NCBI RefSeq assembly: GCF_016612505.1 | Contig: NZ_JAENRR010000004.1 | Span: 62,001-126,000, forward strand | Reading direction: 5' to 3' | DNA from: Carboxylicivirga marina | GTDB taxonomy: Bacteria; Bacteroidota; Bacteroidia; Bacteroidales; Marinilabiliaceae | Length of the DNA stretch: 64,000 nucleotides | Part shown: piece by piece, positions 1 through 64,000 of the stretch | Numbering within the stretch: the first letter of the stretch is position 1 | How the letters are laid out: each line of letters opens with the position of its first letter | Translations under genes and position numbers: made by a program | Notes under the pieces: model-generated | What the model was told of the DNA's origin: nothing | Databases searched by the model: none | What the model saw: the letters and a program-made list of their open reading frames with translations, nothing else

Positions 1-345
1 GTCACTCTTCTTGACATTAAAATAACCAACACTCACCACCACTTCATCTAGTTCTGATATCTCAGGTTCGATATGAATAGTCAAATTTGTTTCATCTCCA
101 ACGACAACTTCTTTGGTTTTCATCCCAATAAATGAGAATACCAATACATCTGCCTTTTTTACCCTGATATTAAACTCTCCTGAGTTACCACTAATGGTTC
201 CATTGGTGGTGCCCTTGATGTAAACTGTTACACCAGGAAGCGGTTCATTGGTTTCCTTGTCCAATACCTTTCCTGTAATACTAAGTTCTTGAGCCATTAG
301 ACTTATTGGCACCAAGAATAGTAATAACATTAGAAATTTTTTCAT
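1..345 (-). CDS. SusC/RagA-like TonB-dependent outer-membrane receptor, N-terminal part (runs off left edge)
   Basis: Only the first 115 codons are inside the window; the gene continues past position 1. The start is an ATG followed by a signal peptide (MKKFLMLLLFLVPISLMAQ). Next comes a carboxypeptidase-D-like plug extension with the usual motifs: GKVLDKETNEPLPGVTVYIKG, a GEFNI turn and VFSFIGMKTKEV. It ends in a TonB-box-like stretch (LDEVVVSVGYF). This order is that of SusC-family receptors, which import oligosaccharides across the outer membrane with a SusD partner. The start lies 15 nt after the stop of the preceding minus-strand gene, so the receptor appears to be the distal gene of the same operon as the three NWEGDW proteins. 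The SusD gene, if present, must lie beyond the left edge. Confidence 0.85.
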   Translation of the reverse strand, partial: MKKFLMLLLFLVPISLMAQELSITGKVLDKETNEPLPGVTVYIKGTTNGTISGNSGEFNIRVKKADVLVFSFIGMKTKEVVVGDETNLTIHIEPEISELDEVVVSVGYFNVKKSD

Positions 346-360
346 CTGATTATGCTTTAG

Positions 361-2775
361 TTACTGTTTTATAAATTTTAACACTGCCGACTTCTGCCCA
401 TCTGTAACTCTCATTACATAGGTACCAACAGGCAATCGACTCAGGTCAATTAACTCACTATTATAATTCGTATAAGATTCTATTAATTGTCCCCTAAGTG
501 AGTATATGCTCAGGCTGGCATTTTTTAGCCCATTCACCTTTGCTAAATCACTTACCGGGTTAGGAGTAATTTGATAGGATAATTTATCCGGCTCAAAATT
601 AATAACGTTAGTTGTTGTATCAAATTGTTCCATTAAAAATTCGGCTGCATGCCCCCATGAACCATCCGGTTCAATAAGCCACTTTCCGTCCATCCATTCA
701 TAGAGGAAGTCGGTTTCATACTCCACACCTTTTTGCCAGGTAAAACCATCGGGTGCACCCTGCTGACCAGAACAATATAAATTCCACAGGTAGAAGTATG
801 GCAAATCCATGGCTAAAGCCAAACCACACAGTTTATCATACTTGGTGCGAATCTGTGAACGACTATGGCTTGAAAAGGGAGCATTTTCATTAATGGCAAA
901 TTCACCTATCTGAACCGATAAGTCACCATACTGCCCGGTTTCTGTCGTATAGTAATTAACCATCTCAAGCCCTGTCCACATTGCAGACGGAAACGGATAA
1001 TCGTTGTTTTCCCATCCACCGTCGTAGGCCGACCAGGATGCCAGATCAATACGGCAATGCGGTATCACATCCGCTGCCAGGCAAGGAGTGTTATTATCCA
1101 TCATGGTTAAGCGATTACCGTTATCATCTTTCATCCATAACTTATTAAACTCAATCCCATGCATCACCCTTGCTGTGGCATCCGGAAATTCATTACGTGC
1201 ACGTTCTGTTCCTCGTTGACGAGCCCTGAACATACGTGCCATTCCTGCAATCGTCCATTCTACATCATCAGGTATCAATGTTGGATCTTTCTCCCATAGA
1301 ACTCCCTGCCCACGTAACATCCAGTCGCCTTCCCAATTCTGATAGACGAAGGTTTTATCTAAATGCCCATAGTTTTCCAATAGCTTGGCTGTTAATTCGT
1401 ACCATTGTTGTTCCTCATCCACATAAGAAGCATGCTGAAAATCGGGTCCATCTTTATAGTCCCCTTTATTTTTTGAGGTTACCCAGAAAGTATGCGTCTT
1501 GATATTCGAGCGACTATATAAATCCTTTATCTCCGGCACATCTAACAATTCCACCACCCGGTTGACATTGCTCCAGCTATGATTAAAGGGGTAGGCAGAG
1601 CTCATCTTACCATTAATAGCGCTCAAAGTTGTTTTAATAGCCGTTGAACCAAACTCTTCATAGTAATCCAAGCCTTCGGTCATAAAAGGCTTATCGGTGA
1701 AATGATACCACCCGGCAATGTGCGAAGCACCAAATATATCGCGCAGCTTAGCCTTTTCGTTGTTCACAGATGGCTTGTACTGATTGACCAGGTTCACTAT
1801 TTCAGATGCAGGTGTCAATGTTTCACTGTAGTGATAACGGACTTCTCCATTGTTCTGAAGACTAAAATTCGGGTTATCCAGCGTCAGGTTAGTAAAATTA
1901 ACCCCTTCGCCCAAACGCAACAAACCGTTCTCTTGAATATTGAGTGTAAATCCAGCTGCTTCGGCCTTTTTATTCAGATTACCATTATTAATCATTTGAG
2001 TGTAAATGCTACCCCCATCATTAATGGTGATAGAAGAACTTTCTCCAGCCGTTGTATTCTTAGTAAATAAACTCAAGTCCTTACAAACAATTAAACCATT
2101 TACCTGTAAATCAGCTTTTCCACTAACAGAGCTCCATTGGTAGGTACTACCTGTTAAACCAAGCGTCCCTTTAACATTGATATAGGAGTATCGATACGTA
2201 GTAACAGTTACTCGGTCATCCGACTTCACCACCAGATTCTCATCAGTTACCAGATTATACAAGTCAATCATCACATTTTTCTCACCACTGTCGCTGAATA
2301 TATTTAATGTTTGGGGATGAAAATAACCCTTACCGGTTATGTAAGTTGTGGCATCCTGCAGGTTCAAATAGATGCGACTGTTGTAGGTATACAATGAACC
2401 GTCGCCCGAACTACCCGGTTGCACACGGCCAGCCGAGAAGGTTCCCTGGCACTCAATACTACCATTGATTACCAAATCTTTGGCAAAGTTATCGGTGTTA
2501 TGCCCTATACTCAATCGAGCAGTCTGTTTCACTTTCAGATGACGACACAGTACCACTCGTTCTCCGGATACACTTCCCTGCACATCGATGTAAACCGAAT
2601 GGTTATTCTCAATTCTGACATCATCAGAACCAGTTGGCACACGTCCTGTAGACCAAAGACTAGGGTCGGACCAATTTCCACTCTTAACAGAGTAGATAGC
2701 ACCGGAAAAGTCTATCTGCGCACTAATATTTAGCGCACAGAATAAACCTATTATTATGTATAAAATCTTCTTCAT
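361..2775 (-). CDS. Secreted NWEGDW-family protein with N-terminal beta-rich module and T9SS sorting domain (candidate glycoside hydrolase)
   Basis: This 804-residue protein begins with a signal peptide (about residues 1-20). Residues 25-60 resemble the start of a G8-type module (SGNWSDPSLWSTG, then a P and a DVRI strand), and a repetitive beta-rich region runs to about 315. Residues 345-715 align by eye with the two downstream-strand neighbours: NWEGDW at 480-485, a RQ helix near 519, a Glu in HGIEFN at E542, and IGEF at E625. The last 70 residues form a type A type IX secretion sorting domain (ITPNPVSD, SIYSLRGQLI, LPVGTYVMRV). It should therefore be exported through the T9SS and surface-bound or released. 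Two glutamates on successive barrel strands suggest a clan A-like retaining hydrolase, but this is inference and I assign no known family. Confidence 0.75.
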   Translation of the reverse strand: MKKILYIIIGLFCALNISAQIDFSGAIYSVKSGNWSDPSLWSTGRVPTGSDDVRIENNHSVYIDVQGSVSGERVVLCRHLKVKQTARLSIGHNTDNFAKDLVINGSIECQGTFSAGRVQPGSSGDGSLYTYNSRIYLNLQDATTYITGKGYFHPQTLNIFSDSGEKNVMIDLYNLVTDENLVVKSDDRVTVTTYRYSYINVKGTLGLTGSTYQWSSVSGKADLQVNGLIVCKDLSLFTKNTTAGESSSITINDGGSIYTQMINNGNLNKKAEAAGFTLNIQENGLLRLGEGVNFTNLTLDNPNFSLQNNGEVRYHYSETLTPASEIVNLVNQYKPSVNNEKAKLRDIFGASHIAGWYHFTDKPFMTEGLDYYEEFGSTAIKTTLSAINGKMSSAYPFNHSWSNVNRVVELLDVPEIKDLYSRSNIKTHTFWVTSKNKGDYKDGPDFQHASYVDEEQQWYELTAKLLENYGHLDKTFVYQNWEGDWMLRGQGVLWEKDPTLIPDDVEWTIAGMARMFRARQRGTERARNEFPDATARVMHGIEFNKLWMKDDNGNRLTMMDNNTPCLAADVIPHCRIDLASWSAYDGGWENNDYPFPSAMWTGLEMVNYYTTETGQYGDLSVQIGEFAINENAPFSSHSRSQIRTKYDKLCGLALAMDLPYFYLWNLYCSGQQGAPDGFTWQKGVEYETDFLYEWMDGKWLIEPDGSWGHAAEFLMEQFDTTTNVINFEPDKLSYQITPNPVSDLAKVNGLKNASLSIYSLRGQLIESYTNYNSELIDLSRLPVGTYVMRVTDGQKSAVLKFIKQ

Positions 2776-2790
2776 AAACCTTTCTGGTGT

Positions 2791-3999
2791 TTAAAGCTTA
2801 CCCAGCACTTCAATCCCTTTCTTTTTGAAAACCTCATATTCTGGATATACTTTGTGTTCCTTTTTATAGACTTTCAGGAACTCATTCATCTCTGCATAGA
2901 AATTCTGGTGCAGATAGTAAACCGGCTTTTTCTTACCTTCTTCACTAATCAATGACATGCCTTTGGATACACCTGCTTTGGTATATTCATTATTATACAT
3001 CTCCCAATGCAAGGCAAAAGGTAAATCCAAATCCAGACTGACACGCATCATTCGCTTAGTCAGGAAGTGCTGCTTATCATCATCTTGCTTTTTATTAGTC
3101 TGATAACCATACTCGCCAATATACACACGACGTTTAAATGGGATGCCTTCTTTGGCCGGCAACTTACTTTCAATATAATCCATCGTCTCACTAACTGCCT
3201 TTTTCAAATCCTCGTAGGTTTCTTTCTTTTTGATGATTTCATAACTGGAGTAAGACACCAAATCCGGATTGGTGTGCGGCAGTACGCTATTAACAATGCA
3301 CTTTTCATCCTGAATGCCTTTCAGCACCAGGTTTAACTCGATATAGTGCCACAGCTCCACATCTTCGTGAGGCGTATCTCTTTTAGCATCATCCACAGCA
3401 ATCTGACGAATATTAAACCAGTCAATCATGCCCTGAATGCGCTCGTCAGCAGGAATGCTTTTCCTGTCGTAGCCCGAATGCAATAGCCAATCGCCTTCCC
3501 AGTTACCCCATAAGAATGTTTTACCGGAACCACTGTATTTTTTCAATACATAGGCAGTTAAATCGTACATCTCACGGTATAGCATCATCTTCTCTTCAGA
3601 TGTCAAGCCATCCTGCCATTTGGCCTCAGTAAAGGTATGCACCCAGGCGAAGATGTATTTAAAATCCATGTCCATCACCGCCTGGTAATCCTTCTTCTTC
3701 TTAATGAGATCAAGTGTTGTATGAATACCCTGAGCCGGTTTCATGCCATAAGATTTGGCATAGTTTTTACCCATTGAGATCTTCAGAATATTGGAGCCCA
3801 TGCCACGAACATGTTTGGCCTGTTCAATAATATACGACTCTTTGGTAAACTTGTATTTGGCACCAATCATCTGTGTTCCCACAACAAAGTTGTAGTCCTC
3901 CAATTTAGGTGCTTTATCAAACACTTCGCCTTCCACCTTTTGGGCGGCAAGCTGACCTATTAACGCAAAAGCAATGACTAAAACAACTAAAATTCTCAT
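2791..3999 (-). CDS. Exported NWEGDW-family protein (candidate glycoside hydrolase)
   Basis: The product has 402 residues with an N-terminal signal peptide (about residues 1-20, ending LAAQ) and no sorting domain or lipobox, so a periplasmic location is likely. Motifs shared with both neighbours are NWEGDW at 166-171, a WFNIRQ...DDAKRDT helix at 194-209, YIELN with E221, YIGEYG with E296 and HWEMYNNE at 331-338. E221 and E296 are good candidates for an acid/base and nucleophile pair, being about 75 residues apart and each at the end of a hydrophobic strand. It is separated from the genes on either side by 6 and 15 nt, so cotranscription is likely. No named family was recognised; a TIM-barrel hydrolase is the best guess. 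Confidence 0.75.
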   Translation of the reverse strand: MRILVVLVIAFALIGQLAAQKVEGEVFDKAPKLEDYNFVVGTQMIGAKYKFTKESYIIEQAKHVRGMGSNILKISMGKNYAKSYGMKPAQGIHTTLDLIKKKKDYQAVMDMDFKYIFAWVHTFTEAKWQDGLTSEEKMMLYREMYDLTAYVLKKYSGSGKTFLWGNWEGDWLLHSGYDRKSIPADERIQGMIDWFNIRQIAVDDAKRDTPHEDVELWHYIELNLVLKGIQDEKCIVNSVLPHTNPDLVSYSSYEIIKKKETYEDLKKAVSETMDYIESKLPAKEGIPFKRRVYIGEYGYQTNKKQDDDKQHFLTKRMMRVSLDLDLPFALHWEMYNNEYTKAGVSKGMSLISEEGKKKPVYYLHQNFYAEMNEFLKVYKKEHKVYPEYEVFKKKGIEVLGKL

Positions 4000-4005
4000 A
4001 GCGCT

Positions 4006-5259
4006 TTATTTTAGTGATTTAAAGTTTAATGCCGCTTCCTTAAATGCTGTAAAGGATGGTGCCTCATTATGCTTTTTGTAGTACTTCTCGACAAAACGCT
4101 GACTTTCTTTATAAAATTGATTATGAGTATGCCATATTTTTTGCTTCTTATTCTCATCATCAATCATCCAATAACCAACTTGCTCGCCTGTTTCTTTTTT
4201 AATCTCGTTGTTATACATTTCCCAAAACAGAATAAAAGGCGACTCCCATTCCAATCCGGCTTTTATCACCCACTTGGCACGCTCATCCTGTTTGTCCTCA
4301 CCATGGCTGATAAATGGATTACCATATTCGCCAATCCACACACGCTTACCTTCCGGCAATCCTTCTTTTTCTGGTAAATAAGATTCGATGTAATCCAATG
4401 CTTTTTTCAGCTTTGTATTTAACTCTTCTTCTGTCTTAGGAGGATTAGTCACATCGTAGGTTGAATAAGATACATAATCAGGGTTCACCTCTTTAAGCAC
4501 TGTATTGGTTAATACTTTATCGCCTAAATCAATGCCGCGCTGTATCAGGTTAACCTCCATGTAGTGATAGATTTCAACATTCTCATACTCTGTATCGCGC
4601 TTGGCATCATCAATGGCTTTCTGACGTATTTTAAACCACTTCTCAATACCTGCCAATGTAGCTTCATCAGCCGGCTTGGTGCGGTCGTAATGCCAGCGCA
4701 AATGCCAGTCGCCTTCCCAGTTACCCAGGTAGAAGACCTTTCCTGAATTGTTAAATTCTTTAAGCATGTAAGTAGTGAGCTCGTATAATTCATCATACAA
4801 AGCATTGGCATAACATTCTTCGTAACCGCCTATGAACTTAATTTGAGTCGTATCATTTTTCTTTCCAGGAGGTTCTGGCAAGTACTGTGAAAAACCATAT
4901 ACCCAGATGTGATAGTATTTAAAATCCATGTTCAACACTTCTTTCACAGATGGTTCCAGCTGCGCCAGTTTAGTCAAAGATGTAATCTCCTTGTTTTCCG
5001 GCAAACCGTAATTCTCGGTACAGTAACGTGGGTGCATGGAGAACTTCAATAAATTAGAGCCCATGTCTTTTATTTGACGAGCGGTTTCCACCAACATTGA
5101 CTCGTCGGTGAATTTGTATTTCGATCCAACCGTTTGTGTGCTGATTACATAATTGTAATCCGTAATCTCTTTTTGCGGTACATCATCCTTTAACTGACCA
5201 GCAAATGCCCATGCGCTAAGCAACATTACCAGAGGGATAATAAAATAGATAATCTTCAT
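4006..5259 (-). CDS. Exported NWEGDW-family protein (candidate glycoside hydrolase), first gene of the operon
   Basis: The product has 417 residues with a signal peptide (about 1-20, AWAFA). It is the closest relative of the next gene in the operon: both start their mature part with a DYN-[FY]-V strand and continue with MDFKY near 111-115. Shared landmarks are NWEGDW at 180-185, WFKIRQ...DDAKRDT at 208-223, YMEVN with E235, WIGEYG with E311 and FWEMYNNE at 345-352. An extra loop at about 125-150 separates it from its paralogue. It lacks the beta-rich front and T9SS tail of the third member. The arrangement suggests gene duplication with divergence toward different cell locations or chain lengths. 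The catalytic role is inferred from paired glutamates and context. Confidence 0.75.
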   Translation of the reverse strand: MKIIYFIIPLVMLLSAWAFAGQLKDDVPQKEITDYNYVISTQTVGSKYKFTDESMLVETARQIKDMGSNLLKFSMHPRYCTENYGLPENKEITSLTKLAQLEPSVKEVLNMDFKYYHIWVYGFSQYLPEPPGKKNDTTQIKFIGGYEECYANALYDELYELTTYMLKEFNNSGKVFYLGNWEGDWHLRWHYDRTKPADEATLAGIEKWFKIRQKAIDDAKRDTEYENVEIYHYMEVNLIQRGIDLGDKVLTNTVLKEVNPDYVSYSTYDVTNPPKTEEELNTKLKKALDYIESYLPEKEGLPEGKRVWIGEYGNPFISHGEDKQDERAKWVIKAGLEWESPFILFWEMYNNEIKKETGEQVGYWMIDDENKKQKIWHTHNQFYKESQRFVEKYYKKHNEAPSFTAFKEAALNFKSLK

Positions 5260-5535
5260 ATGCTTTATTTTTCTTAACTGTTATTGACAACTTAATTTGT
5301 GGCGATACATCACTTCACTGAAATCCATTGATTCTAATTGGATGCATTAACACGATTGCAATATGAAAAACAATAACACAACAAGGGTTTGATAACTGTG
5401 CAGATAGGTTGAATCTTCAATCTACAACCACATAGGCTTGATATACTTGCACTTGCGAATTTTAAAAACTTAATAAACCATAGCTTAATGTTCAAGTTTT
5501 AATACTTAATCAAGTTTTATATCAAGAGGTAGCTT
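5260..5535 (-). promoter_or_regulatory. Gene-free leader region of the NWEGDW/SusC operon
   Basis: No convincing coding sequence is present between the operon start at 5259 and the HTCS terminator. By position it should hold the promoter and the binding site of the HTCS encoded just upstream. I see short motifs such as the tandem ACTTGC near 5447 and the GGTTG...CAACC pair near 5407-5429, but none is strong enough to call an operator, and no clean TAnnTTTG box was found. Confidence 0.35.
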
Positions 5536-5571
5536 AAAAAAAATGCGGAAAAGGCATGGGCCTTCCGCATT
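5536..5571 (-). terminator. Rho-independent terminator after the HTCS gene
   Basis: A long hairpin (arms AATGCGG and CCGCATT, with an inner AAGGC/GGCCTT extension and ATG loop) is followed on the minus strand by a run of eight T. It lies about 28 nt after the HTCS stop and should end that transcript before the downstream operon. Confidence 0.85.
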
Positions 5572-5598
5572 CATATAATAAATTTCAGAGATCTGGTA

Positions 5599-8500
5599 TC
5601 AGCCTTGACTCTCCATAAACTCCTTTGGGGTTTTGCCATGGAATTTTTTGAATACCGTACTAAAATACTTTGGGTCGTGAAATCCAGATTCGTAAGCAAT
5701 ATCAGCAATGCGCATATTCTTACCCGATTTAAATAACTCAACAGCATGGTTAAGTTTAATCTTAATCATCAGGTCAGACGGCGTCATGCCTGTCAGCCCT
5801 TTTAATTTCCTGAACAGGTTAGAACGGCTTAAACCTAGGCGCTCACAAAGCACATCGATTGTAAAGTCCCTGTCCGTCATGTTTTTTTTAATGAGCTGCA
5901 CCGCATTTGAAAGGAATTCTTCATCGGGCGAAACAGCTGTCGTCTTCTTTTCTTCTTCTATATTAGTTACTTGTCCTAATGCCTGACGAGTGCGCAATAG
6001 ATTGTTGATGGTCGCCTTTAATACATCAATGCTAAAAGGCTTCTCTACGTAGGCGTCAGCACCCACTTCCAATCCTTCAACCTTGTCGTCAACACCTATT
6101 AAAGCGGTAATCATCACCACCGGTATGTGACTTGTTTTGAAGTTGCTTTTGATAACCTGGCACAATTCTTTACCATTCATTTGTGGCATCATAACATCGG
6201 TAATGATTAGGTCAGGATTTTTCTCAACGGCCAGCACTAAACCCTCTTTTCCGTTGGGCGCTTCAATAACCCGATAGCTCTTTTCTAACTCGGCTTTAAT
6301 AGTCGCTCTTAAATCGTCGTTATCCTCTACTAACAACACTAATTTATTTTCACCAATAATATCGGATACACTGGTACTGTCGTCGTGGCTCTCTTCAATG
6401 ATTATCTCATCGCCTTTGTAATGACTGGAACCCAATAACAACTCCACTGAAAAGGTAGAACCAATGTTTTCTTTACTTTCCAGATAGATTTTGCCATGGT
6501 GTAATTCCACAATTCGCTTGGCTAACATCAAACCAATGCCCGTACCTGATATACCACTTAGCCGCACATTCTCACCTCTCGAAAACCTTGAAAAAATTTG
6601 CTTTTGCTGCTTCTCTGGCACCCCAAGGCCATTATCAATAAAGTCTATTCTAAGCTTTCCGTCCAGTAGCTTTGTCTCAATTTTAACATGACCTCCTTCT
6701 TCGCCATATTTAATGGCATTGGATATTAAATTATTGAATACGCGACTCATCTTCACTTTATCCACCCACAGGTTAACATCATGAGACGACACTTCCAAAT
6801 CCATCGATTTTTTCTCAAGTAAAGGCTGAAAATCATTGCTTATTGACTTTAGTAGCTTTTGCAAATCAACCTCCTGCACCTTCAGCTTCAGCTTTTGTCG
6901 TTCCGCTTTTTGAAACTCTAACAGTTGAGAGACATATTCATTGAGGTTGCCGGCATTGCGCATAATTAGCCCTACTGCATCTTTACTCTTTCCGTTTTTA
7001 GGCAGTTGCTCAACCAGTAATTGTATCAGTGATATTGGCGTTCGGATATCGTGTGCCACGTTTACAAAGAAACGTATTTTCTCATCGCTAAAACGTTGTT
7101 GTTGCTTAGCCCTGGTGGTAACAATCAACAATAGTAACAGACCAAATGCGAGGAATGCGTAAAGCACAAATGCCCACCATCGCAGCCAAACAGGTTGTAA
7201 AATGGTAATATCTAATCGATACTCGGAATTCAGATATTTCCCATCAGGCGAAATGGCTTTCACAAGCAGTTGGTAATCGCCGGGACTTAGTTTACTATAT
7301 CTGACTTTTCGTTGGTCGGATGACAATAGCGCCTGCTCATCATAGCCAACCAGTTGCCATTCAAAGTTACTTTTTCGCGGTCCATGCAACTCAACCACCT
7401 CAAATGTAAAGGCCAGAGAATTTTGGTTATAAGTTAATTCGACCTCATCGATGTAGTTAATATCTTTCAAAATGGTAGATGAGTCAGGAAGTAAGCCATT
7501 GATTAGAAACTCTGACACTCTTAAGCGCCCCATATTATTATATTCACTTACACTATCAGGATGAAAAACAACTGCCCCATCAGGACCTCCAAAAGCCAAC
7601 TCTCCATTTTTCAATTTAGCGGATGCACCGAAACCAAATTCATTGGCATCAACGCCGTCTTTTGAATCGTAATGCCTGAAGTGTTTCTTATCGATATCCA
7701 ATTTCCAAAGTCCGGTACTAGCGGCCAGCCAAAGATTATTGTCAACATCATCCAACAAAGAATAAACAATGCCAAGTTGCTTATTACTAACGGAACTATG
7801 CTGTTCAACATAGTTGTTATCTAAATCGTACACAAACAAACCTTTGTCATTACCAATCCATAAATTATGCAGGCCATCATAGTAGAGTCCATTAACACCT
7901 GTCAGCACATTGTTTGCTGTTTCTGTTGAGTATGTTAATTTTCGATGACTTCCGTTGCGCTTGTTCAATTCAAATACCCCATTCATGCCGCCAACATAAA
8001 TAATTTCGTCTCCACCTTTCACGAAACATTTGGCACTTCCGACCGGATAGGTTTGATTGAGCTTGCCTGCAACATAACACATAACAGGGCCATCTGTACC
8101 ACCAATCCACAGCTCATCACCATTTGCAAAAGTTGTAAATACCAATTTATGTGGTGGCTTGTCAAGCATTTGCTGCGAAACAGGTAGGCCATTGGCCAGG
8201 TTGAGTTCAATAATTCCTTCTCCGTATGTGCCCAGTAACAAATGCCCCTGGTAATCTGAAAGTGAAAGAACAGGAATACCCGACAAGTCATTGGCCTGAT
8301 TAAAAACCTGCCAATGCTCATCCTTTTTGACACGGCTTAAACCATCCTCGGTGCCAAACCATATATGACCATTCTTATCTTCAAAAATAGACCGAACACT
8401 GTTATTGTGTAAACTGTTTTTCTTGTTCAACACATGTGCGATATTCCGGAATGGTTTATTAGAATTGTAGAGTATGTCAATACCGGTTTCTCCTGATGCA

Positions 8501-9426
8501 AGCCAGTAGGTATTAGCGTCATCAATGTAAATATCATGAACACTATTCTGCCTGATACTATTGATATTATCAGGGTTATGACGAAACTGATATTTCACAC
8601 TCATTGACTTATCAATAACAAATAAACCTAGTCTGTCTACAGCGACCACTGCTTCTCCTTGTTCATTAAAGGCAATGCTTCTTACCGTATTATAAGTGCT
8701 GGATGACTTAAATAATTCTAGCGGATATAAATTATCCTTGTCATCAATAATGATTAAGCCCTTATTCTCAGTACCTACCCACAGCCTCTTTTCAGCATCT
8801 ACATCAAAGTGAATAATATCCATTTGCTCCAATTGAACATCTCTGTCAGTCAGTTTTCCATTTAGGAAGCGAAAAGTGTGAATACCTTTGGATGTGGCCA
8901 GATAAACTTGTCCGTCTTTTGCTTTCAGGTGACGATTATAGCTTAACTCAGGATAAAGGACTTCGCTAAAGCGCTTTGTTGCCATATCAAAAACAAGCAA
9001 GCCATTGAGCATGCCAATTATCATGTAGTTATCTACCAGGCAAGCCGACATAAACTCATGCTCATAGGCCTCCCCTAAAATCACAAAATCATCGTATTCG
9101 TAGCGATATTGATAAATACTCCCCCCCTGGTTAATAACAAACAATTCGCCCTGGTATTTAATGAGTTCAATAACTCTGTTTCCCCACTTATTAGTGGTTT
9201 GACTGAATGAATAGTTACGAATCTCATAACCAGAATGCCTGTTCAAACCATTGGATGTGGCAATCCACATATACCCCAATGAATCCGTTTCAAAGTCGTT
9301 GACATAACCATTACTCAAGCCATCTTCAATACCCAGGTGCTTGATTTCATAAGCATCAGCTGTCTGACCCAAGAGAAACAATGCAAAAAATAACATCGTA
9401 AAACACTTCCCAACTACTACTCTCAT
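5599..9426 (-). CDS. Hybrid two-component system (HTCS) sensor-regulator
   Basis: This 1275-residue protein senses a glycan fragment in the periplasm and activates polysaccharide genes. Order of parts: signal peptide or anchor (1-25), repeated two-component-regulator propeller blades such as GYMWIATSNGLN and GHIWFGTEDGLS (about 30-630), a Y_Y_Y-type domain (about 655-745), one membrane helix (about 746-770), a HisKA domain with H792 in AHDIRTP, a HATPase domain with N903 and the GTGIGLML box, a receiver with acidic pair in LLVEDND and phospho-acceptor D1077, and an AraC-type HTH at about 1183-1272. All phosphorelay residues are present, so it should be functional. It sits between a sulfatase gene and the operon it probably controls. 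The inducer cannot be predicted from sequence. Confidence 0.95.
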   Translation of the reverse strand: MRVVVGKCFTMLFFALFLLGQTADAYEIKHLGIEDGLSNGYVNDFETDSLGYMWIATSNGLNRHSGYEIRNYSFSQTTNKWGNRVIELIKYQGELFVINQGGSIYQYRYEYDDFVILGEAYEHEFMSACLVDNYMIIGMLNGLLVFDMATKRFSEVLYPELSYNRHLKAKDGQVYLATSKGIHTFRFLNGKLTDRDVQLEQMDIIHFDVDAEKRLWVGTENKGLIIIDDKDNLYPLELFKSSSTYNTVRSIAFNEQGEAVVAVDRLGLFVIDKSMSVKYQFRHNPDNINSIRQNSVHDIYIDDANTYWLASGETGIDILYNSNKPFRNIAHVLNKKNSLHNNSVRSIFEDKNGHIWFGTEDGLSRVKKDEHWQVFNQANDLSGIPVLSLSDYQGHLLLGTYGEGIIELNLANGLPVSQQMLDKPPHKLVFTTFANGDELWIGGTDGPVMCYVAGKLNQTYPVGSAKCFVKGGDEIIYVGGMNGVFELNKRNGSHRKLTYSTETANNVLTGVNGLYYDGLHNLWIGNDKGLFVYDLDNNYVEQHSSVSNKQLGIVYSLLDDVDNNLWLAASTGLWKLDIDKKHFRHYDSKDGVDANEFGFGASAKLKNGELAFGGPDGAVVFHPDSVSEYNNMGRLRVSEFLINGLLPDSSTILKDINYIDEVELTYNQNSLAFTFEVVELHGPRKSNFEWQLVGYDEQALLSSDQRKVRYSKLSPGDYQLLVKAISPDGKYLNSEYRLDITILQPVWLRWWAFVLYAFLAFGLLLLLIVTTRAKQQQRFSDEKIRFFVNVAHDIRTPISLIQLLVEQLPKNGKSKDAVGLIMRNAGNLNEYVSQLLEFQKAERQKLKLKVQEVDLQKLLKSISNDFQPLLEKKSMDLEVSSHDVNLWVDKVKMSRVFNNLISNAIKYGEEGGHVKIETKLLDGKLRIDFIDNGLGVPEKQQKQIFSRFSRGENVRLSGISGTGIGLMLAKRIVELHHGKIYLESKENIGSTFSVELLLGSSHYKGDEIIIEESHDDSTSVSDIIGENKLVLLVEDNDDLRATIKAELEKSYRVIEAPNGKEGLVLAVEKNPDLIITDVMMPQMNGKELCQVIKSNFKTSHIPVVMITALIGVDDKVEGLEVGADAYVEKPFSIDVLKATINNLLRTRQALGQVTNIEEEKKTTAVSPDEEFLSNAVQLIKKNMTDRDFTIDVLCERLGLSRSNLFRKLKGLTGMTPSDLMIKIKLNHAVELFKSGKNMRIADIAYESGFHDPKYFSTVFKKFHGKTPKEFMESQG

Positions 9427-9453
9427 TACTTTATTCTTTGGTTATTTCAACGA

Positions 9454-9461
9454 CAAAAATA
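9454..9461 (-). promoter_or_regulatory. Bacteroidota -7 box (TATTTTTG) for the HTCS gene
   Basis: TATTTTTG on the minus strand matches the TAnnTTTG consensus, 27 nt before the HTCS ATG. A TTTG sits 22 nt further upstream (9484-9487) as a plausible -33 box, inside the 3' end of the sulfatase gene. The HTCS may thus have its own constitutive promoter. Confidence 0.5.
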
Positions 9462-9478
9462 TAACATTAATTGCTTGA

Positions 9479-11014
9479 TTACAGCAAAAACAATTGTGTA
9501 TGACCTTTGGTTGCTCCACTTCGATTTTTATGGCGTTTCCATTGTAACTTCTCCGAACGATGAATTGATTTTTGTTCTTCCTCTTGCATCCATTTATTCA
9601 GTGCATCCTTATCATGTCGGACCCTAAAAGCCGGCAACACGTAATCATTTGTTGCCTGCATTTGCTTCATCAATTCTTTTCTCAATTGCTCTGCAACAGT
9701 CTGATAATTGGGATCGTTAATCAGGTTATTTAAGGCATCCGGGTCTTTTTCATAATCATACAGCTCTTCCACACTACGATATACCCAATGCTCAAGACGT
9801 TCTTTTACAGCTGGTTTAGAAGCAGACTGAGCTTTCATGTACTTGTGTGTTGCATAGGAATCGGCCGAACACTTAAAAGGATATTGACCGGTGGCCCATG
9901 CATTAAAAACATAGCCATATTTCTTACTCAAAACCGTACGAGACGGTCGAGGTATTCCCCCTGCGTTTTCATCAAACTGACCGAATACATATTCCGAGCT
10001 TGACACCGCCTTGCCTTGCAGAGCTTTGTGAAAAGATAATCCCTCCATACCAGAAGGCATTTTCACCCCTGACATATCTAATACGGTTGGCATAAAGTCA
10101 ACAGCCGAAATAAGGTTATCCGTATTGACAGAACCGGCTTCTATATGATTTGGCCATGATACAATCCATGGAGTCCGAATACCATTGGGATAAACAGATG
10201 ACTTGGCAAAAGGTAGCGGCATACCATGGTCCGATACGAAAATCACAATGGTATTTTCTTTGTATTCACTCTTTGCCAAAACCTTGAGAATTGCACCAAC
10301 ACAATCATCTCCACGCTTCACTGAGTTGAAATAATTAAGCACTTCATTTTTAACCATGGGTGCATCTGGTAAAAAAGCTGGCACATCCACCTCTTCTTCC
10401 TTGTATATTTTGGAAGGTTTAAACGCATCGAAGCCCTGCTTTTTTGATTTGAGGTCGTTAAAAAAAGGTTTGTGTGGGTCAGCTACGTTTACCACACAAT
10501 AAAAGGGTTGTTTCGCATTTTTAACAGCTATAAAAAAATCTTCTAACTGTTGTCCATAGGATGCGGCCGAACGTTTTTCGGCATCCTTAAACTTAAGATT
10601 GACATCCCAGTATTTAGCAAAATCAGGACTCAGACTGCTATCAGCTGCCTTATTGATAACACCAGTGGTGTAGCCATTCTCTTTTAGTAGTTCAGGTAAG
10701 GTCTTAAAACCCGCATCCACATAAAAGAATCCACGCATCCCACTTTGATGCGGATAGCGACTAGTTTGGAATACACTACGTGAAGGTGAACAGTTTGAAG
10801 CTTGTACGTAAGCATGTTCAAAGCGCAATCCACTCTCTGCCAATCGGTCAATATTGGGTGTTATATCCGGAATATCACAGCCATAGGCTCCAATCGAGTT
10901 CCAGTTCATATCGTCCACAGTGATGAACAAAACATTAGGTTTGATTTTAGACGACGCATTGGTTATTAAACTAAATGCGCATAAAAGAACTGTGATAATA
11001 TAGATTCGCTGCAT
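9479..11014 (-). CDS. Formylglycine-dependent sulfatase (family S1)
   Basis: The product is 511 residues with a signal peptide (about 1-20), so it acts in the periplasm or at the surface. It removes sulfate esters (or N-sulfate) from a glycan. The metal-binding start VLFITVDDMN (D34, D35) and the sulfatase signature with C75 in NCSPSR are intact; C75 is the residue converted to formylglycine by a separate maturase, not seen here. A later VSDHGM motif supplies further metal ligands, and the C-terminal DYEKDPDALNNL block is typical. The general look is nearest to the sulfamidase-like subgroup, but that is a weak impression. It lies 52 nt upstream of the HTCS on the same strand and diverges from the esterase gene. 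Confidence 0.92.
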   Translation of the reverse strand: MQRIYIITVLLCAFSLITNASSKIKPNVLFITVDDMNWNSIGAYGCDIPDITPNIDRLAESGLRFEHAYVQASNCSPSRSVFQTSRYPHQSGMRGFFYVDAGFKTLPELLKENGYTTGVINKAADSSLSPDFAKYWDVNLKFKDAEKRSAASYGQQLEDFFIAVKNAKQPFYCVVNVADPHKPFFNDLKSKKQGFDAFKPSKIYKEEEVDVPAFLPDAPMVKNEVLNYFNSVKRGDDCVGAILKVLAKSEYKENTIVIFVSDHGMPLPFAKSSVYPNGIRTPWIVSWPNHIEAGSVNTDNLISAVDFMPTVLDMSGVKMPSGMEGLSFHKALQGKAVSSSEYVFGQFDENAGGIPRPSRTVLSKKYGYVFNAWATGQYPFKCSADSYATHKYMKAQSASKPAVKERLEHWVYRSVEELYDYEKDPDALNNLINDPNYQTVAEQLRKELMKQMQATNDYVLPAFRVRHDKDALNKWMQEEEQKSIHRSEKLQWKRHKNRSGATKGHTQLFLL

Positions 11015-11219
11015 ATTTATTTTTTGCCAATAAAACTACTACACACTTCTTTAAGCTTTGTTTATTAGATATCCATAAAGGTGTAATTTCTGGTCAATTC
11101 AAGCTCTATAAACGAGTAATGCCTCTAATACCGACCTTATTGACAGGCATGCAAACCTTTATCATTGACTGTCTTCATATTTTGCATCTATCAATTTACA
11201 TTGGAAAAAACAATCTATC

Positions 11220-12125
11220 ATGAAGTATTTACCTATTTATTTCACGTGCATTGGCCTGACGTTTATCTTCACCCTCAATGCCTGTGATAAAAATGCAGAC
11301 CAAGCAAATACTGAAGCGGAAGTACCTGTGGTACCTCCCAATAATGAAAACAAAGATAAAATCGCTGACTATGCAGACATTGAAAACCTCCCTAAGGATA
11401 TCGGGGGCGAACAAATTGCCCATCTAAAAGGTAGCACAGCAGCAAGCTATGGCTACTATGCCTATACACCATCAGCCTATCATCAGGGAACAGAGCAATA
11501 CCCATTGATAATATCCCTGCATGGAGCCGGGAAACGAGGTGATGGCACTAATCTTGATGACCTGAAAAAAGTATTGTGGCTGGGGCCGGGCAACTTGATA
11601 AAGAAAGGTGAATGGTCACCATCCTATCCAGCCATTGTAATTGCACCAATAACATCAACGAACTGGGAACCTAATAAAGTACAGACGTTCATTCAATATT
11701 TAATAGATACCTACAGGGTAAATGAGCAACGCATCTACCTAACCGGCAATAGCATGGGAGGCTTCGGCACCTGGAGCTATATTCAGGAATATGGTGAGGA
11801 CGCCTTGGTAGCGGCTATCGTGCCTATTTGCGGTAAGGGTAACCCTGATTTAGCTCATCAGTTTACCAATATCCCCGTATGGGCTTTTCATGGTGTGGAT
11901 GACAAAACAGTGGATGTTTATGGCAGTATTAATATGGTAAAAGCGATAAAAGCCCTAGAAGCTGACATCACCTATACGCCCAAATTAACGCTCTATCCTA
12001 ATGTAGGGCACGATTGCTGGACAATGACTTACGATGGCTCCGGCATGGGACAGGGTAATCCGAACTTTGATGCTTTTGACATGAGCATTTACGATTGGTT
12101 GTTCAGGTATAAAAAGAGCAAATAG
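11220..12125 (+). CDS. Lipoprotein alpha/beta-hydrolase (carbohydrate-esterase-like)
   Basis: This 301-residue protein has a lipobox (TLNAC, C22), so it should be a membrane-anchored lipoprotein. After a low-complexity acidic linker it shows a serine-hydrolase fold: an oxyanion-strand HGAGKRGDG at 101-109, the nucleophile elbow GNSMGG with S178, an acid in HGVDD (D227 or D228) and H264 in GHDCW. The layout is that of the polyhydroxybutyrate-depolymerase/feruloyl-esterase-like peptidases and esterases found in polysaccharide loci. In this setting it probably removes acetyl or other acyl groups from the glycan. It is 70 nt ahead of a sulfatase gene on the same strand, so the two may be cotranscribed. 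Substrate is unknown. Confidence 0.85.
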   Translation: MKYLPIYFTCIGLTFIFTLNACDKNADQANTEAEVPVVPPNNENKDKIADYADIENLPKDIGGEQIAHLKGSTAASYGYYAYTPSAYHQGTEQYPLIISLHGAGKRGDGTNLDDLKKVLWLGPGNLIKKGEWSPSYPAIVIAPITSTNWEPNKVQTFIQYLIDTYRVNEQRIYLTGNSMGGFGTWSYIQEYGEDALVAAIVPICGKGNPDLAHQFTNIPVWAFHGVDDKTVDVYGSINMVKAIKALEADITYTPKLTLYPNVGHDCWTMTYDGSGMGQGNPNFDAFDMSIYDWLFRYKKSK

Positions 12126-12195
12126 ATACCGATACCCAAGCAGGATGATAAAATTTATTTAAACCGTTTCAATAAAAACACTTAATGATAATTCT

Positions 12196-13764
12196 ATGAA
12201 TAACAAATCAACAACCAGTATAGCACTAATCCTATTGGTTCTGATTACTGCCTGTCATTCCCCAAAGGAACAACAAAAGCAAGCTAATGTATTGGTAATT
12301 ATGTGCGATCAGTTGAACTATAAAGCATTAAGTTGCTATGGTGGCCCTGTGTCAACACCAAATATCGATCGCATTGCAGCTGAAGGAGTCAGGTTTACCA
12401 GAGCTTATAGCACTACTCCGTTTTGCTCACCTTCACGTGCCTCTATTGTAACCGGACTTTATCCACATCAGCATGGCGTCGTTCATAATATGGGTTTCAA
12501 GCAAAAAGAAGGCATCTCTATAAATGATGAGACAACAGGGAAACTGTTGAGTAGTAAAGGGTATTCTACCCATCAATATGGGAAATGGCATGTGGAGAGT
12601 GATTCACTAAATTATTTGCCTTACTATACCGACCAGTATGACTATGGCTACCAATACAGAAAAGAAATGGAAGACCTGGGCATTACGCTTCGAAAAGAAG
12701 ATGGTCAGGATTGGATGAATTTTTATAATCAGTTCTGGCCAGTTGAGGTAACGCCTTACATGAAAGAAAAAAGGAGCTATCTGGAAAAAATATGGAGTGA
12801 CCATACCAACAAGGACTTTCCAATTAAGATGGGACGTTTGAGGTTAAAGCCTGAAGAGTGGATTGATGATAAATTGACCAACCTGACAGTTGAGCAAATA
12901 AGAGATGCGGCTACCCAAAACACACCATTTATGATTACAACATCTTTCATCTGGCCACATGATCCGAACTTTCTGCCTGATCCTTATTATAGCCAGATTA
13001 GCCCGGATTCGATGGATATCCCCTCAAGCAAAACACCCGAACTGAAATTTGAAAAGTCATGGTCGAGAAGAATGGTGAAAGGCTATGGCGATGAAGGCCT
13101 CAAAGAATTCCTTCGTATTTATTATGGTGCAGTCAAATACCTTGATGACAGAGTAGGTAGGATATTGGCGGAACTGGAGAAACAAGGCGTATTGGATGAA
13201 ACCCTTATCATCTTCACTTCAGACCATGGTGATATGATGGGAGGCCACGGCATGGTATGGAAGGTCAACGAATCGTTTTACGAAGAACAGGCGGCCATCC
13301 CTTTCATGATCCGTTACCCTAAGCTACTACAAGCTGCAGTGTCAGACATTCCTGTCAGCCTTATTGACATGAAACCAACCATATTATCGGCGACCGGAAC
13401 CAAATATGAACAAAATGTAGCTGGAGTGAATCTGATTCCTTTCCTAACTGGAGAAAAGGATAAATCATTGGCTCCTAAATACTCATTTTGTGAGCGAATA
13501 AAACCTAATCCACAAGGTAGTCGCGAGGTGCTGGAAGACGCCAAAGGGTCGTTTATGGTTCGTAATGAGCAATTCAAATTAATCATTTACCATGATGGAG
13601 ATCGCTACTTATATGATTTGAATAATGACCCGCATGAAACGGAAAATATTATAAATGACAGCGCTTATAAAGAGCAAATTCTTGAGCTGGAGAATGCCTT
13701 GCAGAATTGGTTAGATGAGACAGGCTGGAAAGGAAAGAAAGTCGAGTACATGTACAAATCTTAA
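12196..13764 (+). CDS. Lipoprotein sulfatase (family S1)
   Basis: The product has 522 residues with a lipobox (LLVLITAC, C20) that predicts a lipoprotein. The sulfatase core begins VLVIMCDQLN, where D38 and Q39 are metal-site residues in the D-Q variant common in the family. The signature FCSPSRASIVTG places the formylglycine precursor at C77, followed by GLYPHQHG. A TSDHGDMMGGHG block and an ending with LYDLNNDPHETENI are also typical. It differs clearly in sequence and length of insertions from the other two sulfatases here, which suggests different sulfate positions. It appears to be the second gene of a two-gene plus-strand unit with the esterase and is followed by a terminator. Confidence 0.92.
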   Translation: MNNKSTTSIALILLVLITACHSPKEQQKQANVLVIMCDQLNYKALSCYGGPVSTPNIDRIAAEGVRFTRAYSTTPFCSPSRASIVTGLYPHQHGVVHNMGFKQKEGISINDETTGKLLSSKGYSTHQYGKWHVESDSLNYLPYYTDQYDYGYQYRKEMEDLGITLRKEDGQDWMNFYNQFWPVEVTPYMKEKRSYLEKIWSDHTNKDFPIKMGRLRLKPEEWIDDKLTNLTVEQIRDAATQNTPFMITTSFIWPHDPNFLPDPYYSQISPDSMDIPSSKTPELKFEKSWSRRMVKGYGDEGLKEFLRIYYGAVKYLDDRVGRILAELEKQGVLDETLIIFTSDHGDMMGGHGMVWKVNESFYEEQAAIPFMIRYPKLLQAAVSDIPVSLIDMKPTILSATGTKYEQNVAGVNLIPFLTGEKDKSLAPKYSFCERIKPNPQGSREVLEDAKGSFMVRNEQFKLIIYHDGDRYLYDLNNDPHETENIINDSAYKEQILELENALQNWLDETGWKGKKVEYMYKS

Positions 13765-13781
13765 TAACACCTTAAATATCA

Positions 13782-13811
13782 AAGTCAGACATCAAACAGT
13801 CTGGCTTTTTT
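13782..13811 (+). terminator. Terminator after the plus-strand sulfatase
   Basis: Arms AAGTCAGAC and GTCTGGCTT (one G-T pair) are joined by an eight-base loop and followed by six T. The position, about 18 nt after the stop, fits termination of the esterase-sulfatase unit. Confidence 0.75.
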
Positions 13812-13850
13812 ATGCCTATTAAGAAATATTTGAATTTTAATATAGATATG

Positions 13851-13943
13851 CAATCCCTCTGGGATTGTTGGTTATGGGGTCGCTTTTCAATCTTCTATAG
13901 ACATTAAACTTCTCCGAAGTTAATTGAACATCGCCAGAGGAGT
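13851..13943. repeat. Cluster of short hairpin units (REP-like)
   Basis: Between the two terminators lie three small hairpins with three-base loops: CAATCCC-tct-GGGATTG (13851-13867), AACTTC-tcc-GAAGTT (13907-13921) and an imperfect third on the other strand at 13931-13943 (CTCC-tct-GGCG). The rest of 13812-14043 is AT-rich and has no supported gene. Such arrays are usual for dispersed intergenic repeats, but copy number in the genome cannot be judged here. Confidence 0.5.
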
Positions 13944-14043
13944 TGAATGTGATTTTTAGTCGGATACTACTGGTTTTTGATATTCATATCTACGATTAGT
14001 CTTTCAGGTATAAGAAGAATGAAACAACTTAATGCTACGAATG

Positions 14044-14082
14044 AAAAAGCCGTGACAAGATCATTTGACACGGCTTTCTTTT
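14044..14082 (-). terminator. Terminator after the small hypothetical gene
   Basis: Arms AAAGCCGTG and CACGGCTTT enclose a 14-base loop. On the minus strand the hairpin is followed by TTTTTCAT, and on the plus strand by CTTTT, so it may work both ways. Its place 16 nt after the small minus-strand ORF supports that ORF being transcribed. Confidence 0.7.
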
Positions 14083-14097
14083 AATTTATTAAAATGT

Positions 14098-14328
14098 CTA
14101 GTTCAGACTAACAAACTCTTCCAGACAACCAGCATTAATTAAGGGTTTAAAAATAACAGGCATTTGCTTTGATGTCAGATTAACAACCATAAGTGCGATT
14201 AGCGATTTAAGCGACTCTTTTTTAATAAGATTGATGCACTCGTCAATTGAGCAGCTAATTGCCTCACCGTCCTTAAAATGAATTGACAAATGCTCTATTT
14301 CATTTTTATTTATATGGTCCTTATTCAT
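14098..14328 (-). CDS. Small hypothetical protein (76 aa)
   Basis: I do not recognise this protein. It has no signal peptide or membrane segment and is acidic at the front with a mixed hydrophobic core (SLIALMVVNLTS) and a C-terminal LINAGCLEEFVSLN. It reads like a compact alpha/beta cytosolic protein. A terminator follows it, and it stands 57 nt from the end of the next sulfatase gene upstream, so it could be the last gene of that operon. Its length and codon use look plausible for a gene, but support is modest. Confidence 0.5.
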   Translation of the reverse strand: MNKDHINKNEIEHLSIHFKDGEAISCSIDECINLIKKESLKSLIALMVVNLTSKQMPVIFKPLINAGCLEEFVSLN

Positions 14329-14385
14329 ATCTAAGTACTTTAAACGTCAACTTAATTTAGCCTATTCATACCTCTACAACTAATG

Positions 14386-15861
14386 TTACTTGCTTTTTTT
14401 AGCCGGCTTAACTTGCCTTAACCACCAGTCGCGGTCATGGTTATAGTTATAATGTACTTTCAATTGCTCGATTTCCTGGCGTAACTGAGCTTCCACTTCG
14501 GCATATTCCTTAAGGCCAATCAGGTTAATCATCTCTCCCGGATCGTTTTCCAAGTCATACAGTTCATCAATATCATGGTCTAAGAAACAATCCACCAGCT
14601 TGTACTTATCTGTGCGAACAGCGAGCATATCAGGTCCGGCATAGGGATATTCATCATCCACATAATACTGGAAGAGCATAGATTTACGCCACTCTGCATC
14701 CTTTTGGTGTTTCAACAGATTCACCATTGATTCCCCTTGCATATAATCAGGCTGCTGAACACCGGCTAATTCCAGAATGGTCGGTGCCATATCCACATTC
14801 AGGCATATCTCCTCAATCTGTGTTTCAGCCTGAATCAACTTTGGATAACGAATCAACATCGGTATGCGCATAGAAGCTTCGTAGGCAATACGTTTATCCC
14901 AGTAACCGTGTTCACCCATAAAATAACCATTGTCACTACTATAAATGATAACCGTATTCTCCAACTCTCCCAACTCCTCAAGCGTAGCCATTACTTCACC
15001 TAATGACTCATCAACTGCTTTTAAGGTTTTCAACAGGCGCATAAACTTATCGCCTTTCACCGGCCATTCTTTAATTGGTAATGAATCAACCGGTACATAC
15101 TCCTTCCACTTGGCATCAGCTGCCTTAATGCGCTGCCACTCCGGCTTACCTGCAAAAGTCTCGTTAAGCATGCCATGAGGTGGTTCTGGCAATGCCTCTC
15201 CATCGTATAAACTATCATGGCGAGGTGCTGGTGAATGATCCTCATGCACTGCTTTATGCCAAAGGTTAAGGCTAAAAGGCTTGTCTTTATCACGCTTCTC
15301 TTTTAACCAGGCAATAGCCTTATCCGTTAAAATATCGGTCATATATCCTTTTTCCTGGTATTCACGACCATTATCATTCACTTTTGGATCGAAATAATCA
15401 CCTTGCCCGTTAAAGCTGAACCAATAGTCAAAACCAGGGCGAATGTGCTCAGGCCCTTTTTTGTGTGCCATGTGTATTTTACCCATATGCGCTGTTTGGT
15501 AACCTGCCTCCTGCAACAATTGTGTGTAAGGCCTGAATTGATTCCAGTCTGGATCCACATGCTTATTATTCTGGTTTACACCATGAATATGTGCATAAGT
15601 ACCTGTTAAAAAACTGGCACGCGAAGGTGAGCAGATGGATTGTGTACAAAAGTAGTTCTCAAACAACGCACCCTCTTTGGCTAACCGATCCATATTAGGT
15701 GTTTGTAAGAACGGATAACGTCCGTTAACGCCCAATGCATCGTATGGCTGGTCATCGACCAATATAAACAGGAAGTTGGGTTGCTTAACTTCCTTCTCCG
15801 TCATGCTTGTGCAAGAACCCAGAAGTAAAGCTGCAGATAATATTATTATTAGATTCTTCAT
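14386..15861 (-). CDS. Lipoprotein sulfatase (family S1)
   Basis: The product has 491 residues and a lipobox (LLLGSC, C17). The metal-binding motif is FLFILVDDQPYDALG (D36, D37), and the signature ICSPSRASFLTGTYAH places the formylglycine cysteine at C77. A substrate-side lysine/histidine pair is suggested by MGKIHMAH, and IYSSDNGYFMGEHG supplies the later metal ligands. The C-terminal DLENDPGEMINLIG block is usual for the family. It belongs to a different subgroup from the other two sulfatases, since its VDDQPYDALG start and KRIAYEASMRIPMLIRYP block are distinct. It lies at the end of the GH130-symporter operon, 89 nt after the LRR lipoprotein. Confidence 0.93.
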   Translation of the reverse strand: MKNLIIILSAALLLGSCTSMTEKEVKQPNFLFILVDDQPYDALGVNGRYPFLQTPNMDRLAKEGALFENYFCTQSICSPSRASFLTGTYAHIHGVNQNNKHVDPDWNQFRPYTQLLQEAGYQTAHMGKIHMAHKKGPEHIRPGFDYWFSFNGQGDYFDPKVNDNGREYQEKGYMTDILTDKAIAWLKEKRDKDKPFSLNLWHKAVHEDHSPAPRHDSLYDGEALPEPPHGMLNETFAGKPEWQRIKAADAKWKEYVPVDSLPIKEWPVKGDKFMRLLKTLKAVDESLGEVMATLEELGELENTVIIYSSDNGYFMGEHGYWDKRIAYEASMRIPMLIRYPKLIQAETQIEEICLNVDMAPTILELAGVQQPDYMQGESMVNLLKHQKDAEWRKSMLFQYYVDDEYPYAGPDMLAVRTDKYKLVDCFLDHDIDELYDLENDPGEMINLIGLKEYAEVEAQLRQEIEQLKVHYNYNHDRDWWLRQVKPAKKSK

Positions 15862-15950
15862 TCTATTTCATTTTAAACTATGTAAATTAATTACACTATT
15901 TGATTTATTTCAACTGATAACTTTTACTAGTATTAAGCATTACAAAGACA

Positions 15951-16775
15951 TCATAAACTACAACCTCCACCTCCACTGGTTTGTATTTGTTCATAAGTCG
16001 GGTTGTAGGCATTTCCATAAACTGTATAACACACAGGCCAACCTCCATTGAAGGTAAGTTCTTTAATCGCACAAAAATCAGTTAATGCAACATTATTAGT
16101 TATCGTAAAACATGCTTTTATATCTTCAAGATTATTTAATCCACTTAAATTCTGTAGCGATCCATTATCATCAATCGTTATATAATCAATAGAAGAAATC
16201 CCGTTTAGCCCATTAATGTTGGCCAACATCTCATTTTGCGAAATGCTAAGAGAGTGTTCCAAAGATTTAAGGCCCTTTAAACCAGCTATACTAACTAATG
16301 CCTTGTTATTATATATCCCTAGTCGTTTGCCTATGGAATGAAGGCGTTCGAGTCCTTCCAAGTTGGTCAAAGCGTTATTTTCAACAATCCTAAAATCACT
16401 ACCTACGGAAGTTAGGTTTCTTAAACCACTTAAACTACTCAGATTTTTATTCTTATAAATTTCTGCACTACCCGTAATCGTTTTAAGTCTCTGCAAACCT
16501 TCAAGTAACTTTAAACCATCATTATTACAAATGCTAAGGTGATGAACAATACGTAGACTTTTTAGTCCATCTATATTAGTGATATCACTGGATTCCTGAC
16601 ACATACCTATACCTAGCTCAAAAATTTCAGTATAACTACTGTCTGCCATTGCATCAACTTCCTGTTGGGACTCTAAAAAAATGTATCCACTATAAACTTT
16701 TTCAACAAAAGGCTCCTCTTTATTGCAGGCAATAGCAGAAAGACCTATTAATAAATAAATTATTAGGTTTTTCAT
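15951..16775 (-). CDS. Leucine-rich (receptor L-domain-like) repeat lipoprotein
   Basis: This 274-residue protein has a lipobox (IGLSAIAC, C17). From about residue 60 to 245 it carries seven repeats of about 24 residues with the pattern L-x-GL-x-x-L-x-x-I...hxIxxN-x-x-L, as in receptor L domains and bacterial surface LRR proteins. It ends in a short glycine-rich tail with a final cysteine (GGGGCSL). No catalytic motif is visible. It starts 3 nt after the symporter stop, so it is surely in the same operon. A role in binding carbohydrate or protein partners at the cell surface is likely by fold, but the ligand is unknown. Confidence 0.8.
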   Translation of the reverse strand: MKNLIIYLLIGLSAIACNKEEPFVEKVYSGYIFLESQQEVDAMADSSYTEIFELGIGMCQESSDITNIDGLKSLRIVHHLSICNNDGLKLLEGLQRLKTITGSAEIYKNKNLSSLSGLRNLTSVGSDFRIVENNALTNLEGLERLHSIGKRLGIYNNKALVSIAGLKGLKSLEHSLSISQNEMLANINGLNGISSIDYITIDDNGSLQNLSGLNNLEDIKACFTITNNVALTDFCAIKELTFNGGWPVCYTVYGNAYNPTYEQIQTSGGGGCSL

Positions 16776-16778
16776 TAT

Positions 16779-18413
16779 TTAAAAGAAAATGAAGTACATC
16801 GTGAAACAGGCCATAACTAGTAGTAAGGACAATACTCTAAAGTTCTTGTAAAACACTACATTTTTGAGTTCCTCTGTTTCCTGTTTCCAGATATCAAGTG
16901 TCCAGGTGTTTTGCTTGACCTTATCCTCATCAGGCATGTGACTCATCAAACTAACAATAACATTAACCAATACACTCAACACTAAAATAATTGGTGCTAA
17001 CAATAAAAAGTGAAGCTGAATATCCATACCCAATACATATTTGGTTATCATGATAATGGCAGCTAATAATAAGCCTGACATCAAGCCAGCAAAGGCTCCT
17101 TTTTCATTGGATCGTTTCCAAAACAAGCCCATAAAGAAAGTACCAACAATTGGTGGTGCCAGGTAAGAAGTCACTTCCTGGTAATACGACACCAAAGAAT
17201 CGAACTGCTGAATGATTGGAGCCCAGAATACGGCAAATACCAATACAAGGAATGAGGTGATACGTCCCACCCAAACTAAGCGTTTGCCATTGGCATTGGG
17301 ATGAAAGCGCTTGTAAAAGTCCATGGTGAACAGCGTTGAAACTGAACTGAGCGTAGCACTCAATGTCGATGTCAAAGCCGAAATCATTGCTGCCAGTATA
17401 ATACCAATCAAACCAACCGGCAATAATTTCACTATCATACGCGGATATACCTGATCGGTATTAATGCCGAAGCTGGATTTTAGTATGCTGCCATCAATCA
17501 TATCATAAGGCAAATTCTCTACACCAAACAGGTCGATGCCGCGGGCAATCAAGCCCGGCAAGATGAAAATAAAGATAGTGAACAGGTAAAGGAAACCTAC
17601 AAATAACACACCTTTACGGCCATGGTCGATGGTTTTAGCCGAAAGTACACGCTGCACCATCACCTGGTTGTTAGCCCAGAAATAAAAACCTAAGATGGGG
17701 ATACCTATCCACATGCCTAACCAAGGCACTGTCGGATCACTCATCGGACGTGTTAATTTTAACCACACGCCTTCATTGAAACGTGTGTACAATTCTTCCC
17801 AACCTCCAATGGCATCAAGGGCAAAAAAGTATAATATGGCCGAGCCAATAATTAATACGGCTGCTTGAATCATATCAGCATTAATTGCTGAAGACAAACC
17901 ACCTATAATGGTGTAACTACCAGCCACTGCTGCCATGATGATGATGATTGTAAACAGCTCCATTTCCGGAAATATCAACCTGATGATTAAGGCTCCTGTG
18001 TACAAAGTAGCAGCAGCATCGAGGAATACATTACCAAAAATGGTGATGAATGAGAAGTAATATCTGGATTTCTTATCAAATCGCCTCTCCAAAAATTCAG
18101 GCATGGTAAAAATACCTGACTTGATATAAAACGGTAAAAAGAACAGGGCGAAAAACACCATGACCAATACCGAAATCCAGTTGTAGTTAAAAACGGCTAT
18201 ACCGCTAATGAAACCCTCACCAGAGTGGCCCATAAGAGTAGAGCTGGAAACGCTGGCTGCAAAGAGTGAAAGGCCTATCACCGGCCAGGTCATGCTTCGA
18301 CCTGCCAAAAAATAGGAGTCCGAATCCTGACTCTTGCCATTCTTGAGCGCCCACCAAATGATGCCCACCAAGAAGGTAGCCAGAATAACAATATCTATTG
18401 TACTAATATTCAT
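16779..18413 (-). CDS. Sodium:solute symporter (SSS family)
   Basis: The product has 544 residues and about 13-14 membrane helices spread along its length. The first segment (STIDIVILATFLVGIIWWAL) followed by SDSYFLAGRSMTWPVIGLSLFAASVSSSTLMGHSGEGF is the usual start of SSS/SGLT-type transporters; the SASVSSST-like region contributes to the sodium site. It should import a sugar or sugar acid with sodium across the inner membrane. It is 34 nt downstream of the GH130 gene and immediately followed by the LRR lipoprotein and a sulfatase. This context makes a mono- or oligosaccharide derived from the polysaccharide the likely cargo. Confidence 0.93.
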   Translation of the reverse strand: MNISTIDIVILATFLVGIIWWALKNGKSQDSDSYFLAGRSMTWPVIGLSLFAASVSSSTLMGHSGEGFISGIAVFNYNWISVLVMVFFALFFLPFYIKSGIFTMPEFLERRFDKKSRYYFSFITIFGNVFLDAAATLYTGALIIRLIFPEMELFTIIIIMAAVAGSYTIIGGLSSAINADMIQAAVLIIGSAILYFFALDAIGGWEELYTRFNEGVWLKLTRPMSDPTVPWLGMWIGIPILGFYFWANNQVMVQRVLSAKTIDHGRKGVLFVGFLYLFTIFIFILPGLIARGIDLFGVENLPYDMIDGSILKSSFGINTDQVYPRMIVKLLPVGLIGIILAAMISALTSTLSATLSSVSTLFTMDFYKRFHPNANGKRLVWVGRITSFLVLVFAVFWAPIIQQFDSLVSYYQEVTSYLAPPIVGTFFMGLFWKRSNEKGAFAGLMSGLLLAAIIMITKYVLGMDIQLHFLLLAPIILVLSVLVNVIVSLMSHMPDEDKVKQNTWTLDIWKQETEELKNVVFYKNFRVLSLLLVMACFTMYFIFF

Positions 18414-18447
18414 TTTTCAGTTTTTGAATTAGTTATTGAAGAAACGC

Positions 18448-19461
18448 TTACTTGGTATTCTCTTTGATAAATTGCACCAACTCATTAATATTAGCTGTAG
18501 CCGCACAGCACCATTGGTCTGAAGCACCATAGTACACATATAAAGTATCGTCAACAATCACATTACCGGTCGGAAACACAACACCCCATTTATACAAGCC
18601 GTTCTTTTCAATGTCGGTTTCAGGTTCTAAGATAAAGTCCTTAGTGCGGTAAAGAATCTTGGTTGGGTCTTCAAGATCTAACAAGCAAGCACCAAGGCGG
18701 TAAGTAAAATCCTTATCCACACCATGGTAGAGCATCAACCAGCCTTCATCGGTTTTAAGCGGAGGCGTATTGCCACCTACTTTTGGCTCCCACCGTTCCT
18801 CGCCTTTCAATAATAGCTTGCTTTCCACATTCCACGACATCATATCGTCAGATGATTTAATCCAGATAGCCGGTGCATCGGTTCCATATTCTTCTCCCAC
18901 ATAATTCTTAGGACGGTGGAGCATGTAAAATTTACCGTTAATCTTTTCAGGGAATAATATCACATCACGGTCATCAAGACTTGGTTCTGTTAATCGGCCT
19001 ACTTTTTTAAAGTTCACAAGATCTTTAGAAATGGCAAGAGCTGTGTTTCCAACATTCTCGCGCAGACACTTTGGCGCAAATTCACTTAATTGAGGTGCTT
19101 CTATCTGGTCATACTCATTCTTCCAATACTGTCCCGGAGGATAAGGACGAAAAGCATAGGTCATATAATACTCATCACCAAACTTAACAACTCTTGGATC
19201 CTCAACAGAACCGGCATCGTAACCATTCGGATCAGGTGTCAGAACAGGTTTATCCTGAACCCGCTTGAAGTTAAAGCCATCCTTACTTGTTGCCAAACCA
19301 ATATGTATATGGTGTTCCTTAACATCACCAGCAGCTCTGTACAATAAATAAAAAGTCCCGTCTTCGTACCAAGCAGCAGGATTTGTTGCTACTAAGCTTT
19401 CCCACTCATTCTCTGGATTCGGTGATAAAATTGGATTTCCTTCAAATTTCTTCAGCTTCAT
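18448..19461 (-). CDS. GH130 family glycoside phosphorylase or hydrolase
   Basis: This 337-residue protein has no signal peptide, so it is cytoplasmic. It shows the five-bladed propeller start of GH130 (FEGNPILSPNPEN, YLLYRAAGD) and the catalytic-acid motif GSVEDPRV, with D88 the likely proton donor. GH130 enzymes mostly phosphorolyse or hydrolyse beta-mannosides, such as beta-1,4- or beta-1,2-linked mannosyl units. I could not settle phosphorylase against hydrolase, since that depends on basic phosphate-binding residues needing an alignment. It is the first gene of an operon with a sodium symporter, so it probably acts on an imported disaccharide or short oligomer. Confidence 0.9.
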   Translation of the reverse strand: MKLKKFEGNPILSPNPENEWESLVATNPAAWYEDGTFYLLYRAAGDVKEHHIHIGLATSKDGFNFKRVQDKPVLTPDPNGYDAGSVEDPRVVKFGDEYYMTYAFRPYPPGQYWKNEYDQIEAPQLSEFAPKCLRENVGNTALAISKDLVNFKKVGRLTEPSLDDRDVILFPEKINGKFYMLHRPKNYVGEEYGTDAPAIWIKSSDDMMSWNVESKLLLKGEERWEPKVGGNTPPLKTDEGWLMLYHGVDKDFTYRLGACLLDLEDPTKILYRTKDFILEPETDIEKNGLYKWGVVFPTGNVIVDDTLYVYYGASDQWCCAATANINELVQFIKENTK

Positions 19462-19524
19462 CTTTATCTTCTTTAATTGTTATTTTCTCTTATCGATTGG
19501 CGATAGTACACCAATTTCAATATT

Positions 19525-19532
19525 CAAATATA
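19525..19532 (-). promoter_or_regulatory. Bacteroidota -7 box (TATATTTG) for the GH130 operon
   Basis: TATATTTG matches TAnnTTTG and lies 63 nt before the GH130 start codon. No clear -33 TTG partner at 19-22 nt was seen, which may mean an activated promoter. Confidence 0.4.
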
Positions 19533-19597
19533 TCGGTCATTAAAGAAGAGGTGGTTTTATTATTGGTCAAGGAGTTTTAAATGTTGTTCACTTACCC

Positions 19598-19666
19598 TAT
19601 GTCATTGATTACTAATATTATTAATCTCATAATATTTCTTTGATTATTTAGATTTTCAATGACATA
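19598..19666. promoter_or_regulatory. 11-bp inverted repeat in the AT-rich gap 19462-19901
   Basis: TATGTCATTGA at 19598-19608 is matched by its exact inverse TCAATGACATA at 19656-19666, 47 bp apart. The surrounding 440 bp has no supported gene. It could be a regulator site upstream of the GH130 operon or an end of the neighbouring mobile island; I cannot tell which. Confidence 0.3.
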
Positions 19667-19901
19667 TCACCTTTATACAATATGAGTTACAAACATGAAA
19701 ATGCACTAAATGCTCTTTTTTAGAATGTCAGCCTCTAAAATAATATCTAATTGGTATAGAATTTGGGCAATAGGAACAACACAACAGTATCTTTTAAGGT
19801 TAAACCTTGAAACACATTTATAAAACCAGTTTATGAGACTCTCAAAGCCTATTCATGATGTAGGAGAAAATGTTGTCTCAACAATCGGTGGTGACCCTAA
19901 A

Positions 19902-20462
19902 CTAATTGCCACTAAGAGACTGCTTGATAAAATCTATCACCTCCTCATCCCTATACATATTAAAAATAGTATCAAGTCTACTAGCTACTTCTTCATTAAT
20001 ATTGTTGGTGGCTTTTAGGTAGTTCAATTGTAGTTCAATATCTTTCAATCTTTGGTTCTCATTCATAAAATAAACATTGAATAAAATTGACACAATAGCT
20101 AGAATCTGAAAACCAATAACTTTAACCATTAATTGCTTTCGCTTCTTAAGGCCCTGCAGAACTTCAGCATGGAAACTTTGGCTAACAGATGTTTGGTTAT
20201 CTAACACTGGAAATATCTTGTCAATTTGATTGGATAGATTACATGCTGATGCATTAATGATTCCGCTTATTGATTTCAGCAAATAATTGACGACACTGTC
20301 AATATTTATTGACCTATCATTTTGTTTCTCAATATTGGAAAGAATTTCACTTTTTGTCAGTTCATGATTGTAATTGACATCATCCAACTTCTCATTCATT
20401 TTCACCAGCTTTTCTCTGATTTCTTCAAACATGGCGGCTGTCATTTCACTATTCTTCGTCAT
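19902..20462 (-). CDS. Coiled-coil membrane protein of the mobilisation operon
   Basis: I do not recognise a named family. The 186-residue protein is mostly helical and charged, with likely coiled coils at about 10-60 and 130-160, and one membrane segment near 113-132 (VKVIGFQILAIVSILFNVYF). It starts 11 nt after the relaxase stop, so it is probably the third gene of the mobC-relaxase operon. Similar small anchored proteins next to relaxases are thought to help hold the relaxosome at the membrane, but here that is inference from position. Confidence 0.6.
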   Translation of the reverse strand: MTKNSEMTAAMFEEIREKLVKMNEKLDDVNYNHELTKSEILSNIEKQNDRSINIDSVVNYLLKSISGIINASACNLSNQIDKIFPVLDNQTSVSQSFHAEVLQGLKKRKQLMVKVIGFQILAIVSILFNVYFMNENQRLKDIELQLNYLKATNNINEEVASRLDTIFNMYRDEEVIDFIKQSLSGN

Positions 20463-20473
20463 AGTTTTTCAAT

Positions 20474-21364
20474 TTAAAATTTAGGGCCAAATCGGCGTTT
20501 CTTGTATTTGAATTTATTCTGTTGCTGTTCATGTAGACTGTGTACATAATCAGGATGGAGCAATTCTGCACCAATCTTCAAGGCATTGAAGGTTCTATAA
20601 TCCAGCTTCTCCATGTTTGAATGTGAGACCTTATGTGCATTGCAATAGAGCTGGTAATTAATTTTGGAATAACTAAACAGTCGGTCAACCTTGGAACCAT
20701 TAAAGCTTAATTCATCCTTTCGAAAAGTTACTCCTTGAATTTCATTCGTTTTACCTTTGTATTTGTAGATAATCGTTATTCCTTTTTCACTTAACTGATT
20801 TTCTAGCCCCTTCCAATCCTTGCATTCTGGGATGGATTGCTTCAGCGCTTCATAGATTTCATATTTGATCTTATCAGCTCCTTTTAATCGATGTGTTTTA
20901 ACCTGTTCTTTTCCTTTAGCCCAATAGAGTTGATGTTGCCGGGTTATTTCCTTGCAGATACGCTCACTTTTTATTCGGTCGTTTTTATCAGAAATGGTTT
21001 TGCCATTGAAATCTACACGGTTAATTATTAGATGAATATGCGGGTGCTCTTTGTCGTAATGTCTGGCAATCAGGTATTGGGTTTCATCAATATTCATTTT
21101 CTCCATATAGGATTTGCCGATTTCTACCATTAACTCATTGGTGAGTTTGGCTTTATCATTGGCCGAAAAGTCCAGTGAAATATGATAGACGGGCTTAGTG
21201 ATGCGTTGATTGAGTTCAACCTGACTTTGAAAACTCTGAATAATGGATTCGGTATCTTTCAAGCGCAAACCATCTGAGCTTAGCAACTCTGTTCCCTTCT
21301 TTTCATCCAGAACATAGTTGACGACTCCTCGAAAACATTTGCCTTTCACAATTTTGGCTATCAT
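20474..21364 (-). CDS. Relaxase / mobilisation nuclease (MobA-type)
   Basis: This 296-residue protein nicks the transfer origin of a mobilisable element and stays bound to the DNA end. The start (MIAKIVKGKCFRGVVNYVLD) contains Y17, a possible nucleophile, and the metal-binding three-histidine motif is intact: H102 in RHYDKEHPHIH, then H107, H109 and H111. A basic C-terminal end (KFKYKKRRFGPKF) fits DNA binding. It is a short relaxase without a helicase or primase part, as in small Bacteroidota mobilisable elements. It begins 1 nt after the mobC stop, so translation is coupled. It needs a helper conjugation system in the same cell. Confidence 0.9.
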   Translation of the reverse strand: MIAKIVKGKCFRGVVNYVLDEKKGTELLSSDGLRLKDTESIIQSFQSQVELNQRITKPVYHISLDFSANDKAKLTNELMVEIGKSYMEKMNIDETQYLIARHYDKEHPHIHLIINRVDFNGKTISDKNDRIKSERICKEITRQHQLYWAKGKEQVKTHRLKGADKIKYEIYEALKQSIPECKDWKGLENQLSEKGITIIYKYKGKTNEIQGVTFRKDELSFNGSKVDRLFSYSKINYQLYCNAHKVSHSNMEKLDYRTFNALKIGAELLHPDYVHSLHEQQQNKFKYKKRRFGPKF

Positions 21365-21365
21365 A

Positions 21366-21701
21366 CTAGAGTTGGTTTAAAAGTTGGTCTATTTGCTTGG
21401 CCAAATGCAAGTATTCACTTCTTGCATTGCTATAACCTTGAGCATTGGCTTTTCTTGCAATTTGATTCAGGTTATTGGCCATACCACATAATTGGCGAAT
21501 CTGTTTTTGATGTTCTGGACTGAGACGTTCGCGCACAGAACTGTCATGAATGCATCGCCGCATATATTCGCTCTTGGTCATGCCGGCTTTCATGGCCTTT
21601 GACTTAAGGGTATAATAATCCTCAGTAGACATTTTCACATCCACTTTATACTTCTTCTTCTGAGAAGCACTTAATCGAGGTCGTCCACCTTTATTTGTCA
21701 T
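21366..21701 (-). CDS. mobC: MobC-like relaxosome accessory protein
   Basis: The product is 111 residues, very basic at the N terminus (GGRPRLSASQKKKYKVDVKMS) with a ribbon-helix-helix-like DNA-binding part, and ends in the MobC signature region (LCGMANNLNQIARKANAQGY). MobC proteins bind next to oriT and help the relaxase open the strand. The gene is first in a tight operon with the relaxase and coiled-coil membrane protein, and a candidate oriT hairpin lies 44 bp upstream. Family assignment is firm; the symbol follows the family name. Confidence 0.85.
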   Translation of the reverse strand: MTNKGGRPRLSASQKKKYKVDVKMSTEDYYTLKSKAMKAGMTKSEYMRRCIHDSSVRERLSPEHQKQIRQLCGMANNLNQIARKANAQGYSNARSEYLHLAKQIDQLLNQL

Positions 21702-21744
21702 TTTCAGCTTTGCTTTTTTTAGACCAACGGGATGCTTTTTCAGG

Positions 21745-21763
21745 GTTTTGGTCGCACCAAAAC
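21745..21763. other. Candidate origin of transfer (oriT) inverted repeat
   Basis: GTTTTGGT and ACCAAAAC form a perfect 8-bp inverted repeat with loop CGC, just upstream of mobC. A hairpin beside a nick region in front of mobC/relaxase genes is the usual layout of small oriTs. The nick itself cannot be placed from sequence. Confidence 0.4.
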
Positions 21764-22689
21764 ATAAACTTGCTAATAGCTTCGCTTAAGAGACAGAGAT
21801 TAATATCTCTTTAGATATTTCGAAACTCATATCATTTGACTATTTCTCTTTTCCAATACATACATTGGGGCTTTTTTACATGCGTAAGCCACCCATTTTT
21901 AAAGGTCATGGTTTGGCAAAAGGAAGCGGAATAAAAAGCCCGAGCGATGGAAAGAAGAATCAGTTCAAACATATTTTGAGCGGACAGAGCAAAGGGCTTG
22001 TATTTTGCGGTACGCAATAATAACAAGCTTTTTGCTGTTGGGCATGAGCGCTGGGAAAGAAAATGTGTTTGAATGATTCTGGCGCGTTTATGCCGAACAC
22101 TTTTGCATCAAACCATGAGCGTTCACATCTTTGCTGAAGCATGTATAAAAAAGCATGGCTCTTAAAAATTTCTCTGATCTTCATGTTGGTATTTTTTGGG
22201 TATAATTCTGCCTTATTAAATTACCAACTCATTTATTACTAAACAATAAGCAAAATCCATCAAATCGAATCAAATGGTACTATTTTCCGAATTTGGACGT
22301 CATTTTTCGCAAACCGCACGAAGAAAAATGAAAATTATTTTCTAAAAAAACTGAAGTGAGAAACATCAAATTTCTACCGTCCATTCCTCTCTCCTCCTTC
22401 AAAATTTAATAGTCCTTTCTTCTCTTGCAAGGGTGTATAAACGACATCCAGATATGTCGCCCTTGCATTGAGCGAAAGTTCTATTTCCAATTCTTTCGGA
22501 GGGGCGATACACTATACGGCAGAAATCATTAAAAAGATGAAGAAAAACATGGCATGCGCCGTGTATTTTTTCTTTTGGGAGGGAGCTCTGACTATTGGCA
22601 AAAGTAAAATCTATGAAAACTTGCCAAAAACACGATTCAAAAGCACTCAAATCATGTTAAAATTCATTAAATCTGACACTTACAAGTGT
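21764..22689. other. Gene-poor stretch of the mobilisation island
   Basis: About 0.9 kb between the oriT candidate and the tRNA terminator contains only short overlapping reading frames on both strands (up to 83 codons) that have no recognisable domain. They include an antisense pair at 22399-22692. A perfect TTGGCAA/TTGCCAA pair lies near 22599-22628. I see no integrase, and nothing here can be called a gene with confidence. It may hold non-coding sequence or remains of lost element genes. Confidence 0.4.
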
Positions 22690-22711
22690 TAAGTGCAAAT
22701 TAAGTGCAAAT
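22690..22711. repeat. Tandem 11-bp direct repeat beside the tRNA
   Basis: Two exact copies of TAAGTGCAAAT stand head to tail (22690-22700 and 22701-22711), at the outer edge of the tRNA terminator and the presumed end of the mobilisation island. Their role is unknown; they could be recombinase-arm-like sites. Confidence 0.45.
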
Positions 22712-22712
22712 C

Positions 22713-22744
22713 AAAAAAAGGTTACAATCTCTCGACTGTAACCT
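22713..22744 (-). terminator. Terminator of the tRNA gene
   Basis: On the minus strand the arms AGGTTACA and TGTAACCT form an eight-pair hairpin followed by seven T. It lies 14 nt past the tRNA 3' end. Confidence 0.85.
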
Positions 22745-22757
22745 CTTGATAATGAAG

Positions 22758-22831
22758 TGGGCCCACCTGGGCTTGAACCAGGGACCCCCTGATTATGAGT
22801 CAGGTGCTCTAACCAACTGAGCTATAGGCCC
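22758..22831 (-). tRNA. tRNA with CAU anticodon (tRNA-Met, or tRNA-Ile2 if lysidine-modified)
   Basis: A full cloverleaf is visible on the minus strand: acceptor GGGCCTA pairing with TGGGCCC (one G-T pair), D-arm with GCTCAGTTGGTTAGAGC, anticodon stem CCTGA/TCAGG around the loop CTCATAA with anticodon CAU at 22797-22795, and a T-arm with GGTTCAAGCC. Length is 74 nt with discriminator A and no encoded CCA. CAU could mean elongator methionine or lysidine-modified isoleucine; sequence alone does not settle it. It borders the mobilisation island, and tRNA genes are common integration targets. Confidence 0.93.
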
Positions 22832-23006
22832 GGCTTTATAAGGTGTATTACCTTTTCAGCGGATGCAAAAATAGTTAACAATTTTATATTATCAAACAGA
22901 TAATTCAATATTTTCCGCATTAGCAGTATGATACCAGAGTCAAATTCAATTGTAAAATTGATTACACTTCTGTAATTTAGAACAATACAACAATCAATAC
23001 TATACT

Positions 23007-23297
23007 ATGAAAACTCAACAAAAAGTATTTTTCACTACAACAATCATCTTATTTGCTATCATTTTAAGTTCATGCTTACCGGGTGGTGGTAATTATTCAC
23101 CACTTGAACCAGCCGGATTCTTTACCGGCATATGGCACGGATGGATTGCTCCCATCTCACTAATACTTGGTTTATTCAACAAAGACATCAGTATTTACGA
23201 ATCATTTAATACCGGATGGTGGTACGACTTTGGATTTTACATGTCTATCATTGCAGGTTTTGGAGGTCTACGTTTACTAAGGAAAAAAGGCGATTAA
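23007..23297 (+). CDS. Small lipoprotein / membrane protein, conserved hypothetical
   Basis: The 96-residue protein starts with a signal segment ending in a lipobox (IILSSC, C23). It then has a glycine- and aromatic-rich part (GFFTGIWHGWIAPISLILGLF) likely to form one membrane-embedded segment, and a second one near the end (FGFYMSIIAGFGGLRLL) before a basic tail. It resembles small Bacteroidota proteins of unknown function with a GxWHGWIAP motif. It may instead be a three-helix inner-membrane protein with an uncleaved start. It stands alone, about 95 nt ahead of a large surface protein gene. Confidence 0.75.
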   Translation: MKTQQKVFFTTTIILFAIILSSCLPGGGNYSPLEPAGFFTGIWHGWIAPISLILGLFNKDISIYESFNTGWWYDFGFYMSIIAGFGGLRLLRKKGD

Positions 23298-23393
23298 TCA
23301 AATTACCTCTTTTCAAAACGGTAATAATGCATTAAATTATAACTATTATTAGCGATTTACGTATTTAAATGCATCTATTCAACCACTTGCTTC

Positions 23394-26300
23394 ATGCGCA
23401 TCATATTCACCATAGCGTTATTGCTTGGATGGAGTGTTTTATCACTTCATGCACAATACTTTGGACAAAACAAACCATCGTATGAAGAGTTTGAGTTTAA
23501 ATTATATAAAACACCTAATTTCGAACTTTATCACTATTTCAAAAATGAAGAGCTAATAAAGAACTTAAGCAAGCAATCCGAGAAATGGTATTATTACCAT
23601 CAGCAGGTTTTGCTTGACACGTTTCAAACACGAAATCCAATCATCTTTTATTCCAACCACGCCGATTTTCAGCAGACCACAGCCGTCAGTAGTCGCATAG
23701 ATGTAGGTACAGGAGGTGTAACAGAAGGCATGAAGCGTCGTGTGGTGATGCCCGTAACATTTACTAAGCAGCAAACCGACCATGTGCTTGGCCATGAGCT
23801 TGTGCATGCCTTTCAATACAATATTCTTACGCATGATGAGGACATTAACCTCATGGCCATTAACAATGTACCGCTTTGGATGATTGAAGGCATGGCAGAA
23901 TACCTGTCACTAGGGAGTGTAAACAGCCATACAACCTTGTGGATGCGCGACGCCCTAATAAACAACAGCTTCCCCACATTGGAAGATATGACACGCAGTT
24001 ATCGATACTCACCCTATCGTTATGGACATGCTTTTTGGGCTTTTATTGCCTATCAGTATGGCGAACAATACATTCCACGTTTATTTAAAGCCGCTGCACA
24101 CGATGGGTACGAACAGGCCATTGGCGATGTACTCATGATGTCTGATGATTCGCTTTCTGTACTTTGGCAAGAAACACTACGACAACACCTGTTATGCTCA
24201 TCTATCGATTCTACTTTTTCAATTGTGGGCGACCGCATAATTTCAAAAAAGAATAGTGGACGATATAATTTAAATCCATCCATTAGTCCCAATGGAAAGC
24301 ATCTCGTTTATTTATCAGAGCGTGACTTATACGATATCGACTTATTCCTTGCCGATAGCAAAACAGGTAAGGTTGTTTCAAGACTATACACAGCAACTAG
24401 TCACGATGAAATTGATGCCTTAAGCTACCTGGAAACTGCAGGTGCCTGGTCGGCCAACAGTCGATATTTCGCATTCATCGCCTTTAAGCAGGGCAAGTCC
24501 ACTTGTCAGATTTTTGACATTCAAAAAAAGCAGATTACAAAAGAAATTACCATTGACGAATATGATGAAATAAGCTGGCCTGCCTGGAGCCCCACAGAAA
24601 ATATTATTGCTTTTGCAGCACTTAAAGAAGGCGTTTCAGATATTATCACTTACCACATTGATTCCAACACTGTAAATAACATTACCAATAATAATTATTC
24701 ATGCATCCAGCCATCGTGGACCAGGGATGGTAAATACATATATTACATAAGCGACAAGAATTTATCAAAGCAATACGATACACAGAATTGTTTTAACATT
24801 GCACGTATCTCAGCTGATGGATTAGAGCATCGTTATTTCAAAACATTTGATGGCGCCAAGAATTTTACGCCACAAAGTAGTACAAACAATCATGAAGTAC
24901 TGTTTTTATCGAATTGGGATGGTCGGCGAAACTTATATTTACTTAACACACATGATGGCAGCATAGAGCAAGTATCTAACTACCCAACCGGCATTACAGG
25001 CATGACTGAGTACTCGCCAGCTATTACACTCGCTGGAGATACATTGTTATATTCTATGCTTTGGGATGGCGAATATTCCATTTACAGAACGTCGGTTGAT
25101 AAACTAAAAGAGAGTGGAACTCAGCTTGAAATAAAAGAAACTGATTTATCCTTATCGCGCATTGTACCCTATTCATCAATTCCATCGCAGGTTGAAACTA
25201 ACTTGTATTTTAAGCGCCAACCTTATGCATTGCAAACAGATAGTTTCTATACCGATAAAATTCAGAATAAATTCAAACTGGACTTTATTGGTGGTGCATC
25301 TGCCGGCGTAATGACCGGGCGATTTGGAACCGGAATGGCAGGTAGCATTGAAGCCATGTTTAGCGATATATTAGGAAAAAACATGGTTTATACGGCCCTT
25401 AGCATTAATGGTGAGATTTATGATTTTGGCGGACAAATAGCCTACATCAACCAACGCAAACGTGTTAAAATAGGGGTCGGGCTATCACATATTCCCTACC
25501 GGACAGGCACCTATCAATACCAAACCGATTCGTTGCCAGATGGCAGTACCTCACGTTCTCTCAATTACCTTTTTCGAAGAACCTTTGAAGATAAATTATC
25601 CATATTCACTTTCATCCCTATCAATAAAACCAAACGTTTTGAATTTGGAGCAGCTTATGCTTTTTACAATTATCGCATCGAGAAACTAAAAAATATCAAC
25701 TCCTTCTCGCAATTATATTCGGCAGAGAAAGAAAAAATGCCAGCCCCTGATGGCTTTGGCACAGGCATTATTGATGCAGCATTTGTGATTGATAATGCCA
25801 AAATGGGCTTAGCATCACCTGTTGAAGGCAAACGGCTTCGCATACAAATGGAGCATTATCTTCATAAAATGCAAATGCAAACATTATTGGTAGACTTTCG
25901 TCGCTATTTCTTTGTCAAACCCTATAGCCTGGCTTTCCGAATTTACCATTACGGCCGGTACGGAAAAGATTCGGATAGTGAACGCATGAGCGAATTATTT
26001 CTTGGCTCACCTTGGTTTGTGCGAGGTTACGACATGGGTGGGTTTTATGGTGATGAATCAGTTAATGCCAATACAATTAGCATGAACCAATTAATAGGAA
26101 CACGCCTATTAGTTACTAATTTAGAGTGGCGCATCCCATTTACCGGTCCAAAAGAAATAGCCTGGTTTCCATCAAATTTCCTCTTTAGCGAAATGGCTGT
26201 TTTTATAGATGCAGGAGTTAGCTGGAACAAACATTCCTATCCTGTCGCCAGACTTTCTACCGATAATAATTCACAGCGCATACCTGTTTTTAGTGGAGGG

Positions 26301-26420
26301 CTTGCCTATCGAATCAACCTTTTTGGTGCTATGATTCTTGAACCGTACTATGGCTTCCCATTCCATCAGAATCGTTTAAAAAGAGGCGAATTTGGCATCA
26401 ATATCTTCGCTGGATGGTAA
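23394..26420 (+). CDS. Large surface protein: metallopeptidase-like domain, TolB-type propeller and C-terminal outer-membrane barrel
   Basis: This 1008-residue protein has a signal peptide (about 1-20). Residues 40-190 look like a peptidase MA-type zincin: GHELVHAFQ gives the HExxH site at 134-138, and WMIEGMAEYLS at 162-172 supplies the third ligand, probably E165. Residues about 270-590 hold TolB/WD40-like repeats (NPSISPNGKHLVYLSERD, PSWTRDGKYIYYISDKN). The last 380 residues are rich in alternating aromatic beta strands, end in NIFAGW, and contain GSPWFVRGYDMGG, typical of surface-antigen or BamA-like barrels. It is probably a cell-surface protein with an exposed peptidase and propeller. 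Its substrate is unknown. Confidence 0.8.
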   Translation: MRIIFTIALLLGWSVLSLHAQYFGQNKPSYEEFEFKLYKTPNFELYHYFKNEELIKNLSKQSEKWYYYHQQVLLDTFQTRNPIIFYSNHADFQQTTAVSSRIDVGTGGVTEGMKRRVVMPVTFTKQQTDHVLGHELVHAFQYNILTHDEDINLMAINNVPLWMIEGMAEYLSLGSVNSHTTLWMRDALINNSFPTLEDMTRSYRYSPYRYGHAFWAFIAYQYGEQYIPRLFKAAAHDGYEQAIGDVLMMSDDSLSVLWQETLRQHLLCSSIDSTFSIVGDRIISKKNSGRYNLNPSISPNGKHLVYLSERDLYDIDLFLADSKTGKVVSRLYTATSHDEIDALSYLETAGAWSANSRYFAFIAFKQGKSTCQIFDIQKKQITKEITIDEYDEISWPAWSPTENIIAFAALKEGVSDIITYHIDSNTVNNITNNNYSCIQPSWTRDGKYIYYISDKNLSKQYDTQNCFNIARISADGLEHRYFKTFDGAKNFTPQSSTNNHEVLFLSNWDGRRNLYLLNTHDGSIEQVSNYPTGITGMTEYSPAITLAGDTLLYSMLWDGEYSIYRTSVDKLKESGTQLEIKETDLSLSRIVPYSSIPSQVETNLYFKRQPYALQTDSFYTDKIQNKFKLDFIGGASAGVMTGRFGTGMAGSIEAMFSDILGKNMVYTALSINGEIYDFGGQIAYINQRKRVKIGVGLSHIPYRTGTYQYQTDSLPDGSTSRSLNYLFRRTFEDKLSIFTFIPINKTKRFEFGAAYAFYNYRIEKLKNINSFSQLYSAEKEKMPAPDGFGTGIIDAAFVIDNAKMGLASPVEGKRLRIQMEHYLHKMQMQTLLVDFRRYFFVKPYSLAFRIYHYGRYGKDSDSERMSELFLGSPWFVRGYDMGGFYGDESVNANTISMNQLIGTRLLVTNLEWRIPFTGPKEIAWFPSNFLFSEMAVFIDAGVSWNKHSYPVARLSTDNNSQRIPVFSGGLAYRINLFGAMILEPYYGFPFHQNRLKRGEFGINIFAGW

Positions 26421-26683
26421 TCCTATTCACCATTATTTTTTCTGATTAGTATAATAGACATCTTAAAATCATTATCTTGTAAAAGCGGGGACAGATAATA
26501 TGTGTGGAAGAATGAACGAAGTTAATCTTCAAATTCACTACTCATGAAATATCAAGGCCGGAACCGACCGACTTATTTTACAACACTCCAATATCGATTA
26601 ATCAAGCATAATCGAGCGAGCGTGCATGCTTCACTTCCACGGTCATCAGCATTCGAACATTTACTAACTAAAACAATATTTCT

Positions 26684-28942
26684 ATGAATTCAATTTTTTG
26701 GTTTATCCCATTTGCGTCAATTTTAGCATTGGTTTTTGCATGGATATTCTTCAAATCCATGATGAAAGAATCGGAAGGTACCGATAAGATGAAAGAAATT
26801 GCCCAACACGTAAGAGACGGAGCAATGGCTTACCTTTCGAGACAATATAAGGTAGTCAGTATCGTATTTTTGGTTTTACTCGTTATTTTAACCTTGCTGG
26901 CCGTTATTGGTGTACAAAATCCATTTGTGCCAATCGCATTCTTAACGGGTGGTTTCTTTTCCGGATTATGTGGATTCCTCGGAATGAAAACAGCGACCTT
27001 TGCTTCAGCCCGAACGGCACATGGTGCTTCTATATCTCTTAACAGAGGATTAAAAGTGGCATTTAGAAGTGGTGCTGTAATGGGATTGGTGGTTGTTGGC
27101 TTTGGACTAATAGATATAGCACTTTGGTATTGGTTATTGAACTACATCTATGATAATAACGTATTTGGTCTTGGGTTAAAAGTTGCTGAAGAAGTCAGCT
27201 TAATGGGAGCCTGGACAAGCGACTTTATCGCCAATTCGGAATGGACTCACGCCAAAATGGTTCATATCACTACAACCATGCTAACATTTGGAATGGGAGC
27301 ATCAACACAAGCTTTATTCGCGCGTGTAGGTGGTGGTATTTATACTAAAGCAGCAGATGTAGGAGCCGATTTAGTTGGTAAAGTTGAAGCGGGTATTCCT
27401 GAGGATGACCCACGTAACCCGGCAACCATTGCTGATAATGTTGGTGACAACGTAGGTGATGTAGCCGGAATGGGTGCCGACCTTTATGAATCCTATTGCG
27501 GTTCCATCTTAGCCACTGCGGCATTAGGTGCGGCCATATCCATGAATTCAGGCTCGTTTAATGAGAAAGCCATCATTGCCCCAATGGTGGTAGCAGCCAT
27601 TGGTATCATCTTTTCAATTTTAGGTGTCTTCATGGTACGTACTAAAGAAGATGCAAACGCTAAAAGCTTATTAAATTCTTTACTTGTCGGAACAGCTGGC
27701 TCTTCTGTATTAATACTCATTGCCATAGCTGTAATGGCCTATTTAGGCTGGTTTGGTTGGGGCATATTTGGCTCTGTTGTAGCTGGTTTGATAGCAGGTA
27801 TTGTTATTGGCCAGGGAACTGAATACTACACATCAGATGGTTATAAGCCAACCCAAGGCATCGCAAGACAGGCTCAGCAAGGACCGGCAACAACCATTAT
27901 TGATGGTATTGCCGTAGGAATGTATTCAACATGGATTCCAGTGCTTACGATTGTAGCAGGTATTATTGCCTCATTTGGCTTCGCCGGAGGCTTTACCAAT
28001 TTTAGTGAAGGTGTTTATGGTATTGGCTTTGCAGCTGTAGGGATGCTTTCAACCCTGGGTATAACGCTGGCAACTGACGCCTTTGGACCCATCGCTGACA
28101 ACGCAGGAGGAAATGCAGAAATGGCCGAATTACCAAAAGAAGTGCGCGAACGAACAGATGCGCTTGATATGCTCGGTAATACAACGGCAGCAACTGGTAA
28201 GGGCTTTGCCATTGGATCGGCAGCATTAACAGCCATGGCTTTACTTGTAGCATACATGGAAGAAGTGCGTATTTGGCTAAAAAAAGTACCTGAGCTAGGA
28301 GCCAGCTTTCTGGAAAAAACAGGCGCCGAAAGCTTAACCAAAGCTTCCATACAAGATTTCGTTGATTTTTATGAACTGAACATGTTTAATCCTCTATTAT
28401 TAGCCGGATTATTTATTGGAGCCATGATGCCCTTTGTATTCTGTGCGATGACAATGAAAGCTGTAGGTCGCGCTGCTGGAGCCATGGTTGATGAAGTACG
28501 TCGCCAGTTTAAAGAAATACCTGGCATATTAGAGGGCACAGGAACACCTGAATATGCCAAATGTGTTGCCATTTCAACAAAAGGAGCTCAACGAGAGATG
28601 ATGGTTCCATCTATTTTAGCCATTGCTGTACCAATTATAGTTGGTCTTGTATTCGGTGTTGCCGGGGTTATAGGTTTACTAATGGGTGGTTTAGTCACTG
28701 GCTTTACCCTCGCTGTAATGCTAAACAATGCAGGTGGTGCATGGGACAATGCCAAAAAATATATTGAGAAAGGTAATTATGGAGGCAAAGGCAGTGAAGC
28801 ACACCATGCTGGAGTGGTTGGTGATACCGTTGGAGACCCCTTTAAAGATACATCAGGCCCATCATTAAATATCCTTATTAAACTTATGACGATGGTTTCT
28901 GTGGTAATGTCCGGCCTAACTGTAATATATTCATTATTTTAG
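26684..28942 (+). CDS. hppA: Membrane-bound proton/sodium-translocating pyrophosphatase
   Basis: The product has 752 residues with about 16 membrane helices. It splits pyrophosphate and pumps H+ or Na+. The substrate-binding block [35 protein letters not shown] is intact, as are the second [11 protein letters not shown] and third [14 protein letters not shown] acidic motifs. The motif [10 protein letters not shown] at 498-507, with Ala at 502 rather than Lys, is the sign of the potassium-dependent subfamily. Whether it moves Na+, H+ or both needs comparison of the gate glutamates. The gene stands alone with a strong terminator about 70 nt after its stop, so it is monocistronic. Confidence 0.96.
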
Positions 28943-29009
28943 TAGTATCCACTTCTACAACTAACGCGAATGTTCGATACATTCGTATACCATCAATGTT
29001 AATAATATA

Positions 29010-29038
29010 CCGCCCTTATATACGGGGCGGTTTTTTTT
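29010..29038 (+). terminator. Terminator after the pyrophosphatase gene
   Basis: Arms CCGCCC and GGGCGG around a nine-base loop are followed by eight T. Confidence 0.9.
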
Positions 29039-29423
29039 ATCTCTTTTTATGTGAGCGTTAGTATTTACCACCAATGATACCGATTACGAATTAAAAACGA
29101 TTGATAAAAAATCAATCTGTGATTCTGTATCGGCATTAACCCATGTAACAAGCAAAATGCTTTATCAATCATTTTGTTATTCATTTGGTATAACAACGCA
29201 CCACCATTGAATGGATGGTAATTGCTTGTAATGTGATATGGTATATATCAATTGATATTTCAACTATATATCAACTGATATATTGCACGCTTCATTACAG
29301 TGATTTATCATTAATAGAGCTAAGGTGGCTATACAAGTAGTTCATCAGGCAATGGTAATAAAAGCAGTGTAATATGCACCTTGATAAAATCTTTGAAACT
29401 CAATAACTCTTGTGATTACCACA
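29039..29423. other. Gene-free convergent intergenic region
   Basis: Between two converging transcription units I see no coding sequence. It contains an ATTGAT-aaaaa-ATCAAT hairpin near 29100-29116 and a pair of near-identical palindromic 17-mers listed separately. A small RNA cannot be excluded, but no promoter or terminator pair frames one. Confidence 0.4.
29242..29281. repeat. Tandem palindromic 17-bp repeat (operator-like)
   Basis: TATATATCAATTGATAT (29242-29258) and TATATATCAACTGATAT (29265-29281) match at 16 of 17 bases and start 23 bp apart, close to two helical turns. Each is built around the palindrome ATATCAAYTGATAT. Confidence 0.5.
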
Positions 29424-29456
29424 TGAAAAAAGCCGTTCAAAAGAATTGAACGGCTT
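29424..29456 (-). terminator. Terminator after the 29480-29914 gene
   Basis: A perfect 11-bp stem (AAGCCGTTCAA / TTGAACGGCTT) with a five-base loop is followed on the minus strand by six T. Confidence 0.92.
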
Positions 29457-29479
29457 CGTATATTATAAAAGTACTTTGT

Positions 29480-29914
29480 CTAAAGTTGCTTCACAAGCGA
29501 CAATACTGACTTAGCACATCCTTCTTGCCCACCTTTAAATGAGAAATACAAATGATAAACGCCTGTCTTACGACATACAAACTGGAACTCATCATACATT
29601 TTACCATTATGGAAATTGCTACTGATAAGCTTCTCGCTTTGCTTCAATTGCATAATCATTTTTTCAGGATTTGAAGCACCGTTTACAATGTTAAATTTAT
29701 ACTGCGTATTGCTGTTTAACACGACAGAGAACTTAACATATCCGGTTTTAGTATCTTTCTTCTCTTTTACCATTTCAACGGTAAAATCCTTGATATACTG
29801 ACTTGTTCCCATTTCTTTTAATGCCGCTTTAAGCAAATCATCACCACATTGGGCAGATGCACTAAAAGCACTCGCTACAAAAAGAATTAGGAAACTATAA
29901 ATTAATTTTTTCAT
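29480..29914 (-). CDS. Secreted hypothetical protein (144 aa)
   Basis: I do not recognise a named family. The start at 29914 was chosen because it begins directly with a signal peptide (MKKLIYSFLILFVASAFSASAQ); a longer frame upstream would put 13 polar residues before it. The mature part is about 120 residues and beta-rich with conserved-looking cysteines (C at QCGDD, FVCRKTG and EGCAKS). It is likely periplasmic, or a small surface protein. It follows the lipoprotein of the SiaB/SiaC-transporter operon, 66 nt after that gene's start region on the other side, and has its own -7 box, so it may be separately transcribed. Confidence 0.7.
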   Translation of the reverse strand: MKKLIYSFLILFVASAFSASAQCGDDLLKAALKEMGTSQYIKDFTVEMVKEKKDTKTGYVKFSVVLNSNTQYKFNIVNGASNPEKMIMQLKQSEKLISSNFHNGKMYDEFQFVCRKTGVYHLYFSFKGGQEGCAKSVLSLVKQL

Positions 29915-29950
29915 GGTATCAATTTTAATTGGTCTGGGTATGAACATTTG

Positions 29951-29958
29951 CAAAAATA
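29951..29958 (-). promoter_or_regulatory. Possible -7 box (TATTTTTG) for the secreted hypothetical gene
   Basis: The box matches TAnnTTTG and lies 36 nt before the chosen ATG, in the 66-nt gap after the lipoprotein gene. No -33 partner was seen. Confidence 0.3.
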
Positions 29959-29980
29959 ACTTTTTTTCAAATACTCAGAC

Positions 29981-30892
29981 TTACGACACGATGAATTCTC
30001 TTAATGACTTAATTTCAGCAACTATAGCAGCAACACTTTCTGGTGAAACTTCAACGTGACTTACCTCATCCTGAACAATGATTAACATGCCATCTTTTTC
30101 TACCGTCTGAGCTTCTCCCATTTCGGTTGTAATCTTTACACCATCATAAGCCTTTTTAAGCTTGCCAATGTGTTGTGCTAATTCGGCAAAGTCAGGATCA
30201 CCAGCATAATTCTTAAGAATAATTTCGATGATGTCGATGATATCTTTCTGCTCAGCCACACGATTGATTAGGCTTTCATTATTGGTTTCTTCAATAACAT
30301 TTGCTGTAATGTACAAACCTTCAATCCAGGCACCAGTAACAATTAATGAAGATACATTGCTACGCTTTTGACTGCGCAGGTATGAATCCATCTGGTTAAA
30401 GCTTGAGATCGAAATTTGCATTAATGAATCCAGGTTATTGTTATTGGTTGCCATTCTTTTCAATGAATTGAAATCGAAGAACTGACCTACATTAATACCT
30501 TCAGCCAAAGATTTAATCGATACCAAATACGACACAACAATACTATTTTTGTTGAATGTATTGATATAACCTAAATCGGCACTGTAAACACCAAGGTTTA
30601 AAGCACGCTTATAACTGGTGTTATAATCATCAACTTTATCGGTGTTATTTAATATTTTTTGAGAGAAATCAACTCCTGTGGCCTTAATTATTGAGGCCAT
30701 CTCAACAGGCGAAGAAATATTTTGTATAACATCACTCATTACTTCTTCTGACAATTCAAGAGCACCACTTTCGGCAGGCGCTGAAAGCGTTAATTCGTCA
30801 GAGTCATCACTTTTTTTCGATGAGCCCGAACAAGCTGTCATTAAGCAGATTGAGGCAACCATCAAGGTTAGGTAACTAAATTTTCTCAACAT
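29981..30892 (-). CDS. Lipoprotein of the SiaB/SiaC-transporter operon
   Basis: The 303-residue protein has a lipobox (ICLMTAC, C21) followed by a serine/aspartate-rich linker, so it is membrane-anchored and periplasmic or surface-exposed. The rest is predicted all-helical with no enzyme motif (ALNLGVYSADLGYINTFNK, IVTGAWIEGLYITANVIEE). I cannot name its family. It starts 56 nt after the ABC transporter stop on the same strand, so it is probably an exported partner of that transporter. Confidence 0.75.
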   Translation of the reverse strand: MLRKFSYLTLMVASICLMTACSGSSKKSDDSDELTLSAPAESGALELSEEVMSDVIQNISSPVEMASIIKATGVDFSQKILNNTDKVDDYNTSYKRALNLGVYSADLGYINTFNKNSIVVSYLVSIKSLAEGINVGQFFDFNSLKRMATNNNNLDSLMQISISSFNQMDSYLRSQKRSNVSSLIVTGAWIEGLYITANVIEETNNESLINRVAEQKDIIDIIEIILKNYAGDPDFAELAQHIGKLKKAYDGVKITTEMGEAQTVEKDGMLIIVQDEVSHVEVSPESVAAIVAEIKSLREFIVS

Positions 30893-30948
30893 TTTAGTAC
30901 GTTTTTAATTTCGATTGAAGCAATTATACTCAATTATTTAGTAAAAGG

Positions 30949-33900
30949 TTACTTTTTGAACAGTTTTAATTCACCAAGGAAGTTCATGCCTTTCTTTAGT
31001 AAATCAAAATATAGCACGCCATACAGCATGATGGTGAGTAACCATACCATGGCTATATTAAACCATAATGTATCATAAAATACACCTGCAAAATGCTTTT
31101 GTGGCGCAAAGAAATGCGTTCTGAAAGATACAGTTGATTCTGGTTCAGGAATCTGATAGATAGGGTCAACTACTTGAATTAGCTTATCTCCATCGCGCAG
31201 TATCTTATTCTTATCAAAGGTTTTACGCACTATATCCGACATACTCTCGTTATAATACGCATCTTTAATCGCATTAAATTTTTCCTTATTGTTTCTAATA
31301 TTCTCTGATAAGAAACGGTTGATGGTGTTATCTGCCTCATTAAAAATGGTACGATAATGATCTTTCAATCTGGCAATGTATGCTATCGCTAATGCAGCTA
31401 CATCTTCGTTAAAACCATCTACCGAAATTTTGTCGATAGCCTCAAAAGAAATACCTGGCACGCGCTTCAGTTCTTTCGACAATTCATTGTGCAATAAAGC
31501 TAAATCATTCACATATGCTTCGCTTGTCTTATCTGCAATTCGACAGGCATCTAATATTTCTTCAAGCTCAGGAAGGTAATAGACATTTTTAAAGTCAGAG
31601 CTACTCTGTTGCAACTCCACATTAAATATGTTCTTCTTATAATTGTTATGCTTATACTGATGTACAATTAATCCTTCATATATATAGCGCGATGGCATTA
31701 CTTCAGCCACCAAAGGCACTTTATCTACACTTGTAAAGTCTTTATTTAGCTTATCGAAGGTAAACATGGCACCACCCAGCACCATTTGAGGAATCATTAC
31801 CAATGGTATTAACACATAAATGGTAACAATCGAATTAAACGAAGCTGAAAGAATCAGCCCTAAAATATTGGCAAATGCTGAAACAGAGAAGAGCGCTAAC
31901 CAGAATTCGAAATTTAAACCCTTAATACCAAGGATGCCATTGGCAACAAGGACAAAGGTAACCATTTGAATGGCCGATAAAGTAAATAATATTAGAATCT
32001 TAGAAGCCAGATAACTCGAGCGACTAAGGTTCAAAAACTTCTCACGTTTTAGGATCTTAGCATCTTTGAATATTTCCTCGGCACTTACAATAAGACCAAA
32101 AAAGAGTGCTACGATAATACCCATAAAAATATATGGCGCTATGTTCTCATTCTCACGAAAAACATAAACGTCTGACTCCGGATCGACAATGTAGCGAATC
32201 AAATAAGCCAGTACGAAACCAAGAAATGGCGTCTCTAGTAAATTGAGTAATATATATTGCTTATTACTAATCTTCGACTTAAAATCACGGAGGGTATAAA
32301 TAAAGAACTGCTTAAACCACGATGGGATATTTAATGACTTAGGCGGCGTTGAGGTCACCTGCTCAACCTGCGGCAACTCAATATTTTCTTTATAATGCTC
32401 ATGCCATTCTTCAGGTGATGTTTTACGCTTATTGGTGTAATTTCCATATTCATCAATCACATTGGCATCGATGATGTTGAAAATTAACTCCGGATTAAGG
32501 TTACCACATGTTCCACACTCACCCTGATCACTGTTTATTTGTGCATCCAGTTGCTTAAAATAAATAAGCGACTCACTAGGGTTACCATAATAAACCGGAT
32601 AACCGCCAGTGTCGAGAATGTACATTTTATCAAACATCTTATAGATGTCTGACGATGGTTGGTGAATAACTACGAAGATCAGCTTTCCTTTCAAAGCCAA
32701 CTCTCGTAGCAGGTTCATTACATTCTCTGAATCACGTGATGACAGACCTGATGTTGGTTCATCAACAAATAGAATTCCCGGTTCACGAATCAGCTCTAAA
32801 GCAATGTTCAATCGCTTACGCTGACCACCACTAATCATTTTGTTGAGGGGTGAACCGACTTTAAGATTTCGACGCTCATAAAGACCCAGACTCATGAGGG
32901 TATTATTAACCATCTCCTCAATCTCTTTTTCGTCTTTATCTTTAAAACACAGCTTCGCGTTGTAATAAAGATTCTCGTACACCGTTAGTTCCTCAATCAA
33001 TAAGTCATCCTGAGGGATGTAACCGATAACTCCTTCTACTTTATCACGCTCGTGATGAAGGTTGTAGCTATTAATCAATACTTCTCCCCTTGTGGGCGTT
33101 TCATTGCCACACAGCACATTAAGCAAGGTGGTTTTACCTGCACCGCTGGCGCCCATAATACCAATTAATTTGCCCTGCTCTTCTGAAATATTGACATCGC
33201 GTAAACCAATGCCTCCTGTTTTAAACTGGAAACCTACATTGTTAACCTCGTAAGTAATTTTTGAAACCGATGAGTCGGACATAAATCTCGAAACTACATC
33301 GGTATAATAAACCGGTTGCCCTTTCGGTAATTTTACAAAACTACCTTTTGGGAACAAGTATATACGGCGATTATTAATTAACAGACCGTTGAGAAAAATA
33401 TCCTGCTCTCCTGTATATCTGACAAAATACAGGCCAGCGCTATTAACTCGTAATATTAAAACATGACCATCTAACTCTCCAGACTCAATATGCTTACCAT
33501 TATCGTGTTGAGGCAGATTATGATTCACAACCAAAACATCGTCGAGGTCTAGTTTTGAAAGCTCATTATTCACCGTATAGGTTTCAATGGCTTCAATTTC
33601 CTCTTTAGGTAATTTAAATACATCGGCCACCGTATTGATAATGGCCATGCGCTGCTCGGTAAATTTTCGGTCGGCATTTACTAATTCATAAAGGCGCAGT
33701 AGTACAACAACCTTTTGCTCTTTATTTAGTTTTTTGTTAATCTTCTTACAAATTCCGAGAATCTTCACGGAATCTTTCATGGAAGTTAACTTCACCTTTC
33801 CTTCATCACCTTCTTTTGCCAGCTTCGAATCTTTTGAAAACCTTAGAAAGAGCGAATAATATTCTTCAACAGCCTCTGCATTGAGCTGTTGCTTCAAAAA

Positions 33901-33999
33901 CGTTTTTACATATTCAGTCTCATTAGCTTCAACTCCACCATCCTGCTTGGCAATTAAGCCAAACAGCTGCATCAGCGCTTTCAGAATCTCTTCACTCAT
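30949..33999 (-). CDS. ABC transporter: fused ATPase and membrane domain (ABCG-like layout) with TerB-like N terminus
   Basis: This 1016-residue protein carries both halves of a transporter. Residues 1-135 are helical and TerB-like (LFGLIAKQDGGVEANE). Residues about 150-240 form a small beta domain. The ATPase follows with Walker A GASGAGKTT at 283-291, signature SGGQRKR at 390-396 and Walker B LFVDE at 410-414. A CxxC (C495, C498) lies in the linker. An ABC-2 type set of about six membrane helices spans about 600-760, and a last helix is near 980-1000. It probably works as a dimer. The long soluble insert between membrane segments (about 780-960) is unusual. It starts 17 nt after siaC, which suggests the SiaB/SiaC pair regulates it. 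Substrate is unknown. Confidence 0.88.
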   Translation of the reverse strand: MSEEILKALMQLFGLIAKQDGGVEANETEYVKTFLKQQLNAEAVEEYYSLFLRFSKDSKLAKEGDEGKVKLTSMKDSVKILGICKKINKKLNKEQKVVVLLRLYELVNADRKFTEQRMAIINTVADVFKLPKEEIEAIETYTVNNELSKLDLDDVLVVNHNLPQHDNGKHIESGELDGHVLILRVNSAGLYFVRYTGEQDIFLNGLLINNRRIYLFPKGSFVKLPKGQPVYYTDVVSRFMSDSSVSKITYEVNNVGFQFKTGGIGLRDVNISEEQGKLIGIMGASGAGKTTLLNVLCGNETPTRGEVLINSYNLHHERDKVEGVIGYIPQDDLLIEELTVYENLYYNAKLCFKDKDEKEIEEMVNNTLMSLGLYERRNLKVGSPLNKMISGGQRKRLNIALELIREPGILFVDEPTSGLSSRDSENVMNLLRELALKGKLIFVVIHQPSSDIYKMFDKMYILDTGGYPVYYGNPSESLIYFKQLDAQINSDQGECGTCGNLNPELIFNIIDANVIDEYGNYTNKRKTSPEEWHEHYKENIELPQVEQVTSTPPKSLNIPSWFKQFFIYTLRDFKSKISNKQYILLNLLETPFLGFVLAYLIRYIVDPESDVYVFRENENIAPYIFMGIIVALFFGLIVSAEEIFKDAKILKREKFLNLSRSSYLASKILILFTLSAIQMVTFVLVANGILGIKGLNFEFWLALFSVSAFANILGLILSASFNSIVTIYVLIPLVMIPQMVLGGAMFTFDKLNKDFTSVDKVPLVAEVMPSRYIYEGLIVHQYKHNNYKKNIFNVELQQSSSDFKNVYYLPELEEILDACRIADKTSEAYVNDLALLHNELSKELKRVPGISFEAIDKISVDGFNEDVAALAIAYIARLKDHYRTIFNEADNTINRFLSENIRNNKEKFNAIKDAYYNESMSDIVRKTFDKNKILRDGDKLIQVVDPIYQIPEPESTVSFRTHFFAPQKHFAGVFYDTLWFNIAMVWLLTIMLYGVLYFDLLKKGMNFLGELKLFKK

Positions 34000-34016
34000 A
34001 GGTCAGTCTGTAAGGT

Positions 34017-34397
34017 CTAGTCTGTATACGAAATATAATCGAAAGGAATTTCAACAATGTCGGCATATTCTTCGCCTGCTTCTAACATGTCTTCCTCTTC
34101 TTCGTGATAATGCCATTTAATAACAACGTCGTTGTCATTTTCAACAATCTCTTCAAACTTCAATAAAATATCAAGAATCACCTTTGATGAAGCGGTGTTA
34201 AAATATTCTAATTTGAAATGAAACTCTGTTTTATCGGCTGGTGCTTCAGCATAACCGTCAATCCATTCAAGAATTGGCTCATAAAACATGTTTACATCCT
34301 CAGGTAATGAACGTCCTGAAATTTCAAACTTAGCATTGTCTTTATCCAGAATCACGTTTGGAGTATCATCAGTACCCGCAATATTAATTACTTCCAT
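34017..34397 (-). CDS. SiaC-like regulatory phosphoprotein (DUF1987)
   Basis: The 126-residue protein matches the SiaC/DUF1987 family by its start (PNVILDKDNAKFEISGRSLPEDVNMFY) and the strand EYFNTASSKVILDIL. T68 in FNTASS stands where the regulatory phospho-threonine of Pseudomonas SiaC is reported. SiaC proteins switch partners depending on phosphorylation by SiaB; in Pseudomonas the partner is a diguanylate cyclase. Here no such enzyme is adjacent, but a large ABC transporter is, 17 nt downstream. The gene starts 11 nt after its presumed kinase. Confidence 0.88.
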   Translation of the reverse strand: MEVINIAGTDDTPNVILDKDNAKFEISGRSLPEDVNMFYEPILEWIDGYAEAPADKTEFHFKLEYFNTASSKVILDILLKFEEIVENDNDVVIKWHYHEEEEDMLEAGEEYADIVEIPFDYISYTD

Positions 34398-34408
34398 ATT
34401 TTGTCAGA

Positions 34409-34978
34409 TTAGTTTCGTTTTACAGTTGATGTTAAGATAAAAAAGCTTACGTCTTCATTAAGCTTCTTAAACTCATAGTTTAATTTACTACCAGTTTTTT
34501 TGGCAATATCGATAAAACCAAGGCCTGCTCCTCCCTTTTCTGATATCTTACCTTCACGCATTTGTTTCTTGTACAAATCAGATAATCCTTTTTTATCCAG
34601 ACTATTGACGTGTGCAAGACTTGCCTCTAATTCAGGTACCTTCTCATTTTTAATCACATTACCAGTAATGATATTGTAACTGGTTTCACCATGGCTAACC
34701 ATAACAATACCACGACGCTCGCTTTCGTTATCATCTAACGAATCGGCATGCTTACTAATGTTCTGAAGGCATTCAACCATTACATTAAACACTTTTCGTT
34801 GAACAGTGTTTGACTCCTGGCTTTTCTCTAGGCTTCTTTCGGTAAGTGAAGTAAATGTTTTAGTAATCTCCTGTGTTACTTCCCCTTCGTAAACCAAATT
34901 AATCTCATTGGTCTTCATCGATTTATACATCTGATATGCAAAATCTAAAAACCCTTGATTCTCTATGTTTTTATCCAT
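34409..34978 (-). CDS. SiaB-like protein kinase (HATPase fold)
   Basis: The 189-residue protein has the SiaB layout: a GHKL ATP-binding fold with N-box NVMVECLQNISKHA (E69, N73, H77) and a G-rich lid GGAGLGF at 149-155. SiaB kinases phosphorylate SiaC on a threonine. There is no membrane segment, so it is cytoplasmic. It is the first gene of the operon with SiaC, the ABC transporter and a lipoprotein. A counter-acting SiaA-type phosphatase is not seen in this window. Confidence 0.85.
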   Translation of the reverse strand: MDKNIENQGFLDFAYQMYKSMKTNEINLVYEGEVTQEITKTFTSLTERSLEKSQESNTVQRKVFNVMVECLQNISKHADSLDDNESERRGIVMVSHGETSYNIITGNVIKNEKVPELEASLAHVNSLDKKGLSDLYKKQMREGKISEKGGAGLGFIDIAKKTGSKLNYEFKKLNEDVSFFILTSTVKRN

Positions 34979-35036
34979 ATTATGTAGTGTATTAAACTTA
35001 CTACTTCCATTTCTTACATCTCATCCTATAAAAATG

Positions 35037-35044
35037 CAAAATTA
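35037..35044 (-). promoter_or_regulatory. Possible -7 box (TAATTTTG) for the siaB-siaC-transporter operon
   Basis: The box matches TAnnTTTG 58 nt before the kinase start, in the 326-bp gap 34979-35304. No good -33 box was found. The rest of this gap shows no gene and no clear hairpin. Confidence 0.3.
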
Positions 35045-35304
35045 GAAAGAACACGGAAATTATCCTGCGCTTTCTAAAATGAATTTTACAGTTCTGAACA
35101 AGTGTGAAACAACAGCACTTGTACATTTCGACAAGATAGAAATAATTCTAACGTCTCATGTCAGTGCTACTACGGAAAAATACGAGAATTGTTTTGATAT
35201 TTTACGTTAATTGATGGAAAGTCGCATCGAATGGTCAAAAACCGATGATTAACTTTTCGTTCTTCGCATACTAGCAAACGATTACATCAATACTTCAATT
35301 GGCA

Positions 35305-35883
35305 TTAGTTAAGATTTAACAAAAAGTTTGACTGAAGGTTTGTTTGTTCTTTAATACACTCATCGGCGCCAATTTCCTTATCGTGCGTACTAATGCTAAA
35401 ACCTTGTGAAAGATAGTTCGAAATGGCCGACATACGCTCAAATTCACTGGCATGAAAAAAGATACGTTTTGGCTCATACTGAAAACAATGATCGACGACT
35501 TTAGAAAGCAGCATGGCTCTAATCTCAAAGTCAATAAAATCATTAACTATTCCGAAGTTTTTAATTTCAACCTGGCGGTCGGGAAGGATAATAAGATCAA
35601 ACGAGCCAATAATTTCGCCTTCGTGCATTGCTAAATAAAAATGCACTTCGGGATATGCTAGAAAATTTCTGAGTATATCTTTATTCCATGATAAATGCTC
35701 CCACCAATCGGTATTCAATTGCTCAGAAGAAGGCATTTCGTAATTAAAATTAGCGTTCTTCTTAAGAAGAAGAATCTCAATTTTCTTTTCGTAACCTTTA
35801 GCAGGAATAAATTGATTGCGACTGGTTAATTCCAGAATATTGTAATTGACACGTTTTTTCATAACACCCTTGATAACATCCAA
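35305..35883 (-). CDS. GNAT-like acetyltransferase (putative)
   Basis: The 192-residue cytosolic protein has a central pattern compatible with the GNAT fold: a strand pair FYLAMHEGEIIGSFDLIILP, then VEIKNFGIVND, a helix (EIRAMLLSKVVDHCFQ) and a late strand-helix (RIFFHASEFERMSAISNYLSQGF). The P-loop of the acetyl-CoA site is not a clean Q/RxxGxG/A, so the call is tentative. A second start seven codons in (MKKRVNYN, 35862) has a better purine-rich upstream stretch. The gene stands 326 bp upstream of siaB and is not clearly part of that operon. Substrate is unknown. Confidence 0.55.
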   Translation of the reverse strand: MDVIKGVMKKRVNYNILELTSRNQFIPAKGYEKKIEILLLKKNANFNYEMPSSEQLNTDWWEHLSWNKDILRNFLAYPEVHFYLAMHEGEIIGSFDLIILPDRQVEIKNFGIVNDFIDFEIRAMLLSKVVDHCFQYEPKRIFFHASEFERMSAISNYLSQGFSISTHDKEIGADECIKEQTNLQSNFLLNLN

Positions 35884-35936
35884 GTGCTGTTACGCATTAT
35901 TCGTGCCAAAGTTTTTTAAAAATGTGAAATTTTTGC

Positions 35937-36926
35937 TTAACTCACTGTTTCCCACGATTGGCTTTGGGAAGAACGTAAAACGGCGTCTAATACTTTTTGA
36001 TTACAAATGGCGTCATCTTCGTCGGCTGAAGGTGGTTCGTTGTTAATTATCAAATTAGCAAAATCATTCACCATCAAGCCATACTGATCAACCGGTGGTA
36101 TCTCAATCACCCGAAGACCAAGCGCCGTTTCAACAGTAATCTTAGCAGGCACATCGGCATAAGTGTTAAAAGGCAAATGCAAGCATATTCGTCCTGCCGA
36201 AGCTACAATATCAACAACCTGAAAACTACTGGCACATGTAGAAACATTAAACGTTGCCCTGGCATTTCCAAAATCAAGTATAGCCGATGTTAATACATCA
36301 GTTCCAAAATCTGGGTGTTCATTTAATAAACTAATCACACGATTAGGTTCCCTATCGAGCAAAAAACGAGGAACAGAAATGGCATAACAACCGATATCTC
36401 TTAATCCGCCACCACCATATTCCTTAATGTTTCTAATATTAGATGCAGAAGGATTATTATAGGAAAATGAAGTATTTATATATTGCACACTTCCAATATT
36501 ATTGGTGCGAATAATATCATGTACTTTTATCCATTGTGGATGATGCTTGTACATAAACGCCTCCATCAAAACTACATTACGTTTTTGACAATACTCAACA
36601 AGCTCGCGGGCTTCATCAGCATCCATACACATTGGCTTTTCACAAAGAATGTGCTTACCTGCATCCGCTGCTTTTTTAGTCCACTCGGTATGCATATGAT
36701 TAGGCAATGGAATATATACCGCATCAATGCTTTTGTCGTTGAGCAAAGCCTGGTAACTACCGTAAGCCTGCTTAATACCAAAACGACGCGCAGCATCGGT
36801 AGCTTTTGATAAATGGCGTGAAGCAATTGCAGTAATTTCAACATTATCCAGCTCTTTGACTGGCAGTACTACACGCTTTATAAAATGATTTGAAACACTT
36901 AAAACTCCCAATCGCAACTTCTCCAT
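35937..36926 (-). CDS. Gfo/Idh/MocA family NAD(P)-dependent oxidoreductase
   Basis: The 329-residue protein has an N-terminal Rossmann domain, though the usual GxGxxG is altered to LGVLSVSNHFIKR. The EKP motif (96-98, in HILCEKPMCMD) is the family hallmark, with the lysine in catalysis. The C-terminal part GGGLRDIGCYAIS is the usual substrate-binding region. Such enzymes oxidise or reduce sugar and inositol derivatives. It starts 10 nt after the preceding large membrane-anchored protein, so the two are cotranscribed. No substrate can be given. Confidence 0.9.
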   Translation of the reverse strand: MEKLRLGVLSVSNHFIKRVVLPVKELDNVEITAIASRHLSKATDAARRFGIKQAYGSYQALLNDKSIDAVYIPLPNHMHTEWTKKAADAGKHILCEKPMCMDADEARELVEYCQKRNVVLMEAFMYKHHPQWIKVHDIIRTNNIGSVQYINTSFSYNNPSASNIRNIKEYGGGGLRDIGCYAISVPRFLLDREPNRVISLLNEHPDFGTDVLTSAILDFGNARATFNVSTCASSFQVVDIVASAGRICLHLPFNTYADVPAKITVETALGLRVIEIPPVDQYGLMVNDFANLIINNEPPSADEDDAICNQKVLDAVLRSSQSQSWETVS

Positions 36927-36936
36927 AATGCTAAAA

Positions 36937-39687
36937 TTATTCTACCTGATAGTTATAAATATAATTCTCAGAACCACCAACGATTAAATTAAACCGTGAG
37001 GCTGATGATTTAAGGAAGCCAATACTAAATCGTGAATTACCTTTTAATGGGAATCCTTTATATACTTTTCCATCTTTATTCAGAAGGAAAATATCGCCTC
37101 CATTCTTTTCTGAAACTCCGAATTTTGTATTCTGGGCCGAAAACTGATACAAATCGACATCAAGATTTATTTCATCATCGAACTCTTTATCGAATACCTC
37201 TTTCATTTTACTATTGAAGCATATTATCCGGTTATTTTCTGTTATAAGATAATGCTTTTCACCATTCATTGTAAAGACTTTTAGAGCATGATCTAATTCA
37301 ATATCAAAATTATCGGACTGAGTTACTGCGCCTGTTGCAAGATGTATTTTACTCAACAATCCATTATTATCACTGGTAACCAGGCAATCATTAGCATTAT
37401 CTTTGTTTTCAATAAAATATGGTGAGTTCTCATTTCTAACAAATTGCTTCTTGAGCTTGACTCGAATGTTGCCTTTTCTATCACAAATGTAATTACGTTT
37501 ATCATCGGCAAAAGCAATATAATCTTTCCCGTTTGAACGAAAGTGTTGCACTGGCAAAGTCACCGTTCCGTCAGTTTTACCAAACTTCCAGCCATTAATA
37601 ACGTTACCTTGACCATCGTATAAGTACACACGCCTGTTTTCACAAGCGATAAATATCCGATACTTTCGATTCTTATCATAGTCGAATACAACCATTCCAT
37701 TACTAGCCTTAGATGGTAGCTTAACCGGAAAGTTAGCAACATTGTTACCATTTCGATCTAAGAGGAATATTGAATTCCTTGTATTAAAAAGGTATTGTAG
37801 TTTATTATTACGATAGTAATCTACCTGTACAATCTCACCTTTAACTTTGCTGTCAAGCGGTTTTTTCCATAAAACACGACCACCATTACTCAGTAAATAA
37901 AGGTTATTAGCATCATCCTGCACAAGAACTTCTCGTTCTTTGGTATAATGATTTTTGACCAAAATTGGCTTATGGCTAACTGTTGAATCCAGCAGACTTT
38001 GCCAGATAGTTCGAGGTTCTGATTCGCGTGCTGGCAAATATTGTAAAAATCCTGTTGTATAAATCATATCACCAGTGCCACTCATCTGTACACCTAAACC
38101 ATAGAAATTGCTAAGTGCTTCCTTCTGATTGTCAGTAATGTCTTTAAGGAGAGGCTCAAAAAACGAACCTAATAAGGTAGAAAGATGAGCAGTTTCACAA
38201 AACATAAATAGATTTTCTCTACTCGAAAAATTACTTAAGAAGCTTTGATGTGTTCTACTTTTACTTAAGGTTTTACTAAGCATATTACTATAAATAAACT
38301 GCTCAATAAGTACCGAGGCATCTGCCATTATAATATTATCCTCATAAAAACCTATGTATTTTTGGGGCACTTTAGGAAATAATGGCTCAAAAAAATGTGA
38401 CATTAAATTATCAGGAAAGCCTTTATAAATCGAGTAACTCACTTCATTATCAGGCTGGTATTTTTTGTACACCATTGAACTACTACCTTGCTTTTGCACT
38501 TTACGCAACATTTCCAAAATCAGTTCACGACCCGTCGATTGGCTTTTTAGTTTCAACACCAACATGCCATTTGCATCAGCTTGCAAATGGTTGTAATCAT
38601 AATAAGCCAATGCTAATTCGCCACTTAAAACATTAAAAAACTCGTCTTTAGGGTTAAAACCAAACTGATTATTAACGCTTTTAATTTTTCTATCAAAATC
38701 GCCACCATCCTCATTTACCTCGTGATAATGTTCTATGCGTCTTTTTAGTTCATCGCCACTTTCTAATGTTAAAGCAATGTATGACCTTGTATTTCGTGGT
38801 AGTACATCATGCATATGTGATCGTTGTGCATGTGAATTGCGCAACAATTGACTGGTTATCCCCTTATTATTGGCGCTCATAAAACCATTCATCAGAATGG
38901 ATTCCTGATCGATATCAACATCAATTTCGGCCCAATAACTTTGCTCCTTTAAAGCTGTGACTTTGTTCTTACTTAACTTTGCAACCAGCGGCTTTACAAC
39001 GTTTGGCAATTGACTAAAATTAACAAATACATTGAGGCGAGAACCACTCCCAATGGTTTTGTATATTTGCTTGAACTCATCATTATCGGTCCACTTCTCA
39101 TCTCTTTGTTGCTGCCTGATGGATGATTCAATTAGTAAATTTGAGCTACTCAATAATAATAGTCCTTTATTAATATGACCATAAAATACATCACCTTGAA
39201 AAGTAATTTCGAAAATCGATTTCGAGTTGTATTTTCTACTAGTAACCTCGTACCCAATCTCTGGCAGATAATTGATAAAGCGCTCAATGGACAATTCCTT
39301 TTTTCGGTTGGGTATCTCAAACATTATTAGAGGGCTTACCCTTTCTTTTCCTTGAGCATGCAATGAAAAGTATAATGGTAAATCATTTAACAATTCCATC
39401 GCATTAACATCGTCATCTGTCAAAACAGAATCAAGTGATTGCAATACTTTCAAGCCATTTTCAATAAAAGAAAATTGCTTAATTTCCTTCTTAAAATCAA
39501 CCGCTTCAATCAATGAATTACGAAGTTGCCCAATACTTTGGGCTTTGACAATTACTGCCAAATCGGAAGGAATTGCGGCGAGAGAATGATTATTGTCGTA
39601 GCTTTTGCCACGATTAACTAAAATACCGATGTAAACTAATAATGTACAGCTAACAAAGACGGTTACTAATACCCAGCCTCTCTTCAT
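36937..39687 (-). CDS. Large single-pass membrane protein with DUF3352-like domain and propeller-like C terminus
   Basis: The 916-residue protein has one membrane helix at the N terminus (WVLVTVFVSCTLLVYIGILV) and no lipobox, so the rest is probably periplasmic. Residues 35-560 resemble the DUF3352-type proteins with LAAIPSDLAVIVKAQSIGQLRN and repeated FVNFSQLP, FFNVLSGELALAYYD blocks. From about 590 to 916 are propeller-like repeats (LYLLSNGGRVLWKKPL, IFLLDRNGNNVANFPVKL, VYLYDGQGNVINGWKFG). I find no catalytic motif. It may be a large scaffold or sensor. The next gene downstream is an oxidoreductase 10 nt away. Confidence 0.7.
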   Translation of the reverse strand: MKRGWVLVTVFVSCTLLVYIGILVNRGKSYDNNHSLAAIPSDLAVIVKAQSIGQLRNSLIEAVDFKKEIKQFSFIENGLKVLQSLDSVLTDDDVNAMELLNDLPLYFSLHAQGKERVSPLIMFEIPNRKKELSIERFINYLPEIGYEVTSRKYNSKSIFEITFQGDVFYGHINKGLLLLSSSNLLIESSIRQQQRDEKWTDNDEFKQIYKTIGSGSRLNVFVNFSQLPNVVKPLVAKLSKNKVTALKEQSYWAEIDVDIDQESILMNGFMSANNKGITSQLLRNSHAQRSHMHDVLPRNTRSYIALTLESGDELKRRIEHYHEVNEDGGDFDRKIKSVNNQFGFNPKDEFFNVLSGELALAYYDYNHLQADANGMLVLKLKSQSTGRELILEMLRKVQKQGSSSMVYKKYQPDNEVSYSIYKGFPDNLMSHFFEPLFPKVPQKYIGFYEDNIIMADASVLIEQFIYSNMLSKTLSKSRTHQSFLSNFSSRENLFMFCETAHLSTLLGSFFEPLLKDITDNQKEALSNFYGLGVQMSGTGDMIYTTGFLQYLPARESEPRTIWQSLLDSTVSHKPILVKNHYTKEREVLVQDDANNLYLLSNGGRVLWKKPLDSKVKGEIVQVDYYRNNKLQYLFNTRNSIFLLDRNGNNVANFPVKLPSKASNGMVVFDYDKNRKYRIFIACENRRVYLYDGQGNVINGWKFGKTDGTVTLPVQHFRSNGKDYIAFADDKRNYICDRKGNIRVKLKKQFVRNENSPYFIENKDNANDCLVTSDNNGLLSKIHLATGAVTQSDNFDIELDHALKVFTMNGEKHYLITENNRIICFNSKMKEVFDKEFDDEINLDVDLYQFSAQNTKFGVSEKNGGDIFLLNKDGKVYKGFPLKGNSRFSIGFLKSSASRFNLIVGGSENYIYNYQVE

Positions 39688-39719
39688 AATAATATATTAG
39701 ATAGGTTAAAACATGTAAT

Positions 39720-39741
39720 GTAAGGTGTTTAAACACCTTAC
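39720..39741. other. Perfect 22-bp palindrome between porZ and the DUF3352-like gene
   Basis: GTAAGGTGTTT followed by AAACACCTTAC forms an 11-bp stem with no loop excess. There is no T-run after it on the minus strand, so it is a poor terminator; it could be an operator or transcript-stability hairpin. Confidence 0.5.
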
Positions 39742-39786
39742 AAAACTACTTTTGTATGGCTAATTGGGCAAAAAAAAAGGAAGTTT

Positions 39787-42132
39787 TTATCTAACGATTA
39801 AAATTTTTGTTACTGCAGATTGCCCTCCATCTTCCGCACTTACATATACAAGATACACACCTGTTTTAACTTTTTCTCCAACCAGGTTGGTGCCATTCCA
39901 ATAAGCCTTTCCGCCAAGCGATTTGGTTTCATGTACTAACTTACCGCTTACGGTGGTGATTTTGACATTACTATTTTCAATTAATCCCGTTATGGTTATA
40001 TCGCCTGCAAAGTCTTCTCGTACTGGATTTGGGTATGCATATATTTTATTGAAGCTATCATCCCCTTCTGTTGCTTTAGCTTTATAAGATACAATACCCT
40101 TGGCAGTTCCAATAAATACTTCTCCTGAAACAGGTGAGATAGCAATACTAGTGATAGTATTCGATGGCAACGGACTATTATCTACATTAAAAGACTGATA
40201 GGTCTTTAAACCATCTTCAGAAACCAGATAAATACCAGAAGCCTCGGTTCCTATCCATTTACGATTGGCTCCATCTACAGCAATGCACGAAACCCTTTCT
40301 TCTTCTAATAGATAATCGGCCAGGTTACTTCCATCATTCCGGGGTACTTTAATTCGACTGGTTACAGGATAATCTTCTGAGAAAATGGCCCAGGGACGAT
40401 AATTTACTAAAACACCTTTATCTGTACCAAACCAGACATAGCCATTCTTGTCTTCTGCCATACTAAGAACCAGTTTGGTAATCACATTCCGATCTTCATC
40501 CCATAATTGGAACTGACCAGCATTTCTTGGATCATTAGTTACAAGGCCACTTTTATATTGATCATCACTATCATCGAGTAATGTACCATTGGGATTAATC
40601 ACCATTATCCCATGTTTATCACCTGTACCTGACATTGGTATTGGAATCCAAACAATATCATCTTTAGTGATTAGGAACTGTCCCGTACTATGAACATCAT
40701 CCGTTGTATCATAATTCATTCGATGCCATTCAGAACCAGATTTAATCACAACACCTGCATCAACCTCTGCATTGGACATCCAGATATTTCCTTTACTATC
40801 AGAAGCAATACCTCCAACTCGCACATACTTTCTTGTATCAGGATATATATCTTGCAAGCCACTATTGGTTTCATCGAAGTGTGTAATTGAGTTAACGCCT
40901 TCTATTTCATAGATACCTCCACCCCATGAACACATATAAACTGTATCATTAACACTACTTGAAGTAATTCTGATTAAATCGCGACTTGTATAGCCATTAC
41001 CGGGTGTAGTACTCTTGTAGCTATCCCATGATTCATTATTAAAATAAGAATATTCAATAGGCCTATTCAAATTATTATAAATAGCAGTTAATCCCCCAGC
41101 TGTTGAATAAACGCCTGTGCTAGTGGCATGCAAATCGAAACAATTATTTGAATAGGGCCCATTAGCCAGATAATGAACATCCTCATCATTAGAACTCATT
41201 ACTATTCCATAATTAGAATCTGCAATAAAATAAGCCTCTTCAAAACTTGAATATATAACTGACTGTGCCACTACATTATCATCAAATGTATAATCGTCAA
41301 TAGAATGTGCGAGATTGAAATTCTCATTATAAACCTCCACTCTTGTTAGTAATGAAAGTACCATTTTACCTGCATACACACTTAAGCTGCTAAATCTGTT
41401 TGAGGTTTTAATATTTGACCATTGACCATTGGCCAGGTATGAACATTGATAATTATTATTGATTTTTGAGACACTTACAATACTTCCTTCGTGCAAGTTA
41501 ACAGCAAAATGAGGAACTGATGAAGTAGAAATTAAGTTCCACCCCTCATCATACACGATTAAAGGGTCAGATAAATCAGCTTTAAGAAGCCCCCTGTCAG
41601 TTGCGGCATATAAATCACCACTATCAATAACTGTTTGATAAATCGCCAAACTCTCAGCATTATAACCTAGAAAATAGGTATCACTAATCTCTCTCTTATT
41701 AACATCAATTACAAGTAGTGCATAATCAGTACTACAATATACCTTGTCATTATACGAATAAAAATGGTTAATCTGCTTGGCTCCTTGAATTTGCTTTAGT
41801 TTAAAGTCGGGAATATTATAGACCAAATCCGTTGAAACAACATCAATATTTCCGTTAGCATATCCAATGATAAACCTATCGTCACTTATGGATTGGAGGG
41901 CAGTAATGTCAACATCGCTTAAACCATTAACTTTACTAAAAGTACGTATATCCTGATTTAACTTATTTAAAAGCATAAGTCCCATCTCACTCGAAACAGC
42001 AACGTAAGTCTCGGTCTCAGCTACATGCGATGCATTGCGATACGAAAAATGATCGCTCCATTTTGAGCTTTGAGCCACAGACAGCAAATTTGATAGCAGC
42101 GTAACTATTAAAATTAAACACCCTTTATTCAT
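39787..42132 (-). CDS. porZ: PorZ-like type IX secretion protein (propellers plus C-terminal sorting domain)
   Basis: The 781-residue protein has a signal peptide (about 1-20) followed by [17 protein letters not shown], and then [12 protein letters not shown] and [12 protein letters not shown], which are the usual opening of PorZ proteins. Two propeller-like regions cover about 30-690, with blades such as [14 protein letters not shown]. The C-terminal domain ([12 protein letters not shown]...GVYLVYVSA) is a type A sorting signal. PorZ is part of the type IX attachment complex at the cell surface and helps process and attach cargo, as known from Porphyromonas. Its start overlaps the end of rdgB by 8 nt, so the pair is translated together. 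The presence of porZ and a T9SS-tailed enzyme supports an active T9SS. Confidence 0.88.
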
Positions 42133-42706
42133 AATTCTTTCTTAAAAACTCAATCAATTTAACAATTGCCCTACCTCTATGACTGATGTTGTTCTTCGTC
42201 ACCATATCCATTTCGGCGAATGAAACATCATAACCATCTGGTTTAAAAATTGGATCGTAGCCAAAGCCTTTCTTCCCTGAGCGTTGATGCAAAATATGAC
42301 CATTTACATATCCTTCAAACTGAAACTCTTTTCCATTTATAATTAAGGAGATAACCGTTCTAAATCGTGCCCTGCGATTTTCTATTCCTTGGAGCTTTTG
42401 TAACACCTTGTTCATATTTGCCTGGGCATCTTTTTCAATACCTGCATATCGAGCCGAATAAACACCTGGCTCACCATTCAATGCATCAATCTCTAAACCT
42501 GTATCATCAGCAAAACAATTAAGCCCATATTTTCTGTATACGTAATCAGATTTCTGTAAAGCGTTTACTTCCAAAGTATCACCAGTCTCTGGTATTTCTT
42601 CGTGGCAATTAATATCTTCTAAACTAAGTATCTTTATCTTATCTCCCAGTAGAGTTTGAATCTCTTCCAGCTTATTAAGGTTATTTGTTGCAAAAACAAG
42701 TTCCAT
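42125..42706 (-). CDS. rdgB: XTP/dITP diphosphatase (RdgB/HAM1 family)
   Basis: The 193-residue enzyme hydrolyses non-canonical purine nucleotides such as XTP and dITP, keeping them out of DNA. The start at 42706 was chosen because the family begins [14 protein letters not shown]; the longer frame upstream adds 24 residues not found in the family. Conserved blocks are all present: [24 protein letters not shown] and GFGYDPIF. It is cytosolic. It lies just ahead of porZ with an 8-nt overlap. Confidence 0.95.
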
Positions 42707-42739
42707 GGATCGCACTTTTAAGATTAAACGATTTATATA

Positions 42740-42747
42740 CAAAAGTA
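42740..42747 (-). promoter_or_regulatory. -7 box (TACTTTTG) for the rdgB-porZ unit
   Basis: The box matches TAnnTTTG and lies 33 nt before the rdgB start, between it and the terminator of the preceding gene. No clear -33 box. Confidence 0.4.
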
Positions 42748-42775
42748 TTTTAATTGACTTAAAAAACATTGAAAA

Positions 42776-42806
42776 CAAAAAAAGACGATCGCAATGATCG
42801 TCTTTT
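42776..42806 (-). terminator. Terminator after the universal stress protein gene
   Basis: An 11-bp perfect stem (AAAAGACGATC / GATCGTCTTTT, loop GCAAT) is followed on the minus strand by TTTTGTTTTC. It lies 27 nt after the stop. Confidence 0.88.
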
Positions 42807-42832
42807 GAAATTATATTTCGAAGTAATTGAAA

Positions 42833-43666
42833 TCAACCAAAACCTCCGTAACCATATTTCATTAGGTCAGTACGAGGATTAATCACTAAAACTGGCATTT
42901 TAGCACTATTAGCAATAATATACTGCTCATATGCTCCGAGTACATAATCATGAAAAGCTATGTCGCGGGTAGTCATTACCAACACTAAGTCAGCATCAAT
43001 CTTTTCCGAAAACTGTATTGTTTCTTGCGAGAATGAAGCATCACCTTCAGACAATACTAATTCATAATCTACACCTTTCTCCTCCAGGTATTTTTTAGAG
43101 AAGACTACATTTGCTTTTGTTCTGCTATCAATAATTCCTTCTTTGGTGGCAGAAGCATAGATATAAACCTTAGGCTTTGAGAACTGATACATAAATTGTA
43201 TCCACTTAAGTTTCTCTTTATTTTCAGCCTTATAATCAATCGGAAAAACGATTTTTTGATAATCAGCGCGTTTAGGAGCTGATTGCACCACTAAATAAGG
43301 TACTTTAGAGCCAACTATAACTTTTAAAGCCCAGCTTCCTGTCAGCTTCTGTAATCCTTTCATACCGTGGGTACCCATCACAACAAGCATACAGTCCAAC
43401 TCTTCAACCACAGAATTAATGGTTTTAAAAATTGTACCTTCTTTAACTGAAGTAGATGGTAAAGCGCCCCATTTTTCTTTAATTTCTTTCGCTTGCTTAG
43501 TTATCTTCTCCTCCAATTCCGCAATTTGCTCTTCTTTCTTTGCAATATGCAGCAAATGAATATTGGCATCTAGCTCACCCGCCACCTTAATAGCATGCTG
43601 AACAGCATTGTTTGCTACTTCGGTAAAATCATAAGGAACCAGAATTGTGTTCTTTGACGTGTCCAT
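42833..43666 (-). CDS. Tandem universal stress protein
   Basis: The 277-residue cytosolic protein holds two UspA domains: residues 5-145 and about 150-270. Domain 1 starts NTILVPYDFTEVANNAV and contains the ATP-binding pattern G-x2-G-x9-G(S) in VVMGTHGMKGLQKLTGS. Domain 2 has a poorer match in VLVMTTRDIAFHDY, so it may not bind ATP. Such proteins are induced by stress and bind ATP or partner proteins. It is monocistronic, divergent from the cyclase gene and followed by a strong terminator. Confidence 0.92.
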   Translation of the reverse strand: MDTSKNTILVPYDFTEVANNAVQHAIKVAGELDANIHLLHIAKKEEQIAELEEKITKQAKEIKEKWGALPSTSVKEGTIFKTINSVVEELDCMLVVMGTHGMKGLQKLTGSWALKVIVGSKVPYLVVQSAPKRADYQKIVFPIDYKAENKEKLKWIQFMYQFSKPKVYIYASATKEGIIDSRTKANVVFSKKYLEEKGVDYELVLSEGDASFSQETIQFSEKIDADLVLVMTTRDIAFHDYVLGAYEQYIIANSAKMPVLVINPRTDLMKYGYGGFG

Positions 43667-43709
43667 AAAAAGCTCTCCTGAATGTTCTTTATTAACGGAA
43701 TAAATATAG

Positions 43710-43717
43710 TATTTTTG
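43710..43717 (+). promoter_or_regulatory. -7 box (TATTTTTG) for the cyclase-HD gene
   Basis: The box matches TAnnTTTG and lies 37 nt before the chosen ATG in the divergent gap with the universal stress protein gene. Confidence 0.4.
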
Positions 43718-43754
43718 ATTCTAATTGCAAGCAAGCGCCGATACCGATATAATT

Positions 43755-45575
43755 ATGCCGAAACGAGCAGTCAATATAACTGAATCAACCACAATACTTA
43801 TTAAAAAAAATCTTTTTGTCGCGGTTGTATACGTAGCAGCAGCAATTTTGTTTGCGAAAAATGCAAATGCACAAGTTCATTCCATTGAGATAATTGCTGA
43901 AACACCAAAGAATGAGCCTATAATTGTAGAAAACAATTTTATAAAAATTCAACAAAAATCTTTTTCTCTTCATTGGTCTAGTAACAATTCCTCATTCACA
44001 AAATATAGATATCGGTTAATTCCATACTCTCAGGAATGGAGCCAATGGTCAGAGAGGAATTCAGCTGCATTTTTTGAATTAAAAGAAGGCTCTTACCTTT
44101 TTTTACTTGAGTTACCCAATGGGCAGATAAAAGAAGCGAGCATACAAGTTGATTTGCCTATATGGAATCACACTTTGTTTTATATAGGAAGTATTGTCCT
44201 ACTTAGCTTCTTAGCTTTTGCGACTATCATTTTGCTATTTCGCCAACGAATTAGAATTATCACGCAAAACATAGAAGAAGAATTCAAAAAAGCCTTTAAT
44301 ATCAAGCAAAAAGCCCGAGAGAAAACAACAGGTGTGAATGCCAAGACGGTTAAAGCCCAAGCGCGTATTCGTTCACGCAAATATAAAAAAGTAACAGTTT
44401 TATTTGCCGATATTCAAGGCTTTACAAAAATAGTGGAACACATCAACCCGGAAACCCTGATTGATGAACTTGATCGTTTCTTTTTCTATTTTGATGGAGT
44501 TGTAGACAAATATAACATTGAAAAAATTAAGACGATTGGTGACGCTTATATGTGTGCAGGCGGTATTCCAAGTATCAATCGTACCAATCCTGTTGAAGTT
44601 ACATTGGCTGCACTTGAAATGCAAAAGTTCATGATTGACAGTAAGGTTCAGCAAAATAGCGAATTTGGCTTTTGGGAGTTAAGAATTGGACTACACACTG
44701 GCCCTGTAATTTCGGGCGAAATTGGTCGAAAAAATGTATCATTTGACATCTGGGGAGATACCGTTAATATCGCTTCACGAATGGAGAGCTCGGGTACAGC
44801 AGGCATGGTTAATATTACCGGTGTTACCTTTGAATTGATTAAGGATTTCTTCGATTGCGATTATCGAGGTAAAATGCCGATCAAGTACAAAGGTGAAACT
44901 GATATGTATTTTGTTAAGCGGATAAAAAAAGAATTATCGCAGGATGAAGATGGCATCTTCCCCAACAAAAAATTTGAGATCAAACTTCAACACATTCGTT
45001 TTGGTGATTTGGAAGAATTTATTCTCCATAAACTTGATACCGAATTAACCGAAGGCCTTTTTTATCACAATAAAGCCCACACGCAGGATGTTTTAACCCG
45101 AATTGAAATTCTTGCACGAGGCGAGAAAGTGACATCTGAAGATTTGCTAGTTCTTAAAACTGCAGCACTTTTACACGACATCGGCTTTATTGTTGAATAC
45201 AAAAACCACGAAGACAATAGCATAAGCTTTGCCAAAGAGGTATTACCTCAATATCATTATCATGATTATCAGATCGACCAGGTTGTAGAATTAATTAATG
45301 TTACCCGGGTGGCCAAGAAACCACGTAATTACCTGGAAAAAATCCTTAAAGATGCTGACTTGGATTATTTAGGTCGCGCCGACTTTATTTCGATATCAGA
45401 TAATCTGTTCAAGGAATTGAATTTTCATAATGGCAAAATGACCATTGAAGAATGGAATAAACTACAATTTGATTTTATTTCGGAACATACTTATTATACA
45501 TCTACTGCACGACAATTAAGACAGGTAAACAAAGAACGCCAATTGCAGAAGTTAAAAGTACTCATTAAGGAATAA
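43755..45575 (+). CDS. Membrane-bound class III adenylate cyclase fused to an HD domain
   Basis: With an ATG start (43755) the protein has 606 residues; a TTG ten codons upstream is less likely. Parts: signal or anchor segment (about 17-40), a Y_Y_Y-like periplasmic domain (42-135), a membrane helix (about 140-162), a coiled coil (165-210), the cyclase domain (211-385) and an HD domain (about 430-600). The cyclase metal ligands are D219 (FADIQGF) and D263 (TIGDAYM). K259 and D331 stand at the purine-specificity positions and favour ATP over GTP. N338 and R342 are the transition-state pair. The HD part keeps H438, H442, H474/D475 and H485 plus a late D535. It may make and degrade a signal, or the HD may have another substrate. 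No other cAMP gene is nearby. Confidence 0.88.
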   Translation: MPKRAVNITESTTILIKKNLFVAVVYVAAAILFAKNANAQVHSIEIIAETPKNEPIIVENNFIKIQQKSFSLHWSSNNSSFTKYRYRLIPYSQEWSQWSERNSAAFFELKEGSYLFLLELPNGQIKEASIQVDLPIWNHTLFYIGSIVLLSFLAFATIILLFRQRIRIITQNIEEEFKKAFNIKQKAREKTTGVNAKTVKAQARIRSRKYKKVTVLFADIQGFTKIVEHINPETLIDELDRFFFYFDGVVDKYNIEKIKTIGDAYMCAGGIPSINRTNPVEVTLAALEMQKFMIDSKVQQNSEFGFWELRIGLHTGPVISGEIGRKNVSFDIWGDTVNIASRMESSGTAGMVNITGVTFELIKDFFDCDYRGKMPIKYKGETDMYFVKRIKKELSQDEDGIFPNKKFEIKLQHIRFGDLEEFILHKLDTELTEGLFYHNKAHTQDVLTRIEILARGEKVTSEDLLVLKTAALLHDIGFIVEYKNHEDNSISFAKEVLPQYHYHDYQIDQVVELINVTRVAKKPRNYLEKILKDADLDYLGRADFISISDNLFKELNFHNGKMTIEEWNKLQFDFISEHTYYTSTARQLRQVNKERQLQKLKVLIKE

Positions 45576-45689
45576 ACTAACACGCATACTTCTCATAATG
45601 TATTACTTATCATTTCGATAAATCTTATACGCTCGAATCAAGTTTTAAATTAAACCAATCAGTTCTGCCTAAAAACTAATGAACTATTG

Positions 45690-45697
45690 TATATTTG
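45690..45697 (+). promoter_or_regulatory. -7 box (TATATTTG) for the bactofilin-ATP synthase cluster
   Basis: The box matches TAnnTTTG and lies 28 nt before the bactofilin ATG; no other good promoter is seen between here and atpG, where genes are closely spaced. Confidence 0.45.
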
Positions 45698-45725
45698 CTT
45701 TATTCTTAAAACTAACATTTGGAAA

Positions 45726-46109
45726 ATGGCTAAAAACTTCGAACCTGAAAATAAGTTACCCAACATGATTGGACCGGGCACAAAAATCAAAGGCGATATT
45801 GAAACCAATGGCGATATTAAAATTGACGGAACCATTGACGGAAATATTACCTCAAAAGGCAAGGTGTTAATTGGACAAAACGGAACAGTAACCGGCGAAG
45901 TAAAATGTACTAATTGTGATATCTACGGCACCTTTGAAGGGAAGTTAACAGTTAGTGAACTTCTTTCACTTAAAGCATCGAGTAAATTACATGGCGATGT
46001 TAAAACCAGCAAATTGTCCATCGAACCAGGTGCTATTTTTACTGGCACATGTAAAATGGATGACAAGGTTTCTCAACCTATTGCAGGTAGTGGTAATGTC
46101 AAAAAGTAA
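45726..46109 (+). CDS. Bactofilin (polymer-forming cytoskeletal protein)
   Basis: The 127-residue protein starts MAKNFEP; a frame opening 13 codons upstream is less likely because it would add a hydrophobic leader. The core is a right-handed beta helix of bactofilins: GTKIKGDIETNGDIKIDGTIDGNITSKGKVLIGQ, with regular glycine-ended repeats. Bactofilins polymerise without nucleotide and support cell shape, cell-wall work or positioning. The stop overlaps the next gene by 14 nt, so it is tied to the ATP synthase cluster. Confidence 0.93.
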   Translation: MAKNFEPENKLPNMIGPGTKIKGDIETNGDIKIDGTIDGNITSKGKVLIGQNGTVTGEVKCTNCDIYGTFEGKLTVSELLSLKASSKLHGDVKTSKLSIEPGAIFTGTCKMDDKVSQPIAGSGNVKK

Positions 46110-46482
46110 TACTGCAGTTAATACTTTACAAGCATCATTCTCTTACATAATCATCAGTCTTTTATCGACTAGTATTATGTGGTTTTATCGCGAATGGCTA
46201 CAAATAAATTTTGAGAAGGTAAGCTCTGGAATCGTTTTTCTAACCGGACTCTACCTTCTTTTTTATTATTTATTTGTTTTCATACAAAAAAAACACAACG
46301 GAAAAGGCGGCTTTATATTCCTGATATTAATGATGTTAAAGCTATGTTTTATTTTCGGATACCTTTTTCTTTTTCTAAATCCTACCTCCACCGAAAACAA
46401 AAGAGAAATACTATTGTTTTTAATGAACTATTTCGCGCTTTTGGTCGTAGACATGGCCATTAAGGTTCGCTTAATGAAATAA
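46096..46482 (+). CDS. Four-helix membrane protein (AtpI/DUF6168-like)
   Basis: The start at 46096 (MSKSNTAVN) was chosen because the upstream part of the frame overlaps bactofilin codons. The 128-residue protein has four hydrophobic segments (SYIIISLLSTSIMWF, IVFLTGLYLLFYYLFVF, FIFLILMMLKLCFIFGYLFLF, LLFLMNYFALLVVDMAI). A small four-helix protein directly before atpB is the usual place of AtpI-like proteins that help assemble the c ring. It overlaps bactofilin by 14 nt and lies 29 nt before atpB. The sequence itself shows no firm AtpI motif. Confidence 0.7.
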   Translation: MSKSNTAVNTLQASFSYIIISLLSTSIMWFYREWLQINFEKVSSGIVFLTGLYLLFYYLFVFIQKKHNGKGGFIFLILMMLKLCFIFGYLFLFLNPTSTENKREILLFLMNYFALLVVDMAIKVRLMK

Positions 46483-46511
46483 GAAAAGTAAAACAGCACT
46501 ATATTCATTTG

Positions 46512-47585
46512 ATGCAACATTTTAGAATAGCTATTGCACTTCTGGCCGTTTGGGCTTCTACTCAACTTACGTTTGCCGCCGACACACAAGGCGAAAACTC
46601 TGAAAATGAGTTTGACCCAATGGAGATGATTATGCATCATATTGCAGATTCTCATGAATGGCACGTTATTTCATACAATAGCGATGGCGAAGAAAAACAC
46701 ATTACACTTCCGTTACCTATTATATTAATTGATGAAGGCTTGCATATATTTATGTCTTCAGCATTTCATCATGGTGAAGAGCTCGTAGAGAAAGGGAATA
46801 AATACTACAAGTTATATCACGGTAAAATATACGAAACAGATGCAGAAGGTACCATCAATTATGGCGAGCATCATGAGGTATTGAACGACAAGCCAATTGA
46901 CTTATCGATTACGCGTAATGTAGCATCCATGTGGTTAAGCATTATCATTATCATCTGGATGTTTACAGCAGCTGCCCGTAAATACAAAGGGGCTCCTTCG
47001 GCTCCCAAAGGCATTCAATCTTTTCTTGAGCCTTTGATCTTATTTGTACGCGATGATATAGCCTATGCTCAAATCGATAAGCACAAAGCCGATCGGTTTA
47101 TGCCATTCTTATTAACCCTTTTCTTTTTTATCTGGGTTAACAACCTGATAGGTTTAGTGCCATTTTTCCCAGGGGGAAGTAACCTTACCGGTAACATTTC
47201 ACTCACCATGGTTTTGGCAATTATCACTTTTTTAGTCACCAATTTTAGCGGGACAAAGAGTTATTGGGGCCACATATTCTGGATGCCTGGTGTGCCGGTG
47301 CCAATTCGCTTATTACTATCGGTCATTGAGTTTATCGGTTTGTTTACAAAACCATTTGCTCTAATGATTCGTTTGCTGGCTAACATTACAGCCGGACACA
47401 TTATCATCCTAAGTTTATTCTCACTCATCTTTGTGATGAAATCTGTTGCCATAGCACCGGTTTCGTTACTTATGGCACTGATGATGTTTATGTTGGAATT
47501 ATTAGTTGCAGTATTGCAAGCTTATATATTTACCTTATTATCAGCCTTGTTTATTGGCATGGCTGTACACGATGAAGAACATTAA
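46512..47585 (+). CDS. atpB: F0 ATP synthase subunit a
   Basis: The product has about 357 residues from the ATG at 46512 (a TTG just before it is less likely). A signal-like start (LLAVWASTQLTFAA) and a long acidic, histidine-rich periplasmic extension (about 25-130) are typical of Bacteroidota subunit a. The membrane helices follow, with NNLIGLVPFFPGGSN and the key stretch MIRLLANITAGHIII, where Arg 287 is the essential charge for rotation. It forms the half-channel with the c ring. Confidence 0.96.
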   Translation: MQHFRIAIALLAVWASTQLTFAADTQGENSENEFDPMEMIMHHIADSHEWHVISYNSDGEEKHITLPLPIILIDEGLHIFMSSAFHHGEELVEKGNKYYKLYHGKIYETDAEGTINYGEHHEVLNDKPIDLSITRNVASMWLSIIIIIWMFTAAARKYKGAPSAPKGIQSFLEPLILFVRDDIAYAQIDKHKADRFMPFLLTLFFFIWVNNLIGLVPFFPGGSNLTGNISLTMVLAIITFLVTNFSGTKSYWGHIFWMPGVPVPIRLLLSVIEFIGLFTKPFALMIRLLANITAGHIIILSLFSLIFVMKSVAIAPVSLLMALMMFMLELLVAVLQAYIFTLLSALFIGMAVHDEEH

Positions 47586-47611
47586 TAGTTAATATTTTTA
47601 AACGTAATACA

Positions 47612-47821
47612 ATGGAAGGTTTATCATTAACCACAATCGGATTAGGCTTAATCATTATCGGAGCCGGATATGGAATTGGTCGAATTGCTCAAAGCGCAAT
47701 GGAAGCGATGGGTCGTCAGCCAGAAATTAGTTCAAAAATTCAGACAGCAATGATTATTGCCGCTGCACTTATTGAAGGTGCTGCTTTATTTGCGATTGTA
47801 GTAGCTTTGATGAAAGGATAA
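47612..47821 (+). CDS. atpE: F0 ATP synthase subunit c
   Basis: The 69-residue hairpin has two membrane helices and the RQPE loop (GRQPEIS). The ion-binding carboxylate is E55 in AALIEGAAL. The residues around it lack the glutamine and serine of sodium-binding c subunits, so H+ coupling is likely. It starts 26 nt after atpB. Confidence 0.96.
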   Translation: MEGLSLTTIGLGLIIIGAGYGIGRIAQSAMEAMGRQPEISSKIQTAMIIAAALIEGAALFAIVVALMKG

Positions 47822-47833
47822 AAGGAAGCGATT

Positions 47834-48328
47834 ATGGGATTGTTAACGCCAGATCCCGGTTTAGTCTTTTGGTCAGCCCTTACGTTTAGCCTGCTGGTTT
47901 TCATTTTAAAGCGCTATGCCTGGAAACCAATTTTGCATGCAGTAAAATCTCGCGAAGAGACTATAGAGTATGCATTAGCAGCAGCCGAAAAAGCCAAAGC
48001 AGAGGTGGAAGATTTAAATGCTACCAAAGTTCAGATTATGAATGATGCAAAGGCTGAGCGTGACACGCTAATAAAGCAAGCTCGGGAATTAAAGCAGTCA
48101 ATGCTGGATGACGCTAAAAACAAAGCGCAGAACGAAGCAGATAAAATTATTGAATCTGCACGAGTTCAAATTGAGCGCGAAAAAAATGAGGCCATCCTTC
48201 AATTGAAAGAAAAAGTAGCAGAATTTTCTGTTGACATTGCAGGTAAGTTATTGGAAGAAGAACTACAATCAACCGATAAGCAGAAAGCAATCATTGACAA
48301 ATATCTGCAGGAAGTAAATTTTAATTAG
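47834..48328 (+). CDS. atpF: F0 ATP synthase subunit b
   Basis: The 164-residue protein has one N-terminal membrane helix (FWSALTFSLLVFILKRY) and a long charged coiled-coil stalk (about 40-150). A clear ribosome site (AGGAAG) precedes the ATG by 7 nt. It links F1 to the membrane as the peripheral stalk. It stands 12 nt after atpE. Confidence 0.95.
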   Translation: MGLLTPDPGLVFWSALTFSLLVFILKRYAWKPILHAVKSREETIEYALAAAEKAKAEVEDLNATKVQIMNDAKAERDTLIKQARELKQSMLDDAKNKAQNEADKIIESARVQIEREKNEAILQLKEKVAEFSVDIAGKLLEEELQSTDKQKAIIDKYLQEVNFN

Positions 48329-48377
48329 TGACTATCACTATTTAAAAATAAGTTGAACACCATTCTAACAAAAGAGA

Positions 48378-48914
48378 ATGAATAGAAGTTTGATAGCAGA
48401 CAGGTATGCCAAAGCTCTTTTTAAACTTGCTGAAGAGCAAAAGGAGTTGGATCGCATTTATAACGATGTTAATCTATTACTATCCTATTGTAAGGATGCA
48501 GATGGATTTACCGACTTATTAAATAGTCCGGTTATAAAACCTGCGCAAAAAAAACAGGCTTTTCATTCGGTGTTAGATGGCAAAGTAGCGAAAAGCACTA
48601 TTAATCTTTTAGATTTATTGATAGCTAATAATCGCGAAGTTCTGCTTGAAGATATCAACAGGCGTTTTATCTGGTTATATAAAAACGAGAAAGGCATCAA
48701 AGAAGTGACTGTATATACAGTCATTGAATTTGACGACAAGCAGCATGAAGTGCTCAATCAGTTTTTGAAAGACCAGTTTAAAGCACCAATTGAACTAACT
48801 GTTAAAGTTAAACCTGAACTACTAGGTGGATTCATCTTAAAAGTAGATGGAAAAATGGCGGATGCCAGTATGAGTTCAAAGTTGAAACAAATTAAAAAGC
48901 AATTGCTTAGTTAA
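48378..48914 (+). CDS. atpH: F1 ATP synthase subunit delta
   Basis: The 178-residue protein starts MNRSLIADRYAKALFKLAEEQ, the family pattern, and ends with GGFILKVDGKMADASMSSKLKQIK, the usual delta C-terminal box. It joins the peripheral stalk to the alpha subunits. It is 49 nt after atpF and 21 nt before atpA. Confidence 0.95.
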   Translation: MNRSLIADRYAKALFKLAEEQKELDRIYNDVNLLLSYCKDADGFTDLLNSPVIKPAQKKQAFHSVLDGKVAKSTINLLDLLIANNREVLLEDINRRFIWLYKNEKGIKEVTVYTVIEFDDKQHEVLNQFLKDQFKAPIELTVKVKPELLGGFILKVDGKMADASMSSKLKQIKKQLLS

Positions 48915-48935
48915 ACGTACTAAATTGATAAGCGG

Positions 48936-50519
48936 ATGGATACGATAAAACCGGCTGAAGTATCGGATTTATTAAAAAAACAGATAGCAGGCTTCCAAAC
49001 CTCAACCGACCTTGAAGAAGTAGGAACTGTTTTGCAGGTGGGTGATGGTATTGCCCGTGTTTTTGGACTCGCGAATGTAAAAGCCAACGAATTAGTTGAG
49101 TTGGACTCGTGCATGGGCGTTGTGCTTAACCTTGAACAAGATAACGTTGGGGTGGTATTATTTGGCTCATCACAAGCCGTTAAGGAAGGCGATTTAGTTA
49201 AACGTACCGGGCGTATTGCTTCAATTGATGTTGGCGAAGGCATGGTAGGCCGTGTTATTAATGCACTTGGCGAGCCCATCGATGGTAAAGGCCCAATTCA
49301 GGGTGAGACCTATGAAATGCCACTGGAGCGTAAAGCACCACAGGTAATTTATCGTCAGCCAGTACAAGAGCCATTGCAAACAGGCTTGTTATCAGTCGAT
49401 GCCATGACACCCATTGGTCGTGGACAGCGAGAGTTGATTATTGGCGACCGTCAAACTGGTAAAACAGCCATTGCCATAGATACCATCATTAACCAACGCT
49501 CATTTTACGATGATGGCGAACCGGTATACTGTATCTATGTAGCTGTTGGACAAAAAGGAAGTACAGTAGCTCAAATTGTTAATACACTTGAGAAGCATGG
49601 AGCAATGGAATACACAACAGTTGTTTCCGCACCTGCTGCTGACCCATCAGCAATGCAATTTTATGCTCCATTTTCAGGAACAGCTATTGGCGAATTCTTC
49701 CGCGACACGGGGCGTTCGGCATTAATCATATATGATGATTTATCAAAGCAGGCCGTCTCATATCGCGAGGTGAGTTTATTGTTACGCCGTCCGCCAGGGC
49801 GTGAAGCTTATCCGGGTGATGTGTTTTATTTACATAGCCGCCTATTAGAGCGTGCAGCAAAAATCATTGAATCAGATGAAATTGCTGCCCAGATGAATGA
49901 TTTGCCGGAATCGCTTCGTCCACATGTAAAAGGTGGTGGTTCGTTAACAGCGCTGCCGATTATTGAAACGCAGGCAGGTGATGTATCAGCCTATATTCCT
50001 ACCAATGTGATTTCTATTACTGACGGACAGATATTCCTGGAGAGTGACCTATTCAACTCAGGTGTTCGTCCGGCCATTAACGTGGGTATTTCGGTATCAC
50101 GTGTGGGAGGTAGTGCTCAGATTAAACCAATGAAAAAGGTAGCTGGTACTTTAAAGCTCGACCAGGCACAATATCGCGAACTGGAAGCTTTCGCCAAGTT
50201 TGGATCTGACCTTGACCCGGCAACCATGCTGGTACTCGACAAAGGACGTAAGAACGTGGAGCTACTGAAGCAGCCACAGTATCAGCCGGTAAAAGTAGAA
50301 GAACAAGTCGCTTTAATTTATTGTGGCACCAAAGGTTTATTAAAAGATGTGCCGGCCGACAAGGTTAAAGAATGGCAGAAAGAATATATTGAAAGCCTTC
50401 AGGTGAGTCATCCCGATTTATTACAAGCCCTTAAAAAAGGTACTTATAACGATGAAATTACTGGCAAGCTTGATGCTATTGCCAATGATGTTGCACACAA
50501 ATATCTAACCGAAGAATAG
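48936..50519 (+). CDS. atpA: F1 ATP synthase subunit alpha
   Basis: The 527-residue protein has the three usual domains: N-terminal barrel (about 25-95), nucleotide-binding centre with P-loop GDRQTGKT at 170-177, and a helical end. Blocks such as [29 protein letters not shown] are strongly conserved. Alpha binds ATP without turning it over and forms the hexamer with beta, whose gene is not in this cluster. Confidence 0.97.
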
Positions 50520-50525
50520 TAGTTT

Positions 50526-51407
50526 ATGCCAAATTTAAAGGACATACGTATTCGCATTAACTCGGTTAAAACCACCCGTCAGGTTACCAGTGCCATGAAA
50601 ATGGTATCGGCTGCCAAGTTTAAAAAGGCACAGGACGATATTTCATACATTCGCCCCTATGTTGATCGTTTGGCAGGCATCCTGTATAAATTATCAAGTG
50701 CTTTAGAAGAAGGATTTGAGTTAGAGTGGTCCGAAGTACGTGAGCCTAATAAGGTGTTGATTGTTCCGATTTCATCGAACAGAGGATTGTGTGGTGCCTT
50801 TAATGCCAATGTGATAAAAGAAACTGAGCGACTTTGCAAAGTTGACTTTAAATTACAGAATGCTTTAGGAAACGTTGACATATTTACGATTGGTAAACAA
50901 GCACAGAAGTTACTAAAGTCACATGGATATAACGTGGTAAAGGACTTTAACGACTTGTATTCAGAAGTTACGTTTGATAATGTTGTTGGCATTGCCCATG
51001 AAATTATGGAGGCTTTCCGTACAAAAAAATACGATAAGGTAGTATTGGTATATAATGAATATAAAAATGCTGCGGTACAGATTATGCGTTCAGAGCAGTT
51101 TTTGCCAATGGAATTACCAAGCGCAGAAGAAACAGGCGTAATGGCTGCTGATTACATTATTGAACCAGATGTACCAACCTTTATCAAAACGGTAATACCA
51201 GACGCTTTAAAAACGATGTTTTACCGTGTTATATTAGAGTCCCTGGCCTCGGAACACGGTGCACGTATGACATCAATGCACAAGGCCACTGACAATGCCA
51301 CGGAGATGCTCAGCGAATTACAATTACAATACAACAAAGCCCGACAAGGAGCTATTACAACTGAAATATTGGAAATTGTAGGTGGAGCTGAAGCTTTGCA
51401 GAAATAG
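50526..51407 (+). CDS. atpG: F1 ATP synthase subunit gamma
   Basis: The 293-residue protein has the rotor-shaft start (PNLKDIRIRINSVKTTRQVTSAMKMVSAAK, cut here for length in its known helical form) and the matching end (QGAITTEILEIVGGAEAL). It starts 6 nt after atpA. It is the last gene of the cluster: a strong terminator follows, and atpD/atpC (beta, epsilon) do not. Confidence 0.95.
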   Translation: MPNLKDIRIRINSVKTTRQVTSAMKMVSAAKFKKAQDDISYIRPYVDRLAGILYKLSSALEEGFELEWSEVREPNKVLIVPISSNRGLCGAFNANVIKETERLCKVDFKLQNALGNVDIFTIGKQAQKLLKSHGYNVVKDFNDLYSEVTFDNVVGIAHEIMEAFRTKKYDKVVLVYNEYKNAAVQIMRSEQFLPMELPSAEETGVMAADYIIEPDVPTFIKTVIPDALKTMFYRVILESLASEHGARMTSMHKATDNATEMLSELQLQYNKARQGAITTEILEIVGGAEALQK

Positions 51408-51443
51408 AACTTTGAGAAGAATATAAAACAGTTAAGATAAAAG

Positions 51444-51470
51444 AAAGCCACCGAAAGGTGGCTTTTGTTT
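51444..51470. terminator. Terminator after atpG, probably bidirectional
   Basis: Arms AAAGCCACC and GGTGGCTTT with a GAAA tetraloop are followed by T-rich sequence on both strands. It also ends the converging barrel-protein gene that stops at 51474. Confidence 0.9.
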
Positions 51471-51473
51471 TGC

Positions 51474-52358
51474 TTATAGTTTTATCCCTATACCAACCGT
51501 TAACTCTCCACTGAAATTTTTTGCATTGGAGTTAAGACCATAATAATTACCTGAACGAACCATGGTTCCCCTTGCCAATAATAACTCATCATATTCATTG
51601 TCATTTACCCCATCAATGCCTTTTAAACCAATACTGAATAACAAGTCGGCATTAATGAAAAGCTTCTTGGATAATGGGTAAATATAACCCGTTCCCAGTA
51701 CAAGACCAAAGTCAAACATGCGGGTGAGTTCATCTTCAAAATCAAAATGATTCGCATTAAATTCTTCTATATAATAACCAACTAAACGGGGTTCTTCATG
51801 CTCCTCTGCAATATTCCAGCGATTAAACTTTTCAACAATTGAAATATCAACTCTCGATTCAAACATACAGGCCATATAAACACCTCCCTGTACATAAAAA
51901 GTATAAGATGCATTGAGATATTTACGAAGAGATAGTGGCAACGTGATATAATGGTTAGAGATATCAAATAAATAGTCTTCTTGTAAATCCCATATATATT
52001 GTTCGTTCCCTCCAGAATCATTAAATCGATAATTCATCTCGAGCCCTTTGCCTTCATAATTAACTGATGCAGAAAATGACATACCGGGTTTCAAGTAATA
52101 TTCAAAACCAATCCCGCCTACAAAACTAAACTTCATATCACTCAAGAAATTGGTTTCATAGTTTAACTCAGAACCCTCATAAAATGGATAATGTCTATAA
52201 TTATCGTATCTCAAAATTTTATGGGGAGCCTCTGCATTTATTAAATTATTAGCTCCAACACCAATATGGGCATTAATGATTTTTAGCTTTTTAGATTCCT
52301 GTGCCTGAATTAAGCAAAACAGGGCTGAGAAGAGTGCAATTAAAATGAGTCCTTTCAT
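51474..52358 (-). CDS. Outer-membrane beta-barrel protein (PorT-like), copy A
   Basis: The 294-residue protein has a signal peptide (about 1-20, LIQAQ) and a barrel of alternating strands ending in LTVGIGIKL, as usual for outer-membrane assembly. It is a clear paralogue of the gene at 53355-54278: both share KLKIINAHIG, NLINAEAPHKI, GLEMNYR/GLDIDYR, DYLFDISNHYITLPL and YYGLNSNAKNFSG. No function beyond a small PorT-type barrel can be assigned. It ends against the ATP synthase terminator. Confidence 0.82.
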   Translation of the reverse strand: MKGLILIALFSALFCLIQAQESKKLKIINAHIGVGANNLINAEAPHKILRYDNYRHYPFYEGSELNYETNFLSDMKFSFVGGIGFEYYLKPGMSFSASVNYEGKGLEMNYRFNDSGGNEQYIWDLQEDYLFDISNHYITLPLSLRKYLNASYTFYVQGGVYMACMFESRVDISIVEKFNRWNIAEEHEEPRLVGYYIEEFNANHFDFEDELTRMFDFGLVLGTGYIYPLSKKLFINADLLFSIGLKGIDGVNDNEYDELLLARGTMVRSGNYYGLNSNAKNFSGELTVGIGIKL

Positions 52359-52650
52359 AAAAAAATCAAAATTAACAATTCATGTTTAAGCTCCAAATTT
52401 TCTAGACCAAAGCATATGAGAAGTGTAAATATCCAAAGCAACTCAAAAACAACAATGCACTACATACTAGCCAATTGCAACTGAGACCTGATTATACAAT
52501 CCTTTAATCATCTATAATTAAACGCTTATCATATTAAATACATCATTCATCAACTAACGGATCTGAACATGACGTTGTTTTAGTTTACTTCAATATTAAT
52601 AACGCAAGCCGAGACATAATTAACTTAAACAAAAACTAAAAACGAAGACT

Positions 52651-52965
52651 ATGATTAACGAATCCAAAAAGAGAGACTTTGTTACTCAAATGATTGAATT
52701 ACTAACAGAGGAAAAAGACACCTTAGCAACAAAAGGCTATACAGCTGATAATAAAATAAGTGAGTTAAGCGATAACAAAACAGCATGCGACCAGGCCGAA
52801 TTACAGCAACAAAAAGCACAAGCTGCTGCAAAAGATGCCACTAAACTGTCCAATGAGAAACTGAATATTGCCTATAAAGCAGCTTCTGATGCCGCCGACC
52901 TGATTTCGGGCATGTTAGGCAAAGACAGTGAAATTGTAAAAAAGATGCGGAAATTCCGCAATTAA
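52651..52965 (+). CDS. Small helical hypothetical protein (104 aa)
   Basis: I do not recognise this protein. It is strongly helical and soluble with an alanine/glutamine-rich middle (QAELQQQKAQAAAKDATKLS) likely to form a coiled coil, and ends KKMRKFRN. It has no signal peptide. It is inserted between the two barrel paralogues on the opposite strand, with its own terminator directly behind it, so it is a transcription unit of its own. Confidence 0.65.
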   Translation: MINESKKRDFVTQMIELLTEEKDTLATKGYTADNKISELSDNKTACDQAELQQQKAQAAAKDATKLSNEKLNIAYKAASDAADLISGMLGKDSEIVKKMRKFRN

Positions 52966-52975
52966 TCATCTAAAG

Positions 52976-53002
52976 GCACTGAGTCTCGGCAGTGCTTTTT
53001 TT
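52976..53002 (+). terminator. Terminator after the small helical gene
   Basis: Arms GCACTG and CAGTGC around an eight-base loop are followed by eight T, 11 nt after the stop. Confidence 0.85.
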
Positions 53003-53046
53003 AATATTAATACAATACAAATCCTTTGCGGTACCTCTGACGAACA

Positions 53047-53288
53047 ATTATTCCACTTAGCCGCAGGCTTCGGCTCCTCCGAATAGCTTTGCGGCAGTAG
53101 TGCCGAATCATTATTCCATAGTGCCGCGACATGCGGCGACATAGAATATAGCCACGGCAACAAAGAATGATAACAATTCAATAGAGCCGCAGACCTATTC
53201 CATTAAGCCGAAAAGCTCGGCAACGTCGCCAGACGATTCGACGATGCAGAATAAGCTTGCGGCAACACGGAATGATAAACATTCAATA
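53047..53288. repeat. GC-rich repeat cluster with covarying hairpins
   Basis: Three units begin ATTCCA-N4-GCCG (53050, 53113, 53197) and close on a matching CGGC: stems GCCGCA/TGCGGC (53060-53065 with 53090-53095), GCCGC/GCGGC (53123-53127 with 53133-53137) and GCCGA/TCGGC (53207-53211 with 53217-53221). The change from C-G to A-T at the last pair keeps pairing. Two 29-bp copies of CGGCAACAnnGAATGATAA... (53155-53183 and 53260-53288) match at 25 of 29 positions. The block is richer in GC than its surroundings, and 53003-53354 holds no supported gene. Confidence 0.65.
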
Positions 53289-53354
53289 CTTATTATACAA
53301 TTAAAAGAGTAGCCTATGCAGGGTTTGCAGAGTTCAATTATCTTGCTGTTGTGA

Positions 53355-54278
53355 CTACAGTCGTAATCCGACACCAACAGTTAACACTCCACTAAAATTC
53401 TTCGCATTGGAGTTAAGCCCATAATAATTTTCTGATTGGATTACAGTGTTATATCCTGATGAAGCTGGCAGTGATGTCTCAGAATACTCATTGTCGTTTA
53501 CCCCATCAATATCTTTCAAACCAATGCTGAATAACAGGTCGGCATAGATGTATAACTTGTCTGATAAAGGGTAAGTATAACCAGTACCCAATACAATACC
53601 AAGGTCAAATGTACTTGTTAAATCATCTTCAAAGTCATTTTCATAAGCCCTTATATTAGATCCACTATTTCCCCCTACCTCTGTTTCATCGATAAGCTCC
53701 AATTGGTCGGAGTCGAACTTATAACTACTTACATACAAACGATCAATACTAAAATCAATCGAAGACTGTATTAAATAAGCCATGTATGCACCTCCTTGCA
53801 GATAAAAAGTATTAGAAGCATTGAGATACTTTCGCATAATTAGTGGCAATGTGATGTAATGGTTTGAAATATCAAATACATAATTCTCCTGCGAAGCCCA
53901 TACATAATCGGTATCTCCTCCGGAATCTTTATGTCGATAATCTATATCAAGCCCTTTGCCTTCATAATTAAGGGATGCTGACAGGGATAAATCGGGCTTG
54001 ATAAAATATTCAAAACCAATACCTCCAACAAAATTATACTTCATATCCTTAAAGAAGTTGGTTTCATAATTAAATTCTGAATTACTCTCTCCAAATTGCA
54101 AATAATACACATCACTGATACTAATAATTTTATGCGGTGCTTCGGCATTAATTAGATTACTGGCGCCAATACCAATATGAGCATTTATGATCTTAAGCCG
54201 TTTGTTATCTTCCTGCGCCATAGATATGGCAGAAAAAGAGAGAAGGAATAGAAGAGTATAATACTTGATAGTATTCAT
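53355..54278 (-). CDS. Outer-membrane beta-barrel protein (PorT-like), copy B
   Basis: The 307-residue protein has a signal peptide (about 1-21, AISMAQ) and shares most blocks with copy A (LKIINAHIG, NLINAEAPHKI, FDISNHYITLPL, LLFSIGLK, YYGLNSNAKNFSG), ending in VGVGLRL. Differences are mostly in the long loop at about 180-220. The copies face the same way, about 1 kb apart, with an unrelated small gene and a repeat cluster between them. This looks like a tandem duplication later interrupted. Function is not known. Confidence 0.82.
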   Translation of the reverse strand: MNTIKYYTLLFLLSFSAISMAQEDNKRLKIINAHIGIGASNLINAEAPHKIISISDVYYLQFGESNSEFNYETNFFKDMKYNFVGGIGFEYFIKPDLSLSASLNYEGKGLDIDYRHKDSGGDTDYVWASQENYVFDISNHYITLPLIMRKYLNASNTFYLQGGAYMAYLIQSSIDFSIDRLYVSSYKFDSDQLELIDETEVGGNSGSNIRAYENDFEDDLTSTFDLGIVLGTGYTYPLSDKLYIYADLLFSIGLKDIDGVNDNEYSETSLPASSGYNTVIQSENYYGLNSNAKNFSGVLTVGVGLRL

Positions 54279-54355
54279 AATTAGTTGAGATTAACTTAGA
54301 TGCTAAACTATAGAATATATCCAAACTATCAAACAGTTATTCTTTTGGGTGTCAG

Positions 54356-55588
54356 CTACCCAAAAAACAAATAAGCCAATAAAATAGACGCAATAATCCC
54401 GGCAAAGTCAGCTATTAATCCGCACGATAAGGCATGACGGGTTTTCTTAATGCCTACTGAACCAAAATACACGGCCAAAACGTAAAACGTAGTATCTGTT
54501 GAGCCTTGAATGGTACTGGCTGCCCGACCTGCAAATGAGTCTACTCCAAAAACACTGATGGTTTCAATCATTACTGCTCTTGCACCTCCGCCAGTTAAAG
54601 GTTTCATAAAGGCTGTTGGCAAGGCATCAACAAAACGCGTATCAACGCCAATAAATACACAGAAGGCTCTAACACCTTCGAGTAAAAAATCCAATGTACC
54701 AGATGCTCTAAAAACTGCAACTGCTACCAGAATGCCGACCAAGAATGGAATGATTTTAATAGCGATATTAAAACCTTCTTTGGCACCATCAATAAAGGTA
54801 TCATAAACATTTACTTTTTTTCGAATCGCCATTAGAATGAATGTAATGATAATCGAAAATAAAAGCACGTTAGCCACTAGTAAGGAAACAATGTTTACTT
54901 CCTCTTTTGATAATGTGGATAGATAATAGATAAATCCACCAATAAATGCTGTAAAGCCTCCCAAGTATGCTAAAATGACTTTATCAAGGAGGTTTATTCG
55001 TTGAACAATAGAGACAGTTACAATTCCAACCAAGGTGCTAAAAAAGGTTGCTAAAAGTATTGGCAGAAAGATGTCAGAAGGATTGGAAGCACCCTCAGTT
55101 GCACGAATGGCCATTACGCTTATGGGGATGACCGTGAGGCCGCTGGTATTAAGCACCAGAAACATGATTTGTGCATTGGACGCCGTATCGCTACTCTTAT
55201 TGGTACTTTGCAGTTCTTGCATAGCTTTTAAACCAACTGGCGTTGCTGCATTATCGAGCCCGAGCATATTGGCTGCAATGTTCATCATCATACTGCCATA
55301 AGCCGGATGATTCTTTGGTAACTCGGGAAATAATCGACTAAAGAAAGGGCCAATGAGGCGAGACATCACGTTTATCATGCCGCCTTTTTCACCAATGCGC
55401 ATCAAACCCATCCATAAAGTTAAGGCACCGGTGAGCCCAAGGGAGATATTAAACCCTGTTTTAGCACTATCAAATGTGGCGTTCATCATCTGCGGAAATA
55501 CATCTACATCGCCAAAGAAGATAAGTCGAACAAGTCCGACTACAAAAGCGATTAAAAAGAAGGCAATCCACAGATAATTTAAAGCCAT
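54356..55588 (-). CDS. SpmA-SpmB-like fused nucleoside-recognition (Gate) membrane protein
   Basis: The 410-residue protein has about ten membrane helices and two Gate-type halves. The first half (residues 40-190) matches SpmA, with MRIGEKGGMINVMSRLIGPFFSRLFPELPKNHPAYGSMMMNIAANMLGLDNAATPVGLKAMQEL. The second (240-410) matches SpmB, with GAKEGFNIAIKIIPFLVGI and TGGGARAVMIE. In sporulating Firmicutes these are two proteins needed for spore core dehydration. In non-sporulating Bacteroidota the fusion is common and probably transports a small molecule, whose identity is unknown. Confidence 0.85.
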   Translation of the reverse strand: MALNYLWIAFFLIAFVVGLVRLIFFGDVDVFPQMMNATFDSAKTGFNISLGLTGALTLWMGLMRIGEKGGMINVMSRLIGPFFSRLFPELPKNHPAYGSMMMNIAANMLGLDNAATPVGLKAMQELQSTNKSSDTASNAQIMFLVLNTSGLTVIPISVMAIRATEGASNPSDIFLPILLATFFSTLVGIVTVSIVQRINLLDKVILAYLGGFTAFIGGFIYYLSTLSKEEVNIVSLLVANVLLFSIIITFILMAIRKKVNVYDTFIDGAKEGFNIAIKIIPFLVGILVAVAVFRASGTLDFLLEGVRAFCVFIGVDTRFVDALPTAFMKPLTGGGARAVMIETISVFGVDSFAGRAASTIQGSTDTTFYVLAVYFGSVGIKKTRHALSCGLIADFAGIIASILLAYLFFG

Positions 55589-55618
55589 AATTTATCGTTT
55601 GAGGTAATTGGTCATTGC

Positions 55619-56314
55619 TTAAAAAAATGTTTTGGTGTTTTGCTCAAAAGCAGGTGCACTCACTTTTAAGTTATCAATTTTAATGGCACTGTTAGATGAA
55701 CCAAAACCAATATGTCCGGCATCAAATGCCTCATCCTTACACTGAAGTACGAGTTTATCGTTAAAGTACACCTTCACACTGTTATCGCTAGAAGTGCGTT
55801 CTAAACGTATATGTTGCCATTCTTTCATTTGCCAGATAACGCCTTTTGCGTTTATGTCTCCGGCACGCTTTGGCTTATCGCCTTTGACCATAAATATGTT
55901 ATGACTTTTTTTATCGGCTTTGCTGGCCACTTGCGCATAACAATAGTTTTCGGTGTCTTTAATGCCAAAAAAGATACAAAAGTCAAGCAAGCTGAAGTCC
56001 TTACCATTTTGCACAACATCCATCTCCACCACAAAGTCGCTCAACTCAAAATCTTTTAAAACAGCCACTACAGAAGGTCCATCGTGTGCTCCTTTGTAAC
56101 TGCCAGAACCCAGGCACTTCAATGATTTACCCGGCTTACCATTCTTACTTATCAACCATTTAGACACATCTGAAAAGTCAAAATCATTGGTTGACTTCTC
56201 TTTACTGAAACTCTGTGAATAGACTACTTTGTAATCCTTAAACGCATCGCTTTGAGCGTTAGAAATTAATGATATAGAAAAAACAATTAGTAGAAGAAAG
56301 TGTGTGATTCTCAT
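55619..56314 (-). CDS. Secreted concanavalin-like / DUF1080-type protein
   Basis: The 231-residue protein has a signal peptide (about 1-21, ISNAQ) and then one beta-sandwich domain of the DUF1080/laminin-G-like type: LSDFVVEMDVVQ, WQHIRLERTSSDNSVKVYFNDKLVLQ and GHIGFGSSNSAIKIDNLKV. Relatives bind or cleave glycans, and DUF1080 includes 3-keto-glycoside hydrolases. No catalytic residue can be pointed to safely. It lies 30 nt ahead of the SpmA-SpmB gene on the same strand, probably a chance pair. Confidence 0.72.
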   Translation of the reverse strand: MRITHFLLLIVFSISLISNAQSDAFKDYKVVYSQSFSKEKSTNDFDFSDVSKWLISKNGKPGKSLKCLGSGSYKGAHDGPSVVAVLKDFELSDFVVEMDVVQNGKDFSLLDFCIFFGIKDTENYCYAQVASKADKKSHNIFMVKGDKPKRAGDINAKGVIWQMKEWQHIRLERTSSDNSVKVYFNDKLVLQCKDEAFDAGHIGFGSSNSAIKIDNLKVSAPAFEQNTKTFF

Positions 56315-56362
56315 TCTGTAAATCGTTTAGGTTTTAATAATCAATTACTAATATAAAAAAGT

Positions 56363-56884
56363 TTATTTACCCGGATGCTTTTTAAGCTCTTCCAAATTAT
56401 GTTTTAACTTATACTCATCATGTGGAGCGCCAAACTCTTTACAGGTCACTTCATCCATAGATACCTTCCACATTTTTACATTCTTAACAGCCGGATCGCT
56501 ATACTCAAATTTCTTCTCACTATAGGTCTGCATCAATATATCTAAAGCTTCACGCTTTTCATCCATGTCTTCAATCCACTGCACTTTACCCATTGCCACC
56601 ACACTTTTGGAAGTCATGCGATAACTGCATGCTACCTCGGGATGCTGAAATACCAGATCATTATCAATTGAGAAGGTAATACAGATATTCGGATTATTGT
56701 CGACGATATCAATCAAACGCCCTTCGGGTGCCGAATGCAGATAGATGACACCATCTTTATAGCCATAATTCATTGGTAACACATAGGGCTTATTATCGGG
56801 ATCAACCACGCCAACAAAACAAATATTGGCTTTTAATATAATGGCTTCAATAACTTCTTTATCGGTATGATTAAGTGTTTGCAT
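56363..56884 (-). CDS. Pyridoxamine-5'-phosphate-oxidase-like FMN-binding split-barrel protein
   Basis: The 173-residue cytosolic protein has the FMN split-barrel pattern: ICFVGVVDPDNKPYVLPMNYGYKDGVIYLHSAPEGRLIDIV, then VVAMGKVQWIEDMDEKREALDILM. This is the layout of NimA-type and general stress split-barrel proteins, which bind flavin and may reduce nitro compounds or quinones. Which substrate applies here is open. It starts 17 nt after the dnaG stop, so it is in the same transcript. Confidence 0.82.
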   Translation of the reverse strand: MQTLNHTDKEVIEAIILKANICFVGVVDPDNKPYVLPMNYGYKDGVIYLHSAPEGRLIDIVDNNPNICITFSIDNDLVFQHPEVACSYRMTSKSVVAMGKVQWIEDMDEKREALDILMQTYSEKKFEYSDPAVKNVKMWKVSMDEVTCKEFGAPHDEYKLKHNLEELKKHPGK

Positions 56885-56901
56885 AATATATAGTTTGCGT
56901 T

Positions 56902-58863
56902 TTATACAATTGTTCGTCCGCCCAGTTCTTTAGAAATGTGTGCCAATACCTGTTGCCAGGTTGTTAGCTCCTGCATTAGTTCCATTAAGCCATCGGCATT
57001 TCCAGAGGCTTCCATTTGCTGCAGTTGTTGGCGCTTCTCTTTAAGAACCGTTTTTACTTTTTTCCATTTGAGCTCCATCACAATCTTTGGAACCAGATCG
57101 GGTAATTTCTCTTCGGCATGAGTAACCACACCGAACTTTTCATGAATCTTACTTAAATCGTGCTCTTTACCTATTAAATCAGATGCCAGCTTGCTTAGTT
57201 CAGGATCTGAGTTATTCACAAAAAACTTAAGGGCAGTAGCATCAGAAGTTCCAATGGCGGCATCGTAGGCCTCCATCATTTTGTTGTAAGCCGGATTATT
57301 ACTCATCAGATCATCTTGCTTGAGCTCATGCAAAATATATTGTCCAACTGAAACCTTATCTTCTTCATCGGGATTTACCGGACGCTCACCAAACTTTACC
57401 AAAAAGCGTAATATCTCACGTTCTTCCAGTTCAAAGGGATTAACAGTTACATTGGGTGCTTGTTGCGTACCAGGCCCAGATGATGGCTGATTAAATATTT
57501 CTGGTGGCGGCTCGTTTGATGGCCTTGGCGCACTTCGCCTGAAATCCTCTTCCTGCTTCTTCTTTTGCAGCTTACCGGTTTCCTGCATCAACACCCGTTC
57601 ATCAACTTTCAGCAGCGTACTACATTCTTTCACATATACCGAACGCGTGATAGTATCTGGTATAATCGAAATACTGCGTACAATATCCTGAATCAGTTGT
57701 GCTTTTTTGATTGGATCGTTCTGAGCATCGGCCAGCAACAGCGAAGTTTTAAACTTGATAAAATCCTGCTGATGCTCCTCAATGTATTTTATTAGCTGCT
57801 CTTCATTACGTTCTTTGGCAAAAGTATCCGGGTCTTCACCATCGGGCAGAAGCAAAACTTTCACATTCATGCCCTCGGCCAAAACAAGGTCGATACCTCG
57901 CAGTGATGCTTTTAATCCGGCTGGGTCACCGTCGTAAATAATCGTGATGTTCTTAGTAAAACGGGCAATCAATCGTATTTGATCTGATGTTAAGGCCGTT
58001 CCTGATGATGCCACCACATTACTTATACCCGCCTGATGAAAAGATAATACATCGGTATAACCTTCTACCAGATAGCAGCGATCTTTACGGGTTATCTCCT
58101 GCTTAGCATGGTAAATTCCATATAGCACCCTGCTTTTGTGGTAAATCTCTGACTCGGGTGAGTTCAGGTATTTAGCGGTCTTCTTATCATTTTTAAGTAT
58201 ACGACCACCAAAGGCAATAACCTTACCGGCTAAACTATGAATGGGAAACATGACCCGACCGCGAAATCGATCGGCCTGGTAATTATCGCGAACGATAGTC
58301 AACCCGGTTTTCTCGAGATACTCCAGTTTATAACTTTGCTTCAGTGCCTCTTTGGTTAAAGCATCTCGCTGCTCGGGCGAATAACCTAACTGAAACTTCT
58401 CAATAATATCATCGCGAAAACCACGGCTTCTAAAGTAGCTAAGCCCAACTGACTTGCCTTCATCCGTTTCTGTTAAGTTCTTACTAAAAAACTGACCGGC
58501 ATACTCGCTGGTCACCATCATACTTTCACGTTCGTTCTTCTGCTTTAGCTGTTCAGGCGAATACTCTTCTTCCTCAATGTGTATATTGAACTTATTACCT
58601 AAATGCTTGATGGCATCCACAAAGGAAAGTTGATCGTGCTTCATTACAAAGTTGAGCGCGTTGCCCCCTTCTCCACATCCAAAACACTTAAAAATTCCTT
58701 TGTGCGGCGAAACGGTAAAAGATGGCGTTTTCTCGTTGTGAAACGGACAGTTACCGAGGTAATTTATTCCCCTACGACGCAAGGTTACATAATCAGACAC
58801 AACTTCAATAATCTGACTATTGGCTGTTTCCAGCACTTTATCTACGGTAACCTGTTCTATCAT
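56902..58863 (-). CDS. dnaG: DNA primase
   Basis: The 653-residue primase makes RNA primers for replication. Parts: a CHC2 zinc-binding domain with C39, H42, C60 and C63 (NCPFHNEKTPS...FKCFGCGEGG), a middle domain, and a Toprim core with E267 in VEGYTDV and the acidic YDGDPAG block near 310. A low-complexity linker near 450-480 leads to the C-terminal domain (about 480-650) that binds the DnaB helicase. All catalytic residues are intact. It is the first gene of a unit with the split-barrel protein. Confidence 0.97.
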   Translation of the reverse strand: MIEQVTVDKVLETANSQIIEVVSDYVTLRRRGINYLGNCPFHNEKTPSFTVSPHKGIFKCFGCGEGGNALNFVMKHDQLSFVDAIKHLGNKFNIHIEEEEYSPEQLKQKNERESMMVTSEYAGQFFSKNLTETDEGKSVGLSYFRSRGFRDDIIEKFQLGYSPEQRDALTKEALKQSYKLEYLEKTGLTIVRDNYQADRFRGRVMFPIHSLAGKVIAFGGRILKNDKKTAKYLNSPESEIYHKSRVLYGIYHAKQEITRKDRCYLVEGYTDVLSFHQAGISNVVASSGTALTSDQIRLIARFTKNITIIYDGDPAGLKASLRGIDLVLAEGMNVKVLLLPDGEDPDTFAKERNEEQLIKYIEEHQQDFIKFKTSLLLADAQNDPIKKAQLIQDIVRSISIIPDTITRSVYVKECSTLLKVDERVLMQETGKLQKKKQEEDFRRSAPRPSNEPPPEIFNQPSSGPGTQQAPNVTVNPFELEEREILRFLVKFGERPVNPDEEDKVSVGQYILHELKQDDLMSNNPAYNKMMEAYDAAIGTSDATALKFFVNNSDPELSKLASDLIGKEHDLSKIHEKFGVVTHAEEKLPDLVPKIVMELKWKKVKTVLKEKRQQLQQMEASGNADGLMELMQELTTWQQVLAHISKELGGRTIV

Positions 58864-58898
58864 CTATAAGGAATAATTTGTCGTTTTTAAGCAGTTTA

Positions 58899-58906
58899 CA
58901 AAGATA
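58899..58906 (-). promoter_or_regulatory. -7 box (TATCTTTG) for dnaG
   Basis: The box matches TAnnTTTG and lies 35 nt before the dnaG start. A perfect palindrome AGCCATTT-ct-AAATGGCT (58915-58932) sits where the -33 region would begin and could be an operator. Confidence 0.45.
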
Positions 58907-59015
58907 GAAAAATAAGCCATTTCTAAATGGCTGAAAATGCATAACGCAGGTCAATTCATGTTTGATTACTCAATGTTTTCATTTACTTTTATCTGAGGTT
59001 TCAAAGCTAATACTA

Positions 59016-59705
59016 ATGAATAAAAGGAAGTTGGTTGTTTTAACAGGTGCCGGCATCAGTGCCGAAAGTGGTATTAAAACATTTAGAGAAAATAATGGTT
59101 TGTGGGAAAACCATGATGTAACTGAGGTTGCCAGCCCTGAGGGTTGGGCAAAAGACCCGCATTTGGTATTAGATTTTTATAATCAACGACGCAAGCAGCT
59201 TCTTAAATGCGCACCCAATGGCGCTCATCTTGGCTTGGTCGAGTTAGAGAAGCATTTCGATGTAGAAATTATCACACAAAATGTGGATGACCTCCATGAG
59301 CAAGCCGGAAGTTCTCATGTGCTTCATCTGCATGGTGAACTTAAGAAAGTTAGAAGTACTAAAGATGAGTCATTGATATACGAACTGGATGGCTGGGAAC
59401 TTAAATGGGGCGACACCTGCGAAAAAGGTGCTCAACTCCGACCACACATTGTTTGGTTTGGTGAAGCAGTGCCCGCCATGGAAGCCGCCATTGATATAAC
59501 AGAGCAGGCTAGCATTTTTGTAGTGGTAGGAACATCATTAAATGTGTACCCTGCAGCTGGTTTATTAAATTATGTACCGGAAGGGGTACCAATATATATT
59601 ATCGATCCAAATCTACCAGCATATACTCCAAATCCAAATATTACGTTTATACAAGAGAACGGTACTGTAGGTCTACCAAAACTAATAAGCGAACTAACAA
59701 ACTAA
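59016..59705 (+). CDS. Sir2-family NAD-dependent protein deacylase
   Basis: The 229-residue protein starts at MNKRKLVV; a frame 18 codons longer upstream is not like the family. NAD-site motifs are clear: LTGAGISAESGIKTFR, TQNVDDLHEQAG, catalytic H106 in HLHGE, and GTSLNVYPA. Y55 and R58 form the YxxR motif that in class III sirtuins (SIRT5/CobB type) favours acidic acyl groups such as succinyl. The zinc-binding cysteine tetrad is absent: only C135 is in the region that normally holds four. It acts in the cytosol. It is 4 nt from the next gene, so the two are cotranscribed. Confidence 0.9.
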   Translation: MNKRKLVVLTGAGISAESGIKTFRENNGLWENHDVTEVASPEGWAKDPHLVLDFYNQRRKQLLKCAPNGAHLGLVELEKHFDVEIITQNVDDLHEQAGSSHVLHLHGELKKVRSTKDESLIYELDGWELKWGDTCEKGAQLRPHIVWFGEAVPAMEAAIDITEQASIFVVVGTSLNVYPAAGLLNYVPEGVPIYIIDPNLPAYTPNPNITFIQENGTVGLPKLISELTN

Positions 59706-59709
59706 ACCA

Positions 59710-60360
59710 ATGCGTAAACTATTTTTAACCCTATTCATTGTTTCTCTTACTATCATCTCATCGGCGCAAGAGTTTAGAGCCGGGCCTTTGTTAGGAACCT
59801 CGTTTTCGCAGGTTGATGGTGATAATTATGTAGGTTATAATAAAGTTGGCTTAAACCTTGGCGCATTTGTTAGCCGACAAGTTGGGGAAAAATGGGAAGT
59901 TCAGCTCGACATTGAATATATGCAGAAAGGCAGCCGGGAAGCGCCTAAACCTGATAAAGGCCATTACGATGATTATAAAATTGCCCTTTCGTATATTCAG
60001 TTTCCGGTAGTGGCAAGATATCGTCACAAACAATTTTCGGGTGAAGCAGGCCTTTCAATAGGGGCTTTGCTTAGTAGCAATGAAGAAATTGACGGGACAC
60101 CTATTGAAGATTTTCCACAGTATGATCCTGTACCATTCGAAAATATGGAATGGGCCACTGTATTTGGATTAAACTACCATATTAACGATCGCTTGTGGAT
60201 AAATGCGCGTTGGTTGTATTCAATCAACCGCATTCGCATTCCTTATGACGGTGAGATACCGGTTTATAATCCAAAACCGCACTGGTTTAGTCGCAAACCC
60301 GGTCAATACAATAATAACTTTGTAGTAACGGCTTATTACGCCATTAACAAACTTTTATAA
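59710..60360 (+). CDS. Outer-membrane beta-barrel protein (PorT family)
   Basis: The 216-residue protein has a signal peptide (about 1-19, ISSAQ) and a small eight-strand-type barrel pattern (AGPLLGTSFSQVDGDNYVGYNKVGLNLGAFVSR, EVQLDIEYMQKGSRE, IQFPVVARYRHKQFSGEAGLSIGALLSS). It resembles PorT-like porins of unknown cargo. It starts 4 nt after the sirtuin gene and ends overlapping comF tail to tail by 6 nt. Confidence 0.82.
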   Translation: MRKLFLTLFIVSLTIISSAQEFRAGPLLGTSFSQVDGDNYVGYNKVGLNLGAFVSRQVGEKWEVQLDIEYMQKGSREAPKPDKGHYDDYKIALSYIQFPVVARYRHKQFSGEAGLSIGALLSSNEEIDGTPIEDFPQYDPVPFENMEWATVFGLNYHINDRLWINARWLYSINRIRIPYDGEIPVYNPKPHWFSRKPGQYNNNFVVTAYYAINKLL

Positions 60361-61065
60361 CACGGCACAGGCAATAGTGGCCACACTTACTTTTACATTA
60401 TCAATGGTGCTTAACTGATTAACGCATGCTTCCAAAGTTGAGCCAGTTGTAACAACATCATCAATCAGCAATATGTGCTTACCAGCAAGGTTTTCAGGAG
60501 ATTTCACCCTAAATATACTTTCGACATTTTGCCATCGTTCAAAACGCCCCTTTCTGGTTTGTGATGAGGTATAAGTATTTCGGACTACATCAGAGACATT
60601 AACCGGCACTTTCATTATTTCGGCCATTCCGTTGGCGATAACCTCAGCCTGATTAAAGCCTCTCTTAATTTTTTTCTTAGGATGAAGCGGGATTGGTATA
60701 ATTTCATCATAGCTATTATCGCCATTTCGGACAATAGTTTTAGCTAACTGCCTTCCTAATTCTTCTCCTAATTTGATATTACCCCGGTATTTTACTTCAT
60801 GCAACAAGCGCTGTACCCGTTCACCTTTTTTGTAAAAAAAGAGAGCATATGCCTGGTTTATTCGACAGCGTCCCCACATCATAATTGAAATTTGATTGTC
60901 GTGCGGTCTTTTCTCGAAGTGCGTTCTGGGCAATCGACGAATACACATTTGGCATATTTCAATTTCGTTCTTAAACAGATGTGTACCACAAGATATGCAA
61001 ACAGGTGGGAAAAATAAATCTCCTACGGCTGAAACTACATCGTTGACACGTTTAATAAAATGCAT
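60355..61065 (-). CDS. comF: ComF-family phosphoribosyltransferase-like protein
   Basis: The 236-residue protein has an N-terminal zinc ribbon (C23, C26, C38, C41, in CISCGTHLFKNEIEICQMC) and a phosphoribosyltransferase domain with the PRPP loop LLIDDVVTTGSTLEAC near 196-211. ComF/GntX proteins take part in DNA uptake or recycling in some bacteria. It is monocistronic on the minus strand, tail to tail with the barrel gene. Confidence 0.92.
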   Translation of the reverse strand: MHFIKRVNDVVSAVGDLFFPPVCISCGTHLFKNEIEICQMCIRRLPRTHFEKRPHDNQISIMMWGRCRINQAYALFFYKKGERVQRLLHEVKYRGNIKLGEELGRQLAKTIVRNGDNSYDEIIPIPLHPKKKIKRGFNQAEVIANGMAEIMKVPVNVSDVVRNTYTSSQTRKGRFERWQNVESIFRVKSPENLAGKHILLIDDVVTTGSTLEACVNQLSTIDNVKVSVATIACAVL

Positions 61066-61182
61066 ATTGTCAGGTTTTTATACAAATTATTCAAGCCGTT
61101 TGAGAATGTCAAATAATCTGGAGTTAACAAAGCCTTAATCATCAAATAAAAACTACTTAACGATTACATAACATTCGTCCTA

Positions 61183-61190
61183 TACATTTG
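61183..61190 (+). promoter_or_regulatory. -7 box (TACATTTG) of the broken secreted-protein gene
   Basis: The box matches TAnnTTTG and lies 24 nt before the ATG. That the promoter looks intact suggests that the break is recent. Confidence 0.45.
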
Positions 61191-61214
61191 CATTGTAACA
61201 TTAATGATAAGATT

Positions 61215-61565
61215 ATGAAGACATCGATTATTATATTAGTTGCTTTCCTATATGTTGGAGTTTCAACAATTAAAGCTGAAAAGGAAAAAGTTTCTACAGA
61301 AACAACAACCACATTAACTACCTCCATTTCTGGAACAATTACAGACGCTGCAACGGGCGAAAGCCTGGTTGGCGTGAAGGTAGTTTTAAACGAACTTAAT
61401 ACTACAGTATAAACTGACTTTGATGGTAACTTTGAATTTACAGGTGTTACCAATGGAAGCTACACAGTTTCTACTGACTATGTTTCTTACAAAACAGATG
61501 AATCACTTTCGATTGACACAAAAAAGAGCAAGGAACTACAAATTGCTTTGAAATCTTATATGTAA
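61215..61565 (+). pseudogene. Secreted carboxypeptidase-like-domain protein, interrupted by one nonsense codon
   Basis: The frame from 61215 to 61565 is open over 117 codons except for one in-frame TAA at 61410-61412 (codon 66). Before it: signal peptide (MKTSIIILVAFLYVGVSTIKAE) and the domain start SISGTITDAATGESLVGVKVVLNELNTTV. After it: TDFDGNFEFTGVTNGSYTVSTDYVSYKT and a normal end with stop. These halves form one complete CarboxypepD regulatory-like domain, where a Tyr or Tyr-like codon (TAT/TAC) should stand in place of TAA. Promoter and terminator are present. Either it is a recent pseudogene, the base is a sequencing error, or the stop is read through. Confidence 0.85.
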
Positions 61566-61585
61566 GGAAGGTATTTATAGAATAC

Positions 61586-61619
61586 AAAAAAGAGCGACGG
61601 ATTTGATCGCTCTTTTTTT
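61586..61619. terminator. Terminator after the broken gene, probably bidirectional
   Basis: Arms AGAGCGA and TCGCTCT (nine-base loop) flanked by A-run and T-run serve the plus-strand gene and the converging MORN-type gene. Confidence 0.88.
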
Positions 61620-61642
61620 GTTATAGCTAAACTCTAACTTTT

Positions 61643-62098
61643 TTAATACTTTTTTGTTCCAACTACCTTTCCAGTCTCATCCCAAATAGTCCAAATGCTA
61701 TCTTTGTGGCCATCGTTATAAGACATCTCATAACGTTTTACGCCATTTTCATCCCAAATAAACCACTTGCCATGTTTCTTTCCACTTTTGTAACTGGCCA
61801 CACCGGTTTTTTCACCGCTTGCTTGATAGGTCGTCCAAACACCATCCATCTTATTATCTAAATAAGAACGAATTTCTTTGGTTTTTCCATTCTCGAAATA
61901 AATGGTCGTAAGCCCACTTTTCAGGCCTTCAACAACATTCATCTCCACTTTCTTACTTCCAGATTCGTAATATTCAACATATAATCCTGAATACAACTGA
62001 TTGTTCTGATCGTAAAATTTGTTTTCTTTTTCGGTTAGCTGTGCATTAGCTACAATCGAACCAAATACCATTAGAATTACGAATACTAACTTGTTCAT
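61643..62098 (-). CDS. Secreted MORN-like (YwqK-type) repeat protein
   Basis: The 151-residue protein has a signal peptide (about 1-19, IVANAQ) and several YwqK/MORN-type repeats of about 23 residues: GLYVEYYESGSKKVEMN, GLTTIYFENGKTKEIRS, GVWTTYQASGEKTGVAS, GKWFIWDENGVKRYEM and SIWTIWDETGKVVG. Such proteins are often labelled as antitoxins but are usually secreted repeats of unknown role in this group. Being exported, it is unlikely to be an antitoxin. It converges on the broken gene and shares its terminator. Confidence 0.82.
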   Translation of the reverse strand: MNKLVFVILMVFGSIVANAQLTEKENKFYDQNNQLYSGLYVEYYESGSKKVEMNVVEGLKSGLTTIYFENGKTKEIRSYLDNKMDGVWTTYQASGEKTGVASYKSGKKHGKWFIWDENGVKRYEMSYNDGHKDSIWTIWDETGKVVGTKKY

Positions 62099-62298
62099 AA
62101 GGCCTCCAATTTTTTTACGTTTATACTAATCCCAAAAGTCCTGTGTGTATACTTTCTTCGTATCAATATCACGTACGAAAACCCCATTGAGTTAACGCAA
62201 AGTTAACATTTAATTTACGCTGAGTAAAGATTCATGCTCATTTTTAGTTATTTCTGTTGCGTAACAGCTTTTACTATCAAAAATAATAGTGCATTTAG

Positions 62299-63150
62299 TT
62301 AGTCATTATTTTGCGTTACCTCCCTTAGTGTAGGTGTTTTATCAGCTACAATTCCTTTTTCTGTTTTTGTTAAAACACAACATTCGGTATTAATGTCATG
62401 CTCAAAAAAAAGTGCAATCCCATTTTCAACAGCTTCTACTAAAAATGCTTTCTTTTCTTCGATACTAATTAAAGGACTAGTATCATAGGCAGACACCCAT
62501 GGCAAACGAATACTTGGCAAAACAGGAATTAGATCACCCATAAATGCCAGTTTACCATTGTTATGGTGAATAATTGGCAACATATTACCAGCGGTGTGTC
62601 CATTTAGCAATTTAATTTCGATGCCTGGTATGATGATTCCGTCCTCCTCTATAAGATTTATGAGTCCGGCATTGTAAACCGGCATCATATTATCAGGGAA
62701 ATAAACAACTCCTTCGCGACTATTGGGCTTTATGTAATTATCCCATTGAATTTTAGAAACCCAGTGTGCGGCATTAGCAAAAGTCACTTTGGCTTTATTG
62801 TCATCGTCATAATAAACACATCCACCACAATGATCCCAATGCAAATGCGTGAGTACAACATCAGTAATATCATCTGGCGAATAACCTTCCTTCGCAAGTG
62901 AATCTATCAAGCTAGCTTCACCATTTAAACGATGCCACGAAAAGAACTTATCACTCTGTTTTGTACCCGCTCCAGTGTCAATTAACACTTTTCTGTTGCC
63001 CATGTCAATCAACAGGCATCGCATAGCGAGGTTACAATAATTATCCTCATCTACCGGATAATGCTTTTGCCACATCATTTTAGGAATAACACCAAACAAG
63101 GCACCTCCATCAGCCATAAAATTACCGGTCTCTATTTTAATCAACTTCAT
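62299..63150 (-). CDS. Metallo-beta-lactamase-fold hydrolase
   Basis: The start at 63150 (MKLIKIETGNF) fits the family; an ATG ten codons upstream is possible. The 283-residue protein has no signal peptide. The metal motif HLHWDHCGG gives H102, H104, D106 and H107, and later HWVSK, GHTAGNM and FMGDLIP and a final FEHDINTE supply the other ligands. The fold serves lactonases, hydrolases and glyoxalase-like enzymes, so the substrate cannot be named. It is monocistronic and divergent from the Mur ligase gene. Confidence 0.88.
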   Translation of the reverse strand: MKLIKIETGNFMADGGALFGVIPKMMWQKHYPVDEDNYCNLAMRCLLIDMGNRKVLIDTGAGTKQSDKFFSWHRLNGEASLIDSLAKEGYSPDDITDVVLTHLHWDHCGGCVYYDDDNKAKVTFANAAHWVSKIQWDNYIKPNSREGVVYFPDNMMPVYNAGLINLIEEDGIIIPGIEIKLLNGHTAGNMLPIIHHNNGKLAFMGDLIPVLPSIRLPWVSAYDTSPLISIEEKKAFLVEAVENGIALFFEHDINTECCVLTKTEKGIVADKTPTLREVTQNND

Positions 63151-63306
63151 TTGCTTTGCTTTTTGGTTTATTAAGTACATTTACAATTATAAAATACAAA
63201 AGCCCGCCTAAGGTAGGTATTTAGAGGTAGACAACTAATTATTCACAACCGGTCTGAGCGATTAAATTTTATGTCGAAATCGGGTTATCAGTAAATAAAG
63301 ACGAAT

Positions 63307-64000
63307 ATGAGAGTTCATTTTATTGCAATTGGCGGTAGTGCCATGCACAATTTGGCGATTGCCCTACATTTAAAAGGTTTTAATGTAACAGGCTCGGATG
63401 ATGAAATTTTTGAACCATCAAAGTCACGCCTCAACAAACATGGTTTATTGCCCAAAACTGAAGGATGGAAGCCGCAAATTATTACCGATGAACTCGATGC
63501 CATCATATTAGGCATGCATGCCCGAAAAGATAACCCGGAGCTATTAAGAGCCCAGGAATTAGGCCTTAAGATATATTCTTACCCTGAGTATTTATATGAA
63601 CAAACAAAAGATAAAAGACGCGTTGTGATTGGCGGGAGTCATGGCAAAACAACTACAACCGCCATGGTGATGCATGTATTGCAACAACTTAATATGGATT
63701 TTGATTACATGGTAGGGGCCCAATTAGAAGGTTTCGATACCATGGTGAAACTCACCAAAGATGCACCTATAGCAGTGTTCGAAGGCGATGAGTATTTATC
63801 ATCTCCCATTGATTTAACACCTAAATTCCATTGGTATAAGCCGCATGTAGCTATGCTTACCGGAATTGCCTGGGATCATATGAATGTTTTTCCAACCTGG
63901 GAAAATTATACTAGCCAATTCACAAAATTTGCTGATAGCATCGAGGGAAATGGAACATTAATCTATTTTGATGATGATGATGAACTTGAAATCATTGCCA
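63307..64000 (+). CDS. mpl: Mur-ligase family protein, Mpl-like (5' part; runs off right edge)
   Basis: About 231 codons are inside the window, and the gene continues past 64000. The start MRVHFIAIGGSAMHNLAIALHLKGFNVTGSDDEIFEPS is the N-terminal Rossmann part of Mpl/MurC ligases. The P-loop GGSHGKTTT is at 109-117, followed by FEGDEYLSSPIDLTPKFHWYKP, a block closer to Mpl (EADEYD...KF pattern) than to MurC. It would join a recycled murein peptide to UDP-MurNAc in the cytoplasm. MurC cannot be fully excluded without the rest of the gene. Confidence 0.78.
   Translation, partial: MRVHFIAIGGSAMHNLAIALHLKGFNVTGSDDEIFEPSKSRLNKHGLLPKTEGWKPQIITDELDAIILGMHARKDNPELLRAQELGLKIYSYPEYLYEQTKDKRRVVIGGSHGKTTTTAMVMHVLQQLNMDFDYMVGAQLEGFDTMVKLTKDAPIAVFEGDEYLSSPIDLTPKFHWYKPHVAMLTGIAWDHMNVFPTWENYTSQFTKFADSIEGNGTLIYFDDDDELEIIA

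Follow-up and report, generated by a model that had tools for sequence, protein, structure and literature searches.

Three adjacent genes (A, B and C) in the window, by which we mean the whole 64,000-nucleotide stretch of DNA that was analysed, probably encode members of one glycosidase family with a clan GH-A fold and a glutamate pair on barrel strands 4 and 7, a model-based reading to which we give a probability of about 0.7. The three proteins, read as secreted, would cleave a beta-glycosidic bond with retention of configuration, with Glu168 (numbering of B here and below) inferred as the acid/base and Glu296 as the nucleophile. Pfam has no model for the family and NCBIfam none for the shared domain of the three window proteins, so that annotators who rely on these libraries to trace polysaccharide use would overlook it.

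The paralogy of the three genes, proposed originally from their shared motifs, was confirmed by clear homology. The open reading frames lie on the minus strand at 4006-5259 (A, 417 residues), 2791-3999 (B, 402 residues) and 361-2775 (C, 804 residues), and have a domain of about 380 residues in common. Sequence identity is 41% between A and B (E 8e-103), 24% between C and B (E 1e-20) and 22% between C and A (E 3e-16), and a search of the genome with B as query gave A, B and C as the only three matches at E <= 0.01. In the tree they form separate branches. Both A and B have, as judged by eye, a signal-peptide-like N-terminus. Protein C can be divided into an all-beta N-terminal domain (residues ~27-320), a catalytic-type barrel (~345-720) and a C-terminal T9SS sorting domain (736-804); the first of these has only a sub-threshold match to G8. 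The motifs NWEGDW, H-x-[IM]-E-x-N and IGE are kept in all three paralogs. The RQ/DDAKRD helix, also proposed as common to them, is only partly so, since DDAKRD is found in A and B and is replaced by RQRGTERARNE in C; likewise, the histidine of H-x-[IM]-E-x-N is present in A, B and C but in only 62 of 117 domains of the wider family.

The AlphaFold model of B (pLDDT 94.1, pTM 0.90) displays an eight-stranded (beta/alpha)8 barrel with intervening helices. Using this model, Foldseek retrieved 227 PDB chains at E <= 0.001, and the best 50 of these 227 are glycosidases of GH39, GH164, GH53, GH5, GH2 and similar type, families that we take to be mostly of clan GH-A type, with a barrel fold and a retaining mechanism. 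The top E-values correspond to PslG of GH39 (1.8e-8), the GH39 entry 5jvk (3.9e-8), GH164 (3.9e-8) and GH53 (3.9e-7), with fold scores that are moderate (TM around 0.5, rmsd 5-10 Å). For the 804-residue model of C, the barrel dominates among the 50 Foldseek matches listed.

In the available text on GH164, catalysis in clan GH-A is assigned to strands 4 and 7. Glu296 of the IGE motif (codon 3112-3114, minus strand) is located in strand 292-297 of the B model, and the equivalent Glu625 in strand 621-626 of the C model, so that the predicted position of the nucleophile at the end of strand 7 is borne out in both models. The acid/base had been predicted at Glu221 of the E-x-N motif (codon 3337-3339, minus strand), on strand 4. 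This assignment was not supported, given that Glu221 ends strand 5 in both models and strand 4 ends in NWEGDW, which makes Glu168 of the latter motif (codon 3496-3498, minus strand) the better candidate. Glu168 follows strand 161-165, in an N-W-E motif as against the N-E of clan GH-A. Glu168 and Glu221 are conserved in 117 of 117 domains, Glu296 in all 114 domains with a letter at that position, Asp170 is invariant and Asp246 is found in 116 of 117; as the loci were chosen by NWEGDW or YxFT patterns, the invariance of NWEGDW is inflated. The last two glutamates are indeed 76 (A), 75 (B) and 83 (C) residues apart, matching the 75-85 proposed, but the strands that they join are 5 and 7, not 4 and 7. 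Nor does this spacing resemble that of clan A retaining hydrolases, as had been argued: the pair is separated by 111 residues in PslG and 137 in Bs164, according to the available parts of their descriptions, versus 75 for Glu221-Glu296 and 128 for Glu168-Glu296. The original prediction of a clan GH-A barrel carrying both glutamates on strands 4 and 7 thus holds for the barrel and Glu296 and not for Glu221; more broadly, the interpretation as a clan GH-A-type hydrolase retains the fold, the strand-7 glutamate and the gene setting, and loses its acid/base and its spacing argument.

As had been noted, the three genes are flanked by a hybrid two-component system regulator (HTCS, 5599-9426, minus strand), whose homologs adjoin the cassette in relatives, and by a SusC-like receptor, of whose 1081 residues the window holds the N-terminus (1-345, minus strand). 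The rest of the receptor, a SusD homolog and three further sulfatases lie beyond the window, in locus L094. The locus is rich in sulfatases: S1-type enzymes are encoded at 9479-11014 (minus strand), 12196-13764 (plus strand) and 14386-15861 (minus strand, its sequence grouping with other sulfatases), together with an esterase-like alpha/beta-hydrolase (11220-12125, plus strand), a sodium:solute symporter (SSF; 16779-18413, minus strand) and a GH130 enzyme (18448-19461, minus strand) without a signal-peptide-like start, whose top PDB matches are beta-1,2-mannoside phosphorylases. The gene cluster may digest a sulfated, mannose-containing polysaccharide. It is probably mobile, apparently as part of a 39-kb island located in a tRNA-Met gene (22757-22831, minus strand), whose 3' 43 bases (22757-22799) recur 39 kb away, at L094:3333-3375, beside a tyrosine integrase; the island also encodes a MobA/VirD2-type relaxase (20474-21364, minus strand).

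Relatives occur in haloarchaea and, going by record titles, in seven or more bacterial phyla; Carboxylicivirga mesophila (locus L004) is among those that carry the cassette. The spread is patchy: a sample of 98 other genomes from the phylum contained no family member. Bacteroidota relatives display the recurring gene order HTCS-A-B-C-SusC-SusD, and S1 sulfatases plus either GH130, the family of beta-mannoside phosphorylases, or a GH2 are frequent companions. Among 78 relative loci, many of which end at contig ends, 34 contain sulfatases (36 when incomplete reading frames are counted) and no sulfatase was recognised in 42; GH130 is present in 11 and GH2 in 14, and neither GH130 nor a companion GH2 was seen in 53 within the stretch examined. 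Of ten cassette-type genomes with no GH130 in the stretch first examined, eight carry one 7.2-12.1 kb from a family gene. In 21 genomes, a search for GH26 and GH5 up to 20 kb away from family genes, or to the contig end where this came sooner, found neither. Against the favoured reading, a GH5-type gene lies some 2 kb from the family member in one Armatimonadota locus (L051), and one Bacteroidota locus has a GH116.

GH5 and GH26 are the usual endo-beta-mannanase families. Their absence within this range, together with companions that are GH130 or GH2 of beta-mannosidase/exo-glucosaminidase type, suggests beta-mannosides in a sulfated polysaccharide as the substrate, a proposal that we hold tentatively and at somewhat less than even odds. 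The odds are about even that the family acts instead on something other than a beta-mannoside, such as a glucosamine-, glucuronate- or galactose-containing glycan. The GH2 companion in locus L021 scores higher as an exo-beta-D-glucosaminidase (226 bits) than as a beta-mannosidase (149 bits), and the 53 loci with neither companion point the same way. That the family has several substrates is suggested by record titles, which give fen and pond as sources of relatives and, for two haloarchaeal ones, a salt lake and sediment. PslG, to which the fold is closest, is described in the available text as an endo-beta-glucanase; fold neighbours thus do not fix the substrate, and the likeness to PslG was rejected as a clue to it. 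Against a non-mannoside substrate, GH130, a beta-mannoside family, recurs beside the family in two phyla, and a sphingomonad kinase is nearest to ROK-family fructokinase, a weak hint at best.

In the cell layout that we propose, C, bearing a T9SS tail, would work on the cell surface, and A and B would work in the periplasm on fragments imported through SusC/SusD, a location proposed because of their signal-peptide-like starts and the lack of a lipobox visible by eye. The sulfatases would strip sulfate, the SSF symporter would take up short products, and the cytoplasmic GH130 would split these by phosphorolysis. We know of no endo-acting beta-1,2-mannanase. A bolder and distinctly improbable version has the family provide a step that was lacking, the cutting of the chains of a sulfated beta-mannan with beta-1,2-linked mannose. 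C at the surface and A and B in the periplasm would then share a cassette with sulfatases and, in the cytoplasm, a beta-1,2-mannoside phosphorylase, and integrative islands would spread the cassette among marine bacteria. Should members cut sulfated beta-mannosides, a gap in marine carbon cycling would be filled.

The original failure to match the proteins to a named family was borne out in Pfam, NCBIfam and the PDB. Over the domain common to the three proteins, no Pfam or NCBIfam model exceeded its cut-off. Searches of PDB sequences with the single sequence and with a profile gave nothing convincing (best E 1.1). The Pfam models of GH39 (PF01229), GH53 (PF07745), GH5 (PF00150) and GH26 (PF02156) did not match A, B or C at E <= 1, and for 68 members none of the four appeared in the list of families at E <= 0.05; direct membership in these families was rejected. 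Bs164 of GH164 was absent from the PDB sequence matches at E <= 10 with either type of query. A likeness to TatD DNase (Pfam E 0.087; best E 0.002, in 3 of 68 members; PDB profile E 1.1) is confined to some 50 residues that surround and follow IGE and was discarded, the fold search listing glycosidases instead. Two xylanase D entries in the PDB profile search, with E-values of 3 and 3.9 across 18 positions, were taken as chance. It is rather unlikely, though well worth considering, that the family already has a number in CAZy and is simply uncovered by Pfam, NCBIfam and the PDB. New families are still being added, GH195 among them (PMC13063451, in the part available), and against this stand the lack of a convincing PDB sequence match, the absence of NWEGDW from a library of 5.39 million papers, literature listings in which no description of the family was found, and the annotation of plasmid-borne relatives as 'hypothetical protein'.

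With the same fold and reaction, Glu221 could still be the acid/base and Glu168 merely shape the pocket. The invariance of Glu221 is in agreement with this, as is a haloarchaeal relative that has Gln in place of Glu168 and keeps Glu221 and Glu296. Nevertheless, Glu221 lies on strand 5 in both models, while clan GH-A uses strands 4 and 7, and a second haloarchaeal relative has Ser in place of Glu221 and keeps Glu168 and Glu296, so we consider this arrangement quite unlikely. Less likely still is that the barrels are inverting hydrolases, phosphorylases or transglycosidases acting on sugars: Glu221 and the aspartates 170 and 246 would allow another catalytic pair, but the fold matches listed are glycosidases from retaining families, and the available literature states retention for GH164 and GH39.

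The preferred assignment, a clan GH-A-type family with Glu168 and Glu296 as the catalytic pair, can be set beside several known systems, for which we drew on the available parts of PMC13063451, PMC4599007, PMC7105311, PMC11912335 and PMC6298971. GH39 (PslG, 5bx9/4zn2/9g17; 5jvk) shares the barrel and has the best Foldseek E-values, and in a profile alignment (probability 14%) Glu296 falls on its nucleophile; it differs in that the Pfam GH39 model does not match and that N-W-E in B is one residue out of register with the strand-4 Asn-Glu. GH53 (endo-beta-1,4-galactanase, 1ur0) also has the barrel, and in a forced profile alignment, of only 2.8% probability and unaccompanied by a Pfam GH53 match, its strand-4 GNE places the acid/base on Glu168, its strand-7 nucleophile falls on Glu296 and its strand-8 Trp on Trp332. 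GH164 (the Bs164 beta-mannosidase, 6t5o and others) has the same barrel with its glutamates on strands 4 and 7, at a spacing close to that of Glu168 and Glu296 in B; B has no sequence match to it and is a single barrel, whereas Bs164 is described, in the text available, as a trimer of three-domain subunits. The Polaribacter system for sulfated alpha-1,3-mannan, with GH195 and an S1_51 sulfatase, is similar in that an enzyme family recognised only recently acts on a polysaccharide of mannose together with S1 sulfatases; GH195 is, in the available part of its description (PMC13063451), distantly related to GH99 and alpha-specific, which led us to reject it as the identity of the family, and the companions found here point to beta-mannosides. 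For North Sea flavobacteria, the available part of PMC6298971 shows loci for beta-mannan that bear the label non-sulfated and in every case carry GH26 and GH130, in contrast to the present loci, where GH26 was not found nearby and GH130 is combined with sulfatases.

The three NWEGDW genes A (4006-5259, 417 aa), B (2791-3999, 402 aa) and C (361-2775, 804 aa) lie side by side on the minus strand of the window and are homologous, as originally observed: A and B share 41% identity (E 8e-103), and C shares 24% with B (E 1e-20) and 22% with A (E 3e-16). Using B as query, no further copy was found in the C. marina genome at E <= 0.01. In the original prediction the three proteins could not be matched to a named family, and Pfam, NCBIfam and PDB sequence searches of their shared domain agree. 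The T9SS sorting domain of C was the only Pfam match above cut-off and the only NCBIfam match. Against PDB sequences B had no match at E <= 10, and C matched through its sorting domain, with one additional chance match at E 0.35. A profile of 68 family members retrieved nothing convincing from the PDB (best E 1.1), and no Pfam family covered the shared domain of these members, among which TatD was the most frequent match (3/68, best E 0.002) and a TIG domain, in one member only, the sole strong one. The N-terminal half of C (residues 27-320) is a confidently modelled all-beta domain with no family above cut-off and a weak match to G8 (E 0.14).

Of 202 pattern matches from a scan of species genomes, 155 proved to be true relatives; the best 80 were kept, representing 78 loci. 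By record titles, these 80 belong to Bacteroidota, sphingomonads and other Proteobacteria, Planctomycetes, Verrucomicrobia, Lentisphaerae, Kiritimatiellales and Armatimonadetes, together with two Legionella and one Haloplasma MAG. Three haloarchaeal plasmid records, annotated as hypothetical protein, also match the family. The distribution is patchy: the family occurs in 5 of the 60 genomes of the relatives search including our own (4/59 others), and in none of 98 others sampled from the phylum (99 genomes when our own is counted). The two Legionella species carry members with 36-37% identity (L074:7896-8966 and L075:7902-8966) downstream of a transporter-like gene, assigned to MFS by Pfam in L074; neither a sulfatase nor a GH130 was recognised in the stretch around these members.

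The A-B-C order is kept in 11 of the 78 loci, all from Bacteroidota, and in a twelfth where A is cut by the contig end. These cassettes, from Marinilabiliaceae and Flavobacteriaceae, mostly have an HTCS before and SusC/SusD after. In a tree of 117 rows built by a quick method, with several long branches flagged, one branch is enough to set the A rows apart from the rest of the 39 labelled rows, and likewise for the B rows (support 100 and 99); unlabelled rows may fall inside these groups. The C label requires two changes: 14 of its 15 rows group together with support 100, but the remaining one, from Verrucomicrobiota (L047), sits in another part of the tree. None of 500 label shuffles matched the observed separation, which suggests that A, B and C are old paralogs that travel together.

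The locus also appears to be mobile as a whole. The 3' 43 bases (22757-22799) of a tRNA-Met gene (22757-22831, minus strand) recur exactly beside a tyrosine integrase at 45733-45775 of the contig (C151; L094:3333-3375 in the own-genome stretch outside the window). These direct repeats bracket around 39 kb (C151:45733-84799) containing the integrase, an AbiEii-type gene and its neighbour, sulfatases, SusC/SusD, the cassette, the HTCS (5599-9426, minus strand), the GH130 gene (18448-19461, minus strand) and a MobA-type relaxase. This arrangement suggests that the entire polysaccharide locus is carried by an integrative and perhaps mobilizable island. Apart from our own, 13 genomes represent the genus; in five of these (G004, G007, G009, G010 and G011) the 38-59 bases immediately beyond the left copy adjoin the tRNA and right flank without a break, the arrangement predicted for an unoccupied right end. 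Genes farther left had no match in those five genomes, making the left border less sure. Additional repeat copies lie 17-37 kb away in G004 and G010, so the tRNA-Met may be a repeated integration target. Mobility of the island would account for the presence of the cassette in only 4 of the 14 genomes, our own included, that represent the genus. Near the integrase, the AbiEii-type nucleotidyltransferase and its DUF6088 neighbour (L094:5589-7288) have the arrangement of a type IV toxin-antitoxin pair. Just beyond the left repeat lies a second polysaccharide locus (L095:325-19999) with GH2, sulfatase and SusC, recognised by ORF grouping, and SusD homologs and other enzyme-like ORFs, read by eye.

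Neighbours were counted by sorting every ORF of 150 aa or longer in the 78 loci into groups; many loci are cut by contig ends, and several come from the same genome as another locus. S1 sulfatases occur in 34 loci (36 counting truncated ORFs), HTCS in 21, GH2 in 14, GH130 in 11 (L048 and L067 include the same gene), an SSF symporter in nine and a ROK kinase in five; 53 loci have neither the GH130 nor this GH2. In PDB searches, the sole GH2 tested (L021) was nearest to an exo-beta-D-glucosaminidase, then to beta-mannosidases, and the one ROK kinase tested to a fructokinase. A leucine-rich/receptor-L-domain lipoprotein-like gene (15951-16775) lies between sulfatase and symporter in the window. 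The window GH130 starts without a signal peptide and scores highest with beta-1,2-mannoside phosphorylases (206 and 177 bits; 96 for the best beta-1,4-named entry). Its counterparts in the other loci all have EDPR/EDAR, with FPEKIN-like motifs where covered (FPEQIG in one locus, FPEKIG in another). PMC4599007 describes GH130 phosphorylases as cytoplasmic and one lysine as the mark of beta-1,2 specificity.

GH130 proximity was further assessed in 10 Bacteroidota genomes picked from the 67 loci without GH130; nine carry the complete cassette, and the tenth (L044) has A and C but not B. In eight, GH130 lies 7.2-12.1 kb from a family gene (distances worked out by hand), and in the other two it is around 49 kb off or on another contig. 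All 21 genomes examined contain GH130. With one to seven matches per genome, chance would rarely place one so close, though the genomes are related. GH26 was found in nine of the 21 and GH5 (E <= 1e-10) in 12. On the contigs, several of which extend less than 20 kb on a side, neither lies within 20 kb of a family gene; the nearest was a GH5 domain at 20.4 kb (genome of L004). Beyond these 21, an armatimonadotal locus (L051) has a GH5-type gene around 2 kb away.

In the pathway we propose, C should be displayed on the cell exterior because of its T9SS tail and A and B would be periplasmic. Sulfate would be cleared by the sulfatases of the locus, import would occur via SusC/SusD and the SSF symporter, and the cytoplasmic GH130 would cleave short beta-mannosides using phosphate. 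Fold and residues suggest the glycosidase step; only the neighbour genes point to beta-mannosides, a guess that is directly testable.

Across 117 aligned domains, some of them near-identical, E168 and E221 (B numbering) are invariant (117/117), as are W167, G169, D170, N223, S249 and S251; E296, G68, K73, G295 and W332 are invariant in 114/114. Conservation of NWEGDW is inflated by the choice of loci by motif, and the motif is also present in paralogs found beside the selected genes. The His (H218) of H-x-[IM]-E-x-N, a motif named in the original prediction, is present in only 62/117 domains. The two plasmid-borne haloarchaeal relatives examined (L128:5866-7770 and L129:5953-7068) are exceptions, one with Gln at 168 and the other with Ser at 221, both retaining E296; these natural variants could reveal which residue matters.

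The AlphaFold model of B (68-row alignment; pLDDT 94.1, pTM 0.90) is a (beta/alpha)8 barrel with strands ending near residues 43, 76, 120, 165, 222, 251, 297 and 332. At E <= 0.001 Foldseek retrieved 227 PDB chains. The best 50 are glycosidases (TM around 0.5, rmsd 5-10 Å), with PslG (GH39) at the top, followed by another GH39, GH164 and GH53. The original prediction of a clan A-type glycoside hydrolase family, with E221 as acid/base and E296 as nucleophile, holds in outline: the barrel and its glycosidase matches were recovered and E296 ends strand 7, but E221 ends strand 5 and the NWEGDW Glu follows strand 4, which moves the favoured acid/base to E168. The model of C (804 aa, 15 sequences, pLDDT 79.8) has the same strand order, with E482 after strand 475-479, E542 within 536-543 and E625 within 621-626, besides the confidently modelled N-terminal domain of beta strands and a beta tail. 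New families of clan GH-A turn up regularly, and the three proteins probably belong to an unassigned clan GH-A-like glycosidase family.

Profile comparison with GH53 gave a low probability (2.8%) in the right register, aligning E168 with the Glu of GNE and E296 with the nucleophile, both catalytic in GH53, and W332 with the strand-8 Trp. With GH39 (14%), E296 falls on the nucleophile, while strand 4 is shifted by one residue. The catalytic pairs given in PMC7105311 for GH164 (E160/E297, strands 4 and 7) and in PMC11912335 for PslG (E165/E276), together with the fold order and the profile alignments, favour E168/E296 as the catalytic pair of the family and make E221 a less likely acid/base.
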